DNA of 64,000 nucleotides. Origin: an uncultured Monoglobus sp. (lineage in GTDB: Bacteria; Bacillota; Clostridia; Monoglobales; Monoglobaceae). The notes below the pieces were generated by a model. It saw nothing but the letters and a program-made list of their open reading frames with translations, searched no databases and was not told the DNA's origin. The translations under genes and the position numbers were made by a program. The stretch spans positions 1 through 64,000 of the forward strand of contig CANPWW010000001.1 in assembly GCA_947585115.1 (NCBI GenBank), read 5' to 3'. Below, in pieces: positions 1 to 64,000 of the stretch (its first letter is position 1; each line of letters opens with the position of its first letter).

Positions 1-1995
1 GTAGATCTCGGTGTCTATCTTAAAGCTGTCGGCCACCGCGGGGTGGATCTGGCCGATATAGCCGATGAGGTCGCCGCCCGCCGTTACCTTTGCGCATCTG
101 CCGGGGTGGTATGACGGATTTTCTTTTTCGGTCTCAAATATAACGTCAGAAACGTCCAGACGGCTCAAAAGATTCTGAACTATGCCCTTGAGGTCAAAGA
201 AATCGGTTTTGCCGTACATGCCGATAGCAACGATCTGCCGCTCGTCGGGCAGGGTCTCGCCGATCGGGTTGTATGTCATGCCCAGCTCGAAAATCTTGGC
301 CGATGAGGCTCTGCGGTTGTAGTTGACCTTGAGAGTTTTTATTATCGATGAGAGCATCGAGGTTCTCATAACACTGTTTTCCTCACCAAGAGGATTGGTG
401 ATCTTCACAACGCTGTCCATGGGAACTCGGGTCTGCTTAAACTCTTTGGGGTCGATGAACGAGTATGTCATAGCCTCGTACAGTCCGCAGCCTGTCAGCG
501 TGTTTTTGATACTGTCGACTATCTTCTGCTTAAAGGTCTTGCCGCCCACAACCACTCTGCCCTGCATCATGGTGACGGGCAGGTTGTCGTAGCCGTACAG
601 TCTGGCGACTTCCTCGGCGATGTCCGCCATGCTTTCTATGTCGCCGCGGAAGGTGGGAACGATCACATTGCCGTCCTTAACCTCAAACTCCAGGCGGCCG
701 AGGTATTCGACCATGTCGCTCTCGGGAATGTCGGTGCCAAGGAACTTGTTTATTTTTTCGGGCTCAAAGGGGAGCACGGTGTTTTGCTTTTTCATGGGAT
801 ACACGTCGATAACGCCGCCGACAACCTCGCCGCCGCCCATGTCATGAAGCAGCTCGCAGGCGCGGTTGATCGCGGGCAGGCAGTTCTCGCTGTCCAGACC
901 TTTTTCAAACAGGGCGGACGCGTCGGTCCTCATGCCCAGCGCTTTCGCGCCGCGGCGGACCAGCACCGGATTGAAGCACGCGCTCTCAAAAAGAACTGTC
1001 GTGGTGTCGTCTGTAACTTCGGAATTGGCTCCGCCCATAACGCCCGCCACGCCGATGGCGCGCTTCTCGTCGGATATGGCGATCATGCCCGATCTCAGCT
1101 CTCTGGGCTTGTCGTCCAGAGTTTCAAGCATCTCGCCGTTTCCGGCGTCACGCACGATTATCTTTCTGCCCTCAACATGGTCAAGGTCATAGGCGTGCAT
1201 CGGCTGGCCGTATTCCAGCATGATATAGTTGGTTATGTCAACCACGTTGTTGATCGCGCGGAGACCCGCGGCGGTCAGTCGGTTCTGCATCCATTTGGGC
1301 GAGGGGCCGATCTTGACGTTTTTGACCGCTCTGGCCGTGAATCTGGAGCAGAGCTTGCTGTCCGCGATCTCAACGGCGGCGTAGTCGTTCACGTCCTCGT
1401 CGTTGCCCGTGGCCTTTATCTCGGGAATTTTAAAATCCCTTGCGAAGGTGGCCGCGGTCTCGCGCGCGAGGCCTATTATGCTCATGCAGTCGGGGCGGTT
1501 CGATGTTATCTCAAATTCCGCCACGCTCTCGTCAAGACCCAGAGTGTGGGTGATGTCCTCGCCTATCGGAGTGTCGTCGGGCAGGATCAGTATTCCGGTG
1601 GCGCGCTCCTTGGAGATGCCAAGCTCGTCGGTCGAGCACATCATGCCGAAGCTCATAACGCCTCTGAGCTTGCCCTTGGTGATCTTAACGCCGCCGGGCA
1701 GGGTGCTCTTGTGTTTGGCGACCGGAACCACCGCGCCCTCGAACACGTTGGGCGCTCCGGTGACTATCTGTATTTCCTCGTCCCCCACGTCGACTTGGCA
1801 CACAACCAGTTTGTCAGCGTCGGGATGCTTTTCTATTTTTGTGATCTTGCCCACGACCACATTTTTGAACTCGGCTCCGAGATTTTTGATACCCTCAACG
1901 ATCGAGCCGCTCATGGTGAGCCGATCGGCGTATTCCTTTTCGGATATGCCGTCGGTGTTCATGTAGTCCTTGAGCCATGAAAGTGGTAAATTCAT
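1..1995 (-). CDS. pheT: Phenylalanine--tRNA ligase beta subunit (partial, C-terminus off the window)
   Basis: Beta chain of the (alpha-beta)2 enzyme that charges tRNA-Phe in the cytoplasm. About 665 residues are visible, read from ATG at 1995, which follows a strong GGAGG site seven bases away. The N-terminus (MNLPLSWLKDYM) and the EMAP-type tRNA-binding domain (about residues 40-150, GKITKIEKHPDADKL) are typical, followed by the B3/B4 editing and B5 regions and the start of the catalytic-like core. The usual last part, including the anticodon-binding ferredoxin-fold domain, lies beyond base 1. The partner pheS is upstream on the same strand, but a kinase-like gene sits between the two, which is unusual. 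Identification by family motifs is secure. Confidence 0.97.
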   Translation of the reverse strand, partial: MNLPLSWLKDYMNTDGISEKEYADRLTMSGSIVEGIKNLGAEFKNVVVGKITKIEKHPDADKLVVCQVDVGDEEIQIVTGAPNVFEGAVVPVAKHKSTLPGGVKITKGKLRGVMSFGMMCSTDELGISKERATGILILPDDTPIGEDITHTLGLDESVAEFEITSNRPDCMSIIGLARETAATFARDFKIPEIKATGNDEDVNDYAAVEIADSKLCSRFTARAVKNVKIGPSPKWMQNRLTAAGLRAINNVVDITNYIMLEYGQPMHAYDLDHVEGRKIIVRDAGNGEMLETLDDKPRELRSGMIAISDEKRAIGVAGVMGGANSEVTDDTTTVLFESACFNPVLVRRGAKALGMRTDASALFEKGLDSENCLPAINRACELLHDMGGGEVVGGVIDVYPMKKQNTVLPFEPEKINKFLGTDIPESDMVEYLGRLEFEVKDGNVIVPTFRGDIESMADIAEEVARLYGYDNLPVTMMQGRVVVGGKTFKQKIVDSIKNTLTGCGLYEAMTYSFIDPKEFKQTRVPMDSVVKITNPLGEENSVMRTSMLSSIIKTLKVNYNRRASSAKIFELGMTYNPIGETLPDERQIVAIGMYGKTDFFDLKGIVQNLLSRLDVSDVIFETEKENPSYHPGRCAKVTAGGDLIGYIGQIHPAVADSFKIDTEIY

Positions 1996-2027
1996 ATATA
2001 TTCCTCCTACTGTTATATGTCTTGTTT

Positions 2028-2537
2028 TTAAAGATTATTCAGAAAATCTTTGACTTCGCGAGGGGTTTTCAGCGTTTCGGTCCGCTTTCCCGAAGCGGCT
2101 GCCCCGCGGATCGCGGAGCGGTATTTCCCGCGGTTTTTCCGTCCGTCGAGCAGCACCCAGCGCAAAAATTCAAGGTCGATCTTTTCGGGGCAGCCCTCGC
2201 CCATGTCGGGTCGGGATCTTCCGCGGTAGTTAAGATACCGCTTTATCACCCGAAACAGGCAGACGAATCGGTTAAAGTCCATAAATATGACCGTGTCCGC
2301 CATATTAAGGCGCTCATTAAACAGCACTCTCGTATAATTGCCGTCTATGACCCATTTTTCCCTCTCGAGAATGGGGCGCAGGGCGTTCCGTTTGTGTTCC
2401 CTGCTGCTTTCGACCCAGCCGGGCAGCCAGTGGAGCGCGTCCAGATGGGTCGGCTCGGTCCCGATTTTTTCGGCTATCCGCCGCGCCAGCGTGGATTTGC
2501 CCGCGCCCGAAAATCCGAATATCATTACTCGTTTCAT
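2028..2537 (-). CDS. P-loop adenylate kinase-like / FlaR-type topology modulation protein
   Basis: 169-residue P-loop NTPase. A Walker A motif GFSGAGKST is at residues 8-16 and the protein resembles the small adenylate-kinase-like proteins often annotated as DNA topology modulation protein FlaR. The acidic and aromatic residues after the P-loop (HLDALHWLPGW) and the later IDGNY segment are characteristic of that family, whose substrate is not known. It lies between pheS and pheT on the same strand, 38 bases after pheS and 32 bases before pheT, so it is probably co-transcribed. No good Shine-Dalgarno site precedes its ATG, suggesting weak translation or coupling. Function cannot be given beyond nucleotide binding and likely phosphotransfer. 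Confidence 0.8.
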   Translation of the reverse strand: MKRVMIFGFSGAGKSTLARRIAEKIGTEPTHLDALHWLPGWVESSREHKRNALRPILEREKWVIDGNYTRVLFNERLNMADTVIFMDFNRFVCLFRVIKRYLNYRGRSRPDMGEGCPEKIDLEFLRWVLLDGRKNRGKYRSAIRGAAASGKRTETLKTPREVKDFLNNL

Positions 2538-2575
2538 ATAATCATTTCGAATAAACGTTTTGTATCATAAATATT

Positions 2576-3601
2576 TTATATCTTAAATTGCTTTAAAAAC
2601 TGAAGGTCGTTTTCATAGAACAGGCGCAGGTCCTTTATTCCGTAGCGGAACATGGTCACGCGCTCAAGTCCCATGCCGAACGCGAAGCCCGAATATACCT
2701 CGGGGTCAATGCCGCAGTTGCGCAGCACCTTGGGGTGAACCATTCCGCAGCCCAGTATCTCGATCCAGCCCTCGCCTTTGCAGATATTGCAGCCTTTGCC
2801 CTTGCAGTTGAAGCACGAGATGTCGACCTCGGCGCTGGGCTCGGTGAAGGGGAAATGGTGGGGACGGAAACGGAGCCTCGTGTCGTCGCCGTACAGCTTT
2901 TTCGCGAATACCTCGAGCGTTCCTTTAAGGTCGGCCATCGTTATGCCCTTGTCGATAACGAGACCCTCGACCTGGTGGAACACAGGCGAGTGAGTGGCGT
3001 CTACCGTGTCGCTTCTGTAAACTCTGCCGGGCGAGATTATGCGTATGGGCGGCTTTTGCTTTTCCATAACGCGCACCTGTACCGGAGAGGTCTGGGTCCT
3101 GAGCAGCACATTGTCGCTTATATAAAATGTGTCCTGCGTGTCTCTCGCGGGGTGGTCGGGCGGCAGATTCAGCGCCTCGAAATTATAGTAGTCAAGCTCG
3201 ACCTCGGGGCCCTCAACTATCGAGAATCCCATGCCGATAAAAATGTCCTGCAGATCGTCGAGCACCGTGGTAAGCGGATGCTTGGCGCCCGTCTCGGGCT
3301 TTCTACCCGGCAGCGCCACGTCGATGGTCTCGGCCTTGAGCTTCATTTCCTTCGCCAGCTCGGTCAGCGCTTTTTTCTTTTCCTCAAGAGCGCTCTCGAT
3401 TCCCGAGCGCACCTTGTTCGCCAGCTGTCCTATCACGGGGCGCTCCTCTTTGGAGAGCTTGCCCATGCCTTTCATAACCGCGGTGAGCTCGCCTTTCTTG
3501 CCGAGATATTTGACTCTGAGCGTCTCAAGGGTGTTTAAGTCCGCCGCGTTTTTGAGCTCGCTTTCGGCGCTCAGTTTTATACTGTTTAACCGGTCTTTCA
3601 T
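2576..3601 (-). CDS. pheS: Phenylalanine--tRNA ligase alpha subunit
   Basis: Catalytic alpha chain of phenylalanyl-tRNA synthetase (341 residues, normal length). The class II motif 2 region ([19 protein letters not shown]) and motif 3 ([18 protein letters not shown]) are intact. A C-x2-C plus C-x2-C pair ([12 protein letters not shown]) near residue 270 is the zinc-ribbon-like insertion seen in many bacterial PheS. The start is ATG at 3601, with GGGAGG eight bases upstream; an in-frame ATG nine codons earlier (3628) lacks a site of that quality. The gene begins the pheS - P-loop gene - pheT unit. A promoter lies about 85 bases upstream; the leader is too short for a T-box, a common regulator of this operon in Firmicutes. 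Confidence 0.97.
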
Positions 3602-3688
3602 TATATAACCTCCCAATAGTGTTTTCACAAATTGTCATCTAAATATTTTAACATATAAAATTACATATTTCAAGCCAAAATAATAAAT

Positions 3689-3717
3689 TTTGTAAGATAA
3701 TTTTTCTGTGATGTCAA
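3689..3717 (-). promoter_or_regulatory. Predicted promoter of pheS operon
   Basis: On the minus strand TTGACA (3712-3717), a 17-base spacer and TACAAA (3689-3694). It implies an untranslated leader of roughly 80 bases before pheS. Confidence 0.55.
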
Positions 3718-3810
3718 TAGAGTAACCGAAGTCGGCCGCAGGGCTGCCGGACAGCATGAAACGCGGTGCGGCAGTCTGCTCCGCGAGAATTTGAAATATG
3801 ATAAAAATAT

Positions 3811-4713
3811 TTAAAAATCCATATCTTTAACAGAACAACTGTTTGAATCCAATTTTTCTAACACCCGCTCAACAGGCGCGTCAATGCAGATTGACCTCTG
3901 CGCGATTTCGCGCGGGCATACCGCCTCTCCATAGTTTACGCAGGCGTATTTTGCCAATGTGTTTTGCGCTGTCATGCGCCAAAACGGGTATTTTATAATG
4001 ACCGGCGTATTGTAGCCGACGCCGAGTTCGAGGAATAAAATTCGCTTTCCGCTGCGCGTTTGCAGGAAATTTTCATATCGCTTTGCCGCCTCGATCCAGC
4101 CGCCGTCCTCAACAAATTTGTCGTCGGCGCGCAGATTCATCGTCAGCGGACTGCCGCAGTACGGGCAGACCGGCAATAATTCGGACGGAACGCGCATATA
4201 CTTTTGCTCGGCGATCATAGTGCGTATGATTTCCTCGTTGTCGAATGTCTCGCTGCGGCACGGAACGGAGCATTGAAAAAGTCCGTAATCACCCTGCGTG
4301 TAAAACAGCCGCGTTTTATCGAAGCCGGCTTTTTGAAAGCAGTGATCGACATTTGTTGTTATCACAAAATAATCCTTGTCTTTTACCAATGAAAACAGTT
4401 CATCATAGATAGGTTTCGGCGCGTCCGTATAGCGGTTTATGAAAATGTACCGCGACCAATACGCCCAGTGTTCCTCGGGAGTTTCAAACGGATAAAAACC
4501 GCCGGAATACATATCGGCAAAGCCGTATTTATTTATAAAATCCGAAAAATATTTCTTGAACCTTTCGCCCGAATAAGTAAAGCCCGCCGCGGTCGAAAGT
4601 CCCGCGCCCGCGCCGATCACAACCGCTTCGGCGGCGCCCAAAGCGTCTTTCAGGCGCTTAATATTTTCCGAGCAGCTTCCGGTAGATCTCGTGATCGACG
4701 TCCTTGAAAACAT
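3811..4713 (-). CDS. Macrodomain-linked sirtuin (SirTM-like, probable protein ADP-ribosyltransferase)
   Basis: 300-residue Sir2-fold protein. The NAD-binding GAGAGLS loop is at residues 34-40 and the TNVDH motif at 120-124. Where ordinary sirtuins carry the catalytic His of the HG motif, this protein has Gln140 (TQGDYG); a Gln there is a published hallmark of the macrodomain-linked class M sirtuins, which ADP-ribosylate proteins rather than deacetylate. Two Cys pairs (C148/C152, C183/C186) form the zinc site. The ATG at 4713 has a GAGGTGAT site seven bases upstream and overlaps the end of the macrodomain gene by 56 bases, so the two are translated as a pair. The usual partners of described SirTM operons (GcvH-like carrier, lipoate ligase) are absent here. 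The target is unknown. Confidence 0.85.
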   Translation of the reverse strand: MFSRTSITRSTGSCSENIKRLKDALGAAEAVVIGAGAGLSTAAGFTYSGERFKKYFSDFINKYGFADMYSGGFYPFETPEEHWAYWSRYIFINRYTDAPKPIYDELFSLVKDKDYFVITTNVDHCFQKAGFDKTRLFYTQGDYGLFQCSVPCRSETFDNEEIIRTMIAEQKYMRVPSELLPVCPYCGSPLTMNLRADDKFVEDGGWIEAAKRYENFLQTRSGKRILFLELGVGYNTPVIIKYPFWRMTAQNTLAKYACVNYGEAVCPREIAQRSICIDAPVERVLEKLDSNSCSVKDMDF

Positions 4714-5437
4714 TGAATATCACCTCGTTTTTACTTTCTGTTCGCTCCCTGTATTCCTTCACGGTTTTTACCGCGATCTCCGCCGCCTTGTCGTTCGGGA
4801 AATGAAATTCGCCCGTGGAAATGCAGCAGAACGCGATGCTTTTCACATCGTTTTTATCGGCGATTTCCAAACAGGAACGGTAGCATGACGCGAGCAGGCT
4901 TTTGTCCGTTTCCGACAGCGCGCCGCGCACGATCGGGCCGACCGTGTGAATGACATAATCGCACGGCAGATTATATGCGGACGTGATTTTCGCGCCGCCC
5001 GTTTGTTCCTTATGACCCTGCTCTTTCATGATCCGCGCGCACTCAAGACGAAGCTGCACCCCGGCGTAGGTATGAATAACGTTGTCGATACAGCCGTGAC
5101 ACGGCACAAAGCAGCCGAGCATCTGCGAATTTGCGGCGTTCACGATCGCGCCGCATTTGAGCGTGGTAATATCTCCCTGCCAAAGATAGATCCCGTCAGC
5201 AACGGGCGTTAGATCCGTAATGTCGGTAACGCCTTTACCTGCAATTTCCTTCCGCAAATATTCGTTCTGAATTTTAAGAAAATCCTCATCGGTTTCTTTG
5301 GGCATACGAATGTTGAAAAGCGAGCGGAGAAAATTTTTCCGTTCCGCTTCGCTCCGCGGTATAGCTAAGTTACTATACCGCGGCTGCTCGGCTATGAGCC
5401 GCTCGATTAAAAATTTTTGTCTTTCACTTTGTGTCAT
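4658..5437 (-). CDS. Zinc-containing macrodomain protein (probable ADP-ribosyl hydrolase)
   Basis: 259 residues: a helical N-terminal extension (about 1-75) followed by a macrodomain. The ADP-ribose-binding GDIT (88-91) and NAAN (100-103) motifs are present, directly followed by C109, C113, H114 and C116, the Cys/His cluster of the zinc-dependent macrodomains that accompany SirTM sirtuins and remove the ADP-ribose they attach. The later CISTGEF segment matches the second substrate loop. It starts two bases after the stop of the upstream flavin/ferredoxin gene with AGAGAGGA as ribosome-binding site, and its 3' end overlaps the sirtuin gene. Family assignment is firm; the protein that it de-modifies in this organism is not known. 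Confidence 0.88.
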   Translation of the reverse strand: MTQSERQKFLIERLIAEQPRYSNLAIPRSEAERKNFLRSLFNIRMPKETDEDFLKIQNEYLRKEIAGKGVTDITDLTPVADGIYLWQGDITTLKCGAIVNAANSQMLGCFVPCHGCIDNVIHTYAGVQLRLECARIMKEQGHKEQTGGAKITSAYNLPCDYVIHTVGPIVRGALSETDKSLLASCYRSCLEIADKNDVKSIAFCCISTGEFHFPNDKAAEIAVKTVKEYRERTESKNEVIFNVFKDVDHEIYRKLLGKY

Positions 5438-5438
5438 A

Positions 5439-6056
5439 CTATCCTCTCTTTTCCACAGCGTGAACCGGACAAACCGAGTAGCAGTTACCGCAGTGCAGAC
5501 AATGCTCCTGCTGTATTTGATACGGTTTTCCCGAAGCTATACATCTTTGAGGGCAGTCTTTCACGCATTTCCCGCAGCCGATACAAGCGTCCGTAATCGT
5601 GTATCCCTTAAAGGTTACCTGTCCGTTTCCGATAACATATTTCTCTCGGAAAATCGGATTTACTCCGAGATTGAAATATTCTATTTCCGCGTCCGTTATC
5701 TCAAACACAATTCCCGCAAGATAACGCGTATCGCCGGGATATACGTTCGCCAGATACGGCTGTTCCTCAAATATGGCGTCGATCCGTGCCCTTTGTTCGG
5801 TTTCGGGAGAGGGAACGGCTTTCGCGGACAAACGTATCATTTCTTTATACTTCGTATATCCGAGAACCTGAACGCGCCCGTCTGTCATCAGCTCCTTGCA
5901 AAACGCCTTTCCCTTAGCGGTAAAAAAATACATCGCTTCCGTTTCATAGTGAATTGCGGAAATATTGCGTATCTGCGGCGCGCCGTTTTCGTCAACTGTG
6001 GCGAACGCGAGCACGCCAACGTATTCTAATTTCTTTAAGCAAGTTTGTGCATCCAT
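5439..6056 (-). CDS. Pyridoxamine-phosphate-oxidase-like flavoprotein fused to a 2x[4Fe-4S] ferredoxin
   Basis: 205-residue fusion. Residues 1-140 look like the split-barrel FMN-binding fold of pyridoxamine 5'-phosphate oxidase-like proteins (GVLAFATVDENGAPQIRN is the typical first strand). Residues 155-200 hold two complete [4Fe-4S] motifs: C158/C161/C164/C168 and C186/C189/C192/C196. The protein can therefore pass electrons between flavin and iron-sulfur clusters. The start ATG overlaps the stop codon of the nitroreductase gene (TAATG), showing tight coupling. In this operon it is a plausible electron donor or acceptor for the radical SAM enzyme or nitroreductase, but that role is inferred from position only. 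Confidence 0.85.
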   Translation of the reverse strand: MDAQTCLKKLEYVGVLAFATVDENGAPQIRNISAIHYETEAMYFFTAKGKAFCKELMTDGRVQVLGYTKYKEMIRLSAKAVPSPETEQRARIDAIFEEQPYLANVYPGDTRYLAGIVFEITDAEIEYFNLGVNPIFREKYVIGNGQVTFKGYTITDACIGCGKCVKDCPQRCIASGKPYQIQQEHCLHCGNCYSVCPVHAVEKRG

Positions 6057-6646
6057 TATATCTCACCTCGTTCAATAATCATGCTCCGATGAGCCTTTCT
6101 CGGCTTCGGCTGCGGATATTCGCCGTCGCAATAGCCGAGAGTTACAAAGCAGCGCGCGATATAGTTTTCCGGCACTCCCCATTCCTTTAACAGCACCGCG
6201 CCTGCTGCGTTGTCGAAGGTCTCCTCCGCGCGCGAAACGATGCACGAGGATATACCGAGGTCAAACGCCTCCATTTGCATCGTCTGAGCGCAGCAGAACG
6301 CGTCGGGAATGCCGAATATAAAATTTCTCTGCGCGAACACAATACACAGCGACGGCGCGCCGTAAAAACCGCTCTTGATTGAGGGATCGTCAATCACGCT
6401 CGGATGCTCTTTTGAAACATACGAACCTATAAGACGGCTTCGGTCAAATTTCGCCATGTTCATTCTTCCGAGCTTTTCCACTATATCCGCGTTATGTATG
6501 CCGATGATCACGCTTCGCTGACCGCCGCCCGCGTTTGGGGCGTATGTTCCGGCTTCTATTATTTTTTCAAGATATTCGCGCGGGATCTGCTTAGCCGTAT
6601 ATTTGCGGACAGACCGCCGCGCCCTTACCGCGTCTAACAATTCCAT
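6056..6646 (-). CDS. Nitroreductase-family flavoprotein
   Basis: 196-residue nitroreductase-fold protein. The N-terminus LLDAVRARRSVRKYTAKQIP is the classic FMN-binding opening, and the GTYAPNAGGGQ stretch and the C-terminal GYCDGEYPQPKPRKAH region match the family. Members reduce nitro groups, quinones or flavins, and some act on thiazoline/oxazoline rings or Cys residues in RiPP pathways. ATG at 6646 follows an AAAGGA site. It lies between the radical SAM gene (21 bases upstream) and the flavin/ferredoxin gene, with which it shares a TAATG junction. A peptide-tailoring or electron-shuttle role is inferred from neighbours; a general detoxifying oxidoreductase is the alternative. Confidence 0.88.
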   Translation of the reverse strand: MELLDAVRARRSVRKYTAKQIPREYLEKIIEAGTYAPNAGGGQRSVIIGIHNADIVEKLGRMNMAKFDRSRLIGSYVSKEHPSVIDDPSIKSGFYGAPSLCIVFAQRNFIFGIPDAFCCAQTMQMEAFDLGISSCIVSRAEETFDNAAGAVLLKEWGVPENYIARCFVTLGYCDGEYPQPKPRKAHRSMIIERGEI

Positions 6647-6667
6647 AATATCATATCCTTTATCGAA

Positions 6668-7699
6668 TTACAACTCTTTCCAGCATTGCGGGTCGGCGGA
6701 GTAAAAGCTGCCGTTCGTCCCTTTGGCCACGGCGGGACAGCCGCGACACCACGCTTTCAGTTCGCATTTTCCGCATTTGATGAATTTATCATAGTTCCGA
6801 TATTGTTCTGTTTCGCATACCCACACATCGGCGAGCCTGTCCTCAAGCGCGTTGCCGACCTTGCTTTCCGCCACGCGTCGGCAGGTGTAAATATCGCCCG
6901 TCGGCAAAATCGTGATATGGCAGTTACCGCAGTTGCATCCGCCGTAAATCATGCCGTCCTTTGCCGTTTCGGGAATTTTAAACTCGCCGGTTTCGTATTC
7001 GTAGAGAGTCCAGAGATGATCTTTTTTGTTGAAGTAGGTCTTGCAGCCCGCGGCTTTGTATTCCTTGAATTTTTTATCGCATACCTTCAGCAGATTACGG
7101 TAATCCTGCGGTGACATATTCGTGTTTAGCTCGCCGCCGCTCGGAACGTATCGGGAAAAGGCGAATACGTTTACTCCCGCCGCAACCGCAGCGTCGATAA
7201 TTCCGGGCACTTCCGCCATGTTATCGGCCGAAACCGTAGTCATTACAACGCTGCGTATTCCCGCGCGGTTAATACAGCCGATTTTATCTATCGTGCAGTC
7301 AAACGAACCGGGTTTTCTGAACCAATCGTGGGTCTCGCGGAGCCCGTCAAGGGAAAGCTGATATTTCTCGCAGCCGTATGATTTTAATTTTCGGCATACA
7401 TTGTCGTCAAGATGAAACGGATTTCCCATAATGGTAAACGGAATGTCGTGCTCGCGTATCAGCTTTAACAGCCGCCAAAAGTCGGGGTGCAAAATCGGGT
7501 CGCCGCCGGTGATATAGAAATACGGCAGTCTGTCATACATTTCGCAGAAATCAAGACAGTTATAAAACGTGTCTCGCATCTGCTCCCACGTCATTGAAAC
7601 AAGCGGCTTATCGTCGCTGCCCGAAAATATATAGCAATGCTTGCAGCGTTGGTCGCATACGTCTGTGATGTGCCATTGAAAAGAAAAGTATTGTTTCAT
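6668..7699 (-). CDS. Radical SAM/SPASM peptide maturase, ACGX type
   Basis: 343-residue radical SAM enzyme. The SAM-binding cluster motif is C15-x3-C19-x2-C22 (CDQRCKHC) and the C-terminal SPASM region holds many Cys (about residues 255-340: GGCNCGNC, YTCRR, CGKCELKAWCRGCP, DPQCW) for auxiliary [4Fe-4S] clusters. SPASM enzymes of this kind modify ribosomal peptides, commonly by Cys thioether formation. The gene directly follows a small ACGX-repeat peptide gene, the arrangement recognised in databases as the ACGX system. ATG at 7699 has an AAAGGGG site. No separate RiPP recognition domain, protease or transporter was seen nearby. The chemical change made on the peptide is unknown. Confidence 0.9.
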   Translation of the reverse strand: MKQYFSFQWHITDVCDQRCKHCYIFSGSDDKPLVSMTWEQMRDTFYNCLDFCEMYDRLPYFYITGGDPILHPDFWRLLKLIREHDIPFTIMGNPFHLDDNVCRKLKSYGCEKYQLSLDGLRETHDWFRKPGSFDCTIDKIGCINRAGIRSVVMTTVSADNMAEVPGIIDAAVAAGVNVFAFSRYVPSGGELNTNMSPQDYRNLLKVCDKKFKEYKAAGCKTYFNKKDHLWTLYEYETGEFKIPETAKDGMIYGGCNCGNCHITILPTGDIYTCRRVAESKVGNALEDRLADVWVCETEQYRNYDKFIKCGKCELKAWCRGCPAVAKGTNGSFYSADPQCWKEL

Positions 7700-7748
7700 A
7701 TTTTTGCCCCTTTATATAATCGTTTTACCGAATAATAATCGAGATCTT

Positions 7749-7770
7749 CCGACGGGATCGCTCCCGTCGG
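7749..7770 (-). promoter_or_regulatory. Hairpin between precursor peptide and maturase genes
   Basis: Perfect 9-bp stem (CCGACGGGA / TCCCGTCGG) with a 4-base loop in the 93-base gap between the peptide gene and the radical SAM gene. No run of T follows on the minus strand, so it is more likely a partial attenuator or RNA-end stabiliser than a full terminator. Such hairpins are common after RiPP precursor genes, where they raise precursor over enzyme levels. Confidence 0.6.
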
Positions 7771-7792
7771 AGATGATTTAGGAACGAACAAA

Positions 7793-7978
7793 TTATTTGT
7801 CCGCCGCGCCGCAGGCGCTGCCGCAGGCCGCGGGCTTTTCGTCGGGCTTGTCCGCCGCGCCGCAGGCGCTGCCGCAGGCCGCCGGCTTCTCGTCGGGCTT
7901 ATCCGCCGCGCCGCAGGCGGCACCGCAGGCCGAGCCCGCCTTTTTGTCCGTCCAGTCCGAAAGATTTGAAAGAGCCAT
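7793..7978 (-). CDS. ACGX-repeat RiPP precursor peptide
   Basis: 61-residue peptide. A short leader (MALSNLSDWTDKKAGS) precedes a core of three Cys pairs in Ala-Cys-Gly-X context: ACGAACGAA, then two copies of a 17-residue unit DKPDEKPAACGSACGAA. Six Cys in total, no aromatic residue after the leader. At DNA level the unit is a 51-base tandem repeat, with two near-identical copies at 7801-7902 and a shorter divergent third. ATG at 7978 has a perfect AAGGAGGTCATGAC site. It is the first gene of the operon and matches the ACGX-repeat peptides found next to radical SAM/SPASM enzymes. A 95-residue reading frame in another frame over the same DNA is a shadow. Confidence 0.88.
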   Translation of the reverse strand: MALSNLSDWTDKKAGSACGAACGAADKPDEKPAACGSACGAADKPDEKPAACGSACGAADK

Positions 7979-8109
7979 GTCATGACCTCCTTATGTTTAT
8001 TCGGGTCACCCCGTGCTCATATTCTTGCACATATTTTCCTCCGGCGCAAGTACGCACATTTTTGTAACTTTTGCGTTTTTATGGGGTTTTTGGATAAAAA
8101 ATTTTTCTA

Positions 8110-8138
8110 TTGAATTTTTATGAGTGCTACGGTATAAT
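8110..8138 (+). promoter_or_regulatory. Predicted promoter of the HxlR-type regulator
   Basis: TTGAAT (8110-8115), 17-base spacer and perfect TATAAT (8133-8138). Transcription would start about 35 bases before the regulator start codon. Confidence 0.6.
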
Positions 8139-8144
8139 ATGAGT

Positions 8145-8167
8145 GTAACATTATTTTTTAATGTAAC
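8145..8167. promoter_or_regulatory. Inverted repeat, candidate HxlR operator
   Basis: GTAACATTA - TTTTT - TAATGTAAC: nine-base arms with a single mismatch, lying in the start region of the regulator transcript and touching its GGAGG site. The position suits auto-repression; binding is inferred. Confidence 0.5.
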
Positions 8168-8179
8168 GGAGGTATTATT

Positions 8180-8509
8180 ATGAAAACAAAAGCGGAAATT
8201 ATTCCCGAATGTCCAGTTGCGACAACCGTGCAGCTGATCGGAAACAAGTGGAAACTTCTTATTATACGAAATCTGCTCGACCGTCCGTGGCGTTTTAATG
8301 AGCTTCAAAGAAATCTGGACGGTATCAGTCAAAAGGTGCTGACAGACAGTTTGCGGTCTATGGAAAGCGACGGTCTGATCACCCGCACCGTTTATCCCGA
8401 AGTTCCGCCGAGAGTGGAATACGCTCTGTCGGAACTGGGAGCGACACTGAAGCCTATTTTGGACACTATGAAAGCGTGGGGTGAGAGTTATAAAAAGAGA
8501 ACGGAATAA
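8180..8509 (+). CDS. HxlR-family winged-helix transcriptional regulator
   Basis: 109 residues, a single winged-helix domain of the HxlR (DUF24) family. The hallmark N-terminal segment CPVATTVQLIGNKWK with Cys11 is present, then FNELQRNLDGISQKVLT as recognition helix and VEYALSELG as wing. In studied relatives (YodB, HypR, QorR) the conserved N-terminal Cys senses quinones, aldehydes or disulfide stress. ATG at 8180 follows GGAGG. The gene is divergent from the ACGX/SirTM operon with a 200-base shared intergenic region, so that operon is its probable target, in addition to itself. The inducing signal is unknown, though redox stress fits both the family and the operon's flavoproteins. Confidence 0.9.
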   Translation: MKTKAEIIPECPVATTVQLIGNKWKLLIIRNLLDRPWRFNELQRNLDGISQKVLTDSLRSMESDGLITRTVYPEVPPRVEYALSELGATLKPILDTMKAWGESYKKRTE

Positions 8510-8551
8510 AATGTTAAAGAAGCTGTTGTTTTAGGGCTTTAAATAATTAAG

Positions 8552-8585
8552 GGTGTTAAGCCGTTTTTCGGCTTAACACCACTTT
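8552..8585. terminator. Bidirectional intrinsic terminator
   Basis: 12-bp stem GGTGTTAAGCCG / CGGCTTAACACC (8552-8563, 8569-8580) with a TTTTT loop and a T run on the plus strand (8583-8587). It separates the plus-strand regulator from the convergent minus-strand coiled-coil gene. Confidence 0.85.
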
Positions 8586-8590
8586 TTGTC

Positions 8591-9115
8591 TTACTCGATG
8601 GGCTGCGCGTTGTCGGCGGGGACTCCCGCGGCGGCCGTGGGAACAACGTTGCCGTTGCTGCGCATCTCGCTTCTGTTGCTGCGAACAATGTTCACGCACT
8701 GCTCAAGATCTTTCATTGACGACATAACAACCTTCTCGACTGTCTCAAGCAGACTGTCCGCGTAGTTGTATGAAGAATCCGAGATCTGCTGAGCGCTGCT
8801 GCGCGCGTTTTCAATGATCTGGTTGCCCTGAACGATCGCCTTTTTCGTGATCTCGTTTTCGTTCACCATGGCGATAATCTTGTCCTCGGCGCTCTTGATA
8901 AGATTGTCGGACTCGGTCTGCGCCTCCTGAAGGATCCTCTGACGCTCTTCCTTGATCCATTTGGCCTGCTTTAGATCCTCGGGAAGCTTCAGCTTTATCT
9001 CCTGAAGCACATCCAGCAATTCGTCCTTATCGAGAATGCAGCGGCCCGAAAACGGCACCGAAGCGCCTTTATCAATTATATCCTCCAGTTCATCCAACAG
9101 TTCTAATGCATCCAT
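8591..9115 (-). CDS. Coiled-coil protein of unknown function, linked to coaD
   Basis: 174 residues. The middle (about residues 50-150) is a long predicted coiled coil rich in Gln, Glu and Lys (KWIKEERQRILQEAQTESD), resembling the DivIVA-like or V-type ATPase E/H-like helical proteins that are frequently annotated simply as ATPase in Clostridia, though no P-loop is visible. The tail is Ala/Pro-rich and probably disordered. ATG at 9115 is nine bases from an AGGAGG site; a TTG two codons upstream is less likely. It is the last gene of the rsmD-coaD unit, a conserved neighbourhood in Clostridia. No function can be stated. Confidence 0.7.
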   Translation of the reverse strand: MDALELLDELEDIIDKGASVPFSGRCILDKDELLDVLQEIKLKLPEDLKQAKWIKEERQRILQEAQTESDNLIKSAEDKIIAMVNENEITKKAIVQGNQIIENARSSAQQISDSSYNYADSLLETVEKVVMSSMKDLEQCVNIVRSNRSEMRSNGNVVPTAAAGVPADNAQPIE

Positions 9116-9148
9116 TTGCAAATACCTCCTTAAAAATATAAAGCCGAA

Positions 9149-9637
9149 TTATGCGTCCGCGTTTTCAAAACGACTCTTAATAACAGGGATTAAATCGTTC
9201 GGAACGAGCCCGTCAAGACATCCGCCGTACTTCGCGATTTCCTTAACGATGCTGGAGCTTAAAAACATGTAGTCCTGACTGGTGTGCAAAAACAAAGTCT
9301 CAAGCTCCGGGTTCAGCGTACGGTTGGTCAATGCCATCTGGAATTCATACTCGAAATCAGATACCGCTCTAATTCCCTTAATAATTATACTAGAATTAAT
9401 ATTTTTCATAAAATCCGCCAGCAGCCCGGAGAACGAACAGATCTCAACGTTGTCCATATCTTTCGTCACGCGTTTGAGCATTTCCACGCGCTCCTCAACC
9501 GAAAAGGACGGCTGTTTTGAGCTGTTTATAAGCACCGCCACGACAAGTCTGTCAAACAGGCGGGACGCTCTCTTTATAACGTCAAGATGTCCGTTGGTGC
9601 ATGGGTCAAAGCTGCCCGGATACACAGCAGTTTTCAT
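9149..9637 (-). CDS. coaD: Phosphopantetheine adenylyltransferase
   Basis: 162 residues, the normal length. It transfers AMP from ATP to 4'-phosphopantetheine, the penultimate step of coenzyme A synthesis. The nucleotidyltransferase signature [12 protein letters not shown] (residues 8-19) carries the T/H-x-G-H loop, and the C-terminal [17 protein letters not shown] segment matches the ISSS(x)R/K-like signature. ATG at 9637 is preceded by GAGGTGAG within the end of rsmD, four bases downstream of that gene's stop, so translation is coupled. rsmD-coaD adjacency is widespread in Firmicutes and supports the call. Confidence 0.97.
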
Positions 9638-9641
9638 AGCC

Positions 9642-10229
9642 TCACCTCTGCATAACCGTTATTATAGTCTTGCCATACCGCGCCTCTCTTGTGACATTGA
9701 AGCCGCACCGCGAAATTTCTTCTCCTCCGACCTCGGTCTCGGCCACGATCACGCCGCTTTCGCTAAGCAGGCCGAGCCTGCCGATCTCGCCGAGCGCTTT
9801 TGCGACATGCCCTTTGTTGTAGGGCGGGTCAAGGAATATTATGTCAAAACCGCGATTTGTGTCAAACCGGGTTCCGCCGGCTGTCACAGCGGTCACAGTT
9901 CCGTTTGCGAGGCGCTTAATCAGCGGATACGCGTCGGTCTTAAACAGAGCGGCCCCGTCAATCAGGCCCGAGCCGATGAGATTTGACTCAACGATTTTAT
10001 ATGACGACGGGTTTTGCTCAATGAACACGGCGCCTTCGGCTCCGCGGCTCAAGGCCTCGATCCCCATCGCCCCGCTGCCCGCGAACATGTCAAGCACAAA
10101 GCCGCAGGGCAGATGAGACTGAATTATATTAAAGACCGATTCCTTTACCCTGTCGGTTGTGGGACGGGTGCTGAGCCCGTCGGGGGCCTTTAATTTGTAT
10201 CCTCGTCTTTTGCCCGATATTATTCGCAA
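9642..10229 (-). CDS. rsmD: 16S rRNA (guanine966-N2)-methyltransferase
   Basis: 195 residues. It methylates G966 of 16S rRNA on the assembling 30S subunit using S-adenosylmethionine. The SAM-binding loop [13 protein letters not shown] and the catalytic motif FLDPPY are clear, and the N-terminus [15 protein letters not shown] is diagnostic. The start is TTG at 10229, six bases after a perfect GGAGG; an upstream in-frame ATG at 10292 would add 21 residues without conservation or ribosome-binding site. It opens the operon with coaD and has its own promoter 50 bases upstream. Confidence 0.95.
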
Positions 10230-10280
10230 AACAAGCCTCCAAACGAAAGAATTTTTCAAAATAATTACATTCACCTTATA

Positions 10281-10309
10281 TTTATATATCAAAATTGTAA
10301 ATTTGTCAA
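10281..10309 (-). promoter_or_regulatory. Predicted promoter of rsmD-coaD operon
   Basis: Minus strand TTGACA (10304-10309), 17-base spacer, TATAAA (10281-10286). It lies downstream of the terminator of the structured RNA, so the operon and RNA are separate units. Confidence 0.7.
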
Positions 10310-10400
10310 GGGTTTTAAATAAATTTGTAAAAATACAGCGATTTTAACAAATTATTTGTCTGCATAAATAAACCCCGCGATTGCCGTAGAATGACTAAAG

Positions 10401-10420
10401 TAAAAACCTGGAAACCAGGT
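10401..10420 (-). terminator. Terminator of the structured RNA
   Basis: Stem ACCTGG / CCAGGT with TTT loop, then TTTTTAC on the minus strand. Confidence 0.65.
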
Positions 10421-10568
10421 GGGATTTTCTCGGAAACTTTACAAGTCCACTGGACGACCCCGAAGGGTGTGAGGCATGTGCGCCGCCCCCGAAGATTAAA
10501 ATCCCTTATTAATTTTGTTGGTTTTACATTAATGTCATAATTACGCACAACGCAGGGAATTATTTTAT
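10401..10568 (-). ncRNA. Unassigned structured small RNA with own promoter and terminator
   Basis: About 168 nt. An enclosing stem GGGATTTT / AAAATCCC (10498-10505 with 10421-10428), extended by a CTTCGG / CCGAG helix, encloses three small hairpins: GGC-GCACAT-GCC, ACCC-TTCG-GGGT and GTCC-AGT-GGAC. It is closed by an intrinsic terminator ACCTGG-TTT-CCAGGT followed by TTTTT (10401-10420). The upstream promoter is strong. I do not see the signatures of 6S, SRP, tmRNA, RNase P or a riboswitch I know. The region 10230-10842 has no convincing protein gene; a 77-codon frame through it crosses the terminator. Confidence 0.55.
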
Positions 10569-10574
10569 GCTCAT

Positions 10575-10603
10575 ATTATATCATATAAAACATGAAATTA
10601 CAA
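10575..10603 (-). promoter_or_regulatory. Predicted promoter of the structured RNA
   Basis: Minus strand TTGTAA (10598-10603), 17-base spacer, perfect TATAAT (10575-10580); start expected near 10568. Confidence 0.6.
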
Positions 10604-10728
10604 CACATATTTATGTTCTTTTTATAACAATTTTAATTGATTATTGTTACAAACGTTTCTGTTTTGTTACAAGTTTTTTCGGGCGGTTTACAGGGAATTA
10701 ACAATTTCTTGTTTCCATATTTTTTGCA

Positions 10729-10756
10729 TTGAAATTATATTTTATTTAGGTATAAT
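10729..10756 (+). promoter_or_regulatory. Predicted promoter of mecA
   Basis: TTGAAA (10729-10734), 16-base spacer, TATAAT (10751-10756), giving a leader of about 80 bases. Confidence 0.55.
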
Positions 10757-10842
10757 TAAAATTGTGAGCGCATATTTTTGATTATAAATATATTGATAAG
10801 CTTTTATATTGATACGGTTTTCGAAAAATCAGGAGAAAAAAT

Positions 10843-11469
10843 ATGAGAATCGAAAAAATTAACGAAAATAAAATAAAGGTTCTGATCGATACCGACGAGG
10901 CTCGGGAATGGAACATCAGCGCCGGCAACATGGCGTCCGATTCACCCGCGGTTCAAGAGATGTTCAGAACGGCCATACGCCTGGCTCAGCAGGAGGTGCG
11001 GTTCAGCATCGACGGGGCCAAGCTGTTTGTTGAGGCTATTCCGGAGCATACCGACGGATTCGGGATGCTGATCACCAGAATTTTCAGCGACAAGGACCTA
11101 AACGCCGCTGTAGCCAACTGCTCCTACAGAGGCAAGATCAAAAAACGCTGTCTCTATCCGGAGAACGCGGAGAGCAAAATAAAAAGCTGCCGCATATTCC
11201 GCTTCGGTGATTTCGACAACGTGTGCCGCGCGGCCGAGGCGATACATAGAGATTTTTCGGGCGACAGCATGCTGTACAAGTGCGACGGCAGCTATTATAT
11301 GCTGCTCGCTCCCGACGATATAAGAATTATGCTGAGCGTTGAAAAAATAATGCTCGAGTTTTCAGACAAGCAGAACCGCACGCTCATATCACACGGCAGG
11401 CTCAACGAGCTGGGCGAGATCATGATAAGGCATGACGCGGTGAATGTGCTGGTTGAGTATTTTTCATAA
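10843..11469 (+). CDS. mecA: MecA-family adaptor protein
   Basis: 208 residues. MecA proteins bind substrates through their N-terminal part and deliver them to the ClpC ATPase through the C-terminal part. The N-terminus MRIEKINENKIKVLI and the C-terminal FRFGDFDNVCRAAEAI followed by LYKCDGSYYMLL match the family's two conserved blocks, linked by a variable region, here with LYPENAESK. ATG at 10843 follows an AGGAGA site. It stands alone between its own promoter and a terminator. In Bacillus MecA controls competence and sporulation factors; the substrate here is not known. Confidence 0.85.
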   Translation: MRIEKINENKIKVLIDTDEAREWNISAGNMASDSPAVQEMFRTAIRLAQQEVRFSIDGAKLFVEAIPEHTDGFGMLITRIFSDKDLNAAVANCSYRGKIKKRCLYPENAESKIKSCRIFRFGDFDNVCRAAEAIHRDFSGDSMLYKCDGSYYMLLAPDDIRIMLSVEKIMLEFSDKQNRTLISHGRLNELGEIMIRHDAVNVLVEYFS

Positions 11470-11482
11470 ACGGTTTTTTATG

Positions 11483-11512
11483 GGACGGCCTCGGCCGTCC
11501 TTTTAAATTTTT
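11483..11512 (+). terminator. Terminator of mecA
   Basis: Stem GGACGGC - CTCG - GCCGTCC followed by TTTTAAATTTTT, 13 bases after the mecA stop codon. Confidence 0.8.
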
Positions 11513-11559
11513 GTCGGTTTTTCACAGTTGTCGGCCCGTGTTGCGCCTCGGCTTTTTAA

Positions 11560-11588
11560 TTGACATATTTTGAGTTTTGTGCTAACAT
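11560..11588 (+). promoter_or_regulatory. Predicted promoter of glnA
   Basis: TTGACA (11560-11565), 17-base spacer, TAACAT (11583-11588). The dispersed repeat of family C begins at the -10 box, so the glnA leader RNA consists largely of that repeat. Confidence 0.65.
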
Positions 11589-11658
11589 AGTGAATAGTGA
11601 TTAGCGAATAGCGAATACGCGGATATAATTTATCCTAAAACGTTAAGGTATCTCCGCG
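11588..11658 (+). repeat. Dispersed repeat family C, copy 1 (glnA leader)
   Basis: Tandem GTGATTAGC-GAATAGC-GAATA units run into a stem CGCGGATA ... TATCTCCGCG with an inner ATAATT motif and loop. Related copies are at 13714-13794 (inverted) and 28335-28408. Confidence 0.75.
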
Positions 11659-11703
11659 TTCGTTCGGTTTATTGATTCGCGAAATTTTAATATAGAAAGG
11701 GTA

Positions 11704-12975
11704 ATGAGTATGCTGTTTTCTTTGGACGATATAATGGAGTATATCGAGGATAACGATGTTAAGTTCATACGTTTGGTGTTTTTTGACATATTCGGAAATA
11801 TGAAAAATATTTCTATCTTCGCCTCCGAGCTGCCGAGGGCGCTGGAGTACGGCGTGACCTTTGACGCCTCGGAGATCAACGGATTTATGAATGTGGGCGA
11901 GAGCGATCTCATGCTGCGCCCCGACCCGACCACGGCCGAGATACTGCCGTGGCGCCCGCAGCACGCCAGAGTTCTCAGAATATTCTGCGACATATGCTAT
12001 CCCGACGGCAAGATGTTTGAGGGCGATTCGCGAAACATACTCAAAAAGTCGATAGATGATCTGGGAGAGAACGGGCTGTACTGCGAGATAGGGACCGAGT
12101 GCAAGTTCTATTTGTTCAATCTGGACGAGCGCGGCGAGATGACCGACATTCCCCACGACAACGGAACGTACTACGACGTGGCACCGTCCGACAGAGGCGA
12201 GAATATCCGCCGCGAGATCTGCCTGACACTTGAGGAAATGGGGATACAGCCCAGAAGCTCAAAGCACGCGGGCGGCCCCGGCCAGCACCAGATCGTGTAT
12301 AACCACGGCGCGCCCGTTGAGGCGGCTGACCATGTGATGACATTTAAAAATCTGGTTCGGACGATAGCCGATATGAACGGGCTGTACGCCTCGTTTATGC
12401 CCCGTCCCATTCCCGACAAGAGCGGAAACGGAATGCACGTTCATCTGTCTTTATATGAGAGCAAGACCGGAAAGAGCCTTATTGACATAGGCTGCGAGAC
12501 CGGACGCCGCTTCATCGCCGGAATCATGGCGCATATAAATGAGATAAGTCTGTTCCTGTGTCCGACCGTGAATTCATACAGCAGGCTGGGTCAGTTCGAG
12601 GCGCCGAAGTTTGTGACGTGGTCGCACCAGAACCGCCAGCAGCTTATGCGCATTCCCACAAATACGGTGGGAGAGAGCCGTCTTGAGCTGCGCTCGCCCG
12701 ACGGATGCTCCAATCCGTATCTGGTTATCGCGCTGATGATCTACGCGGGTATCGACGGCATCAAAAACGAGATGCGGCTCGCCGATCCCGTTAACGTTAC
12801 CTATAAGGAAGGCATCGACGGGCTCGTGCGTCTGCCGCGGAACCTTGAGGAGGCCGTGCGCTTTGCCGAAAACAGCGAGTTTGTGAAACGGGTGCTGCCG
12901 CGCAACATAACGGCGACATATATCAACGAAAAGCGCCGCGAATACGAAGAATATCTCAGATCCGAGAAAAAATAA
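11704..12975 (+). CDS. glnA: Glutamine synthetase, type I
   Basis: 423 residues; forms glutamine from glutamate, ammonia and ATP. The beta-grasp N-terminus (VKFIRLVFFDIFGNMKNI) and catalytic domain are complete: EIGTECKFYLF (metal-binding Glu), GPGQHQI, NGMHVHLS (active-site His), and ESRLELRSPDGCSNPYL near the C-terminus (ATP/phosphate-binding Arg). No adenylylation-type Tyr loop is evident and the protein is slightly shorter than the typical 440-residue GSI-alpha. ATG at 11704 lies after GAAAGGG; ATG two codons on is an alternative. The ANTAR regulator gene follows by 54 bases, a pairing known for clostridial glnA. Its leader contains a repeat hairpin that could act in attenuation. Confidence 0.95.
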   Translation: MSMLFSLDDIMEYIEDNDVKFIRLVFFDIFGNMKNISIFASELPRALEYGVTFDASEINGFMNVGESDLMLRPDPTTAEILPWRPQHARVLRIFCDICYPDGKMFEGDSRNILKKSIDDLGENGLYCEIGTECKFYLFNLDERGEMTDIPHDNGTYYDVAPSDRGENIRREICLTLEEMGIQPRSSKHAGGPGQHQIVYNHGAPVEAADHVMTFKNLVRTIADMNGLYASFMPRPIPDKSGNGMHVHLSLYESKTGKSLIDIGCETGRRFIAGIMAHINEISLFLCPTVNSYSRLGQFEAPKFVTWSHQNRQQLMRIPTNTVGESRLELRSPDGCSNPYLVIALMIYAGIDGIKNEMRLADPVNVTYKEGIDGLVRLPRNLEEAVRFAENSEFVKRVLPRNITATYINEKRREYEEYLRSEKK

Positions 12976-13029
12976 AAACGTGTTTGCGGCGGATCCGCAA
13001 ATTCATAACGGGAAAGAATGTGATAGCGA

Positions 13030-13599
13030 TTGAATGACAGGATTCTGATTGTTTCCGCGTCGGAAAAAAGCTCCGACGCGCTGGCGCGTATTCTGCGAAG
13101 ATACGCGATAAACAACATAGATTTTGCCTCGAGCGGAGCCGAGACAAGACGCGCGGTGCTGCGCGTCGGCTACGCGCTGATTATTATAAACGCGCCGCTC
13201 AAAGACGAGCAGGGAAACGACCTGGCGGCGGACATGATACGCGGCACAAGGTCGTCGGTGATATTGATCGCCAAAAACGATATCGCCGATGTGCTGGCCT
13301 CAAAGGTTGAGGGCGACGGGGTGTTCGTGGTCCCGAAGCCGCTTCAGCAGCGGCAGTTCTGGAGCGCGGTGAGGCTTGGGCTGGCGTTTTCGGCCCGGAT
13401 CGCCGAGATCGACAAAAAGATGGCGAAGCAGGAAAAAAAGTACGAGGAACTGCGGATAATATCAAGAGCCAAGTGCGTGCTGATAGAACGGGAGAGACTG
13501 ACCGAAAAAGAAGCCCACCGGTTTATAGAAAAGCAGGCTATGGACAAACGCGAAAGCCGAGCGAACATAGCCGCGGGAATTTTAAAGCGATATATTTAA
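13030..13599 (+). CDS. ANTAR-domain RNA-binding antiterminator with degenerate receiver
   Basis: 189 residues. Residues 1-120 have the fold pattern of a CheY receiver, but the phosphoacceptor Asp is Asn54 (ALIIINAPLKDEQG) and the acidic pocket after strand 1 is replaced by SAS, so phosphorylation is unlikely. After a coiled coil (EIDKKMAKQEKKYEELR), residues 135-188 form an ANTAR three-helix domain (RAKCVLIERERLTEKEAHRFIEKQAM), which binds paired RNA hairpins to prevent termination. The start is TTG at 13030, the only codon that keeps the conserved opening ILIVSAS. It follows glnA; relatives such as clostridial NitR regulate nitrogen genes. Likely targets in the window are the glnA and glutamate synthase leaders. 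Confidence 0.88.
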   Translation: MNDRILIVSASEKSSDALARILRRYAINNIDFASSGAETRRAVLRVGYALIIINAPLKDEQGNDLAADMIRGTRSSVILIAKNDIADVLASKVEGDGVFVVPKPLQQRQFWSAVRLGLAFSARIAEIDKKMAKQEKKYEELRIISRAKCVLIERERLTEKEAHRFIEKQAMDKRESRANIAAGILKRYI

Positions 13600-13630
13600 A
13601 TGATTTGTCATTTAAATATATCGCTTTTAA
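13584..13630 (+). terminator. Long perfect hairpin spanning the end of the ANTAR gene
   Basis: 20-bp perfect stem (13584-13603 with 13608-13627) and TTTG loop. The left arm contains the last codons and stop of the ANTAR gene. Ends with TTTT; probable terminator or mRNA-stabilising element. Confidence 0.7.
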
Positions 13631-13665
13631 CGTAGGGGCTAGAGAATAGGGTCTAGGGACTAGGA

Positions 13666-13698
13666 TCCCCCCTCAGTCGGGCTTTGCCCGACAGCTCC
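13666..13698 (+). repeat. Dispersed repeat family B, partial copy
   Basis: CCCCCTCAGTCGGGC-TTT-GCCCGACAGCTCC, a diverged core of the family B palindrome, within the 278-base gap before the capsid cassette. No gene is seen in this gap. Confidence 0.5.
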
Positions 13699-13713
13699 AT
13701 TTTACGTCAATTA

Positions 13714-13794
13714 CTACGTTCGCGGGATAATGCAAATGTTTTTGCCAAATTATCTCCGCGTATTCGCTATTCGCTAATCACTAATCACTACGTT
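13714..13794 (-). repeat. Dispersed repeat family C, copy 2 (inverted)
   Basis: On the minus strand: ACGTAGTGATTAG-TGATTAGC-GAATAGC-GAATA then CGCGGAGATAATTTGGCAA ... TTGCATTATCCCGCG. Same layout as copies 1 and 3. Confidence 0.8.
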
Positions 13795-13877
13795 GGCACC
13801 ACGCGGCACTCAAACCAGTTTATAATAAAATTGTGCTGGGGAAAACGGCGCAAAATTATTATGAAAGGAGCATAATT

Positions 13878-14453
13878 ATGCTTGGTTTTGGAAACAGAAA
13901 ACAGAATCCGGAGGAGCGGGAGTATCCCGAGGCCGCGCGCGGCGGATATCCCGTTCAGCCGCAAGGGTACCCCGCGCAGGCTCAGGCTCAGCCGGGAGCG
14001 GCGCCCATGCAGGGAATGGCGCCCGGAATGATGCCCGGTGCTATGCAGTACGGTATGCCGATGGCTGCTCAGGGTATGCGCGGCGCGGCCGATCCGCGGC
14101 TTGAGGCGTACATAGCCAAAAGAACCGCGGAGATCGACGCGCAGGTCAGGGAGTTCTCGAAAAAGAATCCCGATTTTGACATCAGACGCGAGCTTCAGGA
14201 CCCCAAATTCTGCAACTATCTGTGGGGCAACGGGCTCAGCGTTGAGGACGCCTACTATCTTACCCACCGCGGCGAGGAGCAGGCTGAAAACAACCGCGGA
14301 AAGCCCGAGGAGCCCGAAAAGAGGATCTCGGAGAACGGGACATCAAAGCCCGGCGGCAGCGGCATGGTAAAAAAGAACCCCGAGGACATGAGCGACGAAG
14401 AGGTCGACGACATCATAAGACGCGTCCGCCGCGGCGAGAAGATCTCGTTTTAG
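13878..14453 (+). CDS. Putative capsid scaffold/assembly protein
   Basis: 191 residues. The first 80 residues are low-complexity Pro/Gln/Met/Gly-rich (QGYPAQAQAQPG, MAPGMMPGAM); residues 80-150 form a helical domain (LEAYIAKRTAEIDAQVREFS, then NPDFDIRRELQDPKF), and the tail is acidic and ends in DDIIRRVRRGEKI. A helical, charged, partly disordered protein directly before a major capsid gene is the usual place and style of a scaffold protein; this is inferred, not recognised by family. ATG at 13878 follows AAAGGAG; a start 15 codons earlier lacks a site. 43 bases separate it from the capsid gene. Confidence 0.55.
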   Translation: MLGFGNRKQNPEEREYPEAARGGYPVQPQGYPAQAQAQPGAAPMQGMAPGMMPGAMQYGMPMAAQGMRGAADPRLEAYIAKRTAEIDAQVREFSKKNPDFDIRRELQDPKFCNYLWGNGLSVEDAYYLTHRGEEQAENNRGKPEEPEKRISENGTSKPGGSGMVKKNPEDMSDEEVDDIIRRVRRGEKISF

Positions 14454-14496
14454 TCCGAGGCGCAAAAAACAAAAATTTTAAACGGAGGTATTTTTA

Positions 14497-15729
14497 ATGA
14501 GTATTAATTACAACACCCAGACAACGACCACAAACCGCGTGGGCAACAACGTTACCCCCGAGATGAAGGCGTACTACGACAGGCAGATGATCCGCTTCGC
14601 CTCTCCCAAGCTGGTTCACGCCCAGTTCGGCCAGAGCAAGCCGATCCCCAAGGGCTCCGGCAAGACCATCGAGTTCCGCCGCTTCAGCCCTCTGCCCAAG
14701 GCGATGAAGCCGCTGACCGAGGGCGTTACGCCCAAGGGCAACCAGCTGAACGTGACAACCGTTGAGTCAACGGTCGATCAGTACGGCGACTATGTTACCC
14801 TGTCGGATATGCTGACGCTTTCGGCCATCGACAACGTTATCGTCGAGACCCAGAACGTGCTGGGCGACCAGGCCGGAAGAACGCTCGACACGGTGATCCG
14901 CGAGAAGATCAACGCGGGCACCAACGTGCAGTACGGCGACGGCAAGGCCGACAGAAACGTGCTTGTGGGCGGACAGGCTAGCGGCAACGACTATCTCAGC
15001 GTGGCTGCGGTAAAGAGAGCGGTCGCCACGCTCAAGCGCAACAATGCTCAGCCCATCAAGGACGGCTGCTATGTGGCGATAATCCATCCCGATGTGGCGA
15101 ACGATCTGACAAACGATCCCGAATGGAAGGCCGTTAAGCAGAACGTTGACCCCAAGGACTGGTACAACGGCACGATCGGCAAGATCCACGGCGTTGTGTT
15201 TGTTGAGTCTACCGAGGCGAAAATTTTCAGAGCCGCGCCTCTGCGCAAGATGGAAAATATCATGATCGGCGATCCCGAGAGCCTGACCGTGGCGGCGGTT
15301 TCCGGCAAGGTCATCACGGTGTCCGAGGAGATCGCGACGAGCGACGCGTCCGCTCTGACGGGCAGGGCGATCCAGATAAACGGCTTTGACTACACGATCG
15401 CGTCCGCGTCGGCCGGCGAGCCCGGAGCGGCGAAGATCACGGTGACCGAGACCCTGAGCCCCACTGTGACGGCGGGCTCGATAATCTATCCCGCGGGCGC
15501 CGGCAAGGATGGCAGAGATATTTACTCCACGCTGTTCATCGGCCAGAACGCCTACGGCGTCACAAATATCACGGGCGGCGGTCTTGAGACAATCATCAAG
15601 CAGAAGGGCAGCGCCGGCACGGGCGACCCTCTCGACCAGAGAAGCACCGTTGGCTGGAAGGCCACTCAGACGGCGGAGATCCTTTCTCCCGAGTTCATGG
15701 TGAGAGTCGAGACCACGTGCAGCTACTAA
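14497..15729 (+). CDS. Major capsid protein, N4-gp56 family
   Basis: 410 residues. The sequence matches the HK97-fold major capsid proteins of the N4-gp56 family: the N-terminal NVTPEMKAYYDRQMIRFASPKLVHAQFGQSK-like start (given here in part), PLPKAMKPLTEGVTP, DQYGDYVTLSDML, and the C-terminal GWKATQTAEILSPEFMVRVE. ATG at 14497 has AACGGAGG. Gln/Tyr/Asn and Gly-rich composition suits a structural protein. It forms the centre of a plus-strand cassette that includes no visible terminase, portal, protease or integrase gene, so it may be a remnant, a satellite-like element or a domesticated particle. Confidence 0.9.
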   Translation: MSINYNTQTTTTNRVGNNVTPEMKAYYDRQMIRFASPKLVHAQFGQSKPIPKGSGKTIEFRRFSPLPKAMKPLTEGVTPKGNQLNVTTVESTVDQYGDYVTLSDMLTLSAIDNVIVETQNVLGDQAGRTLDTVIREKINAGTNVQYGDGKADRNVLVGGQASGNDYLSVAAVKRAVATLKRNNAQPIKDGCYVAIIHPDVANDLTNDPEWKAVKQNVDPKDWYNGTIGKIHGVVFVESTEAKIFRAAPLRKMENIMIGDPESLTVAAVSGKVITVSEEIATSDASALTGRAIQINGFDYTIASASAGEPGAAKITVTETLSPTVTAGSIIYPAGAGKDGRDIYSTLFIGQNAYGVTNITGGGLETIIKQKGSAGTGDPLDQRSTVGWKATQTAEILSPEFMVRVETTCSY

Positions 15730-15746
15730 ATCGGGAGGCGAAACAA

Positions 15747-15995
15747 ATGGCAATGACAAAAAAACAGAAATACGAGGCTGAGCTTGAGGCGTTCTATAAC
15801 GAGCCGGTGCCCCTTATGCTGGTGAAGGACAACTGGAAGAACAAGGACGATCTGACTGTGACGGTCAACGGCACCAACTACCAGATAAAGCGCGGCGAGA
15901 CAGTCACGGTTCCCCGAAAGGTAGCGCTGGCGGTGGAGCGCGCCCACAGGCAGGAGATCGCCGCCGAAAAATACGTGGACAGCCTGAAGGCGTAG
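15747..15995 (+). CDS. Small phage-type protein following the capsid gene
   Basis: 82 residues, basic and acidic mixed (MTKKQKYEAELEAFYNEPVP), with a short beta-type centre (DLTVTVNGTNYQIKRGETVTVPRKVA) that resembles small head or decoration proteins encoded after capsid genes. ATG at 15747 follows GGGAGGCG. It overlaps nothing and is 13 bases before the next gene. I do not recognise the family with certainty; position and size are the main evidence. Confidence 0.6.
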   Translation: MAMTKKQKYEAELEAFYNEPVPLMLVKDNWKNKDDLTVTVNGTNYQIKRGETVTVPRKVALAVERAHRQEIAAEKYVDSLKA

Positions 15996-16008
15996 GGCGG
16001 TGATGTGA

Positions 16009-16785
16009 TTGAAGCTTTTAAAAGCGATAGAGGCGGCTGACGCCCTCAGCCCCAACAGCTTTGAATTTGAGGAGAAGCTGGGCTGGTGCGGCGAGGTGTC
16101 GCTGTCCCTGCGCCGCCACGTCAAAAAATATTATGACATCATCGAGACTGTTGTGACCTGCCGCGAGGAGCTGGAGCTGCCCGAGGATATCTCGATAGAC
16201 AACATAGAGGCGGCCTATCTCGGAGGCAGACCGCTGACAAAGGCGGATCTCAGGAGCCTGCCGTATCTGGCGGGCGCCGACCTCCGCCGCAGGTTCGGCC
16301 TGACCTTCGGCTCGCCCAAGCTGCTCAAGCTCATTTATCTCACAACTCCGGGAGAGGTGCGGGATATCTGCGTCGAGGGCGAGTTCAACATAAGTGAGAG
16401 CGTGATCGAGGGCTGGATGCTGCCCTTTGAGCAGGGCGACGAGATCATCTGCGAGATGCCCGATGATCCGGAGTTTGAGCCCGCGCGCACCTACGTCTAT
16501 GAAAACGACGGCGAAAGGGTGCGTCTGACCGATGATATCTTCATTCCCGAGACGGGCGCCAGGCTTGTGATAAAGCGCGTGATAAACGATGAGACCGAGG
16601 CGGAAGCCCCCTATGACCGCATGTACATCGAATATCTGCTGGCGAAGATCGCTCTGTATCAGCACGACTACGACACATACTCGAGCCACATGATACAGTA
16701 CAACAACATCTACGATGAGTACAAAAGGGACTACAAAACGCGGAACCCGCTGAACGATTTGGCGCGTTTCAAAAATTACTGGTAG
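16009..16785 (+). CDS. Putative head-tail adaptor-like virion protein
   Basis: 258 residues starting at TTG 16009, with GGTGAT upstream. The N-terminal two thirds are mixed; the C-terminal part (YDRMYIEYLLAKIALYQHD, then HMIQYNNIYDEYKRDYK) is helical and typical of head-completion or adaptor proteins that hold several Tyr-rich helices. I cannot name the family with certainty. It lies between the small post-capsid protein and the propeller-like protein (11-base gap), consistent with a role in linking the capsid to the neck. Confidence 0.55.
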   Translation: MKLLKAIEAADALSPNSFEFEEKLGWCGEVSLSLRRHVKKYYDIIETVVTCREELELPEDISIDNIEAAYLGGRPLTKADLRSLPYLAGADLRRRFGLTFGSPKLLKLIYLTTPGEVRDICVEGEFNISESVIEGWMLPFEQGDEIICEMPDDPEFEPARTYVYENDGERVRLTDDIFIPETGARLVIKRVINDETEAEAPYDRMYIEYLLAKIALYQHDYDTYSSHMIQYNNIYDEYKRDYKTRNPLNDLARFKNYW

Positions 16786-16796
16786 GAGGCGGAAAT

Positions 16797-18488
16797 ATGT
16801 ATATGCCGATTGCGGCTCAAAAGAGCAAAAACAAAAAGGTCGATATCCTGAGCTTTTTCGGATACGACCAAAGAGAAAAGATCGACGACAGGCAGCTGGC
16901 GGAAATGCTCAACATGTCCTCCGACGAGGCGCCCTGTCTGGCGCCTCGAAAGCCCAGACGGCATATCGCCTCGCAGAAGGGCATAACCGCTCTGGCTCTT
17001 CCGGAATATGACCCCGGCGGTCTTGACTCGTTCACGGGCGTCGCGGACGGAAGCTTTTACTACAAGGGCAAACGCGTTGACAATATCGCGCTGAGCAAGG
17101 GCGAAAAGTCGATCGTGGATTTCGGCGGAAACATCTGCATTTTTCCCGACAAGGTGTACTACCGTTATCTGCCCGACCCCGAGGACGGGCAGATCAAAAG
17201 CGAGCTCAGGCCGATGGGCAAAAGCATGACGGTGATAAACGCCTCGTTTTACTCCTACTACGACGAGATAAGCGGCAGATACAGAGCGAGGATCAGCCGG
17301 GACGCCAGCGCGCGGTTCGATCTGTTCTTCAAGCCGGGCGACAGCCTTGTGATCTCCGGCTGCTCCAAGACGCAAAACAACACGCGCGTGATTGACAGCA
17401 AAAAAGACACTGTCTCGGATGAGAGCATCGTCAGCGCGATCGTCAAGGAGGCGGGCATAAGCGATCTGGACCTGCTGCTTTATAACAAAAAGGGCGGCTA
17501 CGCTTTTTTTGAAAACGGACACGAGAGCGCGGAGGTCAAGATCGAGGCCTATATTCCCGATATCGCTTGCGCCTGCGTGCACAACAACCGCCTGTTCGGG
17601 GCCTCGGAAAGCGGCGAGTATATTTTCGCCTCAAAGCTGGGCGACTGCTTTAACTTCTCGTCGTTCCGCGGCCTTGCCGACGACAGCTGGTTCGCCGAGA
17701 TCGGCACGCCCGGCGCCTTTACCGGAATTGTCAGCTACAGGACCTCGGTCGTGGCGTTCAAGCGCGACTATATCCACCATGTTTACGGCGATTCGCCGAC
17801 CAATTTTTCGGTGCCGAAGCAGACGCTGAGCGGCGCTCTTGACGGAAAGAGCGTCGCCGAGGTCGGCGGCGTTCTCTACTACATGGCGGCGGACGGGTTT
17901 TACGAGTATACAGGCGGCGAGCCCGAGAGGATAAGCCGCCCGATCAAGACCTTGTTCGCGTCCTGCAAGAGCGGCACCGACGGCAGGCGTTACTACGCCT
18001 GCGCTGCGGACAAGAGCGGCAAAACGTCGCTGCTGGTGTATGATCCCGATATGGGCGTCTGGCACAGGGAGGACGACACGAAATTCGTTGATTTTGTCCG
18101 CCTGGGCGAGAGGCTGTATGGCGCGACCGAAACCGACATGTACCTGCTGGGAGACGAGGAAGCGGACGAGATAATAAGATGGTGCGTGGTATCCAAAAAA
18201 TTCACGCTTGACGATTTCGATTTCAAGAGCGTGAACGCCGTCTATATCCGTCTGGAATCCGAGTCAGACACCAAGGTCACGGTAAGTTTCGCGGCCGACG
18301 ATGAGGATTTCACCGCCCGGGGTGAGATCAAAGGCGAAAAGGGCTTTTCGGTACATCGTATACCGATAAGGCTCAAGAAATGCGACAGCTTCCGCATCAT
18401 GCTGGAGGGCGAGGGAAAAGCGGTCGTCCACGATATAGAAATGATAACCTACACAGGAGGTAAAACGAATGTCGAAGACATCAGGTAG
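16797..18488 (+). CDS. Propeller-like phage structural protein
   Basis: 563 residues. The central part shows repeated beta-strand units with short motifs such as NNRLFGASESGEYIFASKLGD, AEVGGVLYYMAADGFYEYTGGE and ERLYGATETDMYLLGDE, the pattern of a beta-propeller seen in podovirus stabilisation or tail-hub proteins (P22 gp10 type). The C-terminal 80 residues look like a separate beta-sandwich. ATG at 16797 follows AGGAGGCGG. It overlaps the next gene by 20 bases, so the cassette is one operon. Structural role is inferred from the fold pattern and neighbours. Confidence 0.6.
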   Translation: MYMPIAAQKSKNKKVDILSFFGYDQREKIDDRQLAEMLNMSSDEAPCLAPRKPRRHIASQKGITALALPEYDPGGLDSFTGVADGSFYYKGKRVDNIALSKGEKSIVDFGGNICIFPDKVYYRYLPDPEDGQIKSELRPMGKSMTVINASFYSYYDEISGRYRARISRDASARFDLFFKPGDSLVISGCSKTQNNTRVIDSKKDTVSDESIVSAIVKEAGISDLDLLLYNKKGGYAFFENGHESAEVKIEAYIPDIACACVHNNRLFGASESGEYIFASKLGDCFNFSSFRGLADDSWFAEIGTPGAFTGIVSYRTSVVAFKRDYIHHVYGDSPTNFSVPKQTLSGALDGKSVAEVGGVLYYMAADGFYEYTGGEPERISRPIKTLFASCKSGTDGRRYYACAADKSGKTSLLVYDPDMGVWHREDDTKFVDFVRLGERLYGATETDMYLLGDEEADEIIRWCVVSKKFTLDDFDFKSVNAVYIRLESESDTKVTVSFAADDEDFTARGEIKGEKGFSVHRIPIRLKKCDSFRIMLEGEGKAVVHDIEMITYTGGKTNVEDIR

Positions 18489-19722
18489 AACTAAAACCAA
18501 TCAGGTCAAGGTCGAGGTCCCGCGGCGTCCCGACGGCATGGTCGGTGTCCGCGCCACTCTGCGCAACATGGGGATCGACAACAGCCTGATAGGCTACAAC
18601 GAGGCGAACAAAACGGTCACATTGGGCGGCAGAGAGCTGATGAGGCCGCAGTATATAAACGAGCAGGCGGGAATTTCTTTCTCGATGCCCGCGGATATAC
18701 AGCGCAGCGTGGCCCAATTTTACTCAAACACGAGCAATCCGGTCGTCAGGGTCTCGGACGCCTACAGCGGCTACGCGGGCAGATACGGCCTGTCCGCCGA
18801 CGCGCTGGGCTACTCCAACGGAGTTGTCACGATCGGCGGAATACCGCTTGACACGCTTTATATAGACGACGACGGCAAGGCATGGGCATTTCAAAACGAT
18901 GTGCGGTCGGCGGTTGACGATTACGTTAACTCGATCGGCGCGGTATCGCCGAACGAGCTGCTTGAGCAGTACAACGATATGTACCTGCCGCGGATCGAAA
19001 GTCTCAGTAATTCGAACATGAACCGAAAGGAATTTTCGTATGATCCCGCGGCCGACCCGGTGTACGGAGCCTACCGCGACCAATATATGCTCAATGCCGG
19101 CCGCGCTGCCGAGGATACGATGGCGGCGTATTCCGCCATGACCGGAGGATATTCAAACTCGGCGGCGGTGACTGCGGCGGGGCTGGCGCAGCAGTATTAT
19201 ATGAGCCAGCTTTCGGGAATGATACCCGAGCTTGCGCGGCAGGCGTATGAGAGGTACTCGGACGGACTGAGCCGCGACGCGGAACTGCTTGATAACATGA
19301 TCGGGCTTTACGACACGGTATGGAGCAACGCGTACGCCGCGAACAACAAGACGGTAAGCAACGCGAATTCCTCATTGTCGAGCAACGCCGAGAGAGACCA
19401 AGACGCTTTCGAGCGCCGCTGGGCGGAGGCGATGAACTCCCAGGACTACAACTGGAACGAGCTTTTGAATAACCAGAAGTACAACTGGACCGAGAGACAG
19501 AACAGTCAGGACTATAGCTGGACCGACGTGCTGAACGGTCAGAAATCGCAGTCTAACATGCTGGGGCTCGAAAACGCCGCTAACGAGAATATTATGCAGG
19601 GGATCTACATGGAATATTATAACGACATGCTCCGCGCGCAGCTGGAGGGCGACCGCCTCAACAACCGCCTGACGCAGGAGCGCATAAACCAATTGATCCT
19701 TCAGAACATGCTCGGCATGTAA
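18469..19722 (+). CDS. Internal-virion/tail-type protein with two stalk-like repeats
   Basis: 417 residues. The N-terminus has two copies of a motif known from copper-amine-oxidase-N-like stalk domains and phage structural proteins: VRATLRNMGIDNSLIGY..TVTLGGREL and AGRYGLSADALGYSNGVVTIGGIPL (quoted in parts). The middle is helical and Ala/Tyr/Ser-rich (AYSAMTGGYSNSAAVTAAGLA), and residues 315-365 carry three repeats of the form (N/S)SQDYNW or NQKYNW, each with a Trp. It ends in a long amphipathic helix. GGAGG inside the preceding gene drives the ATG at 18469. It may be an ejected or tail-tube protein. Last gene of the capsid cassette. Confidence 0.55.
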   Translation: MSKTSGRTKTNQVKVEVPRRPDGMVGVRATLRNMGIDNSLIGYNEANKTVTLGGRELMRPQYINEQAGISFSMPADIQRSVAQFYSNTSNPVVRVSDAYSGYAGRYGLSADALGYSNGVVTIGGIPLDTLYIDDDGKAWAFQNDVRSAVDDYVNSIGAVSPNELLEQYNDMYLPRIESLSNSNMNRKEFSYDPAADPVYGAYRDQYMLNAGRAAEDTMAAYSAMTGGYSNSAAVTAAGLAQQYYMSQLSGMIPELARQAYERYSDGLSRDAELLDNMIGLYDTVWSNAYAANNKTVSNANSSLSSNAERDQDAFERRWAEAMNSQDYNWNELLNNQKYNWTERQNSQDYSWTDVLNGQKSQSNMLGLENAANENIMQGIYMEYYNDMLRAQLEGDRLNNRLTQERINQLILQNMLGM

Positions 19723-19732
19723 AGCGCTCATA

Positions 19733-19768
19733 AAAACGCTTCCGAATCATAATTCGGAGGCGTTTTTT
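19733..19768 (+). terminator. Terminator of the capsid cassette
   Basis: 15-bp stem (19733-19747 with 19752-19766, one G-T pair), CATA loop and T6 run. Confidence 0.9.
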
Positions 19769-19779
19769 GAATTAAATTA

Positions 19780-19808
19780 TTGACACTTTTCGAGGACGCT
19801 GTTATAAT
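19780..19808 (+). promoter_or_regulatory. Consensus promoter of the LytTR two-component operon
   Basis: Perfect TTGACA (19780-19785), 17-base spacer, perfect TATAAT (19803-19808), 12 bases after the previous terminator. Confidence 0.85.
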
Positions 19809-19854
19809 TTAATATCATAGCTTTTAGGAAAGCGCTTATCAAAGGGTGAGACAT

Positions 19855-20583
19855 GTGCGTGTTGCGATTTGTGACGACGAGAATGTTTGGGTGAACAGGA
19901 TAGAGGAACATCTGATCAGATTCAAGAAGTCTCACAAGGATATCGAATGGGAGGTATTCTATTCGGGCGAGCAGCTTGTTGAGCATTATTCCCGCGGGGA
20001 AAGACTTTTTGATATTCTGATACTTGATATCGAGCTTAAAGAGCTGTCGGGTATCGAGACCGCTTTAAAGATACGCGAGGCGGACAAAAAAGCCGCCATT
20101 TTTTTCATGACATCTCACACGAAATATGTTTATGACTGTTTTAAGCCCGCGCCCGCGAATTTTTGGGTCAAGCCTGTCGAGTATGAAGTTTTGCGCGATG
20201 ATTTTGAGGAAGTTATCCGAAAGTCGGCCGACATGAAAAAAGAGCTGATTTTCAAAAGCCGCGGCGAGTACAAAAAGATCCCGCGCGGAAGCGTGAATTA
20301 TATCACAAGCAGCGCGAAAAAGGTGCTGATCCATACCGAAGGCGGGGATTTTGAAATATACGGCACGCTGAAGGGCATTTCTGAGCGGCTCGGGCCCCGC
20401 GGCTTTTCGTCTCCTCATAAGTCATACTTTGTTAACCTTGACAAGGTGGAGACCTTTAACACAAAAGAAGTGATATTGAGCGGAGGGGAGCATATACCCG
20501 TCAGCAAGTCAAGGCGGCAGCAGTTCAAAAAGGATTTTCTTGAGTATGTGAGCGGAGATAATTATGATATATACGGCGATTGA
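19855..20583 (+). CDS. LytTR-type response regulator (AgrA-like)
   Basis: 242 residues from GTG 19855, which follows AAAGGGTGA; a GTG three codons upstream lies inside that site. The receiver domain (1-125) has the acidic pair D7/D8 and phosphoacceptor D58 (LILDIELKELSG). The C-terminal LytTR DNA-binding domain (about 140-238) has the typical strands (IPRGSVNYITSSAKKVLIH and FSSPHKSYFVNLDKVE). Such regulators bind imperfect direct repeats upstream of genes for toxins, peptides or extracellular factors. The histidine kinase gene follows with a 20-base overlap. No agrB or agrD-like gene is nearby, so the signal is not obvious. Confidence 0.92.
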   Translation: MRVAICDDENVWVNRIEEHLIRFKKSHKDIEWEVFYSGEQLVEHYSRGERLFDILILDIELKELSGIETALKIREADKKAAIFFMTSHTKYVYDCFKPAPANFWVKPVEYEVLRDDFEEVIRKSADMKKELIFKSRGEYKKIPRGSVNYITSSAKKVLIHTEGGDFEIYGTLKGISERLGPRGFSSPHKSYFVNLDKVETFNTKEVILSGGEHIPVSKSRRQQFKKDFLEYVSGDNYDIYGD

Positions 20584-21844
20584 CCTGATCACATTGGTGT
20601 TTGAGATAATAGTTACATATATGTTTTTTGACGCGGTGCTTGATTCGCGCAGGGGCGGCGTTTTGGCGCGCGCGGCGGTCGGCGCGGCATACTTCGTCCT
20701 GTCCTGGATATATAATGTTTATATCGAGTCGTTTGTTTTGTCGTTTGTCATTATGCTGCTTTTGACGTTTATGTGCACCGCGGTGTACAAAGACAGCGCG
20801 CTGAAAAAATTATTGATGTCGCTGCTTTATATGCTCTTTATGGCGGTCTCCAATTTTGTTTTTATTTTGGCGGGACTGGCGTTCGGGATCCCAATTGATG
20901 AAATGTTAAGAGAAAAAAGCATGTACAATATCATGGGCCTGGTTATTGTTATGATCCTGATGACTATTATGGTTAAAGCCGCGGGACTGTTTTTTAACAG
21001 AAACCGCGCGAAAGTCAGCGTGAGTTATTGGATATTGCTTCTCTCTATCCCTGTTGTAAATATTATTTTTATTCTGCATTACACCCGATATCTCTACAGC
21101 CTCAACGCGGAGTTTTCGTATTCTCTTGTTATACTGACGGTCTCAGCGATGTATTCGACCCTGCTTGTGTTTTATCTTTTCGATAAGCTGACGGCGCTGC
21201 TCTCGGAGCGCGACGCGCTGAGCGAGCAGGTGGGCGGACAGAAGCGTCGGAACGTTGAAATTGACAAAAAAGAGGAACATATTATGTCGGTCAGACATGA
21301 TATAATAAACCATATGCGGGTCATTCAATCGCTGATACGGCGCGGCGAGACGGAAGCGGCGGATCGGTACATAGACGAGCTGGATCTTGACTTCGATGGC
21401 GCCGACGGGCTGATCGACACCGGAAATACGGCGATAGATATTTTAGTCAGCGGAAAAAAGAGCGCCGCGCGGCGGCTCGGTATAGATTTTCGCGAGAAAA
21501 TAATCATTCCCGAAAATCTGAAAATAAGCAATGTTGACGCGGTGATACTTCTGGGCAACCTGCTGGACAACGCCGTTGAGGGCTGCGAAAGAGCCGCCGC
21601 GGCGGAAAAGCGGATAAAGCTGACGCTGAAATACAGAAACAGCTATCTGCTCTGCGTCGTTGAAAACACGTCGGATCCGGTCAAAGTCGGGCGCGGCTTT
21701 TTAAAAACGTCAAAGGCGGACGCGGACTCTCACGGTATCGGCCTGAGAAATATAAAGCGAATCGTGAACAAATACAACGGAGAGTCGGTCCAAAAATATA
21801 AAAACGGAGTTTTTATATCCGAAATTATGATTTTTATTGATTAA
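20564..21844 (+). CDS. Sensor histidine kinase, AgrC-type GHKL family
   Basis: 426 residues. The N-terminal 210 residues form about six to seven membrane helices (e.g. IESFVLSFVIMLLLTFMCTA). After a short coiled coil comes the H-box SVRHDIINHMRVIQSL with the phospho-accepting His, and a GHKL ATPase domain with N-box LLGNLLDNAVEGC and G-box DSHGIGLRNIKRIV. The ATG is embedded in the response regulator gene (20-base overlap), so both are made together. The multi-helix sensor is like peptide-pheromone or lantibiotic sensors (AgrC, ComD), but the ligand here is unknown. Confidence 0.93.
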   Translation: MIYTAIDLITLVFEIIVTYMFFDAVLDSRRGGVLARAAVGAAYFVLSWIYNVYIESFVLSFVIMLLLTFMCTAVYKDSALKKLLMSLLYMLFMAVSNFVFILAGLAFGIPIDEMLREKSMYNIMGLVIVMILMTIMVKAAGLFFNRNRAKVSVSYWILLLSIPVVNIIFILHYTRYLYSLNAEFSYSLVILTVSAMYSTLLVFYLFDKLTALLSERDALSEQVGGQKRRNVEIDKKEEHIMSVRHDIINHMRVIQSLIRRGETEAADRYIDELDLDFDGADGLIDTGNTAIDILVSGKKSAARRLGIDFREKIIIPENLKISNVDAVILLGNLLDNAVEGCERAAAAEKRIKLTLKYRNSYLLCVVENTSDPVKVGRGFLKTSKADADSHGIGLRNIKRIVNKYNGESVQKYKNGVFISEIMIFID

Positions 21845-21928
21845 TTTTTGCTTGATTTGCGCGATCGGTCTATTTTTCCCGAAAAACAGCCCAGTTTTAC
21901 CGTGTAGAGATTTTTTGCGCGATTTTTG

Positions 21929-21937
21929 TGTTATAAT
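21929..21937 (+). promoter_or_regulatory. Extended -10 element upstream of candidate small RNA
   Basis: TGTTATAAT, an extended -10 (TG-N-TATAAT), with no good -35. It would start transcription around 21944. Confidence 0.45.
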
Positions 21938-21943
21938 ATGATC

Positions 21944-22034
21944 AGCGGACGCGGGCGGGTGCGGCGGCCGACTTGGTGAGTTTTATTAATAAAACCCTTA
22001 GAAAGACCCGAGCCGCGCGGCTCGGGTTTTTCCC
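21944..22034 (+). ncRNA. Candidate small RNA between histidine kinase and cyclophilin
   Basis: About 90 nt from the extended -10 to a strong terminator. It contains the palindrome GTTTTATTAATAAAAC. No open frame of note. Alternatively the terminator simply ends the kinase transcript. Confidence 0.35.
22006..22032. terminator. Intrinsic terminator, usable on both strands
   Basis: 9-bp GC-rich stem ACCCGAGCC - GCGC - GGCTCGGGT followed by T5 on plus, and by TCTTTCT on minus; lies between converging genes. Confidence 0.85.
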
Positions 22035-22048
22035 TTCAAATTACTGTA

Positions 22049-22711
22049 TTATTCCGAAATAACCTCGGCTTTTTCGATCACTATCGGAGTTTGGGGCATT
22101 CCCTGAGAGTCTCTGGGAACATCGAGAAATCCGTCAACGACCTCCATGCCCTCGGTCACCTGTCCGAACACGGCGTAGTTGCCGTCGAGGTTCGGCAGAT
22201 CGTCATAGCAGATATAGAACTGGCTGGACGCCGAATCGGGAGCCTGCGAGCGCGCCATCGCCACGCTGCCGCGCAGGTGCGGAAGTGTGTTTTGCTCAAA
22301 GCCGTTTGAGTAGAACTCGCCTTTGATCGTTTTGTCGCTGCCGCCCGTGCCGTTGCCGTCGGGGTCGCCGCCCTGCGCCACAAACGCGTCGATCACGCGG
22401 TGGAAGGTCAGGCCGTCATAAAAACCGCTTTTTACAAGGCTCAGGAAGTTCTCGACCGTCTCGGGCGCGTACTCGGGCGCGCATACTATGGTGAAGGTTC
22501 CGCCGTCGCTCATGGTGAACTTAACGGTCGGGCCGTCATCGGGGACCTTGCCGTCAAACTCAAAGGCCTCGCCCTCGGTCTTTGGCGCGCTTTCGGTTTT
22601 TGAGCCGCTTGATTTTGACGAGCTCTGCGAGCCGCAGGCGGTCAGCGCCGACAACGCCAGAGCGAGCGCCGCGATCAGACATAGCAGTTTTAAAAATTTT
22701 GTGTGTTTCAT
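22049..22711 (-). CDS. Peptidyl-prolyl cis-trans isomerase, cyclophilin-type lipoprotein
   Basis: 220 residues. A signal peptide with lipobox LTAC (Cys26) directs it to the outer face of the membrane, followed by a Ser/Lys-rich linker and a cyclophilin domain (about 60-220). The active-site motif FHRVIDAFVAQGGDPDG and the SQFYICYDDLPNLDGNYAVFG block are intact, so it should speed prolyl isomerisation of exported proteins. ATG at 22711 follows AGGAGG; the in-frame ATG at 22747 adds 12 non-conserved residues. It is a single gene read towards the kinase terminator. Confidence 0.95.
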   Translation of the reverse strand: MKHTKFLKLLCLIAALALALSALTACGSQSSSKSSGSKTESAPKTEGEAFEFDGKVPDDGPTVKFTMSDGGTFTIVCAPEYAPETVENFLSLVKSGFYDGLTFHRVIDAFVAQGGDPDGNGTGGSDKTIKGEFYSNGFEQNTLPHLRGSVAMARSQAPDSASSQFYICYDDLPNLDGNYAVFGQVTEGMEVVDGFLDVPRDSQGMPQTPIVIEKAEVISE

Positions 22712-22776
22712 TTGGATTCCTCCTGTATTAAAAAATATTTGATTCATTTTGCAAAAAGGTTGTTATATGTCACCGA

Positions 22777-22804
22777 GCGGGCGGATGATATCCGCCTCTA
22801 CAGG
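22777..22804. repeat. Dispersed repeat family A, copy 1
   Basis: GCGGGCGGATGATATCCGCCTCTACAGG: palindromic core GGCGGAT-N-ATCCGCC flanked by CTAC. Lies in the 388-base gap between the cyclophilin gene and the glutamate synthase operon. Confidence 0.8.
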
Positions 22805-22938
22805 ATCGGGATACGTCAGTATATTTTGCTATTTGGCTGTGATATATATTTTACATAAAATACGGCATGATGTCAAGGTCGGAGACGGTTTTACAAAAAA
22901 GCCGCGTATTTCGGCGGCTGTTTTGTATAATTTTTTTG

Positions 22939-22967
22939 TTGACTTTTTTCTCATACAGTGGTATACT
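22939..22967 (+). promoter_or_regulatory. Promoter of the glutamate synthase operon
   Basis: TTGACT (22939-22944), 17-base spacer and TATACT (22962-22967), placing the transcript start near 22974. Confidence 0.75.
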
Positions 22968-22971
22968 GTAT
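22953..22971. promoter_or_regulatory. Inverted repeat over the -10 box, candidate operator
   Basis: ATACAGT - GGTAT - ACTGTAT, seven-base perfect arms surrounding and covering the -10 element; a bound protein would block the polymerase. Confidence 0.5.
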
Positions 22972-22982
22972 AAACCGAACAA

Positions 22983-23024
22983 AGGCGTTCGTCTGCTCAA
23001 TGAGCGGCGAACGCCTGTTTTTTT
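22983..23024 (+). terminator. Leader terminator/attenuator before glutamate synthase
   Basis: Stem AGGCGTTCG-(T)-CTGCTC / GAGCGG-CGAACGCCT with AAT loop, then GTTTTTTT. It begins only about 10 bases after the predicted transcript start and lies 80 bases before the first gene, so read-through must be regulated or partial. Confidence 0.8.
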
Positions 23025-23099
23025 GCTCGGAATACGGGCGTCGGGAGATTATTTTAGTTCAAATATCCCCCGATCGCTATGTTGGAAGGAGAAAGAGCT

Positions 23100-24221
23100 A
23101 TGCTACTCAGAGAAGGCGAAAACGGCAACAGGATTCCGGCGGGATGCGCTATATCCGGTATTTTCTCGAAAAGCGGAACGAGAATCAACGGCAAGCAAAT
23201 CATCGATTCGATTTCCGTTATGCACGACCGCTCAAACGGTCTCGGCGGCGGATTCGCGGGTTACGGCATTTATCCCGAATACAAGAATCAGTATGCCTTC
23301 CACGTTTTCTACGAAACAAACGAGGCGAAAGAAATCTGCGAAAGGTACCTCGACCGTCATTTTGACGTTATCAACCTTTCGAAAATACCCATCAGAAGGA
23401 TCCCCGAGATCAAGGACGAGCCCCTGATCTGGAGGTATTTTGTCGACCCTCTGCGCACGCGCCTGGCTGCCTCGCAGCTTGACGAAAAGGAGTACGTTGT
23501 GCGCTGCGTCAACAGGATCAACACCAAGCTTGACGGCTGCTATGTTTTTTCCTGCGGAAAGAACATGGGCGTGTTCAAGGCGGTGGGATTCCCCGAGGAC
23601 GTGGGCAGATTCTACAGATTGAACGAATACGACGGCTATTGCTGGACGGCGCACGGCCGCTACCCCACAAACACCCCCGGCTGGTGGGGCGGAGCGCACC
23701 CGTTCGCGATGCTGGATTACTCGATCGTGCACAACGGCGAGATCTCGTCCTACGACGCGAACCGCCGCTTTATCGAGATGTACGGCTACAAATGCAACCT
23801 TTTGACTGACACCGAGGTCATTACCTACATAACCGACTACCTGCTCCGCAAGCAGAAGCTGAGCCTTGAGGAAATGGCGAGCGTCGTGGCCGCGCCCTTC
23901 TGGTCGACCATAGACCACATGGAGGAGCCGGAAAAAAGCAGACTCAAGTTCCTGCGCAACAAGTTCAGCAGTCTGCTTATCACGGGCCCGTTCTCGATAC
24001 TGCTGGGCTTCACCGGAGGCATGATGGCCTTAAACGACAGGCTCAAGCTGCGCAGCATGGTCGTTGGCGAGAAGGACGACATGGTTTATATCGCCAGCGA
24101 GGAATGCGCCATGCGCGTGATAGAGCCCAACCTTGACACAATCTGGTCGCCCAGAGGCGGCGAGCCGGTGATCGTGCGGCTTTACGACGAGGCAATGGAA
24201 GAGATCGGAGGTGACGAATAA
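23100..24221 (+). CDS. Glutamate synthase, glutamine amidotransferase subunit (archaeal-type split form)
   Basis: 373 residues. It hydrolyses glutamine to give ammonia for glutamate synthesis. It is a class II (Ntn) amidotransferase: Cys16 in GCAISGIF would become the N-terminal nucleophile after removal of a 15-residue propeptide; conserved TAHGRYPTNTPGWWGGAHPF and HNGEISSYDANRRF segments line the active site. ATG at 23100 is eight bases from AAGGAGA; an ATG at 23079 lies upstream of that site. It is the first gene of a five-gene unit and its stop codon overlaps the next start codon (TAATG). Confidence 0.92.
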   Translation: MLLREGENGNRIPAGCAISGIFSKSGTRINGKQIIDSISVMHDRSNGLGGGFAGYGIYPEYKNQYAFHVFYETNEAKEICERYLDRHFDVINLSKIPIRRIPEIKDEPLIWRYFVDPLRTRLAASQLDEKEYVVRCVNRINTKLDGCYVFSCGKNMGVFKAVGFPEDVGRFYRLNEYDGYCWTAHGRYPTNTPGWWGGAHPFAMLDYSIVHNGEISSYDANRRFIEMYGYKCNLLTDTEVITYITDYLLRKQKLSLEEMASVVAAPFWSTIDHMEEPEKSRLKFLRNKFSSLLITGPFSILLGFTGGMMALNDRLKLRSMVVGEKDDMVYIASEECAMRVIEPNLDTIWSPRGGEPVIVRLYDEAMEEIGGDE

Positions 24222-25726
24222 TGCTGCGTGACTACTTATATCCCGAATACGAGGCTGTGCGCAACTCCGATCTGTGTATCGGCTGCCGCGCCTGCGAGCG
24301 CCAATGCTCAAACGAGGTCCATCGCTTCGACAGCGACCTGGGCAAGATGGTGAGCGACAGCACAAATTGCGTCGACTGCCAGAGATGCGTTTGTCTCTGC
24401 CCGACCCACGCTCTCAAAATTGTAAAGAGCGACCATACATTCAAGCTCAACGCCAACTGGACACAGGAGGCGATAACCGACGTTATCCGTCAGGCGGGCA
24501 CGGGAGCGGTGCTGCTTTCCGCAATGGGAAACCCCAAAGAATACCCGGTCTACTGGGACAAGATGCTCATCAACGCGTCTCAGGTAACAAATCCGTCGAT
24601 CGACCCGCTGCGCGAGCCTATGGAGACAAAAACATATCTCGGCAAAAAGTCCGAGGAGATACAAAGAGACAGAAACGGGAATATTATTCCCGAGACATCG
24701 CCGCAGCTTGAACTGGAGACGCCGATTATGTTCTCCGCCATGTCCTACGGCTCGATAAGCTACAACGCGCACAAGAGCCTCGCTACTGCGGCCGAGGAGC
24801 TTGGCATCTTATACAACACCGGCGAGGGCGGACTGCACGAGGACTTTTACCAGTACGGTCCCAACACGATAGTTCAGGTCGCGTCGGGAAGATTCGGCGT
24901 GCACGAGGACTACTTGAACGCGGGCGCCGCCATAGAGATCAAAATGGGTCAGGGCGCCAAGCCCGGCATCGGCGGACACCTGCCCGGTGAGAAAATAGTT
25001 GACGACATTTCAAAAACAAGAATGATTCCCGAGGGAACCGACGCCATATCGCCGGCGCCTCACCACGACATATACTCGATCGAGGACCTGCGCCAGCTGG
25101 TGTTCTCGCTGAAAGAGGCCAGCGACTACAAAAAGCCGGTCATCGTCAAGATCGCGGCGGTGCATAACGTGGCGGCGATCGCCAGCGGCATAGCCAGAAG
25201 CGGAGCGGACATAATAGCCATCGACGGCTACCGCGGCGGCACGGGAGCGGCTCCAAAAAGAATACGCGACAACGTGGGTATTCCCATTGAACTGGCGCTC
25301 GCCAGCGTAGATCAGCGTCTCCGCGACGAGGGTATCCGAGACGAGGTGTCCGTTGTCGTCGGCGGAAGCATCAGAAGCAGCGCCGATGTGGTAAAGGCGA
25401 TAGCGCTGGGCGCCGACGCGGTCTATATCGCGACCTCGGCTCTTATCGCTATGGGCTGCCACCTCTGCCGCAGCTGTCAGGCGGGCAAGTGCAACTGGGG
25501 CATTGCCACCCAGGTGCCCGAGCTGGTAAAGCGCCTCAACCCCGCGGACGGCAAGGAAAGGCTTGTGAATTTGGTTCACGCCTGGACCCATGAGATCAAA
25601 GAAATGATGGGCGGCATGGGTATCAACTCGATTGAGGCCCTGCGCGGAAACAGGCTTATGCTAAGAGGAATAGGGCTCACAAACAAGGAGCTTGAGATCC
25701 TTGGCATCAAACACGCGGGCGAATAA
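24221..25726 (+). CDS. Glutamate synthase, FMN-binding synthase subunit with ferredoxin domain
   Basis: 501 residues. An N-terminal ferredoxin-like domain binds two [4Fe-4S] clusters (CIGCRACERQC, CVDCQRCVCLC). The rest is the FMN (beta/alpha)8 synthase domain, with GEGGLHEDFYQYG, KPGIGGHLPGEKI and the FMN phosphate loop GYRGGTGAAPKRIRD, and the CHLCRSCQAGKC motif of the [3Fe-4S] cluster. It makes glutamate from 2-oxoglutarate and ammonia supplied by the amidotransferase subunit. The start overlaps the previous stop. This is the catalytic core of the archaeal-type, split GOGAT common in anaerobic Clostridia. Confidence 0.95.
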   Translation: MLRDYLYPEYEAVRNSDLCIGCRACERQCSNEVHRFDSDLGKMVSDSTNCVDCQRCVCLCPTHALKIVKSDHTFKLNANWTQEAITDVIRQAGTGAVLLSAMGNPKEYPVYWDKMLINASQVTNPSIDPLREPMETKTYLGKKSEEIQRDRNGNIIPETSPQLELETPIMFSAMSYGSISYNAHKSLATAAEELGILYNTGEGGLHEDFYQYGPNTIVQVASGRFGVHEDYLNAGAAIEIKMGQGAKPGIGGHLPGEKIVDDISKTRMIPEGTDAISPAPHHDIYSIEDLRQLVFSLKEASDYKKPVIVKIAAVHNVAAIASGIARSGADIIAIDGYRGGTGAAPKRIRDNVGIPIELALASVDQRLRDEGIRDEVSVVVGGSIRSSADVVKAIALGADAVYIATSALIAMGCHLCRSCQAGKCNWGIATQVPELVKRLNPADGKERLVNLVHAWTHEIKEMMGGMGINSIEALRGNRLMLRGIGLTNKELEILGIKHAGE

Positions 25727-25741
25727 GGAGGGAATGCCGAA

Positions 25742-26179
25742 ATGAAAAGAATTTATGTTAATGAGGAATGGTGCCTCGGCTGCCATTTGTGTGAGTACCA
25801 ATGCGCTTTTGCGAACTCCGGAATGGACGATATGGTCAAGGCCTTAAAGGGCAAGACCATCCATCCGAGGATACAGGTCGAGGGCGACAACAAGATAAGC
25901 TTCGCGGTCAACTGCCGCCACTGCTCCGACGCCCGCTGCGTCAAGGGCTGCATTTCGGGCGCCCTGTCCCGCGACAAGGACGGAGTCGTGGTGATAGACA
26001 CCGACAAGTGCGTGGGCTGTTTCACCTGCATACTGTCCTGTCCCTACGGCGCGATAATGCCGTCGAGCGATCATTCGGTCGTGCAGAAGTGCCAGCTTTG
26101 CATGGACAACGCGTCGGGAGAACCGGCCTGCGTCAAGGGCTGCCCCAACAGAGCGATAGTATATGAGGAAAGGATTTAG
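25742..26179 (+). CDS. 4Fe-4S ferredoxin-type electron-transfer subunit
   Basis: 145 residues with four Cys clusters in the order CLGCHLCEYQC, CRHCSDARCVKGC, CVGCFTCILSC and CQLCMD...CVKGC, that is up to four [4Fe-4S] sites as in HycB/DMSO-reductase B-type proteins. It probably carries electrons between the FAD subunit and the synthase subunit of the split glutamate synthase. ATG at 25742 follows AAGGAGG. The gene is in the operon with 15- and 9-base spacings to its neighbours. Confidence 0.92.
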   Translation: MKRIYVNEEWCLGCHLCEYQCAFANSGMDDMVKALKGKTIHPRIQVEGDNKISFAVNCRHCSDARCVKGCISGALSRDKDGVVVIDTDKCVGCFTCILSCPYGAIMPSSDHSVVQKCQLCMDNASGEPACVKGCPNRAIVYEERI

Positions 26180-26188
26180 GGTGATATT

Positions 26189-27427
26189 ATGAAATATGAT
26201 TACTTGATAATCGGTAACTCTATCGCCGCTGTCGGCTGCATCGAGGGCATAAGGGAGAACGACACCGAGGGCAGTATCTGCGTTGTTACCGATGAGAATT
26301 ACAGAGTTTACGGACGGCCGCTGATCTCCTACTATCTGTGGAACAAGACCACCGAGAAAAAGATGCTGAGCTACAGGCCGGATAATTTTTATAAGAAAAA
26401 CGATGTCGAGCTTATGCTTGGCACAAGGGCCGAGAAGATAAACCCCGAAAAGAAAACGGTCAGCATCAGCGGCGGCCGCGAGATCGGCTACGGAAAGCTG
26501 CTGATCGCCGCGGGCTCATCGCCGTTTGTGCCGCCCATGAAAGGCCTCGACGGCGTGGAAAAGAAATTCAGCTTTATGACGCTGGACGACGCCAAGGCTC
26601 TGGCGGAAGCGATAGACAAAGACAGCCGCGTGCTGATAGTCGGCGCCGGTCTTATCGGCCTCAAGTGCGCCGAGGGCATAAGCGACCGCGCGGGCAGCTT
26701 GACCGTTGTCGATCTGGCGAACAGGATACTTCCGAGCATTCTGGACGAAAAGGGCTCCGCCATAGTGCAGAAGCACATCGAGCGCCGCGGCGTTAAGTTT
26801 TACTTAAACGACAGCGTGGCCGAGTTTAAAGACGGAACGGCGACGCTTTCAAGCGGTAAAAAGATAGAGTACGACGCGGTGGTTATCGCGGTGGGCGTTC
26901 GGCCCAACACCGCTCTCGCGGCCGACGCGGGCGGCGAGGTGAACCGCGGTATCGCCACCGACTTAAAGTGCGTGACCACGATCCCCGACGTGTATGCCGC
27001 CGGCGACTGCGCTGAGTGCCTAAACAGCATAACGGGCAAAAGCCAGGTGCTGGCGCTGCTGCCGAACGCCTATATGATGGGGCACGCGGCGGGCGTCAAT
27101 ATGAGCGGCGGCGAGGAATTATACGACGACGCCATTCCGATGAACGCCATCGGCTTCTGGGGCCTGCATATCATAACCGCGGGCGACTATGAGGGTGAGG
27201 CTTATGTGAAGCGCGAGGGGACCAAGTATAAAAAGCTGGTTACAGCGAACAATAACCTGCGCGGCTTCATACTGATCGACGATATCGAAAGGGCCGGGAT
27301 CTACACCCGTCTGGTGCGCGAAAAGACGCCGCTTGACGAGATAGATTTCGAGGCGATAAAAGAGAGACCGCAGGAAATGGCGTTCTCAAGAGCGGTCAGA
27401 AAAGACGACTTAGGAGGTGTCAAGTAA
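26189..27427 (+). CDS. FAD-dependent NAD(P)H oxidoreductase subunit
   Basis: 412 residues. An N-terminal FAD-binding fold (YLIIGNSIAAVGCIEGI), a central NAD(P)H-binding Rossmann motif (VLIVGAGLIGLKCAEGI) and a second FAD motif (VYAAGDCAE) define the pyridine nucleotide-disulfide reductase superfamily (NADH:rubredoxin/nitrite reductase-like). It lacks the redox CxxxxC pair. In this operon it likely supplies electrons from NAD(P)H to the ferredoxin subunit for glutamate synthase, replacing the small GltD subunit of other bacteria. The stop codon overlaps the next gene's ATG by one base. Confidence 0.93.
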   Translation: MKYDYLIIGNSIAAVGCIEGIRENDTEGSICVVTDENYRVYGRPLISYYLWNKTTEKKMLSYRPDNFYKKNDVELMLGTRAEKINPEKKTVSISGGREIGYGKLLIAAGSSPFVPPMKGLDGVEKKFSFMTLDDAKALAEAIDKDSRVLIVGAGLIGLKCAEGISDRAGSLTVVDLANRILPSILDEKGSAIVQKHIERRGVKFYLNDSVAEFKDGTATLSSGKKIEYDAVVIAVGVRPNTALAADAGGEVNRGIATDLKCVTTIPDVYAAGDCAECLNSITGKSQVLALLPNAYMMGHAAGVNMSGGEELYDDAIPMNAIGFWGLHIITAGDYEGEAYVKREGTKYKKLVTANNNLRGFILIDDIERAGIYTRLVREKTPLDEIDFEAIKERPQEMAFSRAVRKDDLGGVK

Positions 27428-28152
27428 TGAAGATAAACGCGGGACTCACATACTATGATGAGATAAACAAAAAGATCCGCGCCACACGCGACAAAAAAGT
27501 CGAGGTGGACAACTGCCTGGGTCAGAGATATATCGGCTGCGGAATTTCCGGCAAGGAGCTTGTGGTAAACGGCACGCCCGGCAACGCGCTGGGAGCCTAC
27601 CTAAACGGCGGCACCGTGACGGTCTACGGCAACGCGCAGGACGCCACCGGAGACACCATGAACGACGGCGTGATCTCGATTCACGGCTCGTCGGGCGACG
27701 CCACGGGCTACGCCATGCGCGGCGGCAAGATCTTCGTGCAGGGTGACGCGGGCTACCGCGCGGGCATCCACATGAAGGCGTACAAGGATAAGGTGCCGGT
27801 GCTGGTGATCGGCGGCAAGGCCGGAAGCTTTCTCGGAGAGTACCAGGCGGGCGGATATATAATCGTGCTGGGTCTGGGACACGACGACAGAAAGACGGTT
27901 GTCGAAAGATTCTGCGCCACGGGCATGCACGGCGGCAAGATATTCCTGCGCTGCGAGGAGCTGCCGTTTGACATTCCGCCCCAGGTCAATGCGCGCAAGG
28001 CCGAAAAGGCCGACCTTGACGAGATAGAAGGCTACATCGACGAGTATATAGAAATGTTCGGCGGCGACAAGGCGATAATTATGAAGAAAAACTTTTTCGT
28101 CCTGACCCCCGACAGCAAGAACCAGTATAAGCAGATATATACGGCATGCTGA
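27427..28152 (+). CDS. Glutamate synthase GXGXG-domain subunit
   Basis: 241 residues. The C-terminal GXGXG beta-helix domain of glutamate synthase as a separate protein: repeating G-x-x-x-G-x-x-x-x-G units (GTPGNALGAYLNGGTVTVYG, DGVISIHGSSGDATGYAMRG, GGKIFVQGDAGYRAGIHM). In large GltB this domain is structural and helps form the ammonia tunnel. The last 60 residues form helices. ATG overlaps the stop of the FAD subunit, closing the operon. After it, a 492-base gap with palindromic repeats and no gene follows. Confidence 0.92.
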   Translation: MKINAGLTYYDEINKKIRATRDKKVEVDNCLGQRYIGCGISGKELVVNGTPGNALGAYLNGGTVTVYGNAQDATGDTMNDGVISIHGSSGDATGYAMRGGKIFVQGDAGYRAGIHMKAYKDKVPVLVIGGKAGSFLGEYQAGGYIIVLGLGHDDRKTVVERFCATGMHGGKIFLRCEELPFDIPPQVNARKAEKADLDEIEGYIDEYIEMFGGDKAIIMKKNFFVLTPDSKNQYKQIYTAC

Positions 28153-28176
28153 CGTCGCGTCACGCCTCTTGGCTCG

Positions 28177-28258
28177 TTCCGACGCAAGCGTCGGAAGCTT
28201 CGCCTTGCCGGCGGACGCTCCTCTTTCCCACAAAGCGCACTCCGTTGGCGCTTTGCGG
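28177..28258. repeat. Palindromes downstream of the glutamate synthase operon
   Basis: TTCCGACGC-AA-GCGTCGGAA (28177-28196) followed by an imperfect stem CAAAGCGC ... GCGCTTTG. GC-rich, uncoded; possibly terminators or decayed repeats. Confidence 0.5.
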
Positions 28259-28259
28259 G

Positions 28260-28285
28260 AGTAGGGGCGGATATTATCCGCCCAT
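28260..28285. repeat. Dispersed repeat family A, copy 2
   Basis: GTAGGGGCGGATATTATCCGCCCAT, palindromic core GGGCGGATA-TTATCCGCCC. Confidence 0.85.
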
Positions 28286-28334
28286 CTGCCTCCTCCTGGG
28301 AGGAGGTGTCAGGCGAAGCCTGACGGAGGTGGGA
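28286..28334 (-). repeat. Dispersed repeat family B, copy 1
   Basis: On the minus strand CCCACCTCCGTCAGGC-TTC-GCCTGACACCTCCTCCCAGGAGGAGGCA: two palindromes (CGTCAGGC/GCCTGAC and CCTCCTCC/GGAGGAGG). It touches family A copy 2 and family C copy 3. Confidence 0.85.
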
Positions 28335-28408
28335 ACGTAGTGATTAGCGATTAGAGAATAGCGAATACGCGGGAATAATTCGGCAGATTTCTTTGCCGTG
28401 TTCCCGCG
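28335..28408 (+). repeat. Dispersed repeat family C, copy 3
   Basis: ACGTAGTGATTAGCGATTAG-AGAATAGCGAATA then CGCGGGAATAATTCGGCA ... TGCCGTGTTCCCGCG followed by TTTGTTTTG; could also terminate transcription. Confidence 0.8.
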
Positions 28409-28427
28409 TTTGTTTTGTATGATCCTG

Positions 28428-28450
28428 TAGGGGCGGATATTATCCGCCCG
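28428..28450. repeat. Dispersed repeat family A, copy 3
   Basis: GTAGGGGCGGATATTATCCGCCCG, the same core as copy 2 and copy 8. Confidence 0.85.
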
Positions 28451-28569
28451 CTTTGCGTACTGTCCGAAATAAAATGATCCCTCAGGTTTCACTATGACAA
28501 ATTGTCGTCGAAATTGTTAAAAATGTTTTTAATTTATATTTTAACTTGTAAAAGTTTCCAAAATGTGTA

Positions 28570-28598
28570 TTGCACTTTTATTTAATTCATTGTATAAT
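28570..28598 (+). promoter_or_regulatory. Predicted promoter of the Pro/Thr-rich membrane protein
   Basis: TTGCAC (28570-28575), 17-base spacer, TATAAT (28593-28598). Confidence 0.65.
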
Positions 28599-28644
28599 TA
28601 AGATAAAAGTAATCCTTGTTTGTTAATAAAGAAGGTAAATTTCA

Positions 28645-29280
28645 ATGAAAAAGATAAATGTATTTGATTATATACCGGGATTCCGCAGCCGCAAAATCTG
28701 GAAAATGGTCATAGCGGTAATATACTATATAAGTTGTTTTACCGCAATTTCCACTATGAGTTTTGCCGATTTTTTGGGTATGTTTTCATTGCCTTTTATT
28801 ATTTTCGGCATAACGGGAGCGATAAAAAGAAAATCTTTTATAAACTTAATAATCGGCGTTGCGGCAATCGCGGTATTCGCGGCATCTGTGCATTTTGCGC
28901 CGCCGAAAACGGAACCGATAAATGAGGCGGCGTTGTCCGCGGCCGCATCTGCGTCGACAGCCGCGCCCATTGCGGAGCCGACTCCAAAACCGACAGCCGC
29001 GCCCACTGCGGAGCCGACTCCAAAACCGACAGCCGCGCCTACTGCGGCGCCGACAATGCCGCCTGCCGCTGCGCCGGTTAACGGCGCGGTTGATGACAGC
29101 GCGGCTCAAACGCGCAGTATGCCGGGCAACGATGATTCCGAATATATTGTTTACAGAGGAAAAACAGGAGACAAATATCATAGAGCGAGCTGCCGAACGT
29201 TAAAAGGCGGCGGAATCCCAATAACCTTAGAGGAAGCAAAGAGCCAAGGACGTCAAGCGTGTAAAATTTGTAATCCGTAA
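28645..29280 (+). CDS. Membrane protein with Ala/Pro/Thr linker and C-terminal Cys/His domain
   Basis: 211 residues. Three membrane helices lie in the first 90 residues (MVIAVIYYISCFTAI, FADFLGMFSLPFIIFGI, INLIIGVAAIAVFAA). A low-complexity linker with direct copies of PTAEPTPKPTAAPTA (about 100-145) follows. The C-terminal 45 residues (YRGKTGDKYHRASCRTLKGG ... CKICNP) hold one His and three Cys in the pattern H-x3-C ... C-x2-C, like the small Ada-type zinc domains at the ends of Firmicute membrane or nuclease proteins. ATG at 28645, site GAAGG. Function unknown. Confidence 0.7.
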   Translation: MKKINVFDYIPGFRSRKIWKMVIAVIYYISCFTAISTMSFADFLGMFSLPFIIFGITGAIKRKSFINLIIGVAAIAVFAASVHFAPPKTEPINEAALSAAASASTAAPIAEPTPKPTAAPTAEPTPKPTAAPTAAPTMPPAAAPVNGAVDDSAAQTRSMPGNDDSEYIVYRGKTGDKYHRASCRTLKGGGIPITLEEAKSQGRQACKICNP

Positions 29281-29320
29281 AATAAATTTAAAAATAAAAT
29301 ATATAAAGGAGTTAGTAGGA

Positions 29321-29695
29321 ATGATTGATTTCAAAAACGGTGAATTTTTTAAACTGAAAAAGGTCGCAAACGATATGGTAGGATCAAATTTAACGGCGCT
29401 TCTCCTGCCGGACGAACGAATAATCGGCACATACAAAGGTATTCGTGATTATGTTGTTTTTACGGATCGGCGCTTTATTTCCGTGAATGTCCAAGGTATT
29501 ACCGGAAAAAAGCAGGACTTCACATCAATGCCATATAAAAAAGTTAGTGTGTTTTCGGTAGAAACATCGGGTACATTCGATTTGGACAGCGAGCTTGAAA
29601 TGTATTTCAGCGGCGTAGGAAAAGTTAAATTTGAGTTTACCGGCAAATCCGACATAATTGAAATCGGTAAATTGATAAGCCAATATGTATTATAA
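29321..29695 (+). CDS. Bacterial PH-domain protein
   Basis: 124 residues, one bacterial pleckstrin-homology domain (bPH type): LLPDERIIGTYKGIRDYVVFTDRRF, MPYKKVSVFSVETSGTFDLD and a closing helix IIEIGKLISQYVL. The pattern of strand-turn FTDRR is diagnostic. Such small proteins are common in Firmicutes, and their ligand is generally unknown. ATG at 29321 follows AAGGAG. It is 40 bases after the previous gene and before a terminator, so both may be transcribed together. Confidence 0.85.
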   Translation: MIDFKNGEFFKLKKVANDMVGSNLTALLLPDERIIGTYKGIRDYVVFTDRRFISVNVQGITGKKQDFTSMPYKKVSVFSVETSGTFDLDSELEMYFSGVGKVKFEFTGKSDIIEIGKLISQYVL

Positions 29696-29769
29696 GTTTT
29701 GTGCTTAAATATTTTTCCGCATACAGATGATTTTATCAATGGAATCGACATAGGTATTAATAATTTGAC

Positions 29770-29802
29770 GTAGGAGCGGGCGGCCGAGGTCGTCCGCCCC
29801 TA
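29770..29802. repeat. Dispersed repeat family A, copy 4
   Basis: GTAGGAGCGGGCGGCC-GAGG-TCGTCCGCCCCTAT; a diverged copy with a GAGGTC centre, followed at 29805-29818 by a fragment of family C (GCTAATCACTTAAT). Confidence 0.7.
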
Positions 29803-29819
29803 TTTGCTAATCACTTAAT

Positions 29820-29875
29820 TCCCACCTCCGTCTTTCCGCCAAAGGCGGAAATCCACCTCCTCCCGGGAGGAGGCA
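29820..29875 (+). repeat. Dispersed repeat family B, copy 2
   Basis: CCCACCTCCGTCTTTCCGCC-AAA-GGCGGAAATCCACCTCCTCCCGGGAGGAGGCA; the inner palindrome sequence differs from copies 1 and 3, but its pairing is kept. Confidence 0.8.
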
Positions 29876-29884
29876 GAAACAGAC

Positions 29885-29907
29885 GCTCCGCTCGGCGGGG
29901 CTTTTTT
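29885..29907 (+). terminator. Intrinsic terminator before yabP
   Basis: GCTCCGC - TCG - GCGGGGC then T6. Confidence 0.75.
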
Positions 29908-29969
29908 ATTGCATAAAATTAGTTTGCGGCGCATAGGATTAAGCAGGAAAAATTCGGGAGGTGCGGAAG

Positions 29970-30254
29970 ATGGAGAATATCGAGGCGGGGGCGAAACACA
30001 CCGTGGTGATCGAGGATAGGAGCAGGATAAAGATCAACCGCGTGGAGGACGTTGAGAGCTTCAACGAGGAAAAGGCGGTGGTGTATACCGCGATGGGGGT
30101 CATGGTGGTGACCGGATATAATTTCAAGGTCAGCAAGCTGAACGTGGACGACGGTCAGCTTATAATCGACGGCGAGGTCGACAAGATCGAGTACACCGAG
30201 GCCGCGGGCGGCCAAGAGCAGAGCGGTGGATTTTTCGGCAGGCTGTTCAGGTAG
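29970..30254 (+). CDS. yabP: Sporulation protein YabP
   Basis: 94 residues of the YabP/YqfC family. VVIEDRSRIKINRVEDVESF and VVYTAMGVMVVTGYNFKVSKLN are the conserved strands; the tail (SGGFFGRLFR) is a short amphipathic end. The family is made in the mother cell and is needed for the spore coat or cortex. ATG at 29970, ten bases after GGGAGG. Followed by yabQ, divIC and yabR in the same order as in Bacillus, which supports the call. Confidence 0.92.
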   Translation: MENIEAGAKHTVVIEDRSRIKINRVEDVESFNEEKAVVYTAMGVMVVTGYNFKVSKLNVDDGQLIIDGEVDKIEYTEAAGGQEQSGGFFGRLFR

Positions 30255-30283
30255 ACCGCGTATTATTTACGGAGGATAAAGCT

Positions 30284-30772
30284 ATGGATAAATTTACAGA
30301 CGCGAATGAGATCGCTTATTTTTTGGAATCTATGGGATGCGGCGCGCTTTTCGCGGCGGCTTATGACTTTCTGCGGGCGCGCAGGAGGGAGAAAAAAGTC
30401 AAAGCCTTTTTTGTGTACCTCGAGGATATCGCGTGCCTCGCCGCGCTGGGACTTCTGGCGTACGCGCTCGCGTTCCGCGAGAATGTCGGGATCATACGCT
30501 GGTACGGGATATTGGGTCTCGGTCTCGGCGCGCTGCTTTTGAAGCTGGCGCTGGGCGACCGGCTGATGCGCTTTTTCGGAAAGGTCTACCGTGTTTTTAC
30601 GCGTATCATGTGTTTTATAGCCAAGATCCTGCTTTTTCCCATTCGCCTGATCTCAAAGCTGATAAGGCGCCCCATAAGCGTGGTCGTGTGGCACTCGCGG
30701 GAGGGCTCGCGCGAGATAGCCGATATATGGCGGATGCTTAAAATCAGGATTTCAAACAGGCTGCGCTCATAG
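30284..30772 (+). CDS. yabQ: Spore cortex biosynthesis protein YabQ
   Basis: 162 residues. Four or so membrane helices (ACLAALGLLAYALAF, GILGLGLGALLLKLAL, IMCFIAKILLFPI) behind a short N-terminal domain (ANEIAYFLESMGCGALFAAAYDFLR), the pattern of YabQ, a mother-cell membrane protein for cortex formation. ATG at 30284 follows GGAGG. It lies 29 bases after yabP and is co-transcribed with it. Confidence 0.88.
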   Translation: MDKFTDANEIAYFLESMGCGALFAAAYDFLRARRREKKVKAFFVYLEDIACLAALGLLAYALAFRENVGIIRWYGILGLGLGALLLKLALGDRLMRFFGKVYRVFTRIMCFIAKILLFPIRLISKLIRRPISVVVWHSREGSREIADIWRMLKIRISNRLRS

Positions 30773-30814
30773 CAAAAAATTATTAAATTAAGACAAAATT
30801 TTCATTAATTTTGA

Positions 30815-30843
30815 TTGACAAAGAGCGCGAGGTATTATATAAT
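30815..30843 (+). promoter_or_regulatory. Consensus promoter of divIC-yabR
   Basis: Perfect TTGACA (30815-30820), 17-base spacer, perfect TATAAT (30838-30843). Confidence 0.85.
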
Positions 30844-30918
30844 ACAATATATAATGTGATAAATATGTACATATTGTATCATGTTGTATCTCAAATTTTT
30901 CGCGGCAGGTGGCCTGAT

Positions 30919-31290
30919 ATGAGAAGCATAACAAGAAACACAGGAAAAAGACGCTCCACCAATGTCAGAGACAGGGCGGCACGCACGATCAAAAAAACCG
31001 GAAAGGTTAAAATAAATTTCAAGAGGCTTGCGCTGAGCCTGTTTGTTTTGGTATTCTGCGTGTATTTTGTCTGCACCGTGATAAGCCAGCAGGCGGTTTT
31101 AAGCCGCAAGAATGACGAGATACAAAGCATTAACGAGCAGATCGAGACCGCGTCTCGCGAGACGGAGCGCCTAAACGGCGAGCTTGAGAGCGTCAACGAC
31201 CCGGAGTATATGGAGCGTATGGCGCGCGAGAAGCTCGGACTTGTCGCTCCCAACGAGCGGGTGTATATCGATTTGAGCGGCAGCAACTGA
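30919..31290 (+). CDS. divIC: Septum formation initiator DivIC/FtsB-like protein
   Basis: 123 residues: basic cytoplasmic tail, one membrane helix (LALSLFVLVFCVYFVCTVI), then a coiled coil (KNDEIQSINEQIETASRETERLNGEL) and the conserved NDPEYMERMAREKLGLVAPNE block of DivIC/FtsB. Part of the divisome with FtsL and DivIB. ATG at 30919 has an AGGTGG site; a longer frame back to 30811 contains the promoter and is not the start. It has its own consensus promoter, so it is also expressed in growth, unlike yabPQ. Confidence 0.9.
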   Translation: MRSITRNTGKRRSTNVRDRAARTIKKTGKVKINFKRLALSLFVLVFCVYFVCTVISQQAVLSRKNDEIQSINEQIETASRETERLNGELESVNDPEYMERMAREKLGLVAPNERVYIDLSGSN

Positions 31291-31353
31291 TTTCGGAAAT
31301 AATTAATTAACATATCGGGAAGCGCTGGCTTCCGGAAGGGAACAAAACATAAT

Positions 31354-31806
31354 ATGCAAATTGAAGAAGGAACGGTACTCGATGCGAGAATTACCGGTAT
31401 TACGTCTTTTGGCGCGTTTGCCGATCTCGGAGAGGGAAAATCAGGTCTTATTCATATTTCCGAAATTGCCCCGACGTACGTCGAGGATGTGAACGACCAT
31501 TTGAAAAAGGGCCAAAAGGTCAGAGTCAAGGTCATTGCCGTTCAAGGTGACAAAATCAGTCTTTCGATCAAGCGCGTTGAGCAGGATCAGCAGAGAAAGC
31601 CGCGCCGAAGCAAAAAGGAGAAGACGGCCAAAAGACCGTCTCACAAGCTGACTCAGCCTCCCGAGGAGTTTGAGTTCGCGAAACGCGGCGATCTCAGTTT
31701 TGACGATATGCTTCAAAAATTCAAACGCGACAGCGACGAAAAATTCCAGGATCTGAAGCGCAGCAACGACAACAAGCGCAGCGGAGGCTACAAGAGAGCG
31801 TATTAA
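31354..31806 (+). CDS. yabR: S1 RNA-binding domain protein (YabR-like)
   Basis: 150 residues. An S1 domain at 1-75 (GTVLDARITGITSFGAFADLG, HISEIAPTYVEDV, GDKISLSIKR) followed by a basic linker (RKPRRSKKEKTAKRP) and a tail with FEFAKRGDLSFDDML. The gene follows divIC, as yabR does in Bacillus. It likely binds ribosomal or messenger RNA. ATG at 31354, site GGAAGGGA. Confidence 0.9.
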   Translation: MQIEEGTVLDARITGITSFGAFADLGEGKSGLIHISEIAPTYVEDVNDHLKKGQKVRVKVIAVQGDKISLSIKRVEQDQQRKPRRSKKEKTAKRPSHKLTQPPEEFEFAKRGDLSFDDMLQKFKRDSDEKFQDLKRSNDNKRSGGYKRAY

Positions 31807-31875
31807 AAATCACGAATCGGGACATGCTATCTTTTGAAAGGAACGCGGCTTGTTTCGCGCATTGTGGGTGATATT

Positions 31876-32316
31876 ATGACAAGTGCCTGTATTTTTTGGG
31901 TGATCGCGGCGGTGGTTTTCGGTATCATCGAGGGCGCCACTGTGGCTCTCGTCACGATATGGTTCGCGCTTGGAGCCGTGGCGGCGGCAGTTGCCGCGCA
32001 GCTCGGGTTTTCTCCCGTGGCGCAGGTGGGTACCTTTGTTATTGTGTCGGCGCTGTTTTTGTGCGTCACCCGTCCCGTTTTGAAAAAGATCGCGGTAAAA
32101 GACCCGCAAAAGACTAACGCCGACAGATTTATAGGAGGGATCGGTATCGTGACCGAGCAAATAGACGGAATAAACTCGTCGGGTCAGGTCAAGGTCGGAG
32201 GCAGCGTTTGGTCCGCGGTTTCCGAAAGCGGCGTGATTGAGAAGGGCGAAAAGGTCGAGGTCATACGTATATCCGGCGTAAGGCTGGTCGTCCGCCCGGC
32301 GGAGCGCGGCGGGTAA
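31876..32316 (+). CDS. NfeD-like membrane protein
   Basis: 146 residues with three membrane helices (ACIFWVIAAVVFGIIEGA, VALVTIWFALGAVAAAVAA, VGTFVIVSALFLCV) and a C-terminal OB-fold domain (GIVTEQIDGINSSGQVKVGGSVWSA). This is the short NfeD form that partners an SPFH protein, which is the next gene. The ATG at 31876 has GTGGGTGA upstream; a TTG 14 codons earlier is possible. Role is in membrane microdomain organisation, known only in outline. Confidence 0.88.
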   Translation: MTSACIFWVIAAVVFGIIEGATVALVTIWFALGAVAAAVAAQLGFSPVAQVGTFVIVSALFLCVTRPVLKKIAVKDPQKTNADRFIGGIGIVTEQIDGINSSGQVKVGGSVWSAVSESGVIEKGEKVEVIRISGVRLVVRPAERGG

Positions 32317-32363
32317 GCGCCGTTCGGTGCCATATAGGATTACATAAAGGAGCGTGCGTCTGT

Positions 32364-33299
32364 ATGGAAGTATTTATCATAGTTTTAATCGCGCTGATTA
32401 TCGTTTTGGTGGCGGCGAATATAAAAATCGTTCCGCAGGCCAAGGCGTATGTTATTGAGCGCCTGGGCGCCTACAGCGCCACATGGAGCACCGGTCTGCA
32501 TGTGAAGATCCCGCTCATAGAGCGGATCTCGAACCGGGTGACGCTTAAAGAGCAGGTGGTGGACTTTCCGCCACAGCCCGTTATCACCAAGGACAACGTC
32601 ACGATGCAGATAGACACGGTCGTGTATTATCAGATAACCGACCCCAAGCTCTATACCTACGGCGTGGAACTGCCGATGGCGGCGATCGAGAATCTTACCG
32701 CCACGACGCTCAGAAACATAATCGGCGATATGGAGCTTGACGAAAGCTTGACGTCAAGAGACGTTATAAACACAAAAATGCGTTCTATTCTCGACGAGGC
32801 CACAGACCCGTGGGGCATCAAGGTGAACCGTGTCGAGCTTAAGAATATAATTCCGCCGGCGGGTATCCGCGAGGCGATGGAGAAGCAGATGAAAGCGGAG
32901 CGCGAGCGCCGCGAATCGATCCTCCGCGCCGAGGGTGAAAAGAAGTCGGCGATCCTTGTGGCCGAGGGCGAGAAGGAGTCCAGGATACTGGAGGCGGAGG
33001 CCGAGAAGGCCTCGCAGATACTTCGTGCCGAGGCGGACAAGGAGGCGGCCATTCGAATCGCGGAAGGCGAGGCGGAGGCCATCAGAAATGTGCAGCGGGC
33101 AACCGCGGACGGTATCAAAATGCTCAACGAGGCTATGCCCTCAAAGCAGGTGCTGACCATAAAGAGCCTTGAGGCCTTTGAAAAGGCCGCGGACGGCAAG
33201 GCCACCAAAATTATCCTGCCGTCGGAGATTCAGGGCATAGCGGGGCTTGCGGCATCGCTCAAAGAGGTGCTGTCAGACGACGGCGCGAAAAACAATTAA
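32364..33299 (+). CDS. SPFH/Band 7 family protein (paraslipin/QmcA-like)
   Basis: 311 residues. One N-terminal membrane helix (FIIVLIALIIVLVAANIKIV), then the SPFH domain (VPQAKAYVIERLGAYSATWSTGLH-type; DNVTMQIDTVVYYQITDPKLYTYG) and a long coiled coil of Glu/Ala/Lys (EGEKKSAILVAEGEKESRILEAEAEK) to about residue 240. It forms oligomeric membrane scaffolds. With the NfeD gene 47 bases upstream it makes the usual pair. ATG at 32364 with AAGGAG upstream. Confidence 0.94.
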   Translation: MEVFIIVLIALIIVLVAANIKIVPQAKAYVIERLGAYSATWSTGLHVKIPLIERISNRVTLKEQVVDFPPQPVITKDNVTMQIDTVVYYQITDPKLYTYGVELPMAAIENLTATTLRNIIGDMELDESLTSRDVINTKMRSILDEATDPWGIKVNRVELKNIIPPAGIREAMEKQMKAERERRESILRAEGEKKSAILVAEGEKESRILEAEAEKASQILRAEADKEAAIRIAEGEAEAIRNVQRATADGIKMLNEAMPSKQVLTIKSLEAFEKAADGKATKIILPSEIQGIAGLAASLKEVLSDDGAKNN

Positions 33300-33334
33300 A
33301 TCTTAATCAAACGAAAACAGGAGGAAATTAACGT

Positions 33335-34072
33335 ATGTCGGGACATTCGAAATGGGCAACTATTAAGAGAAAGAAAGGCGCTATCGACGCCAAGAGAGGC
33401 AAGATATTCACCAAGATAGGCCGCGAGCTTATGGTGGCGGTCAAGGAGGGCGGCCCCGATCCGGGCTCGAACTCAAAGCTGCGCGACGTTATCGCCAAGG
33501 CAAAGGCCAACAATATGCCCAACGATAATATACAGAGAAGCATCAAAAAGGCGGCGGGCGAGGGCAGCGCCGACAACTACATGAACATGATATACGAGGG
33601 CTACGGCCCCAGCGGTATCGCGGTCATGGTCGAGACCCTCAGCGACAACAAAAACAGGACCGCTGCCGACCTGAGACATTATTTTGACAAAAACGGCGGG
33701 AACCTGGGTCAGAACGGCTGCGTGAGCTTTATGTTCGACCACAAGGGTCTGATTGTCATTGAAAAGGCGGACGGCGTCGATGAGGACACTCTCATGATGG
33801 ACGCTCTTGACGCGGGCGCCGAGGACTTCAACGTTGAGGACGAGTGCTACGAGATACTCACCGCCCCCGAGGCGCTGGGCTCCACCCGCGAGGCTCTCGA
33901 GGAAAAGGGTTATACATTTGCCCAGGCGGAGGTCAACTACATACCTCAGACAACGACCGAGCTGACAAACCCCGAGGATATCGCCAAAATGGAAAAGCTG
34001 ATCGACATGCTCGAGGAAAACGACGACGTTCAGAACGTTTATCACAATTGGGACATGCCCGACGAGGAATAG
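33335..34072 (+). CDS. yebC: YebC/PmpR-family regulatory protein
   Basis: 245 residues, full length. The N-terminus [20 protein letters not shown] and [20 protein letters not shown], and [20 protein letters not shown] are family hallmarks. Family members act as transcriptional regulators or, as shown recently for several, help ribosomes at proline runs. ATG at 33335 follows AGGAGG. It is a single gene between the SPFH gene and the SbcD-like gene. Confidence 0.97.
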
Positions 34073-34170
34073 TGAATTTAAGCGACCGCGGCTTGCATTG
34101 AGACGGCTCTTTGTGCGCCGCGGTCTGTTATTTGATAAATATTATCGATTGTTTTGGAGGCGGCGATCAA

Positions 34171-35280
34171 ATGGCGAAAATTCTGCATATTGCCGATTTG
34201 CATCTTGACGCGCCCCACACCGCGCGTTTGAGCGTGGAACGGGCTGCGCTGCGCAGGAGCGAGCAGCTGGAGACTTTTTCGAGAATTATGGACACCGCCG
34301 CCGAAAACGCGGACGTTGTGCTGATTTCCGGGGATCTGTTCGACGGCGAAAACGCGCGCCGCGAGACCTTGAGCGTCGTGCGCCGCAGGTTTGAGGCGCT
34401 GGGCGATATTCCCGTTTTTATCAGTCCGGGCAATCATGACCCGTATCCGGTGTATCAAAGGCTTGGCCTGAGCGAAAACGTTGTCGTTTTTCCGCCCGAG
34501 GGCGGCGCCTGCGATATCGAAAGGCTCGGGATCAGGGTGTGCGGCGCGGGTTTTGCATCAAGATACGAAAAGCCTGCCGCGGCTCCGCTTGAGTTTGAAA
34601 AGAGCGAGGCTCTCGCGAATATCCTGCTGATCCACGGCGATATAAGCGGAGCGCCCGGCTCGGAGCGGTACAATCCGCTGAGCGGCGGCGACTTTGACGG
34701 TTTTGACTATGCGGCGCTGGGCCATATACACAGCCACGGCGGAATATGCGGGACCGAGAGCGGCGCCAAATGGGCGTATCCGGGAATACCCGAGCCCGGC
34801 GGATTCGATGAGGGCTTTGGCGGCGGCTACATAATCGGCGATATAGAGCGCGGCAGGGTCGAGCTTAAACACGTGAGGTCGGCCAAGCGCGGATATGTTG
34901 ATATTGAGCTGGATTTTCCGAAAGGCGTTTCGGACAACGAGGCAGTGATAGAAAAGGCGTCCCGGAAAATCGCGGAGTTCGGCGAGGGCAATATCGTCAG
35001 AATAAGCTTGATCGGCAGAACAGAAAAGGGGTTCAGCCCCGACGCGGCCCTTATAGCGGAGCGTTTAAAGCCGATCTGCTTTCACGCCGAAGTGATCGAC
35101 CGAACGCGAAGGCATCTCGATCTGAGCGCGGACGACGGCGACCGAAGCCTGCGCGCGGTATACATAAGGCACATGAGAAAGATAGCCGAAAATTATTCCG
35201 AGGGCAGCCGCGAGCGGAGATTAGCCGACAGGGCGCTGCGCTTGGGTCTCGAGGCGATGGAAGGCGGCCCGATGATATGA
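34171..35280 (+). CDS. yhaO: SbcD-like metallophosphoesterase (YhaO-type DNA repair nuclease)
   Basis: 369 residues of the calcineurin-like phosphoesterase family: HIADLHLDAPH, ISGDLFDGE, SPGNHDPYP, HGDIS and GHIHSHG supply the two-metal site. The C-terminal part is the capping domain of YhaO/SbcD. It acts as nuclease with an SbcC/Rad50-like ATPase; the next gene is that partner and overlaps by four bases (ATGA). ATG at 34171 follows GGAGG; the longer frame back to 34111 has no site. Confidence 0.92.
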   Translation: MAKILHIADLHLDAPHTARLSVERAALRRSEQLETFSRIMDTAAENADVVLISGDLFDGENARRETLSVVRRRFEALGDIPVFISPGNHDPYPVYQRLGLSENVVVFPPEGGACDIERLGIRVCGAGFASRYEKPAAAPLEFEKSEALANILLIHGDISGAPGSERYNPLSGGDFDGFDYAALGHIHSHGGICGTESGAKWAYPGIPEPGGFDEGFGGGYIIGDIERGRVELKHVRSAKRGYVDIELDFPKGVSDNEAVIEKASRKIAEFGEGNIVRISLIGRTEKGFSPDAALIAERLKPICFHAEVIDRTRRHLDLSADDGDRSLRAVYIRHMRKIAENYSEGSRERRLADRALRLGLEAMEGGPMI

Positions 35281-37337
35281 CGAGAATAGAAAGGCTGGAG
35301 CTTATCGCCTTCGGCAGATTCAAAAACAAGACAATAGAGCTAAGCGGCGGGCTTAACTTCATCTGCGGCCTCAACGAGGCCGGGAAGTCCACGGTTCAGC
35401 TTTTTATAAAATCAATGCTGTACGGCGCGGGCGGCGGCCGAGGCAGGGGCGCGAAGCTCCGCGACCGCATGATCCCGTGGGGCGAGAGCCGCGCGTCGGG
35501 CAGGATGATAATCGAAAAGGACGGAGTGCCCGTTGAAATTTATCGTGAGTTCGGAGCAAAACCATCCGAGGATGTGACAAAGGTCACCGCGGCGGCAGAC
35601 GGCTCCGATTGGTTCGGCGCGCCTGTGAGCGGCACCGAGGTCGGCGAGCGGCTGCTCGGCCTGAGCGAGGACATGTTTTCAAGAACGGTGTTCATAGCGC
35701 AGGACAGCGCGGCGCTCAGCGGCGGCAGCGATGAGATCGAGGCTCGGCTGACAAACCTGCTGGCGGGCGGCTCCGAGACGGTGTCGGCCGCGGCGGCGGA
35801 GGCGAGGCTCAAAAAACGGATCGCGTCGCTCAAGGCAAAGGACAGACGTGCGGCGCCCGGCGAGATCGACAAATTGGAAGCGGAGCGGCGGAGCCTTGCA
35901 GAAAAGCTCCGCGATCAGGAAAAGACGCGGAGCGAGGCCGCGAGGATCCGTTCGGAGATAGCTGCACTCGAGGCGGAAGCCGACATGGCGGAAAAAGAAA
36001 AAACGCGGCTCCGCGCGCTGGAGCTTTCCGAGGCAGCAAAGGAAAAGGCCGAGCGGCTGAAACGGCTCGACGCCTGTCTCGCCGAGGAGATACAGCTCGG
36101 CAACAGCCGAAGATTTCAGCTGTTCAAACATAAAATTAAAGACGACACTTCGGACAAAATACATGATCTTTCCGACAGTATCGACGAGATCGAGTCGGGC
36201 GCGTACCGCTTGGGAGACGAGCGTGATTCCTACGCCCGTATGGCGGAAGAGTCGGCAAAGCGCGCAAAACTGTTTTTGATTATTGGCATTGTTTTGGCGG
36301 CGGTCGGGCTCTGCTGCGCGGTTTTGGGAATAATATTCAAGACCTATGATTTGCTTTCGGGAGCGGCGCTTATAATTATCTCGCCGATCGGATATCTGAT
36401 CACGCGCCGCAAATACGCGGGAATACTAAAGCTGCTCGGTGAGACCGATCGAAAGATCGGCGATACGCGTAGGCGCGTGTCGGAGCTTGAGAAGGAGCTT
36501 TCGAAAGCCTTGAATAGGCTTGAGTGCGATACTGTGCGCGACTTTGATAAAAAATACGCCGACTACCGCGCGGCCGAGGCGAAGATCGAAACGGTCCGCG
36601 GCATATACGATAATATTCTGGGCGGCGGAGATTACGCGCAGATCAAGGCCGAGGCCGATGAAGCCCGCAAATATATAATAGAAGAAACTCCGCCCCCAAA
36701 TATGGATCCGAGACGGGCGGCGATCGAGGCGGAGCGGCGGCGCGACACGGCGGTCAAAAAGATCACCGAGCTCAGAATTGCCGAGGGGCGTTTGCCCGAA
36801 ACCGTTCCGATCAGCGATATAGAAAACAACATAAATTCGATAGACGAAAAGCTCGAAGAAAAACGCGATGAGCTTGAGGCTCTCGGCATGGCGCTCGAGG
36901 GAGTGAGAGACGCCGAGCGGCATATTCGTTCCGACTACGCGCCGCTGCTCAACGAGCGGGCGGGCGAGATACTGGCGGCGATGACCGACGGGCGCCGCGG
37001 AGATATCATGGTCGCGGCGGATTTTTCCGTAAAGCTCAGAGACGATAGCGCGCCCGACGCGAAACGGGCGGAGCTGTTCAGCGCGGGAACATACACCCAG
37101 GTTTATCTGGCGGTCAGACTGGCGGTCGCGGAGCTTGTTCAAAACGCGGAGGACACGATCGTGTTTCTTGACGACATTCTGACGGGGTTCGATGACGAAC
37201 GCGCCTACAATGCGGCGCTTATGCTGAAAAAGCGCTGCACGGACAAAAGGCAGGCCGTGCTGTTCAGCTGCCATGGCAGAGAAAGACAAAACGCCGAAAA
37301 AATCGGCGGCATAAATATAATTGAAATAGACGATTAA
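35277..37337 (+). CDS. yhaN: SbcC/YhaN-like AAA ATPase with coiled coil
   Basis: 686 residues. Walker A (GLNEAGKST) is at about residues 31-39 and Walker B/D-loop (FLDDILTGFDDERAYNAALML) near 625; between them a long coiled coil is broken by two membrane-like helices (FLIIGIVLAAVGLCCAVLGIIF and GAALIIISPIGYLI), a trait of YhaN-type proteins. The ABC signature is degenerate (FSAGTYTQVYLAVRLA). With the YhaO nuclease it should process DNA ends, perhaps at the membrane. It shares ATGA with the gene before. Confidence 0.9.
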   Translation: MTRIERLELIAFGRFKNKTIELSGGLNFICGLNEAGKSTVQLFIKSMLYGAGGGRGRGAKLRDRMIPWGESRASGRMIIEKDGVPVEIYREFGAKPSEDVTKVTAAADGSDWFGAPVSGTEVGERLLGLSEDMFSRTVFIAQDSAALSGGSDEIEARLTNLLAGGSETVSAAAAEARLKKRIASLKAKDRRAAPGEIDKLEAERRSLAEKLRDQEKTRSEAARIRSEIAALEAEADMAEKEKTRLRALELSEAAKEKAERLKRLDACLAEEIQLGNSRRFQLFKHKIKDDTSDKIHDLSDSIDEIESGAYRLGDERDSYARMAEESAKRAKLFLIIGIVLAAVGLCCAVLGIIFKTYDLLSGAALIIISPIGYLITRRKYAGILKLLGETDRKIGDTRRRVSELEKELSKALNRLECDTVRDFDKKYADYRAAEAKIETVRGIYDNILGGGDYAQIKAEADEARKYIIEETPPPNMDPRRAAIEAERRRDTAVKKITELRIAEGRLPETVPISDIENNINSIDEKLEEKRDELEALGMALEGVRDAERHIRSDYAPLLNERAGEILAAMTDGRRGDIMVAADFSVKLRDDSAPDAKRAELFSAGTYTQVYLAVRLAVAELVQNAEDTIVFLDDILTGFDDERAYNAALMLKKRCTDKRQAVLFSCHGRERQNAEKIGGINIIEIDD

Positions 37338-37354
37338 AAAACGGAGGTAGAAAG

Positions 37355-37708
37355 ATGAGCGGAAAATTTGACAGTTCAAAAGGCAGCGTAAGGATTGCCA
37401 ACAGTGTTATCGCCAAGATCGCCGGATACGCGGCCACGAGCTGCTACGGCGTTGTCGGAATGGCGGTAAGGAGCAGCAAGGACGGCATTGCCCGTATGCT
37501 CAAGCGCGAGCAGATGGACAAAGGCGTCAAGGTCAAGGTGGCGGGCAGCGGCATCGACATCGCCCTTTACATTATCGCGGAGTACGGCACGAACATAGGC
37601 ACCATAGGCGAGCTTATCAAAAACAACGTTAAGTACAACGTGGAGCAGATGACGGGCATAAACGTGAACGCGGTCAACGTAAACGTCGAGGGAATTCGCG
37701 TGAACTAG
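37355..37708 (+). CDS. Asp23/Gls24-family envelope stress protein (YloU-like)
   Basis: 117 residues. The Asp23 fold is clear: VRIANSVIAKIAGYAATSCYGVVGMAV and ALYIIAEYGTNIGTIGELIKNNVKYNVEQMTG, VNVNVEGIRV. Small cytosolic proteins of this family associate with the membrane and cell-wall stress. As in Bacillus (yloU-yloV) it directly precedes the fatty acid kinase gene. ATG at 37355 with CGGAGG upstream. Confidence 0.94.
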   Translation: MSGKFDSSKGSVRIANSVIAKIAGYAATSCYGVVGMAVRSSKDGIARMLKREQMDKGVKVKVAGSGIDIALYIIAEYGTNIGTIGELIKNNVKYNVEQMTGINVNAVNVNVEGIRVN

Positions 37709-37736
37709 CAGCGCGGCGCGCAATGAGGAGAAAATT

Positions 37737-39401
37737 ATGGATAATAACAGCGTATACAAAACAATCAGTAACGACGACCTGAGGCTTATGATCCTGTCCG
37801 CCTCGCACAGCATACTCAATCGCGCGGGCGAGGTGAACGACATGAACGTTTTTCCTGTGCCGGACGGAGACACGGGCACAAACATGAGCCTCACGTTCAG
37901 CGCGGCGGCCGAGAGCGTGATAGGACTTGACGACGGCGCGGGCGCGGGCGAAATGCTCGACACATTGGCAAAGGCGGCTCTGCGCAACGCGAGAGGAAAT
38001 TCGGGCGTTATTCTGTCTCAGATACTGCGCGGAATCAAGCAGGGTCTGGGCGGTTCCGATGAGCTTGACGTGGCGGCGGTAAAGCGTATGGCTTGCTCCG
38101 CCAGAGACACCGCTTACCGCGCGGTCATGAAGCCTACCGAGGGAACGATCCTGACGGTTATCCGCGAGATCGCCGAGTTTGCCGAGCAGAGGTTCCCCGA
38201 GTTTGAGGATGTGCGGGAATTTCTCAAAGCGCTGCTCGGCGCGGGCGAGGAAAGCTTAAAGCGCACCCCCGAGATACTGCCCGTGCTCAAACAGGCGGGT
38301 GTGGTCGACGCGGGCGGCTGCGGAGTCACGGTCCTGCTCGGCGGCGCGGTGACTGCGCTTGAGACCGGAGCGGCGGTGCCTCTTGAGGACGAGGTAAAGG
38401 AAGGCGCCTCAAAAGCGGCCGATAAAGAGGATATCGACACGGCGAATATAAAATACAGCTATTGCACAGAGTTTTTGATAAACAAGAGCGCCTCAAGGAG
38501 CGTGACGCAGTTCAAGGCGTCGATAAAGCCCAAGGGCGACTGTATGCTTGTGATCGACGACGAGGAGATCGTGAAGGTGCATATCCACACGAACCACCCC
38601 GGCTTTGTGATCGAGCAGGCGCTGAAACTGGGCGAGCTGACGAATCTTAAAATTGACAACATGAAGTATCAGCACAACGAGATCATCGGAAACACGATCA
38701 AGCCCGAAAGCGGCGCGGACGAGGAGGAAGAAGCCGAGCCGCCCAAGAAGTACGGCTTTGCGGCGGTTTGCAGCGGCAGCGGAATGGACGAGCTGTTCCG
38801 CAGCTTAAACTGCGACGTGATAGTCAAGGGCGGCCAGACCATGAACCCCAGCACCCAAGAGCTGCTTGACGCCGCCGAGACCGTGAACGCGGAGAATATA
38901 TTTATCCTGCCGAACAACAAAAACATAATCATGGCGGCGGAGCAGGTGAACGGACTCACGGAAAAAAACGTGATAGTCATACCCACGCGCAGCATGCCCC
39001 AGGGCATAACGGCTCTCGCGTCGTTTGACGAGGACGCATCCCCCGAGGACAACGAGGTCATAATGACCGAGACATCCGAGACCGTGAAGTGCGGCCAGAT
39101 TACATACGCCGCCCGGGATTCCGAGGCGGACGGCTTTGACATAACCGAGGGCGACATTATGGGAGTTATAGAGGGCAAGGTCAAAGTCTGCGGCCAAGAC
39201 GTTGAGAAGGTTTTCTTCGACACGGCCAAAGAACTGGTTGACGACGAGTGCGGCGTTATCTCGGTCTACTACGGCATTGACGCCGACAAGGACGAGGCCA
39301 AGCGTTTGACGGCCGCTCTTGAAAAAGAGTACCCCGACCTCGACGTGAGCCTGAACTACGGCGGCCAGAGCGTGTATTTCTATATAATATCCGCCGAGTA
39401 A
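37737..39401 (+). CDS. fakA: DAK2-domain fatty acid kinase subunit FakA
   Basis: 554 residues. N-terminal DAK2 kinase domain (1-200: FPVPDGDTGTNMSLTF binds nucleotide/Mg; NARGNSGVILSQILRG), a middle domain and a C-terminal FakA-specific domain (ITEGDIMGVIEGKVKVCG). FakA phosphorylates fatty acids bound by a FakB (DegV) protein so that they enter phospholipid synthesis through PlsX/PlsY; a plsX gene is at the end of this window. ATG at 37737, site GAGGAG. Between asp23 and recG as in other Firmicutes. Confidence 0.95.
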   Translation: MDNNSVYKTISNDDLRLMILSASHSILNRAGEVNDMNVFPVPDGDTGTNMSLTFSAAAESVIGLDDGAGAGEMLDTLAKAALRNARGNSGVILSQILRGIKQGLGGSDELDVAAVKRMACSARDTAYRAVMKPTEGTILTVIREIAEFAEQRFPEFEDVREFLKALLGAGEESLKRTPEILPVLKQAGVVDAGGCGVTVLLGGAVTALETGAAVPLEDEVKEGASKAADKEDIDTANIKYSYCTEFLINKSASRSVTQFKASIKPKGDCMLVIDDEEIVKVHIHTNHPGFVIEQALKLGELTNLKIDNMKYQHNEIIGNTIKPESGADEEEEAEPPKKYGFAAVCSGSGMDELFRSLNCDVIVKGGQTMNPSTQELLDAAETVNAENIFILPNNKNIIMAAEQVNGLTEKNVIVIPTRSMPQGITALASFDEDASPEDNEVIMTETSETVKCGQITYAARDSEADGFDITEGDIMGVIEGKVKVCGQDVEKVFFDTAKELVDDECGVISVYYGIDADKDEAKRLTAALEKEYPDLDVSLNYGGQSVYFYIISAE

Positions 39402-39432
39402 TTCCGAAAAACGCATAGGTGGGCAAAGCAAT

Positions 39433-41490
39433 ATGAAACTGAGCGACAATATACAGTATTTAAAAGGAATAGGTGAAAAAAGAGCCGGGTTGTTTCACAA
39501 ACTCGGCATTTTCACGGTGGGGGACCTGCTCTATCATCTGCCACGCGGTTTTGAGGACAGGACAAGCACCAGAAATATCTGCGATCTGATCGACGGCGAG
39601 ACGGTTTGCGTCCGCGGCGTGCTGGCGTCGGGCGTGCGCAAATTCAGGGCGCGGCGCGGCGGCTGGGTCGTGCAGACCACGCTGTCGGACGGCACGGGCG
39701 TTATGCGCCTCACATGGTTCAACGCCTCGTATATCGACAAAAGTCTTTCCGATCCGGAGGCCGAGTATATGTTCTACGGCAAGGTCATCCACCGCACAAT
39801 GGCGGCCGAGATGGTGAATCCGGTTATAGAAAAGCTGGAGAGCGAGGAGTCAAAGAAAATGGGCGTTATCCTGCCCATATATCCGGCGACGGCGGGGCTC
39901 AACCAGCGCGGCATCAGAGAAGCGGTCGGCCGCGCCCTTGAGGGACTGAGCGAGAAGATCCCCGAAATACTGCCCGACAGCGTTAGAGCGCGCAACAACC
40001 TGATGGGAATAGACGAGGCTATAAGGCTGGTTCACGCTCCAGAGGATTATGACCGCTTTTATGAGGCGAGGCGCAGGCTGGTATTTGAGGAGTTTTTAAA
40101 GCTCCAGCTCGGTGTGTCGACCGTGAAGAGTATAAAAAAATCCCGCAGAGCGGTGGTTATTTCGGACGTCAAGTGCATAGCGGAGTTTGCGCGCAGCCTC
40201 AGCTTTGATCTGACAAACGCACAGAAAAAGGTGATAAACGAGATCGCCGCCGACCTGAAGAGCGGCGTGCCCATGAACCGTCTTGTGCAGGGCGATGTTG
40301 GCTCGGGAAAAACCGCAGTCGCTGCCGCCGCCATGTTCGCCGTGGCGCGGTCGGGCTGCCAGTCGGTAATGATGGCGCCCACCGAAATTTTGGCGGAGCA
40401 GCATTATAACAGTCTAAAAAACTTTTTCGAGCCTTGGGGAATAAAGGTCGCGTATCTCATCGGCGGCCAGTCGGCAAAGGAGCGCGCGGAGAATACCGCG
40501 CTTATAGAAAGCGGCGAGGCGGCGGTCGTTGTGGGCACCCACGCGGTCATCACCGACAAGGTGAATTTCAGCAATCTGGCGCTGTCGATAACCGACGAGC
40601 AGCACCGCTTCGGAGTGAGCCAGCGCAGCAAACTGAGCGCCAAGGGCCTAAACGTCCACACTCTGGTTATGACGGCGACGCCGATACCGAGGACGCTGTC
40701 GCTGGTGATATACGGCGATCTTGACATTTCGATCATAGACGAGCTGCCTCCGGGCAGAAAGCCGGTCAAAACTCTGGCGCTGACCGAGGCGCAGCGGCTG
40801 CGGCTCTACGATTTCGTGCTGCGTGAGCTGAACCGCGGCAGGCAGGCGTATTTTGTCTGCGCGCTGGTTGACGAGTCTGACGCGGTCGAGGCAAAGGCCG
40901 CCGCGGAATATGTGAAAAAGCTGAGCCAAGGCGTGCTGTTCGGCAGATCGGTCGGACTGCTGCACGGCAGAATGAAAACCTTTGAGAAGGACGATGTCAT
41001 GCGCCGTTTTGCCGCGGGCGAGATCGAGGCGCTTGTGGCCACCACGGTGGTCGAGGTCGGAGTTGACGTGCCCAACGCCACGATAATGGTTATCGAGAAC
41101 GCCGAGCGTTTCGGCCTGTCGCAGCTCCATCAGCTGCGCGGCAGAGTCGGCAGAGGCGCCGACCAGGCCTACTGCGTTATGTTCGGCAATACCAAGAGCG
41201 GCGTTGCGAAGGAGCGCATGCAGGTCATGTGCGAGACCAACGACGGATTCAAGATATCCGAGAAGGATCTTGAGATCAGGGGTCCGGGCGAGTTTTTCGG
41301 CACGCGGCAGCACGGCCTGCCCGAGATGAAGATCGGAAATTTTTTCACCGATATGGAAATTTTGAAGCAGACCCAGACCGAGGCGGAGATAATACTCAAG
41401 TCCGATCCGTTCCTGAAAGCCCCCGAGCACAGGCTGCTCTCAAAAAGCATAACCGACACATTCGCCAAAGCCGGCGATATATTAAATTAA
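39433..41490 (+). CDS. recG: ATP-dependent DNA helicase RecG
   Basis: 685 residues. N-terminal wedge (OB) domain, then helicase domains with Walker A GDVGSGKTAVAAAAM, DEQH box (ITDEQHRFGVSQR), TATPIPRTL and motif VI QLRGRVGRG. It remodels stalled forks and Holliday junctions. The conserved IQYLKGIGEKRA opening fixes the start at ATG 39433. It follows fakA by 31 bases and precedes the YczE-like gene by 19 bases. Confidence 0.97.
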   Translation: MKLSDNIQYLKGIGEKRAGLFHKLGIFTVGDLLYHLPRGFEDRTSTRNICDLIDGETVCVRGVLASGVRKFRARRGGWVVQTTLSDGTGVMRLTWFNASYIDKSLSDPEAEYMFYGKVIHRTMAAEMVNPVIEKLESEESKKMGVILPIYPATAGLNQRGIREAVGRALEGLSEKIPEILPDSVRARNNLMGIDEAIRLVHAPEDYDRFYEARRRLVFEEFLKLQLGVSTVKSIKKSRRAVVISDVKCIAEFARSLSFDLTNAQKKVINEIAADLKSGVPMNRLVQGDVGSGKTAVAAAAMFAVARSGCQSVMMAPTEILAEQHYNSLKNFFEPWGIKVAYLIGGQSAKERAENTALIESGEAAVVVGTHAVITDKVNFSNLALSITDEQHRFGVSQRSKLSAKGLNVHTLVMTATPIPRTLSLVIYGDLDISIIDELPPGRKPVKTLALTEAQRLRLYDFVLRELNRGRQAYFVCALVDESDAVEAKAAAEYVKKLSQGVLFGRSVGLLHGRMKTFEKDDVMRRFAAGEIEALVATTVVEVGVDVPNATIMVIENAERFGLSQLHQLRGRVGRGADQAYCVMFGNTKSGVAKERMQVMCETNDGFKISEKDLEIRGPGEFFGTRQHGLPEMKIGNFFTDMEILKQTQTEAEIILKSDPFLKAPEHRLLSKSITDTFAKAGDILN

Positions 41491-41509
41491 AAGATTTAGA
41501 GGAGGAAAG

Positions 41510-42163
41510 ATGAGCAAAGCTGAGACTATAAAGCGCTATGCGCTTTTGATTTTGGGACTGTTTCTGGCGGCTTTCGGAGTGGCGCTTACGCGTCACGGTG
41601 AACTGGGCGTGTCGCCGATCTCGTCGGTGGCGAACGTTCTGAGCTACAAATTCACGTTTTTCACGATGGGCACATGGCTGATAATATGGAACTGCGTCCT
41701 GATCGTCGGCCAGATAGTTATTTTAAGGCGGAATTTTAAACCGATCGAATTTTTGCAGGTGCCAATCTCGTTCCTGTTCGGATGGTTCACCGATTTCGGG
41801 CTGTGGTGCGCTTCGATTATTCCTAATGATTTTTATCCTGTTCGGCTGGCATTGGTCGTGTCGGGCGTCGTTGTGCTGGGGCTCGGCATCTCGCTGGCGT
41901 TTATCGCCGGGGTCGTCATGAACTCGGGCGAGGCGTTTGTCAAGGCGGTATCAAGTGTCACCGGGTTCGAGTTCGGCAACGTGAAGATCGGGTTTGACAT
42001 ATTCTGCGTGGTGAGCGCGGTCGTGCTGTCGCTGATATTTTTTAATTTCAGGATAGTCGGCGCCCGTGAGGGCACGGTCATATCCGCGCTGCTGACCGGT
42101 GTTATGGTGAAATTTTTCAACAAGCGGCTCAAAGACCCGCTCAGTAAAATGCTGACAAAATAA
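41510..42163 (+). CDS. YczE-type integral membrane protein
   Basis: 217 residues with about five to six membrane helices and the conserved opening LILGLFLAAFGVALTRHGELGVSPISS. This family (YczE/YyaS, DUF6198-like) includes proteins near peptide-synthesis regulators, but no activity is established. ATG at 41510 follows GAGGAGG. It may be the last gene of the asp23-fakA-recG run and converges with the antiporter gene, 20 bases apart, with no clear terminator between. Confidence 0.82.
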   Translation: MSKAETIKRYALLILGLFLAAFGVALTRHGELGVSPISSVANVLSYKFTFFTMGTWLIIWNCVLIVGQIVILRRNFKPIEFLQVPISFLFGWFTDFGLWCASIIPNDFYPVRLALVVSGVVVLGLGISLAFIAGVVMNSGEAFVKAVSSVTGFEFGNVKIGFDIFCVVSAVVLSLIFFNFRIVGAREGTVISALLTGVMVKFFNKRLKDPLSKMLTK

Positions 42164-42183
42164 ATAAATGAAAAAATTCGGTT

Positions 42184-43776
42184 TTAGTCCGAGTGATTTA
42201 TAACCAGCATATCGTTCTGGCGGATTATCGTGTCCCCGTTGGGGATCAGTATTTTTCCGTCGCGGTTTATCATGATTATCAGACGGTCGTCTGTGTTGGG
42301 CAGTTTGCGGATGGGCTTATCTATCCACTTGCTGCCCTCTCTTATTGTCTTTTCCGAAAGGCGTATGCCCGAGATCTCTCCGGGCGACTTGGCGCTCAGC
42401 ACCACATAGTCGCCTTTTTTGATCCTTGTTGAGCCGTTGGGCACTATCTTTTCGTCGCCCCGCTGTATCAGCACCAGAATGGTGTCGGGCGGATTAACGA
42501 TGTCCTGCACCCTGAGCCCTGTCCAAGGGTGCTCCTCGGTCATTTTGAATCTTATAAACTGCACAGGCACCTCGTCGGAATAGTCGTTAAATGTTTTCAT
42601 AACGTCCTCGTTTTCGTCGATCATGTTGAGCTTTTTGGCGAGCGGCGCCAGCAGGCCGCCCTGTATCAGTATCGAGAACAGAACCACGCAGAACACGATA
42701 TGGAAAACGTCGTATGTGCTGTTGCTGAGCATGACCATGACCGCGAACACGATCGAGGCCGCGCCTCTCAGGCCCGACCATGACACCATCAGCATCTGGC
42801 TGAGCTTGCTCTTAAAGGGCGTCAGCAGCAAAAACACAGCGGCGGGTCTGGCGATAAACGTCATAAACAGAGCGATCGCGATCGAGACCGGAAGCACCTG
42901 CGGTATCTGCGACGGGTGCGACACCAGTCCCAGCAGAAAAAATATGCTCATTTGCATAATGCTTGTGATCCCGTCAAAGAACGGCACCAGACTGCGCTTG
43001 TTTTTGATGCCCGCGTTTCCCAGAACTATGCCCACGATATAGGCGGACAAAAATCCGTTGCCGTGGACGATCTCGGGCAGCGCGAACGAGAGTATAACTA
43101 TCGCGAACATAAACACGTTGTCAAAGCCCGGAGCGCTGAACCGGGCGCGCTTGAGCACCCACGCCGAGGCTATGGCAATAATGATGCCCGCCATGCCGCC
43201 GTAGAACAGCTGGGCGAATATCGTGTATAAAACCGCGCCCGCGCCGCCGACTCCGGCTTTGACCGAGAGCAGTATCGCCGTCAGCATATAGGCGAACGGG
43301 TCGTTGCTGCCGCTCTCTATCTCAAGCATAGAGGCCGTATTGTATTTCAGGTTCAGCCGCTTTGAGCGCAGCACCGAGAACACCGATGCCGCGTCGGTCG
43401 AGCTTATCACCGCGCCTATCAGCAGCGCGTCTATAAGCGGCATGTGAAGGGCGAGCATACAGAACAGCCCCACCAGTCCGCAGGTCATAATAACGCCGAC
43501 TGACGACAGCAGTATCGACTGCGCGGCTATGGGCTTTGCCGCCTCTGTATTGGTTCCGAAACCGCCGTAAAACATGATAAAAGCCAGGGCGGTGCTGCAG
43601 ATCTCCTCGGCAAATTCATAGTTGTCGAAATGAATTTTTATCAGACCGTCGCCGCTGAACAGCATTCCCAGCAGTATAAAAGCCAAAAGGGCGGGAACGC
43701 CCAGCTTGCCCGACAGCCTGTGAAGAAAGATACTGGCAAACATAACGATTGCCGCGAGCAAAAGATATGTGTACAT
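42184..43776 (-). CDS. Potassium/proton antiporter, CPA1 family (CvrA/NhaP2-type)
   Basis: 530 residues. About 12 membrane helices (residues 1-390) with the ion-binding region SSTDAASVFSVLRS and ESGSNDPFAYMLTAILL, followed by a cytoplasmic RCK_C (TrkA-C) domain (GDEKIVPNGSTRIKKGDYVVLSAK) that binds a ligand and gates the transporter. A second repeat of the same (DGKILIPNGDTIIRQND) ends the protein. It exchanges K+ for H+ across the membrane. ATG at 43776 follows ACGGAG. Confidence 0.93.
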   Translation of the reverse strand: MYTYLLLAAIVMFASIFLHRLSGKLGVPALLAFILLGMLFSGDGLIKIHFDNYEFAEEICSTALAFIMFYGGFGTNTEAAKPIAAQSILLSSVGVIMTCGLVGLFCMLALHMPLIDALLIGAVISSTDAASVFSVLRSKRLNLKYNTASMLEIESGSNDPFAYMLTAILLSVKAGVGGAGAVLYTIFAQLFYGGMAGIIIAIASAWVLKRARFSAPGFDNVFMFAIVILSFALPEIVHGNGFLSAYIVGIVLGNAGIKNKRSLVPFFDGITSIMQMSIFFLLGLVSHPSQIPQVLPVSIAIALFMTFIARPAAVFLLLTPFKSKLSQMLMVSWSGLRGAASIVFAVMVMLSNSTYDVFHIVFCVVLFSILIQGGLLAPLAKKLNMIDENEDVMKTFNDYSDEVPVQFIRFKMTEEHPWTGLRVQDIVNPPDTILVLIQRGDEKIVPNGSTRIKKGDYVVLSAKSPGEISGIRLSEKTIREGSKWIDKPIRKLPNTDDRLIIMINRDGKILIPNGDTIIRQNDMLVINHSD

Positions 43777-43887
43777 TATATACTCCGTTTCTGTTTATTC
43801 TTAATTATCTTAATTATATATATAATACCATATTTTTGCTTTTGGGTCAATCACTGATTTAGTCGAATTGAGATTAAAATAATTAAT

Positions 43888-44229
43888 TTACATAACATAA
43901 TCCAGAGTGCACGGCAAAATCATTTCCCGAACCATCATAAGCATTCGCGTGCTGCACTCCGAAAGCGTCGCGTATCTGCGGTGGATCTCTCCGCGGTCCA
44001 CTATCCTGTTGTCCGCGTCGCGCATCACGGCTTTTATACCGTACGGCGAGTAGTCGTCGTCGCTCACGGTGAGCGTGTATTCTACCGTCATTTTTTTGTT
44101 GTTGGGAGTTGTGAATTCATATATGTATCTGAGAAAGCCTTCCGCTATACAGTTTTTTGCCTTGCAGTTTTGCGGAAGGTTGATCTCGCGCGATATAACG
44201 TCGAATAACTCCCTACTGTCATAAAACAT
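43888..44229 (-). CDS. Conserved protein of unknown function (DUF6145-like)
   Basis: 113 residues. A short alpha/beta protein: RELFDVISREINLPQ, YIYEFTTPNNKKMTVEYTLTVSDDD and a helix STRMLMMVREMILP. It resembles small uncharacterised clostridial proteins (DUF6145-like by recollection). ATG at 44229 lies nine bases from GGGAG; the upstream ATG (44238) overlaps the site itself. It has its own promoter on the minus strand. Function unknown. Confidence 0.65.
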   Translation of the reverse strand: MFYDSRELFDVISREINLPQNCKAKNCIAEGFLRYIYEFTTPNNKKMTVEYTLTVSDDDYSPYGIKAVMRDADNRIVDRGEIHRRYATLSECSTRMLMMVREMILPCTLDYVM

Positions 44230-44333
44230 TTTAACCATCTCCCTGTTGTATAGTTAAATATTGATTTTATTTTTAACAAAAATAAATATACAGCAAATAC
44301 ATACTAAACATATATGGGTTTACGCATAACTAA

Positions 44334-44362
44334 AATATAATACCGTATAAAAATTTTGTCAA
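44334..44362 (-). promoter_or_regulatory. Predicted promoter of the gene at 43888-44229
   Basis: Minus strand TTGACA (44357-44362), 17-base spacer, TATATT (44334-44339). Confidence 0.6.
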
Positions 44363-44625
44363 ATTTTGTTTTGTAACATAACGTAAAGCCCAGAAAACGG
44401 CGCCAATTCGGCACTTTTTACTTTTGCGCGTAACGCGGATGTAAAATAAAATCCGCGTTAATGTCGAAAAATATTATATATTAGTAATTTTTGGAAAAAT
44501 ATTTGCGATTATAAATATATCCCAAAAAACGGTTATACCTCTGTAACAGTATTTTAATGATTTTGGTTTCAGAAAACAGGATATTATTGTTATAGATTAC
44601 AACATTTTTGACAAGGGCTTTTTAT

Positions 44626-44690
44626 ATTGCGCGGGAGCGGCCTAAAGGCGCAATGCCGTGAGGCGCGAAATAGGCATATTTTTATCTTTT
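44626..44690 (+). other. Two adjacent hairpins in the long AT-rich intergenic region
   Basis: ATTGCGC ... GCGCAAT (44626-44654, with inner GCC-TAAA-GGC) and ATGCC ... GGCAT (44653-44677) followed by a T-rich run (ATTTTTATCTTTTT). The only GC-rich patch in the 774-base gap 44230-45003; otherwise the gap holds just promoters. Confidence 0.4.
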
Positions 44691-44873
44691 TATGTGTAAT
44701 ATAAATAAAAATCCGCGACTTTAACATGAGCGGCATAGGTAATTTTTGTGCAAATTGACTAATTTAACCTGAAAATGAAAAAAATAATATTAAATTTGTG
44801 ATTCGATTTTTTAATGCTTTTTATGCAAAGTAAATATAATTTTTTGAAAAACACAAAAATATTCAAATAACGC

Positions 44874-44902
44874 TTGCGAACATCAGAAAAGCGTGCTATA
44901 AT
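44874..44902 (+). promoter_or_regulatory. Promoter of the first SLH protein
   Basis: TTGCGA (44874-44879), 17-base spacer ending AGCGTGC, TATAAT (44897-44902). The last spacer bases and -10 resemble the promoter of the giant gene. Confidence 0.75.
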
Positions 44903-45003
44903 ACCTAAAGTCTAATAGGTTTTGTGTGTTGTCAAACCGAACAAAAACAAATTTGCAAAAAAATAATTAAACATAAATTTTAAGCAACATGGAGGAATGC
45001 ATA

Positions 45004-47754
45004 ATGAAATCAAAAAGAAATCTGGCATTGATAATTGCGGTTTGCATGATGTTAAGCGCTTTTGGTTTTACGGCATATGCAGACGCGCCCGTCGCTAAAG
45101 ACGCGAAGCGTGCCGCCGACATAACGACGGTGGATCTTGCGGATCTCGGAGGCGCGCAGCCCGTTGCATATGGTATAGAACTGGCGGAAGAATCGGCAAG
45201 CCCCGAGCCTGAGACATCAAGCGAGCCCGAGACATCGAGCGAGCCCGAGACTTCAAGTGCGCCTGAGACATCAAGCGAGCCCGAGGCATCAAGTGAGCCC
45301 GCGGCATCAACTGAGCCTGCGGCATCAACCGAGCCCGCGGCGTCAACCGAGCCTGCGGCATCAACCGAGCCCGAGGCGTCAACCGAGCCCGAGGCATCAA
45401 CCGAGCCCGAGGCATCAAGTGAACCTGCGGCATCAAGTGAGCCTGCGGCATCAAGCGCACCTGCGGCATCAAGTGAGCCTGAGACATCAAGCGAGCCTGA
45501 GACATCAAGCGAGCCTGCGGCATCAAGCGAGCCCGAGACATCAAGCGAGCCTGAGACATCGAGCGAGCCTGCGGCATCAAGTGAGCCTGAGACATCAAGC
45601 GAGCCCGAAACATCAAGTGCACCTGAGACATCAAGCGCACCTGAGACATCAAGCGAGCCCGAGACATCAAGCGCACCTGCGGCATCAAGTGAGCCCGAGA
45701 CATCGAGTGCACCTGAGACATCAAGCGAGCCCGAGACATCAAGCGAGCCTGAGACATCAAGCGAGCCTGAGACATCAAGCGCACCTGCGGCATCAAGCGA
45801 GCCTGAGACATCAAGCGAGCCTGAGACATCAAGCGCACCTGCGGCATCAAGCGGGCCTGAGACATCGAGTGCACCTGAGACATCAAGCGCACCTGCGGCA
45901 TCAAGTGAGCCTGAGACATCAAGCGCGCCTGCGGCATCAAGCGAGCCTGAGACATCAACCGAGCCCGAGGCATCAAGCGAGCCCGAGACATCGAGTGCAC
46001 CTCAGACATCAAGCGAGCCTGCGACATCAAGCGCACCTGCGGCATCAAGCGAGCCTGAGACATCGAGCGAGCCTGCGGCATCAAGTGAGCCCGAAACATC
46101 AAGCGAGCCTGAGACATCGAGTGAGCCTGCGGCATCAAGCGAGCCTGCGGCATCAAGCGAGCCTGCGGCGTCAAGTGAGCCCGAAACATCAAGCGAGCCT
46201 GAGACATCGAGTGAGCCTGAGACATCAAGCGAGCCCGCGGCATCTGCAACGCCCGAGGTAATTCCGGTTACGGACGTTACGCCGAACGGCAATGCTGCGT
46301 CTGAGCCGGTTCAGCTTGAAGAAGGAACCGGATATACAGAGGAAGTTAAAGCGGTATTCGGCGATGACTTTGCCGGAATCGCGGATAACAAGATAACGGG
46401 TATCAACGATCAAAATACTGTTACGGCTAATGTAAAGATCGCGGAAAAAGGCGACTACGAGTTCAATGTTCTCGCGGTCGGCGACAAAGAAAACAACGTG
46501 ATCACGCTGACAAAAAATGTTACACTTTCGGAGGAAGGTTTTGAAAACGAAAAGCTTGAGGCTGGAAATTCTGTCGGCAAAGCCGGAGAAGATGAAGTAT
46601 ATCTCTATACATATCTTGCCAAAGACCTTGAACCCGCTGATTACACGATAACATATAAATCAGCTACGCAGGAGGATGCGTCCGACTTTATCGCGATGGC
46701 GATCGTAAATGTTACCGAGGAGCCCGCAGCATCGAGCGAGCCTCAGACATCGAGCGAGCCTCAGACATCAAGTGAGCCTCAGACGTCAAGTGAGCCGCAG
46801 ACATCAAGCGAGCCTCAGACATCAAGCGAGCCTCAGACAACAACTGAGCCTCAGACATCGAGCGAGCCTCAGACGACGAATGAGCCGCAGACATCAAGTG
46901 AGCCTCAGACATCGAGTGAGCCTCAGACATCGAGCGAGCCCGAGACATCGAGCGAACCTCAGACGACGAATGAACCTCAGACGACGAATGAGCCTCAGAC
47001 ATCAAGCGAGCCTCAGACGTCGAGCGAGCCCACCGAGACACCCGCGGCGACGCCCACAAGAAGACCTTCTTACAGCGGCGGCGGTTACGGCGGCGGAGGC
47101 GGATCGTTCGGAACAGGCAATGCCACGGCGACACCCAAGCCCGCGGCCACAGCTGCCCCGAACGCGACGGCTGACCCGAACGCCACAGCAACACCCGACA
47201 CAACGGTTGTAGGACCCGGTCCCGTTTCTGATCAGGTATTCGAGGACGTGTCCGCGGATCACTGGGCATACAGCTACATTATGGACCTCTACAGCATGGG
47301 TATCATAAACGGCGAGACGCCCACAATGTTCGTTCCCGACGACAACGTTACAAGAGCGGAGTTTGCCAAGATGGCGGCTATGCTGTTCGGCCTGACGGCG
47401 CAGAGCACGGATTCGCAGTTTGTTGACGTAACGTCCGGTGACTGGTTCGCGCCCTATGTGATAGCGGCGACAGAGGCCGGAATCGTGAACGGCACAAGCG
47501 AGACCACGTTCAGCCCGAACGACAACATCACGCGCGAGCAGATCGCGGCGATAATCGGCAGACAGATGAGCTGGGCATCCGAGAACGCGGCAAGCTACAG
47601 CGACGCGGCCTCGATCGAGGCATACGCGCTGCCGTACGTGAACGGACTTTCCGAGCAGGGGATCCTGACCGGAGACAACGGAATGTACAGACCCAAGGAC
47701 AACGCCACCAGAGCGGAAGCCGCGGCGATCATCGACAGAGTGAAGAATCACTAA
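45004..47754 (+). CDS. Secreted SLH-domain surface protein with long six-residue repeat array
   Basis: 916 residues. Signal peptide (1-27, cut near AYADA), a short stretch, then about 58 units of a six-residue repeat of type S-S/T-E/A-P-E/A-T/A (residues 66-415). A globular beta-rich domain (about 420-573, VKIAEKGDYEFNVLAVGD) is followed by a second array (SSEPQT type, 574-677), a Gly-rich linker (RRPSYSGGG) and three SLH domains (742-915; [23 protein letters not shown]-like, [15 protein letters not shown]) that bind secondary cell-wall polymer. ATG at 45004 after GGAGG. The stalk is likely Ser/Thr-glycosylated, which is inferred. Its anchor is nearly the same as that of the next gene. Confidence 0.9.
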   Translation: MKSKRNLALIIAVCMMLSAFGFTAYADAPVAKDAKRAADITTVDLADLGGAQPVAYGIELAEESASPEPETSSEPETSSEPETSSAPETSSEPEASSEPAASTEPAASTEPAASTEPAASTEPEASTEPEASTEPEASSEPAASSEPAASSAPAASSEPETSSEPETSSEPAASSEPETSSEPETSSEPAASSEPETSSEPETSSAPETSSAPETSSEPETSSAPAASSEPETSSAPETSSEPETSSEPETSSEPETSSAPAASSEPETSSEPETSSAPAASSGPETSSAPETSSAPAASSEPETSSAPAASSEPETSTEPEASSEPETSSAPQTSSEPATSSAPAASSEPETSSEPAASSEPETSSEPETSSEPAASSEPAASSEPAASSEPETSSEPETSSEPETSSEPAASATPEVIPVTDVTPNGNAASEPVQLEEGTGYTEEVKAVFGDDFAGIADNKITGINDQNTVTANVKIAEKGDYEFNVLAVGDKENNVITLTKNVTLSEEGFENEKLEAGNSVGKAGEDEVYLYTYLAKDLEPADYTITYKSATQEDASDFIAMAIVNVTEEPAASSEPQTSSEPQTSSEPQTSSEPQTSSEPQTSSEPQTTTEPQTSSEPQTTNEPQTSSEPQTSSEPQTSSEPETSSEPQTTNEPQTTNEPQTSSEPQTSSEPTETPAATPTRRPSYSGGGYGGGGGSFGTGNATATPKPAATAAPNATADPNATATPDTTVVGPGPVSDQVFEDVSADHWAYSYIMDLYSMGIINGETPTMFVPDDNVTRAEFAKMAAMLFGLTAQSTDSQFVDVTSGDWFAPYVIAATEAGIVNGTSETTFSPNDNITREQIAAIIGRQMSWASENAASYSDAASIEAYALPYVNGLSEQGILTGDNGMYRPKDNATRAEAAAIIDRVKNH
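45199..46248 (+). repeat. 18-bp coding tandem repeat array 1
   Basis: About 58 copies of an 18-base unit such as TCAAGCGAGCCTGAGACA with third-position and GAG/GCG changes. It keeps all reading frames open over a kilobase, producing shadow frames on both strands. Confidence 0.92.
46724..47035 (+). repeat. 18-bp coding tandem repeat array 2
   Basis: About 17 copies of AGCGAGCCTCAGACATCG-like units (SSEPQT), with TNEPQT and TTEPQT variants, between the globular domain and the Gly-rich linker. Confidence 0.9.
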
Positions 47755-47766
47755 GATAAAAAAATT

Positions 47767-47797
47767 TCTCCCCCGATTTCGGGGGAGATTTTTTTAT
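47767..47797 (+). terminator. Terminator of the first SLH gene
   Basis: TCTCCCCCGA - TT - TCGGGGGAGA followed by T7; the same style (CTCCCCC/GGGGGAG) as the terminator of the giant gene. Confidence 0.9.
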
Positions 47798-47816
47798 GCG
47801 CAAAACAAGGATACGT

Positions 47817-47865
47817 TCCCACCTCCGTCAGGCTAACGCCTGACACCTCCTCCCGGGAGGAGGCA
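47817..47865 (+). repeat. Dispersed repeat family B, copy 3
   Basis: TCCCACCTCCGTCAGGC-TAAC-GCCTGACACCTCCTCCCGGGAGGAGGCA, within the 469-base gap between the two SLH genes, which has no gene. Confidence 0.85.
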
Positions 47866-47868
47866 AAC

Positions 47869-47891
47869 GGGCGGATGATATCCGCCCCTAC
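47869..47891. repeat. Dispersed repeat family A, copy 5
   Basis: GGGCGGATGATATCCGCCCCTAC, directly after family B copy 3. Confidence 0.85.
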
Positions 47892-47943
47892 GGGTGCCTG
47901 TGGTGATTGAGTGCCGCAATCCGCGCGATAGGCGCCAAACTCT

Positions 47944-47976
47944 GTAGTGGCGGCAATCTGCCGCCCGTGTGGGCGG
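47944..47976. repeat. Dispersed repeat family A, copy 6 (variant)
   Basis: GTAGTGGCGGCAATCTGCCGCCCGTGTGGGCGG, with CAATCTG centre. Confidence 0.7.
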
Positions 47977-48012
47977 TCGAAAAATGGGGATTTTTGTTTA
48001 CAATTTTTTGCA

Positions 48013-48053
48013 TTTGTGAAACCTCACAAACAAAAAATCGAAATGGGGGGGGG
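48013..48053. promoter_or_regulatory. Inverted repeat and G9 tract upstream of the giant SLH gene
   Basis: TTTGTGA-AACC-TCACAAA (48013-48030) and then nine G in a row (48045-48053), about 57 bases before the -35 box. Possible operator and slippage site. Confidence 0.4.
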
Positions 48054-48109
48054 TGTTTTGTGTATATTGACGAAAAAAGCGCATAATTTAAAATTTGTAT
48101 ATGTACAAC

Positions 48110-48138
48110 TTGACAATTTCAAAGCAGCGTGATATAAT
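48110..48138 (+). promoter_or_regulatory. Consensus promoter of the giant SLH protein
   Basis: Perfect TTGACA (48110-48115), 17-base spacer ending CAGCGTGA, perfect TATAAT (48133-48138). Confidence 0.85.
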
Positions 48139-48223
48139 AACATAAAATTGCCTTAAGTACGCTTAATCGAACAATTTGACTCGAAAAAAATTTAAAAATT
48201 TTATATAAACGGAGGAAAAGTTT

Positions 48224-51200
48224 ATGAAAGCAAAAAGAATTCTTGCATTGGTTCTTTCGCTTTGCATGATCGCGAGCGCGCTCGGCGTCGGCATGCCCGT
48301 ATTCGCCGCGGGCAGCGGCGACACGGCGGCGGACACCGCGGCTGTTGCGGCGCAGGACGACGCGGCTGTCGGTCAGCCGGCGGAAGAAGCATTGACGGAA
48401 GACGAGGCGGCGCCCGAACAGGCGGCTGCCGACGAGGCTTTGCCCGATGAGGCTCAGCCCGACGAGGCTCAGGCCGAGGAAGCTCAGCCAGAGGATTCGG
48501 AGCAGGAGGCCGCTATCCCCGCGATAGCCCGGCCGGACGCCAACCGTTTTGTCGGCCTTTCGGGCGAGGAGATCATCAAGGTCTTTAATCAGACGAGCGC
48601 TGGACGCGAATCCCTGCTCGCGGGCATGACCGACGAGGAGTGGGCCACGATCAACGCCACCCTCACCGAGGACGAAAAAGCCCGTCTCGATGCCATACTC
48701 GCCGGCGGCGAGGATCAGCCCGCCGCGATCTCGAACGAGTCCGGCATAGAGCTTGCCTCGATAGACGGAGGCCTTACCCTGTCGGAAGCCACAAAAGGTT
48801 ACCTCGCGGCTCACGCCGGAACCTATGTGACTGAGAAAAACTATACAAACGGTGACAACGTATACCAGGGCACCGATTGGACGGTAGAGATCCCGGAGAG
48901 CGGAGAAGATATCATACTGAAGTATCAGGGCACAGACACCGGAGCTAAGGTTACCGCCCTGGGTGGAGTAAATGACACTACCGGCGCTTTTACAAGCATT
49001 ACATTCAGCAACAGTGCCGATGAGGTCGGTAATTTCAAATGGACGACCGGTGAAAGTAACAATTTAGAAGCGACGCTTGTGTTTGGTTGGAACGCCGCCG
49101 GTTGGATACAGTTCCCGAACAACGGTTTAAATTTCTGGTGGGACAAAGATGGCGACGGCAAAAAAGAGCAGTACAAATTCTCAAACGCTGCTTATATGTA
49201 CAATCAGACCAAGACGACAGAGTACTTTAAAAACTATATTGACACATATACCATCAATGACGGCTCTAACTGGAAGATAGAAGTCAATAGTGATGGAAAG
49301 CTTCACATGACAGACGGTGCGGAGCCCGACGATATTATAGTACGTTCTGTCAACTTTGGAACAACAGCCGAGACATACGGAACCGTTGCCTCGGTTACAT
49401 TTGAGAGCCCGACATGGTATAACAACGCAGCAGTACCGGCTCCATATCAGGCACTGACCTTCACATGGTCGCCGGTGGTAAACGCAGGTACTGTCGGTAA
49501 GGAAGAAGGCTTTGAGCGCAATGTGTTCACAAGTCCTAACGCATATATTTATGACCCGGACAAAAACGTAATCAAGCGTTTTGTCGCCAATAATATGTTT
49601 ATGCCCGATAACACGGAAACATATTCGCGCAGCTATTTCAAAGACTACGCGGGTACGTATGATATTTCAGATGACTTTGGTAAATATTACGACCCCGCAT
49701 TTGAGGGCTGGAACCTTGAAATAGACGATAAAGGAAACGTTACCATGCAGTATAAGGCGGACGGCCCGAAATATCCGGCGGTTATGATCAGCGGACGCAA
49801 CAGAGAGTGCACATCAGCCGATGATTCGAAAACCAATGTTCAGTCCGTAAATCAGATGTATGTCTATGTTCCCGATTTTTATACAAGCGCGGCTATGACG
49901 GATCCCGCATATCTGACGCTGACATGGTACATAAACGATACGCCTAAAAACGCTTCCGAGGGTAAGGGCGCTTGGAGATTCCAGATAAGCAACGCCAACC
50001 TTTACAGAGCCGGAGCGGACGGCGAAGCGGAGCTTTTGCGCACGCCGACTATATACTGCGACCATACGGAAAAATATATCGGTATGGCAAAAAATTTCCT
50101 TAAAGAATACAGCGGAAATTATTCCTATAACTACGCCGGAACAACGGGCGAGTATATACAGATAACAGGAGACGGTGATGTTATCTGGTATTACTATGAC
50201 GGAAATACTTTAGTAGCGCGCACGCCCGTTCACTATAATTTCGGCGCTTACAATATCAACGGCAACAACACACCGAACAACTATCTCAACGGAGAGCCGA
50301 GCATGGACAATCCGTATCAGGTAAACGGTATGATCTTTGCCGACGGAAATTGGTATGCCGACGAGGACAAAACACCGGCAAACGACAGAATTACGGTTAC
50401 GTTAGGTTTCAATTTTGAATATGAAAACTTCACCACGCCGGCGAATAATGCCACACAGGGTTACAAGCTCTATTCGGCGAAAAACGGCGACGCGCCGGGT
50501 CAGCTTTTGCGTACCTTTAACGAGTACGGACCGGGCAACGGCGGAACCGACCGCGAGAGATATATCAATTTCAACAAGGTAAACGAATTTCTCGGAAACG
50601 CTCCGAGAGAGTATACCCTGAACGATAACTCCGGCTGGAAGATCACGATAGACCCGACCACCGGTCAGCCCACGCTCACCAACAGCGACGTCGCAACAGC
50701 GGGCAATATCAAGATCAAGTATGTTTCATACAATGAGGACAAGACTGTATTCCCGTATGTAAAAACCGGTCTCAGCTCGTTCACGTTCACAAGCTCCGAT
50801 TGGTATAATCAGCAGGGAACGCAGAACTATCAGACGTTTGCTCCCGCATGGTCGCATTATGTGAGCGCGTCGGCAACCGCGACCGATAAGCCCGAGGGCT
50901 TTGAGCGCTACGCGTTCAGCGGCAATATGACGCTTTATGATAGTACCGAGCCCGGACACATTCTCAAAAAGACTCAAAGCGCGGCATTCTTCACAGCCGA
51001 CGGCGGATATACCAACGAGTACTTCAAGAACTACACGGGCGAGTACACTCTGGCTCCCGGATTCGGCGCCAACTATAACGAGATGTACAAAAACTGGAAG
51101 ATCAATATAGACGATATGGGCAATGTAACGCTCGATGAGGGCGCAAACGGAATTTATAAGCCGGTGCTTAACGCGGTTAACAGATTCACAAGAGCGGACG

Positions 51201-54200
51201 CGGAAGGCAATAACCAGCCCGATAATTTTGTTTACTCGGTTGGCAATATGTACGCGTATCTGCCGGGATATTATACCGACACGGCGTGCACGACCCCGGC
51301 GTATCTGACGCTCACATGGGCTGTAAACAACGATAACAGAGCCCATGAGAACAAGGGCGATCCCTATAAGTATTTCACTATCGGCGGCGGATATTTCTAT
51401 CAGCCCGATGCGGACGGCGACGGCGAGCCGGAGAAGTTCAAGGCTCCCACGCTGTACTTTATGCACACCGATTATATGAATTGGTACAAGAACTACTATA
51501 AGGATTACGCGGGCAAGTATTATATCAACAGACCGGGCACAACAGAGAATTTAAATGACGAGTATATCGAAATCAAGGACGACGGCACGCCCGTATACCA
51601 CGCGTTTAACAACAAGGATTATGAGGTTGCGTTCGTCAATATGAGCGACGCTCAAAAGTATGTTATGAAGGATCCGACGGTTTATCCCTCATCGATCGTG
51701 TTCACGGACTATGATTGGTACAGCAGAAACGACAATGAGTCAACAGCCAATATTTATCCCGCGACATACGCATTTACATGGGCGAATGATATGACCGCGC
51801 CTTTCCAGCAGCCGAGACGTTTCACCGCGCCTACCTCTGCGGTTTACGCCGTTCAGCAGAAGGGCGAGGACGGCAACTGGAATGATCCTACCAAGACCGA
51901 GCTTTTGCATTACTTCTCGGGCTATATGAACTACACCTATCCCGGAAGCGCGGAGTTTGATCCTTCAACATCAGAGGAGAACCCGGTCAATGACAAGGAT
52001 AAGGCGTCTATCGCCGAGATGAAGCAGTATCTGAAAAAATTCGCGTATATCCCCGAAGGCGCGTCTGATGATTACACCGAGTACAGCTTCAACGACCCCA
52101 ATATCGACTGGGGAATCAGGATCACCAAGGATGGCGACGTGCTTGTTGATTTTGACGATAAAGAAAATAATTTTGTTAAGGTAAATCCGAAACCGGTATT
52201 CGCATATAATGCCACCAATCCGGCGGTCGGTATAAACGGCAGATATTTAACTCAGCTGTTTATCGAGGTGCCCGACCATATCGGCAACGATCTTGAAGCC
52301 AAGCCGAACGATCCTCCGCAGCCCGCATATATCACGCTGACGTGGGGCGGCGGAAACAGCGCAGATATAATAACGCACTACTTCACCGCGAGCGGCACAA
52401 TATATCACAAAGCCGATTCGGAAAGCGCCCACAAGGTAGTTCTGAGCACAACCGAGCGCTTTGTGTGTGACGCCGAGCTTAACGAAGACAGACAGTATAT
52501 GACGGAGTTCGCGGGCGAATATTACGCGAACGACGGCTCCGAGTGGCGCATGAAGATCGACGAACAAGGTAAAGTATCACTCAAGTTCGACGAATCGGAG
52601 AACAAGGAAGAAAACTACAAGGAAGTTGTAGTCGCTCCGACGTTTATCGATAACGCTACATACGGCGGAAGATATGTTTCAAGCATAGTTGTTCCGCTGG
52701 AGGGCTGGTATGACAATACCGAGTGCACGCAGCCCGCATCTCTCACGCTCACTCCGTATCTCAGAAATTCGGGTGCCGCCGAGGATCAGCAGTATCTGAA
52801 TAACTACTTCACGATGACGGCGAAAACCGTATACAAGCCGGACGATGAGAGCGACGAGGATGAAGATCCGCAGCACATGACGGTATCGGCGATAGATCTC
52901 TGCGCGGAGCATGATTATCTGAACGCGCAGCAATGGCTCTCGCAGAACAAATACAAGGGCACATATCGTCCGCAGATGACAGATAAGTGGTACGCCGAGG
53001 TAGAGAAAGACGGCAGCGTATACTTCTATGTTGACGATGGTACGGGCACGGACGACACTATTCATTATAAGAAGATCAAGCCTCGTGTTACGCTCAGATC
53101 GGAAATCAGCGAGGCGACGCACGTAGCGAACGGCGTAAGCGGATTTGCCGTAATGTTCCCCAACGCGCGCGCGTATCAGGCGAACAACAATCTCCAAGCC
53201 GTCGAGCAGATGCAGAAGGTTTCCTTCGGCGCGGCGACGATTAACGGTCAGGCTCCCGTATTGGGCGACGAGACGGCGTATATCTACGCGGGCAACACAA
53301 TGCTCTATGATCCCAAAAAAGCGGACGGAAGCGATTGGGAAGTTGTGACAAAGAACACAGAACCCAATTTCAACAAGACTTTCACAAAGCTCTACGCAAA
53401 CGACAGAGCGTACAGCGATGAGAATAAGGACAAAGCGCATGAATACTTCAAGCAGTTCAAGGGCACATATTATCTGGATGATCCGAGTGTGCATCACTAT
53501 ATAAATATTGATGAAACCGGCGATATCACATGGGTGCCTGAGGACAATGTTTCGGAGGATCAGACAATATACAGCGCGGACGTGGCGTTCAACAGCGATA
53601 ACCTGACGCTCGGCGAGGACGGAATGCATCTGCCCAAGACCGTAAGCGTATTGTACAACGGTTTCAGAACCGAGGCAAACGATAAGGATAATGTAGTAAA
53701 CGGCTACACTCCGTTCCAAAGAGGCGATATAACCTGGAACCAATACAACAGAAACGCTACGGAACAACTGACATATCACACATTCGCAGGCGGAGCTACA
53801 CTCTATAAGGACAATAAGGGCACAGAAGGCGAGCTACCGCTCTCGATAAACGGAAATAACCGTTATTATAAGACCGATCAGAGCAACTACGCATCGGTAA
53901 TTAAAGACGGCACATATGAAACGGGCGACGGACAGTATAAAATAGAGGTAAAGACAACGGATGCAAACACAACGTATACGCTCACCACACCCGACGGCTT
54001 AACGTATCCTCTGTCGCCTCTCGGCACAGAAGAGGGCGGCTACTACCTCAGAGGCAAGATAGGCACGACATGGGTATTCGGTATGTTCGGCATATACGGC
54101 GAAGCGATCGTATCGAATCCCACAGCGCAGATAAGCTATAGGGATAAAGATAACAATGCCGTGGTAATTCCCGCGAACACGACGTTTACCGACTTCGGAC

Positions 54201-57200
54201 CTTCCGAGGAAGGCAGCATAGTTGTCGCGAATCCCGGTCAGACAGTAGACACCGGCACGAAATACGCGCGTTTCTATAAGGCTATGCACGATGTTCAGGA
54301 CGGCGGCACGATCTACCTTACCGATGATTTTGAGATGGGCTATATGGCTGAGCTTGGCAAGAGCGCTGACGGCAAAGGCAAGAAAGTTACCATCGACGGT
54401 CAGGGACACACTATAACCCGCGCGACTATCGGCGGCGTTACATACACAGGCTCACTGTTCAAGGTTGACAAGGGCGACGAGTTAACGATCAAGAATGTCA
54501 AGATCGACGCGGGCGCTTACTGGTACTGGGATAATCCTATGGTTGACCAGCTCATACAGATGAGCGTCTACGGCACAAGAGTTTCTGCGACAGGCAGATC
54601 ATGGTACAGCGACTCATACGCTCACGGCGGAAGAAAGCCGATCGTGTACGGCAAGAGAGACCCGAACTCAACCATGCTTGATCCCACAAAGCCTTTGAGC
54701 GAACAGGATTTCCCCAGAGAGCCGTATGACCCCAACGGTTACGCGTCCGGCGCGGCTTTGTCGTCGGATATAGGCGCTGACGCGGCGGAAGGCAAGAATA
54801 TCACAACCACAGGCAACCTCATTCAGGTAGGCGGCACGGTTACTCTCGAGAACACCGAGATCGGCTATATGAGCACGTATAACGCTGACACAAATACCTA
54901 CGGAAACTACGCGGTATTCGGTGTTACCGACACGGACGCCACGATAAACATGAACGAAGGCACCGATATACACAATCTCGATGCCAACAGCGGACAGCTC
55001 GTGCGTGAACTGAAGGAAAACACGACCGTTAATATGACGGGAGCGAAGATCCACGAGTGCCACAGCGCATGGCAGAACGGCGGTCTTCTGAGCACGGCCG
55101 CGACGCAAAACGTTGTGATCAACGAAGGCACGGAAATATATGATGTTTACGCGTACAACTGCAACGGAAGCGTTATTATAGTTCATGGCGGAAAACTTAC
55201 CATGACCGGCGGACGCATACATCACATTTTCGGCCCCGGCGGCGTAAACAACGGCCATGGCGTTGCGATCTATCTCCATAACAGCAGTAACTTCCAGATG
55301 ACCGGCGGTAAGGTCGATAACAATATCGCTCACGACGTCAGCACGATCTATCAGTGGAGCAGCAACACGCAAATGGAGCTTGACGGCGGAACGATGAGCG
55401 ACAATCTGCACTGGGATTACAGCGGCAACGAGCTCGGCGGAGTTGAATGGGACTACTATTTGAACGGACAGGATGTATTCGGTCCGAACATGACGGTTGA
55501 CGGCGACATTGTTATTGACGGCAATACTTTGACCAACCACGGAACGATGACAGGCTCCTTGGCGGTATTCAGTGAGGCAAATGGCACGTTCTCAAACTAC
55601 GGAACTGTAGAGGGCGACGTTCATCTCGAAAACGGCGCTAACGTTACAAACGAAGCCACGGGCGTGATGAAAGGCAATGTTACGATCGAGGATCCGCAAG
55701 AATACACTGATCCCGAAAACGAGTATTTCGTAAACAAGGGCGAGATCGTCGGAGACCTGACTGTTGCGAACGACGCGAAGGTATTCAACAGCGGCCATAT
55801 TGACGCTAACGTTACCGTAAAGAACGGCGGCGAGATCGTTCTCGACGGCGGCGGATATATCGAGGGCGACGTTACACTCTATCCGGGCAGCGAGCTGAGA
55901 ACAAACGACAACAGCCAGCAGGGTAAAGTGGTAGGTAAGCTTACCATTGAATACAAGGACGAAGAGGACAGACAGCGCTTTGAGGATATAATCAGAGACT
56001 CGAATATAGACGCATCGGGCGGAGTTGAATATAAACTGCACGAGCACAGCGGCAGAGAAGTACACCGGGATGCGACATGCTATAGAGAGGGCTACACCTA
56101 TCTCGACTGCCCGTGCGGAGAGCAGAGTAATTATACGACGATCCCGATGACGCCGCATAACCTGCAGCGCAATACGGCTCTTGAGCATACGGCTACCTGC
56201 ACGGAGCCCGCAACGGTAGTATTCGCCTGCGTTAACGAGGGATGCACATACAGCGAGACAACCACCACAGGCGTGGCGCTCGGACATGATCCGGTTCTTG
56301 ATGAAGAAAACAGCGTAGCGCCCACAACGGTAAGCGAAGGTATTGTAGCGATGAAGTGCAGCCGTGATTGCGGCTGGACCGAGACGGCTTCGATCCCCAC
56401 GCTGTCGATCGGCTCGGAAGGTCATAATATGCAGCCTGACGAGCAGCTGAGTTATCCCGCGGGATGTGACCACACGGGAATGTATGTTTTGAAGTGCGAA
56501 GACTGCGGTCAGATAGTCGCGGTATCTATTCCATCAACGCCGCATAACTTTAATTCGAACGCGGTAGAAATTCCGGGCAGCCGCATTGAGCCCGCAGACT
56601 GCGTAACGGACGGCGAGTACCAGACGCACAGAGTATGCCAGGTTTGCGGCGCCGAAGAAGAGGGGTCCGTTGAGACGGTAGCTATACCCGCCCAAGGACA
56701 TCAATGGAGCGAATGGGATATTAACGAGGAAAGCAGAAGATTCTGCACGGACGAGACCACGCAGACGCGCACATGCTCGGCATGCGGCGAGACCGAGACC
56801 GAAGTCGCGCGCGCAAAGGCGCACACATGGCAGGAGTTCGGCGACGGAAGCATGGAGAAATGCGCTGAGTGCGGCATGGTTCAGGGCGGTCTGAACATCG
56901 AATATAACGTAAACGGCGGAACAGCTCCCCAGACTCTTCTGAGCCATATCAAGATGACATACGCGCCCGGAGACGCTGACTCGATCGGAATCAAGCTGTG
57001 GCAGCCCACAGATGAGACGGATCCCGACAGCGCCGCAAGCGCGGGAATTGTAAACGGAAGCTGGACTAAGTACACAGCCTTCGGCAACGCGGTATTCGTT
57101 GGCTGGAGCGATGTGGACTGCGGCGCGGAGCCGTTTTACAACGAGGCGCCGACGAACGCGCACTTTATCACAACGGTCGACATAACCGAAACGGTTGTGA

Positions 57201-60028
57201 ACGATCCGCAGGTATACGCGGTTTGGGCGCTTGACAGAAACAACAACCAGATAGCGGACTATACCGAAAACAAGGTATCGCTGGCGTACCAGGCGCTGGG
57301 CGGCGAAGGCACAGTGCCCGAGCCCTTGACGGATCTGCTTGTAGGCGCGAGCTATCCGCTGACAACCGAGACAAATCTGTACAAGAACGAAGGCAAAGCG
57401 ATATTCGCGGGCTGGAGTGTAATACCGGAGACTGTGGATATACCGGCGCACGGTACGACAATAGACAGCAGCGTAATTGACGCTTACGGCAACCCGGTAT
57501 CAGAGGTATCGTGGACCGACGCGGAAGGACATGAACAGTCTGTAGAGCTTGTGACAAGCCCGTATACGATCCCGCAGCCGTCCGCAGGAACAAGCTATGT
57601 AAATCTCTACGCGGTATACGCCGAGACGGACGACCAGGGTAACGCCGGATTTGACAGCAACTACCATCATGTAGAATACTACGCGCCCGGCGCGACCGGA
57701 AACCGCGACTATGCTATCGACGAGAATGGAAAGTTCTACACATGTAACGACCATCATTCACCGGGCGAGTTGGCGCCACTTATGACAACGCAGTCGGCGT
57801 CCGTAATGATCTACAAACCCGGCGCGGTTCTGATAGGCTGGACGCAGAACGAGGAATGGAACAATCCGGGTCATGCCCTTATCGACAACGAGAATGATGA
57901 GTCAACCACGCTCGTGACTGAAGTAGCCATACCGGACAACGAAAACGCCAAGGTATACGCGGTATGGGCGGTCGATTCGAACGGCAACGGTATTCGCGAC
58001 TACGGCGAGAACAGACTGGCGCACGCGTATAACCTGAACGAGCGTTTCAGCAACCACGCCTCCAGCGGCAGCGATATTCCGACGCTTCCCTATGAGGACG
58101 AGAACGGCAATCCCATCACCGAGGATACGATAAGGATATCCGAAGAGAACAGAGCCAAGCTGCCCGCCATACAGTATAATGTCCTGCCCGGAGATTATGT
58201 TGCGTTCCCCGGAACGAATATCGACAGCCCGGACGAGAACATCAAGTTTGCGGACAGCAACGTGATCAAAGAGGCTGATCTGTACCTCGCGGACGGCGAG
58301 ACCCTGTATCACCACTACGCGCAGATCGGCTGGAGCGGATTCTCGCACGGAGTTTCGCGGAGCCTGACGGATGAGAATAACTGGGTAATCGGAAAAATGC
58401 TCCTGCCGGATACCAGGAACCCGAACCCCGATGTCGCGGAGAGCGATTCAAACGGATATCTCGACCATGACGGATACTATTACAGAGCCATCGTTGACAC
58501 GAGATTCATAAACGCCTACGTAGTATGGGCGGTAGACGACAACTACAACTACATCGCGGACTACAACGAGACGCCTTACAAGGTGACCTTCGACGGCAAC
58601 GGCTGCGACGCGGCATCGGTTATCCCCGAGCCCATCGACAATGTGCTGCCTCACTCGAATATCACGGTTCCCACAGAGGGCGTAACAAGGCAGAACGCGG
58701 TTCTGGTAGGCTGGAGCGTTACAAAGCTCGACAGCCCCGCAACGGCAAAATCGCAGCTGCCCGAGAATCTCTCCGGCGAGGGAACGCTTATGATCCCCGA
58801 GAGAGCGGACGACGATAACAGCACAGAACTTACCGTTTACGCGGTATGGGCAGCCGATAATAACAACAACGGAACACCCGATTATGAGGAATCCGCGCCT
58901 CCCGTTGAGCCTTCGAGCGAGCCCGGAGAGCCTACTGCGGAGCCTTCGAGTGAACCTGCGGAGCCCACAACAGAGCCTTCGAGCGAGCCTGCGGAGCCCA
59001 CAACAGAACCTTCGAGCGAGCCCACGGAGCCCACGGCTGAACCTACGGTTGAGCCTACGGAGCCCACGGCAGAGCCTACGGTTGAGCCCACGGAGCCCAC
59101 GGCTGAACCTACGGTTGAGCCCACGGAGCCCACGGCAGAGCCTACGGTTGAGCCCACGGAGCCCACAACAGAGCCTACGGCAGAGCCCACGGAGCCTACG
59201 GTTGAGCCTACGGAGCCTACGGTCGAGCCTACGGCAGAGCCTTCGAGCGAGCCCGCGGAGCCCACGGCTGAACCCTCGATCGAGCCTTCAACATCGCCTT
59301 CGAGCGAACCCACGAACACACCCACGCCGACTCCCACACGGAGACCTTCCTATTCCGGCGGCGGCGGTGGCGGCGGCGGAACCTTTGGTACAGGTGCCAC
59401 GGCTACACCCAAGCCTACGGCTACAACCGAGCCGGGTGATATAGCTGCGCCGAACGCGACAGCCACACCCGACACGACGGTTGTAGGACCCGGTCCCGTT
59501 TCTGATCAGGTATTTGAAGACGTACCCGCCGATTACTGGGCATACAGCTATATTATGGACCTCTACAATATGGGTATCATAAACGGCGAAACTCCCACAT
59601 TGTTCGTTCCCGACGGCAACGTTACAAGAGCCGAGTTCGCCAAGATGGCTGTACTGATGTTCGGTCTGACGGCGCAGAACACCGAGTCGAAGTTCGTTGA
59701 CGTAACGCCCGGCGACTGGTTCTCGCCCTATGTAATAGCGGCGACAGAGGCCGGAATAGTTCTGGGCACGAGCGAGACGACTTACAGCCCGAACGACAAC
59801 ATCACCCGCGAGCAGATCGCGGCTATCATCGGCAGAGAAATGAACTGGACGTCAGACAATCCGCTTGACTACAGCGACGCGGACACCATAGAAGATTACG
59901 CGAAGCCTTATGTAGCAGGACTTACCGAGCAGGGAATCCTGACAGGAGACAACGGAATGTTCAGACCTAAGGATAATTCCACCCGAGCGGAAGCCGCGGC
60001 GATCATCGACAGAGTGAAGAATCACTAA
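48224..60028 (+). CDS. Giant multidomain SLH surface protein (3934 residues)
   Basis: Exported cell-surface protein. Order: signal peptide (1-30); Ala/Glu/Asp-rich segment (31-105); small helical domain (105-170); about twelve related modules of 130-170 residues (185-1960) marked by F-K-x-Y-x-G-x-Y then W-x-I-x-I-x-x-x-G-x-V; beta-helix-like region (about 2020-2590; [27 protein letters not shown]); about seven Cys-rich CxxCG units (2600-2890); InlB-like repeats (2890-3555) with four EF-hand-type loops; Thr/Ser-Glu-Pro stalk (3556-3700); Gly linker; three SLH domains (3760-3934). No catalytic residues recognised, so adhesion or wall structure is the best guess. ATG after CGGAGG. Anchor and linker match the preceding protein. 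No internal stop or frameshift over 11.8 kb. Confidence 0.92.
58890..59325 (+). repeat. Coding tandem repeat (Thr/Ser-Glu-Pro stalk)
   Basis: Repeats of (T/S)EP(T/S)(A/T/V)EP encoded by GAGCCCACGG-type units; period variable, 9 to 18 bases. Confidence 0.85.
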
Positions 60029-60035
60029 GATAAAA

Positions 60036-60064
60036 AATCTCCCCCACCCCGGGGGAGATTTTTT
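60036..60064 (+). terminator. Terminator of the giant SLH gene
   Basis: AATCTCCCCC - ACCCC - GGGGGAGATT followed by TTTT. Confidence 0.92.
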
Positions 60065-60098
60065 GTGCTTAATGTAACAATTTTTTAAATAAAACCGC

Positions 60099-60127
60099 TT
60101 GACAGGGTTTTGTATGTTAATTATAAT
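60099..60127 (+). promoter_or_regulatory. Consensus promoter of recA
   Basis: Perfect TTGACA (60099-60104), 17-base spacer, perfect TATAAT (60122-60127). I see no clear LexA box of the GAAC-N4-GTTC type. Confidence 0.85.
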
Positions 60128-60193
60128 TATATACAGGAAAATTATATCCAAATGAAAATAACCCACTATATTTCACGAAACGGAGAAAATATA

Positions 60194-61258
60194 ATGAACG
60201 AGGAAAAAAGAAAAGCACTTGACCTGGCTATGGGACAGATCGAAAAACAATTCGGAAGCGGCGCCGTTATGCGTCTGGGCGAGAAGCCAAACGCCAACGT
60301 TGAGGCGATACCCACAGGCGCGCTGTCGCTCGATATCGCGCTGGGCATCGGCGGCCTGCCCCGAGGCAGAATCATAGAAATATACGGACCTGAATCATCG
60401 GGCAAAACCACGGTCGCGCTTCACGTTGTGGCGCAGGTCCAGCAGATGGGCGGCGAGGCCGCGTTTATCGACGCGGAGCACGCTCTTGACCCGGTGTACG
60501 CTGAGGCGCTCGGCGTGCATACCGACGATCTGATCGTATCGCAGCCCGACACGGGCGAGCAGGCTCTTGAGATAACGGAGCAGCTCGTGCGCAGCGGCGC
60601 GGTCGACGTTATTGTTATCGACTCGGTCGCGGCTCTGGTGCCCAAGGCCGAGATCGAGGGATTAATGGGCGACGCGCACGTCGGCCTCCAGGCGAGGCTG
60701 ATGTCCCAGGCGCTCAGAAAGCTGGCGGGCATAATCTCAAAATCAAACACCACCGCCATATTTATCAACCAGCTGCGCGAAAAGGTGGGCGTTATGTTCG
60801 GAAATCCCGAGACGACCACCGGCGGACGCGCGCTGAAGTTCTACGCCTCGGTGCGCCTTGACGTGCGCAGGATCGACACCCTGAAGGGCGATGACGGCGT
60901 TATGGGCAACCGCACGAGAGTTAAAGTAGTCAAAAACAAGGTCGCTCCCCCGTTCAAAGAGGCGGAGTTCGACATCATATACGGCGAGGGCATTTCCCGT
61001 ATGGGCAATGTGGTCGACGCCGCCACCGACCTGGACATCATACACAAGAGCGGCTCGTGGTTCAGCTATGAGGGTGAGCGCCTCGGTCAGGGCCGCGAAA
61101 AGGTGAAAAAGATACTTGAGGAAAATCCCGAGCTCGCAGTCGAGATCGAGAACAAGGTCCGCGAGCAGGCGGGGCTGCCGCTGCTGGGCGGCGAGGGTCC
61201 GTCGATGTTCGACGACGCCCCCGTTGAGGGACTGGAGAAGCCTAAGAAGAAGAAGTAG
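60194..61258 (+). CDS. recA: Recombinase RecA
   Basis: 354 residues, normal length. N-terminal [22 protein letters not shown], Walker [10 protein letters not shown], the MAW-like [20 protein letters not shown] Walker B, and L2 loop [30 protein letters not shown] are all intact. It forms filaments on single-stranded DNA for repair and SOS induction. ATG at 60194 follows CGGAGA; a frame extending to 60110 includes the leader and is not conserved. Its modulator recX follows after 112 bases carrying two repeats. Confidence 0.98.
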
Positions 61259-61271
61259 GGCCTGCGCAGGC

Positions 61272-61296
61272 GCGGGCGGCAAATTGCCGCCCCTAC
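61272..61296. repeat. Dispersed repeat family A, copy 7 (variant)
   Basis: GCGGGCGGCAAATTGCCGCCCCTAC, with CAAATTG centre, between recA and recX. Confidence 0.75.
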
Positions 61297-61312
61297 AACC
61301 GTGGTGAAGCCT

Positions 61313-61335
61313 GTAGGGGCGGATATTATCCGCCC
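61313..61335. repeat. Dispersed repeat family A, copy 8
   Basis: GTAGGGGCGGATATTATCCGCCCG, identical in core to copy 3. Confidence 0.85.
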
Positions 61336-61370
61336 GTAAAGCATGAATATATTGTGAATGGAGATAAATT

Positions 61371-61835
61371 ATGGATAATTTTACAAAGGGGCTGCATTTG
61401 GCGGCGCGGTATCTGGCGTCGCGGATGTACACGTCCCGCGAGATATACGACCGCCTGCGCCGAAAGGGCTACGACGAGGAGACCTCGGAGCAGATCGTGG
61501 GCAGACTGATCGAGGAAAAGCTGCTCGACGACGCGCGGTATGCCGAGTTTTATGTGGCCGACGGCGTGAACCTCGGCCAAAAGGGCGAGTACCGCATAAG
61601 GCAGGAGCTTTTGCGCAAGGGCGTGGCGCCCGTTCTGATCGACCGGGCTTTTGAAAACACCGATGCGGACTTTGACGCGGCTTTACGTGAATACGTGGAG
61701 CAGAGGCTGAGGGTCACCGAGATCACGGACTACAAAGACCTTATGCGCTTTAAGGCGGCGCTGGCGAGGCGTGGGTACTCGCCCTCGGAGATACGCCGGG
61801 TCCTTGATGAGTATGACTTCGACTTCGGCCGATAA
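61371..61835 (+). CDS. recX: Regulatory protein RecX
   Basis: 154 residues, an all-helical RecX: AARYLASRMYTSREIYDRLRRKG and EEKLLDDARYAEFYVADG are the typical first repeats; LRKGVAPVLIDRAFENTD and RFKAALARRGYSPSEIRRVLDEY the later ones. RecX limits RecA filaments. ATG at 61371 follows GGAGAT. Gene order recA-recX supports it; RimO follows after 22 bases. Confidence 0.95.
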   Translation: MDNFTKGLHLAARYLASRMYTSREIYDRLRRKGYDEETSEQIVGRLIEEKLLDDARYAEFYVADGVNLGQKGEYRIRQELLRKGVAPVLIDRAFENTDADFDAALREYVEQRLRVTEITDYKDLMRFKAALARRGYSPSEIRRVLDEYDFDFGR

Positions 61836-61857
61836 ACAATAAATTAGGAGAAAGAAT

Positions 61858-63189
61858 TTGAAAAAGGTATCTATCGCATCATTGGGATGCTCAAAAAATC
61901 TGATCGACAGCGAGCAGATGACGGCGCTGCTCAAATCGGGCGGCTTTGAGATATGGGAAAACGAGGCCGACGCGGATATTATGATCGTCAACACCTGCAC
62001 GTTTGTGGAGGACGCTCAGACCGAGTCGATAAACTGTATTTTGGAGCTTGCGCAATATAAAAAAGCCGATAAAAACAAGAAAAAACTGCTGATCGTCACC
62101 GGCTGCCTCGCGCAGCGCTACAAGGAGCAGATACTCCGCGAGATCCCCGAGGTCGACGCGGTTATCGGCGTTAATGAGTACGACAGGATCGTTGACATAA
62201 TAAACGCGCGTATCGGCGGAGGGCCGGCCAGCGTCAGCTGCTCCGAAAAGCCGCTGCTGTTCGAGGGAGAGCGCGAGCGCTCGACTCCGGGCTACACCGC
62301 GTTTTTAAAAATCGCGGAGGGCTGCGACAACCGCTGCACATACTGCGTTATTCCGTCGATCCGCGGCGCGTACCGCAGCAGAAAGATCGAGGACATAGTA
62401 GCCGAGGCGGAAAAGCTGGCGGCGGACGGAGTTAAGGAGCTTATTGTGATAGCCCAGGACACCACGCGCTACGGCATTGACATCTACGGCGAGTACCGCT
62501 TGGCGGAGCTTCTCAAAAAGCTGTGCGCCGTTTCGGGCATCGAATGGGTGAGGGTGCACTACTGCTACCCGGAGCTTGTGACCGACGAGCTTATAGAAAC
62601 ATTCGCGGGCGAGCCAAAGCTCTGCGATTACTTCGACATACCGATACAGCACTCCAGCGACCGCGTTCTGAAAAGAATGGGCAGGCGCACGAACCGAGCG
62701 CAGATAACCGAGATGATAAAAAAGATCAGGGCGGCTATCCCCGACGCGGTGATAAGAACCACGCTGATTGTGGGGTTCCCCGGCGAGACCGAGGAAGATA
62801 TGGACGATCTGCTCCGCTTTATCGACGAGGCGAGATTTGACCGTTTGGGCGTGTTTATATATTCCCGCGAGGAGGACACCCCGGCATATGATATGCCCGA
62901 TCAGATCGACGAGGAGGAAAAGCGGCGGCGCCTTGAAAACGTTATGGTGGCGCAGGCCGATATCGACGACGAGAACAACGCGGCGAAGGTCGGAACGGTG
63001 CAGACCGTTCTGGTCGAGGGCCGAGATGAGATAATAAAAAGCTACTTTGGCAGGACATACGCCGACTCGGTGGATATCGACGGCATGGTATTCTTCAAAT
63101 CCAAAGAAAAGCTGAGACCCGGAGATTTCGCTCGGGTCAGGATAGACGAGGCGGAGGACATGAATCTGTTCGGAAGAGCGGTTAAATAA
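61858..63189 (+). CDS. rimO: Ribosomal protein S12 methylthiotransferase RimO
   Basis: 443 residues from TTG 61858, which has TAGGAGA nine bases upstream. It adds a methylthio group to Asp in S12. N-terminal cluster domain (VSIASLGCSKNLIDSEQM, NTCTFVEDA, TGCLAQRYKEQI), radical SAM motif CDNRCTYCVIP, and a C-terminal TRAM domain (VQTVLVEGRDEIIKSYFGRTYADSVDIDG in parts). All six cluster Cys are present. Between recX and pgsA; this run is common in Clostridia. Confidence 0.97.
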   Translation: MKKVSIASLGCSKNLIDSEQMTALLKSGGFEIWENEADADIMIVNTCTFVEDAQTESINCILELAQYKKADKNKKKLLIVTGCLAQRYKEQILREIPEVDAVIGVNEYDRIVDIINARIGGGPASVSCSEKPLLFEGERERSTPGYTAFLKIAEGCDNRCTYCVIPSIRGAYRSRKIEDIVAEAEKLAADGVKELIVIAQDTTRYGIDIYGEYRLAELLKKLCAVSGIEWVRVHYCYPELVTDELIETFAGEPKLCDYFDIPIQHSSDRVLKRMGRRTNRAQITEMIKKIRAAIPDAVIRTTLIVGFPGETEEDMDDLLRFIDEARFDRLGVFIYSREEDTPAYDMPDQIDEEEKRRRLENVMVAQADIDDENNAAKVGTVQTVLVEGRDEIIKSYFGRTYADSVDIDGMVFFKSKEKLRPGDFARVRIDEAEDMNLFGRAVK

Positions 63190-63202
63190 CGGAGGGGATA
63201 TT

Positions 63203-63769
63203 ATGAGTTTGCCGAATAAACTGACGCTTATCAGAGTGATTCTGATCCCGGTGTTTATGGTGCTTAACCTGTGCTGCGGCACGGTCGGGCTGTATCTGTC
63301 GCTGGTCGTGTTTTTGCTGGCGGCGGCGACCGACTATTTGGACGGGCAGATTGCTCGCAGGACCCGCAGCGTCACCAACTTCGGCAAGCTGATGGACCCG
63401 ATGGCCGACAAACTGCTGACTATCGGCGCCCTTGTATGCTTCCTGGCGTCGGATCAGCCCTACATAAACGCGGGAGTTGTTATAATCATAATCGCCCGCG
63501 AGCTGATCGTCACAGGGATCCGCATGCTGGCGCTTGAGGAAAACCGCGTTATAGCGGCGGGATTTCTGGGGAAACTCAAAACGGTGTCGCAGTTCTTTAT
63601 GATAATCGCGGTCATCATAACCCAGATCATAAACGTCTACAGCGATCCACTGTCGGGCGGCGTCCGTAACCTGATCGTGCTCGTTCTGGTAGTGGTCTCA
63701 ACGGCGCTCACCGTGCTTTCGGGACTTGACTATATTTTCAAAAACCGTAACTTGTTAACATTTAAGTAA
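63203..63769 (+). CDS. pgsA: CDP-diacylglycerol--glycerol-3-phosphate 3-phosphatidyltransferase
   Basis: 188 residues, membrane-bound. The CDP-alcohol phosphatidyltransferase signature D-G-x2-A-R-x8-G-x3-D-x3-D is seen as TDYLDGQIARRTRSVTNFGKLMDPMADK. It makes phosphatidylglycerol phosphate, the first step to phosphatidylglycerol. The N-terminus SLPNKLTLIRVILIPVFM is typical. ATG at 63203 with CGGAGG, 13 bases after rimO; co-transcribed. Confidence 0.97.
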   Translation: MSLPNKLTLIRVILIPVFMVLNLCCGTVGLYLSLVVFLLAAATDYLDGQIARRTRSVTNFGKLMDPMADKLLTIGALVCFLASDQPYINAGVVIIIIARELIVTGIRMLALEENRVIAAGFLGKLKTVSQFFMIIAVIITQIINVYSDPLSGGVRNLIVLVLVVVSTALTVLSGLDYIFKNRNLLTFK

Positions 63770-63781
63770 CAAAAATGTTAC
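63766..63781. promoter_or_regulatory. Inverted repeat upstream of plsX
   Basis: GTAACA-AAAA-TGTTAC, perfect six-base arms at the pgsA stop codon, followed by another TGACATGT half. About 17 bases before the plsX -35; possible operator for a lipid-gene regulator. It does not fit the FapR consensus that I know. Confidence 0.4.
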
Positions 63782-63797
63782 ATGAATGTGACATGTA

Positions 63798-63826
63798 TTG
63801 AAATTGATCTGGTTTTATATTATGTT
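63798..63826 (+). promoter_or_regulatory. Predicted promoter of plsX
   Basis: TTGAAA (63798-63803), 17-base spacer, TATGTT (63821-63826). Confidence 0.5.
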
Positions 63827-63851
63827 TTAATCGACAGATAGGATTGATTGT

Positions 63852-64000
63852 ATGAATATAATTGTTGACGCTATGGGCGGAGACAACGCTCCCGCGGAGA
63901 TCGTCAAGGGCTGCGTTACAGCGGCGCGGGAGTTTGGCGAAAACATCACGCTGGTCGGACGGGAGAGCGACATAGAAAAGGAACTCAAGGCAAGCGGCTA
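63852..64000 (+). CDS. plsX: Phosphate acyltransferase PlsX (partial, 3' end off the window)
   Basis: About 49 residues are visible. The opening [14 protein letters not shown] followed by [14 protein letters not shown] is diagnostic for PlsX, which converts acyl-ACP to acyl-phosphate for phospholipid synthesis; FakA elsewhere in the window feeds the same acyl-phosphate pool. ATG at 63852, no strong Shine-Dalgarno site (GGATTG). The gene continues past base 64000. Confidence 0.95.

Follow-up and report, generated by a model that had tools for sequence, protein, structure and literature searches.

A 6S (SsrS) RNA gene upstream of rsmD-coaD in an uncultured Monoglobus sp.

The RNA encoded upstream of rsmD was assigned, with a probability of about 98%, to a canonical 6S (SsrS) RNA gene on the minus strand of the window (the whole stretch of 64,000 nt analyzed here), and it is in this sense an ordinary and already explained RNA. 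Well known among small RNAs, 6S RNA imitates an open promoter and holds back RNA polymerase once bacterial growth stops. Judged from sequence, the identity as 6S rests on a full-length Rfam match together with the structure, the template of the product RNA (pRNA), and the conservation of the gene. The same four points overturn the preliminary description of this DNA, in which the RNA was left unassigned and was said to lack the signatures of 6S.

All 4227 Rfam families were scanned against the whole 64-kb window, and 6S RNA was the sole match above threshold. RF00013 (6S) was matched over its full length (model positions 1-187) from 10561 to 10368 on the minus strand, with 82.2 bits (E = 1.1e-14) compared to a gathering score of 46.4 bits. 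A score of 82 bits is moderate, and the best members of the class reached a higher value of 110 bits. Some of the helix sequence departs from the RF00013 consensus, but no structural part is missing, and the locus resembles the family in matching the full model, folding as a rod with a central bubble, conserving the pRNA template, and being present as one copy with a promoter of its own. The preliminary description had proposed an Infernal scan of Rfam in which a significant match would name the RNA; by that criterion, the question of identity is closed. The other Rfam families appearing in 10150-10850 (SNORA33, pntA, CRISPR-DR27, and MIR821) were sub-threshold and chance-like and were rejected. 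ARAGORN found no tRNA or tmRNA within the window.

A genome search showed 6S as a single copy in its own genome. No second 6S copy or 6S-2 was detected in this assembly, which is about 90% complete, and the genome differs in this respect from the B. subtilis 6S-1 group. Within the family, one 6S was found in each of 36 of the 38 genomes, with every one of the nine genera and each of the 15 high-quality genomes represented. The class sample contained 6S in 124 of 148 genomes, with 117 above the curated cut-off. The locus is an ordinary one: a Clostridia genome would be expected to carry 6S, and the gene is picked up by a standard Rfam scan.

The 6S promoter is located at 10603-10575 on the minus strand and consists of a -35 TTGTAA (10603-10598), a 17-nt spacer, and an extended -10 TG-n-TATAAT (10580-10575). 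With 10 of 12 matches and the TG before the -10, its motifs are those of a housekeeping-type promoter, and the TTGTAA-N17-TATAAT element described earlier was confirmed as a sequence match. The TTGTA...TATAAT arrangement recurs in loci of the same genus; in more distant relatives, the promoter matches were weak and no better than expected in AT-rich sequence. Promoter spacing places the putative start site at about 10568. The transcript containing the RF00013 match (10561-10368) would probably extend from about 10568 to about 10364, giving a full molecule of about 205 nt in place of the earlier boundaries of about 168 nt. Beyond the closing stem, most relatives have a T-rich tract, which here begins at 10372. 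Transcription probably ends in this tract, which may be used as a terminator; the 3' end is not fixed by any classical terminator.

Behind the promoter, a structured multi-hairpin RNA is present as previously described, with its stem and hairpins in the sequence. The full unit folded at -68.9 kcal/mol (z = -5.3), and 0 of 200 shuffles were as good. The plus-strand reading of the interval 10401-10603 folded at chance level (z = -0.45) and was rejected. A rod with a closing stem, a central bubble, and an apical arm was recovered in the MFE fold, in the consensus fold, and by covariation against two controls. On the minus strand, the closing stem pairs the 5' strand CCCUGCGUUGUGCGUA (10557-10542) with the 3' strand UACGGCAAUCGCGGGG (10388-10373), and an A/U-rich extension lies beyond it in the window and in close relatives. 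This stem, helix 1, contains 21 pairs, 8 of which changed on both sides among the homologues. The apical arm (10505-10421, helices 3-7) extends from a GGG/CCC base up to the terminal loops; its helix 4 was paired in 95.8% of cells, with 6 of 9 pairs changed on both sides. The eight-pair stem that had been taken to enclose the whole domain, GGGAUUUU/AAAAUCCC (10505-10498 with 10428-10421, minus strand), does exist, but it forms the base of the apical arm, and the outer position belongs to the closing stem at 10557-10542/10388-10373. Across the family, only the first three pairs of the eight-pair stem are invariant, and the whole helix was paired in 69% of cells.

For the comparison, 30 homologues were aligned with a mean column identity of 75%. 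Because they were found with the Rfam model, the homologue number is not independent of that model; the window's own Rfam match stands independently. RNAalifold returned the 6S shape from the 30 homologues, with compensated changes in 13 of 46 pairs. When the structure derived from the window was applied to the homologues, 85.4% of cells paired, and 26 of 69 pairs had changed on both sides. The covariation score was 0.203, compared to 0.110 ± 0.006 in shuffled alignments (0 of 500 shuffles reached 0.203) and 0.05-0.09 when the partner strand was slid by 1-3 columns; since the shuffle control leaves relatedness in and the tested structure was derived from one of the aligned sequences, these numbers support the structure and do not prove it. 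Covariance analysis had been proposed in the preliminary description; the covariation across the 30 homologues supports the closing stem, the apical arm, and the 3'-central-bubble hairpin.

This hairpin, ACCUGG-UUU-CCAGGU (10420-10406, minus strand), had been interpreted as the intrinsic terminator of an unassigned small RNA of about 168 nt ending near 10401. The stretch ACCTGG-TTT-CCAGGT-TTTTA (10420 down to about 10401) indeed passes a terminator pattern, including a T-rich tail. However, the Rfam match to 6S continues for more than 30 nt beyond the hairpin and includes covarying closing-stem pairs. The U-run after the hairpin is the 3' strand of helix P2, where UUUUAC is paired to the GUAAAA of the pRNA template; neither segment varies. 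Truncation at the hairpin worsened the fold z from -5.3 to -2.0, and the resulting 168-nt unit was modestly better than shuffles, 5 of 200 of which folded as well. The hairpin itself was present in the MFE and consensus folds, was paired in 100% of cells, and was invariant in the homologues except for the loop and one compensated pair. This loop-closing pair is G-C in 19, C-G in 8, and U-A in 2 sequences, so that it has switched from G-C in 10 of 29 distinct sequences. Such compensation, with pairing in every sequence, indicates that the hairpin has been kept as a hairpin. The conserved, covarying RNA beyond 10401 argues strongly against a transcript ending in the T-run; the terminator reading of 10420-10406 was rejected, as this RNA probably runs on past the hairpin to about 10364, and a separate 168-nt RNA appears extremely improbable.

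A 3'-central-bubble hairpin has been described for B. subtilis 6S-1 RNA (PMC8876501) and is included in the Firmicutes 6S consensus structures (PMC8414754). It is a feature shared by the present 6S RNA with B. subtilis 6S-1 (BsrA) and the 6S of lactic acid bacteria (PMC8876501, PMC12005410, PMC8414754). The 6S RNA was missed in the earlier reading because this internal hairpin was read as a terminator; cutting there removed the 3' strand UACGGCAAUCGCGGGG of the closing stem and hid the 6S shape. The assignment has little weight as a discovery. It still carries a warning: a conserved hairpin inside an RNA can pass for a terminator when U's follow it, and a famous RNA then seems new.

The first gene downstream of 6S is rsmD (16S rRNA G966 methyltransferase; 9642-10229, minus strand; TIGR00095, 148.7 bits, cut-off 117.5), the probable TTG start codon of which lies near 10229, as suggested by an upstream GGAGG. 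It is followed by coaD (pantetheine-phosphate adenylyltransferase; 9149-9637, minus strand; TIGR01510, 200.1 bits, cut-off 103.3). The divergent upstream neighbor encodes a MecA-family adaptor (10843-11469, plus strand; PF05389, 106.1 bits). In 27 of the 30 loci, the gene immediately downstream of 6S, and on its strand, is rsmD; coaD is usually next, and a mecA-like gene is often upstream. This arrangement would suit a cis-acting leader of rsmD-coaD, either a riboswitch or an attenuator, with the hairpin as a switchable terminator. However, a separate promoter-like site for rsmD is found between the RNA and the gene (10309-10281, minus strand), with TTGACA at 10309-10304, N17, and TATAAA at 10286-10281, and 22 of 30 relatives have a TTGACA site downstream of their 6S. 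No Rfam riboswitch matched the RNA. Its form is also retained in locus L015, which has rsmD in another place, on the opposite side and strand, and in L025; no rsmD was found in the flank of L025 or L028. With a separate promoter and these synteny exceptions, the leader was rejected and deserves almost no credence. The separate rsmD promoter noted previously holds as a promoter-like sequence, and because of it the 6S RNA is probably free-standing, as had been proposed, as far as sequence can tell.

A literature search for 6S beside rsmD returned no paper with both terms. In lactic acid bacteria, the 6S neighborhood is conserved at the family level as a rule (PMC8414754), and family-level conservation is shared here. 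The neighbors differ, being rsmD-coaD and mecA here and rarA/uspA in lactic acid bacteria. The nearest named records by CoaD came from uncultured gut Clostridia. Candidatus Roslinia caecavium, which is assigned to Clostridia incertae sedis, shared 78% identity, and uncultured Ruminococcus sp. RUG11189 shared 67%. The family-wide 6S-rsmD-coaD neighborhood can aid the annotation of related metagenome bins.

The 14-nt pRNA template AAUGUAAAACCAAC (10530-10517, minus strand) comprises a strand of P2 and the 5' central bubble. Together with the next A, it was invariant in 30 of 30 homologues across the genera sampled, and in the Rfam alignment it falls where pRNA synthesis is known to start in the 6S family, the exact start in E. 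coli being U44. The predicted pRNA, read on the plus strand from 10517, is 5'-GUUGGUUUUACAUU, a precise and testable prediction. Two hallmarks are reported for pRNAs, a GG occupying positions 4/5 or 5/6 and an A directly upstream in the 6S RNA (PMC8414754); both are seen here, the GG being at 4/5. The B. subtilis 6S-1 pRNA is 5'-GUUCGGUCAAAACUA, and its first three letters, GUU, are shared with the predicted pRNA (PMC12005410). The GUU start, the GG at 4-6, and the upstream A are common to the present RNA and the 6S RNAs of B. subtilis and lactic acid bacteria. Among class-wide loci, ACCAAC or ACCGAC before GGG recurs in many.

The 6S gene would be transcribed leftward from its housekeeping-type promoter, starting near 10568 and running for about 205 nt. 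The RNA would fold into a rod in which the long closing stem leads through a central bubble, with its 3'-side hairpin, to the apical arm. Like 6S of the Bacillus type, this RNA would act as an open-promoter mimic that sequesters the sigma-A RNA polymerase holoenzyme as growth slows. When nutrients return, the polymerase would copy the 5' bubble from the C at 10517 into pRNA 5'-GUUGGUUUUACAUU, and this synthesis would unwind helix P2 and release the polymerase. Polymerase binding, pRNA synthesis, and growth-phase regulation should apply here by analogy with the 6S family (PMC8876501, PMC12005410). The 3'-bubble hairpin, with six pairs stacked directly on P2, is present in 30 of 30 sequences with only the loop-closing pair compensated, and the 14-nt template is frozen across the genera sampled; that the hairpin is unusually fixed and the release step somewhat unlike that of B. 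subtilis 6S-1 is conceivable but unlikely.

Several other features were observed in the window. An ACGX-system RiPP pair occupies 6668-7983 on the minus strand, with a radical SAM/SPASM maturase (TIGR04340, 591 bits, cut-off 400) and an ACGX-repeat precursor peptide at 7793-7978 (TIGR04341, 58 bits, cut-off 28), together with a 51-bp tandem repeat (7797-7932). The ACGX system has already been named, and most of its models are of the "hypothetical equivalog" type. At 11704-13599 on the plus strand, a glutamine synthetase gene precedes one for an ANTAR-domain response regulator, and this combination suggests that nitrogen is controlled through an RNA-binding antiterminator.

A virus-like gene block, possibly a prophage or its remnant, extends over about 13833-29300 on the plus strand. 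It includes an N4-gp56 family major capsid protein (14497-15729; TIGR04387, 275 bits), an internal-virion-protein-like ORF (16797-18488), and several large neighbors with no or weak PHROG matches. A DNA-helicase-like protein at 39433-41490 (plus strand) matched the uncharacterized phage family phrog_34613 very strongly (547 bits). The plus strand at 44989-47754 encodes an S-layer-homology protein (921 aa) in which an 18-bp repeat occurs about 57 times. Finally, 48224-60028 (plus strand) encodes a giant protein of 3934 aa with a repeat stretch at 58907-59286, in which Pfam recognizes SLH domains only, and recA is the next gene.
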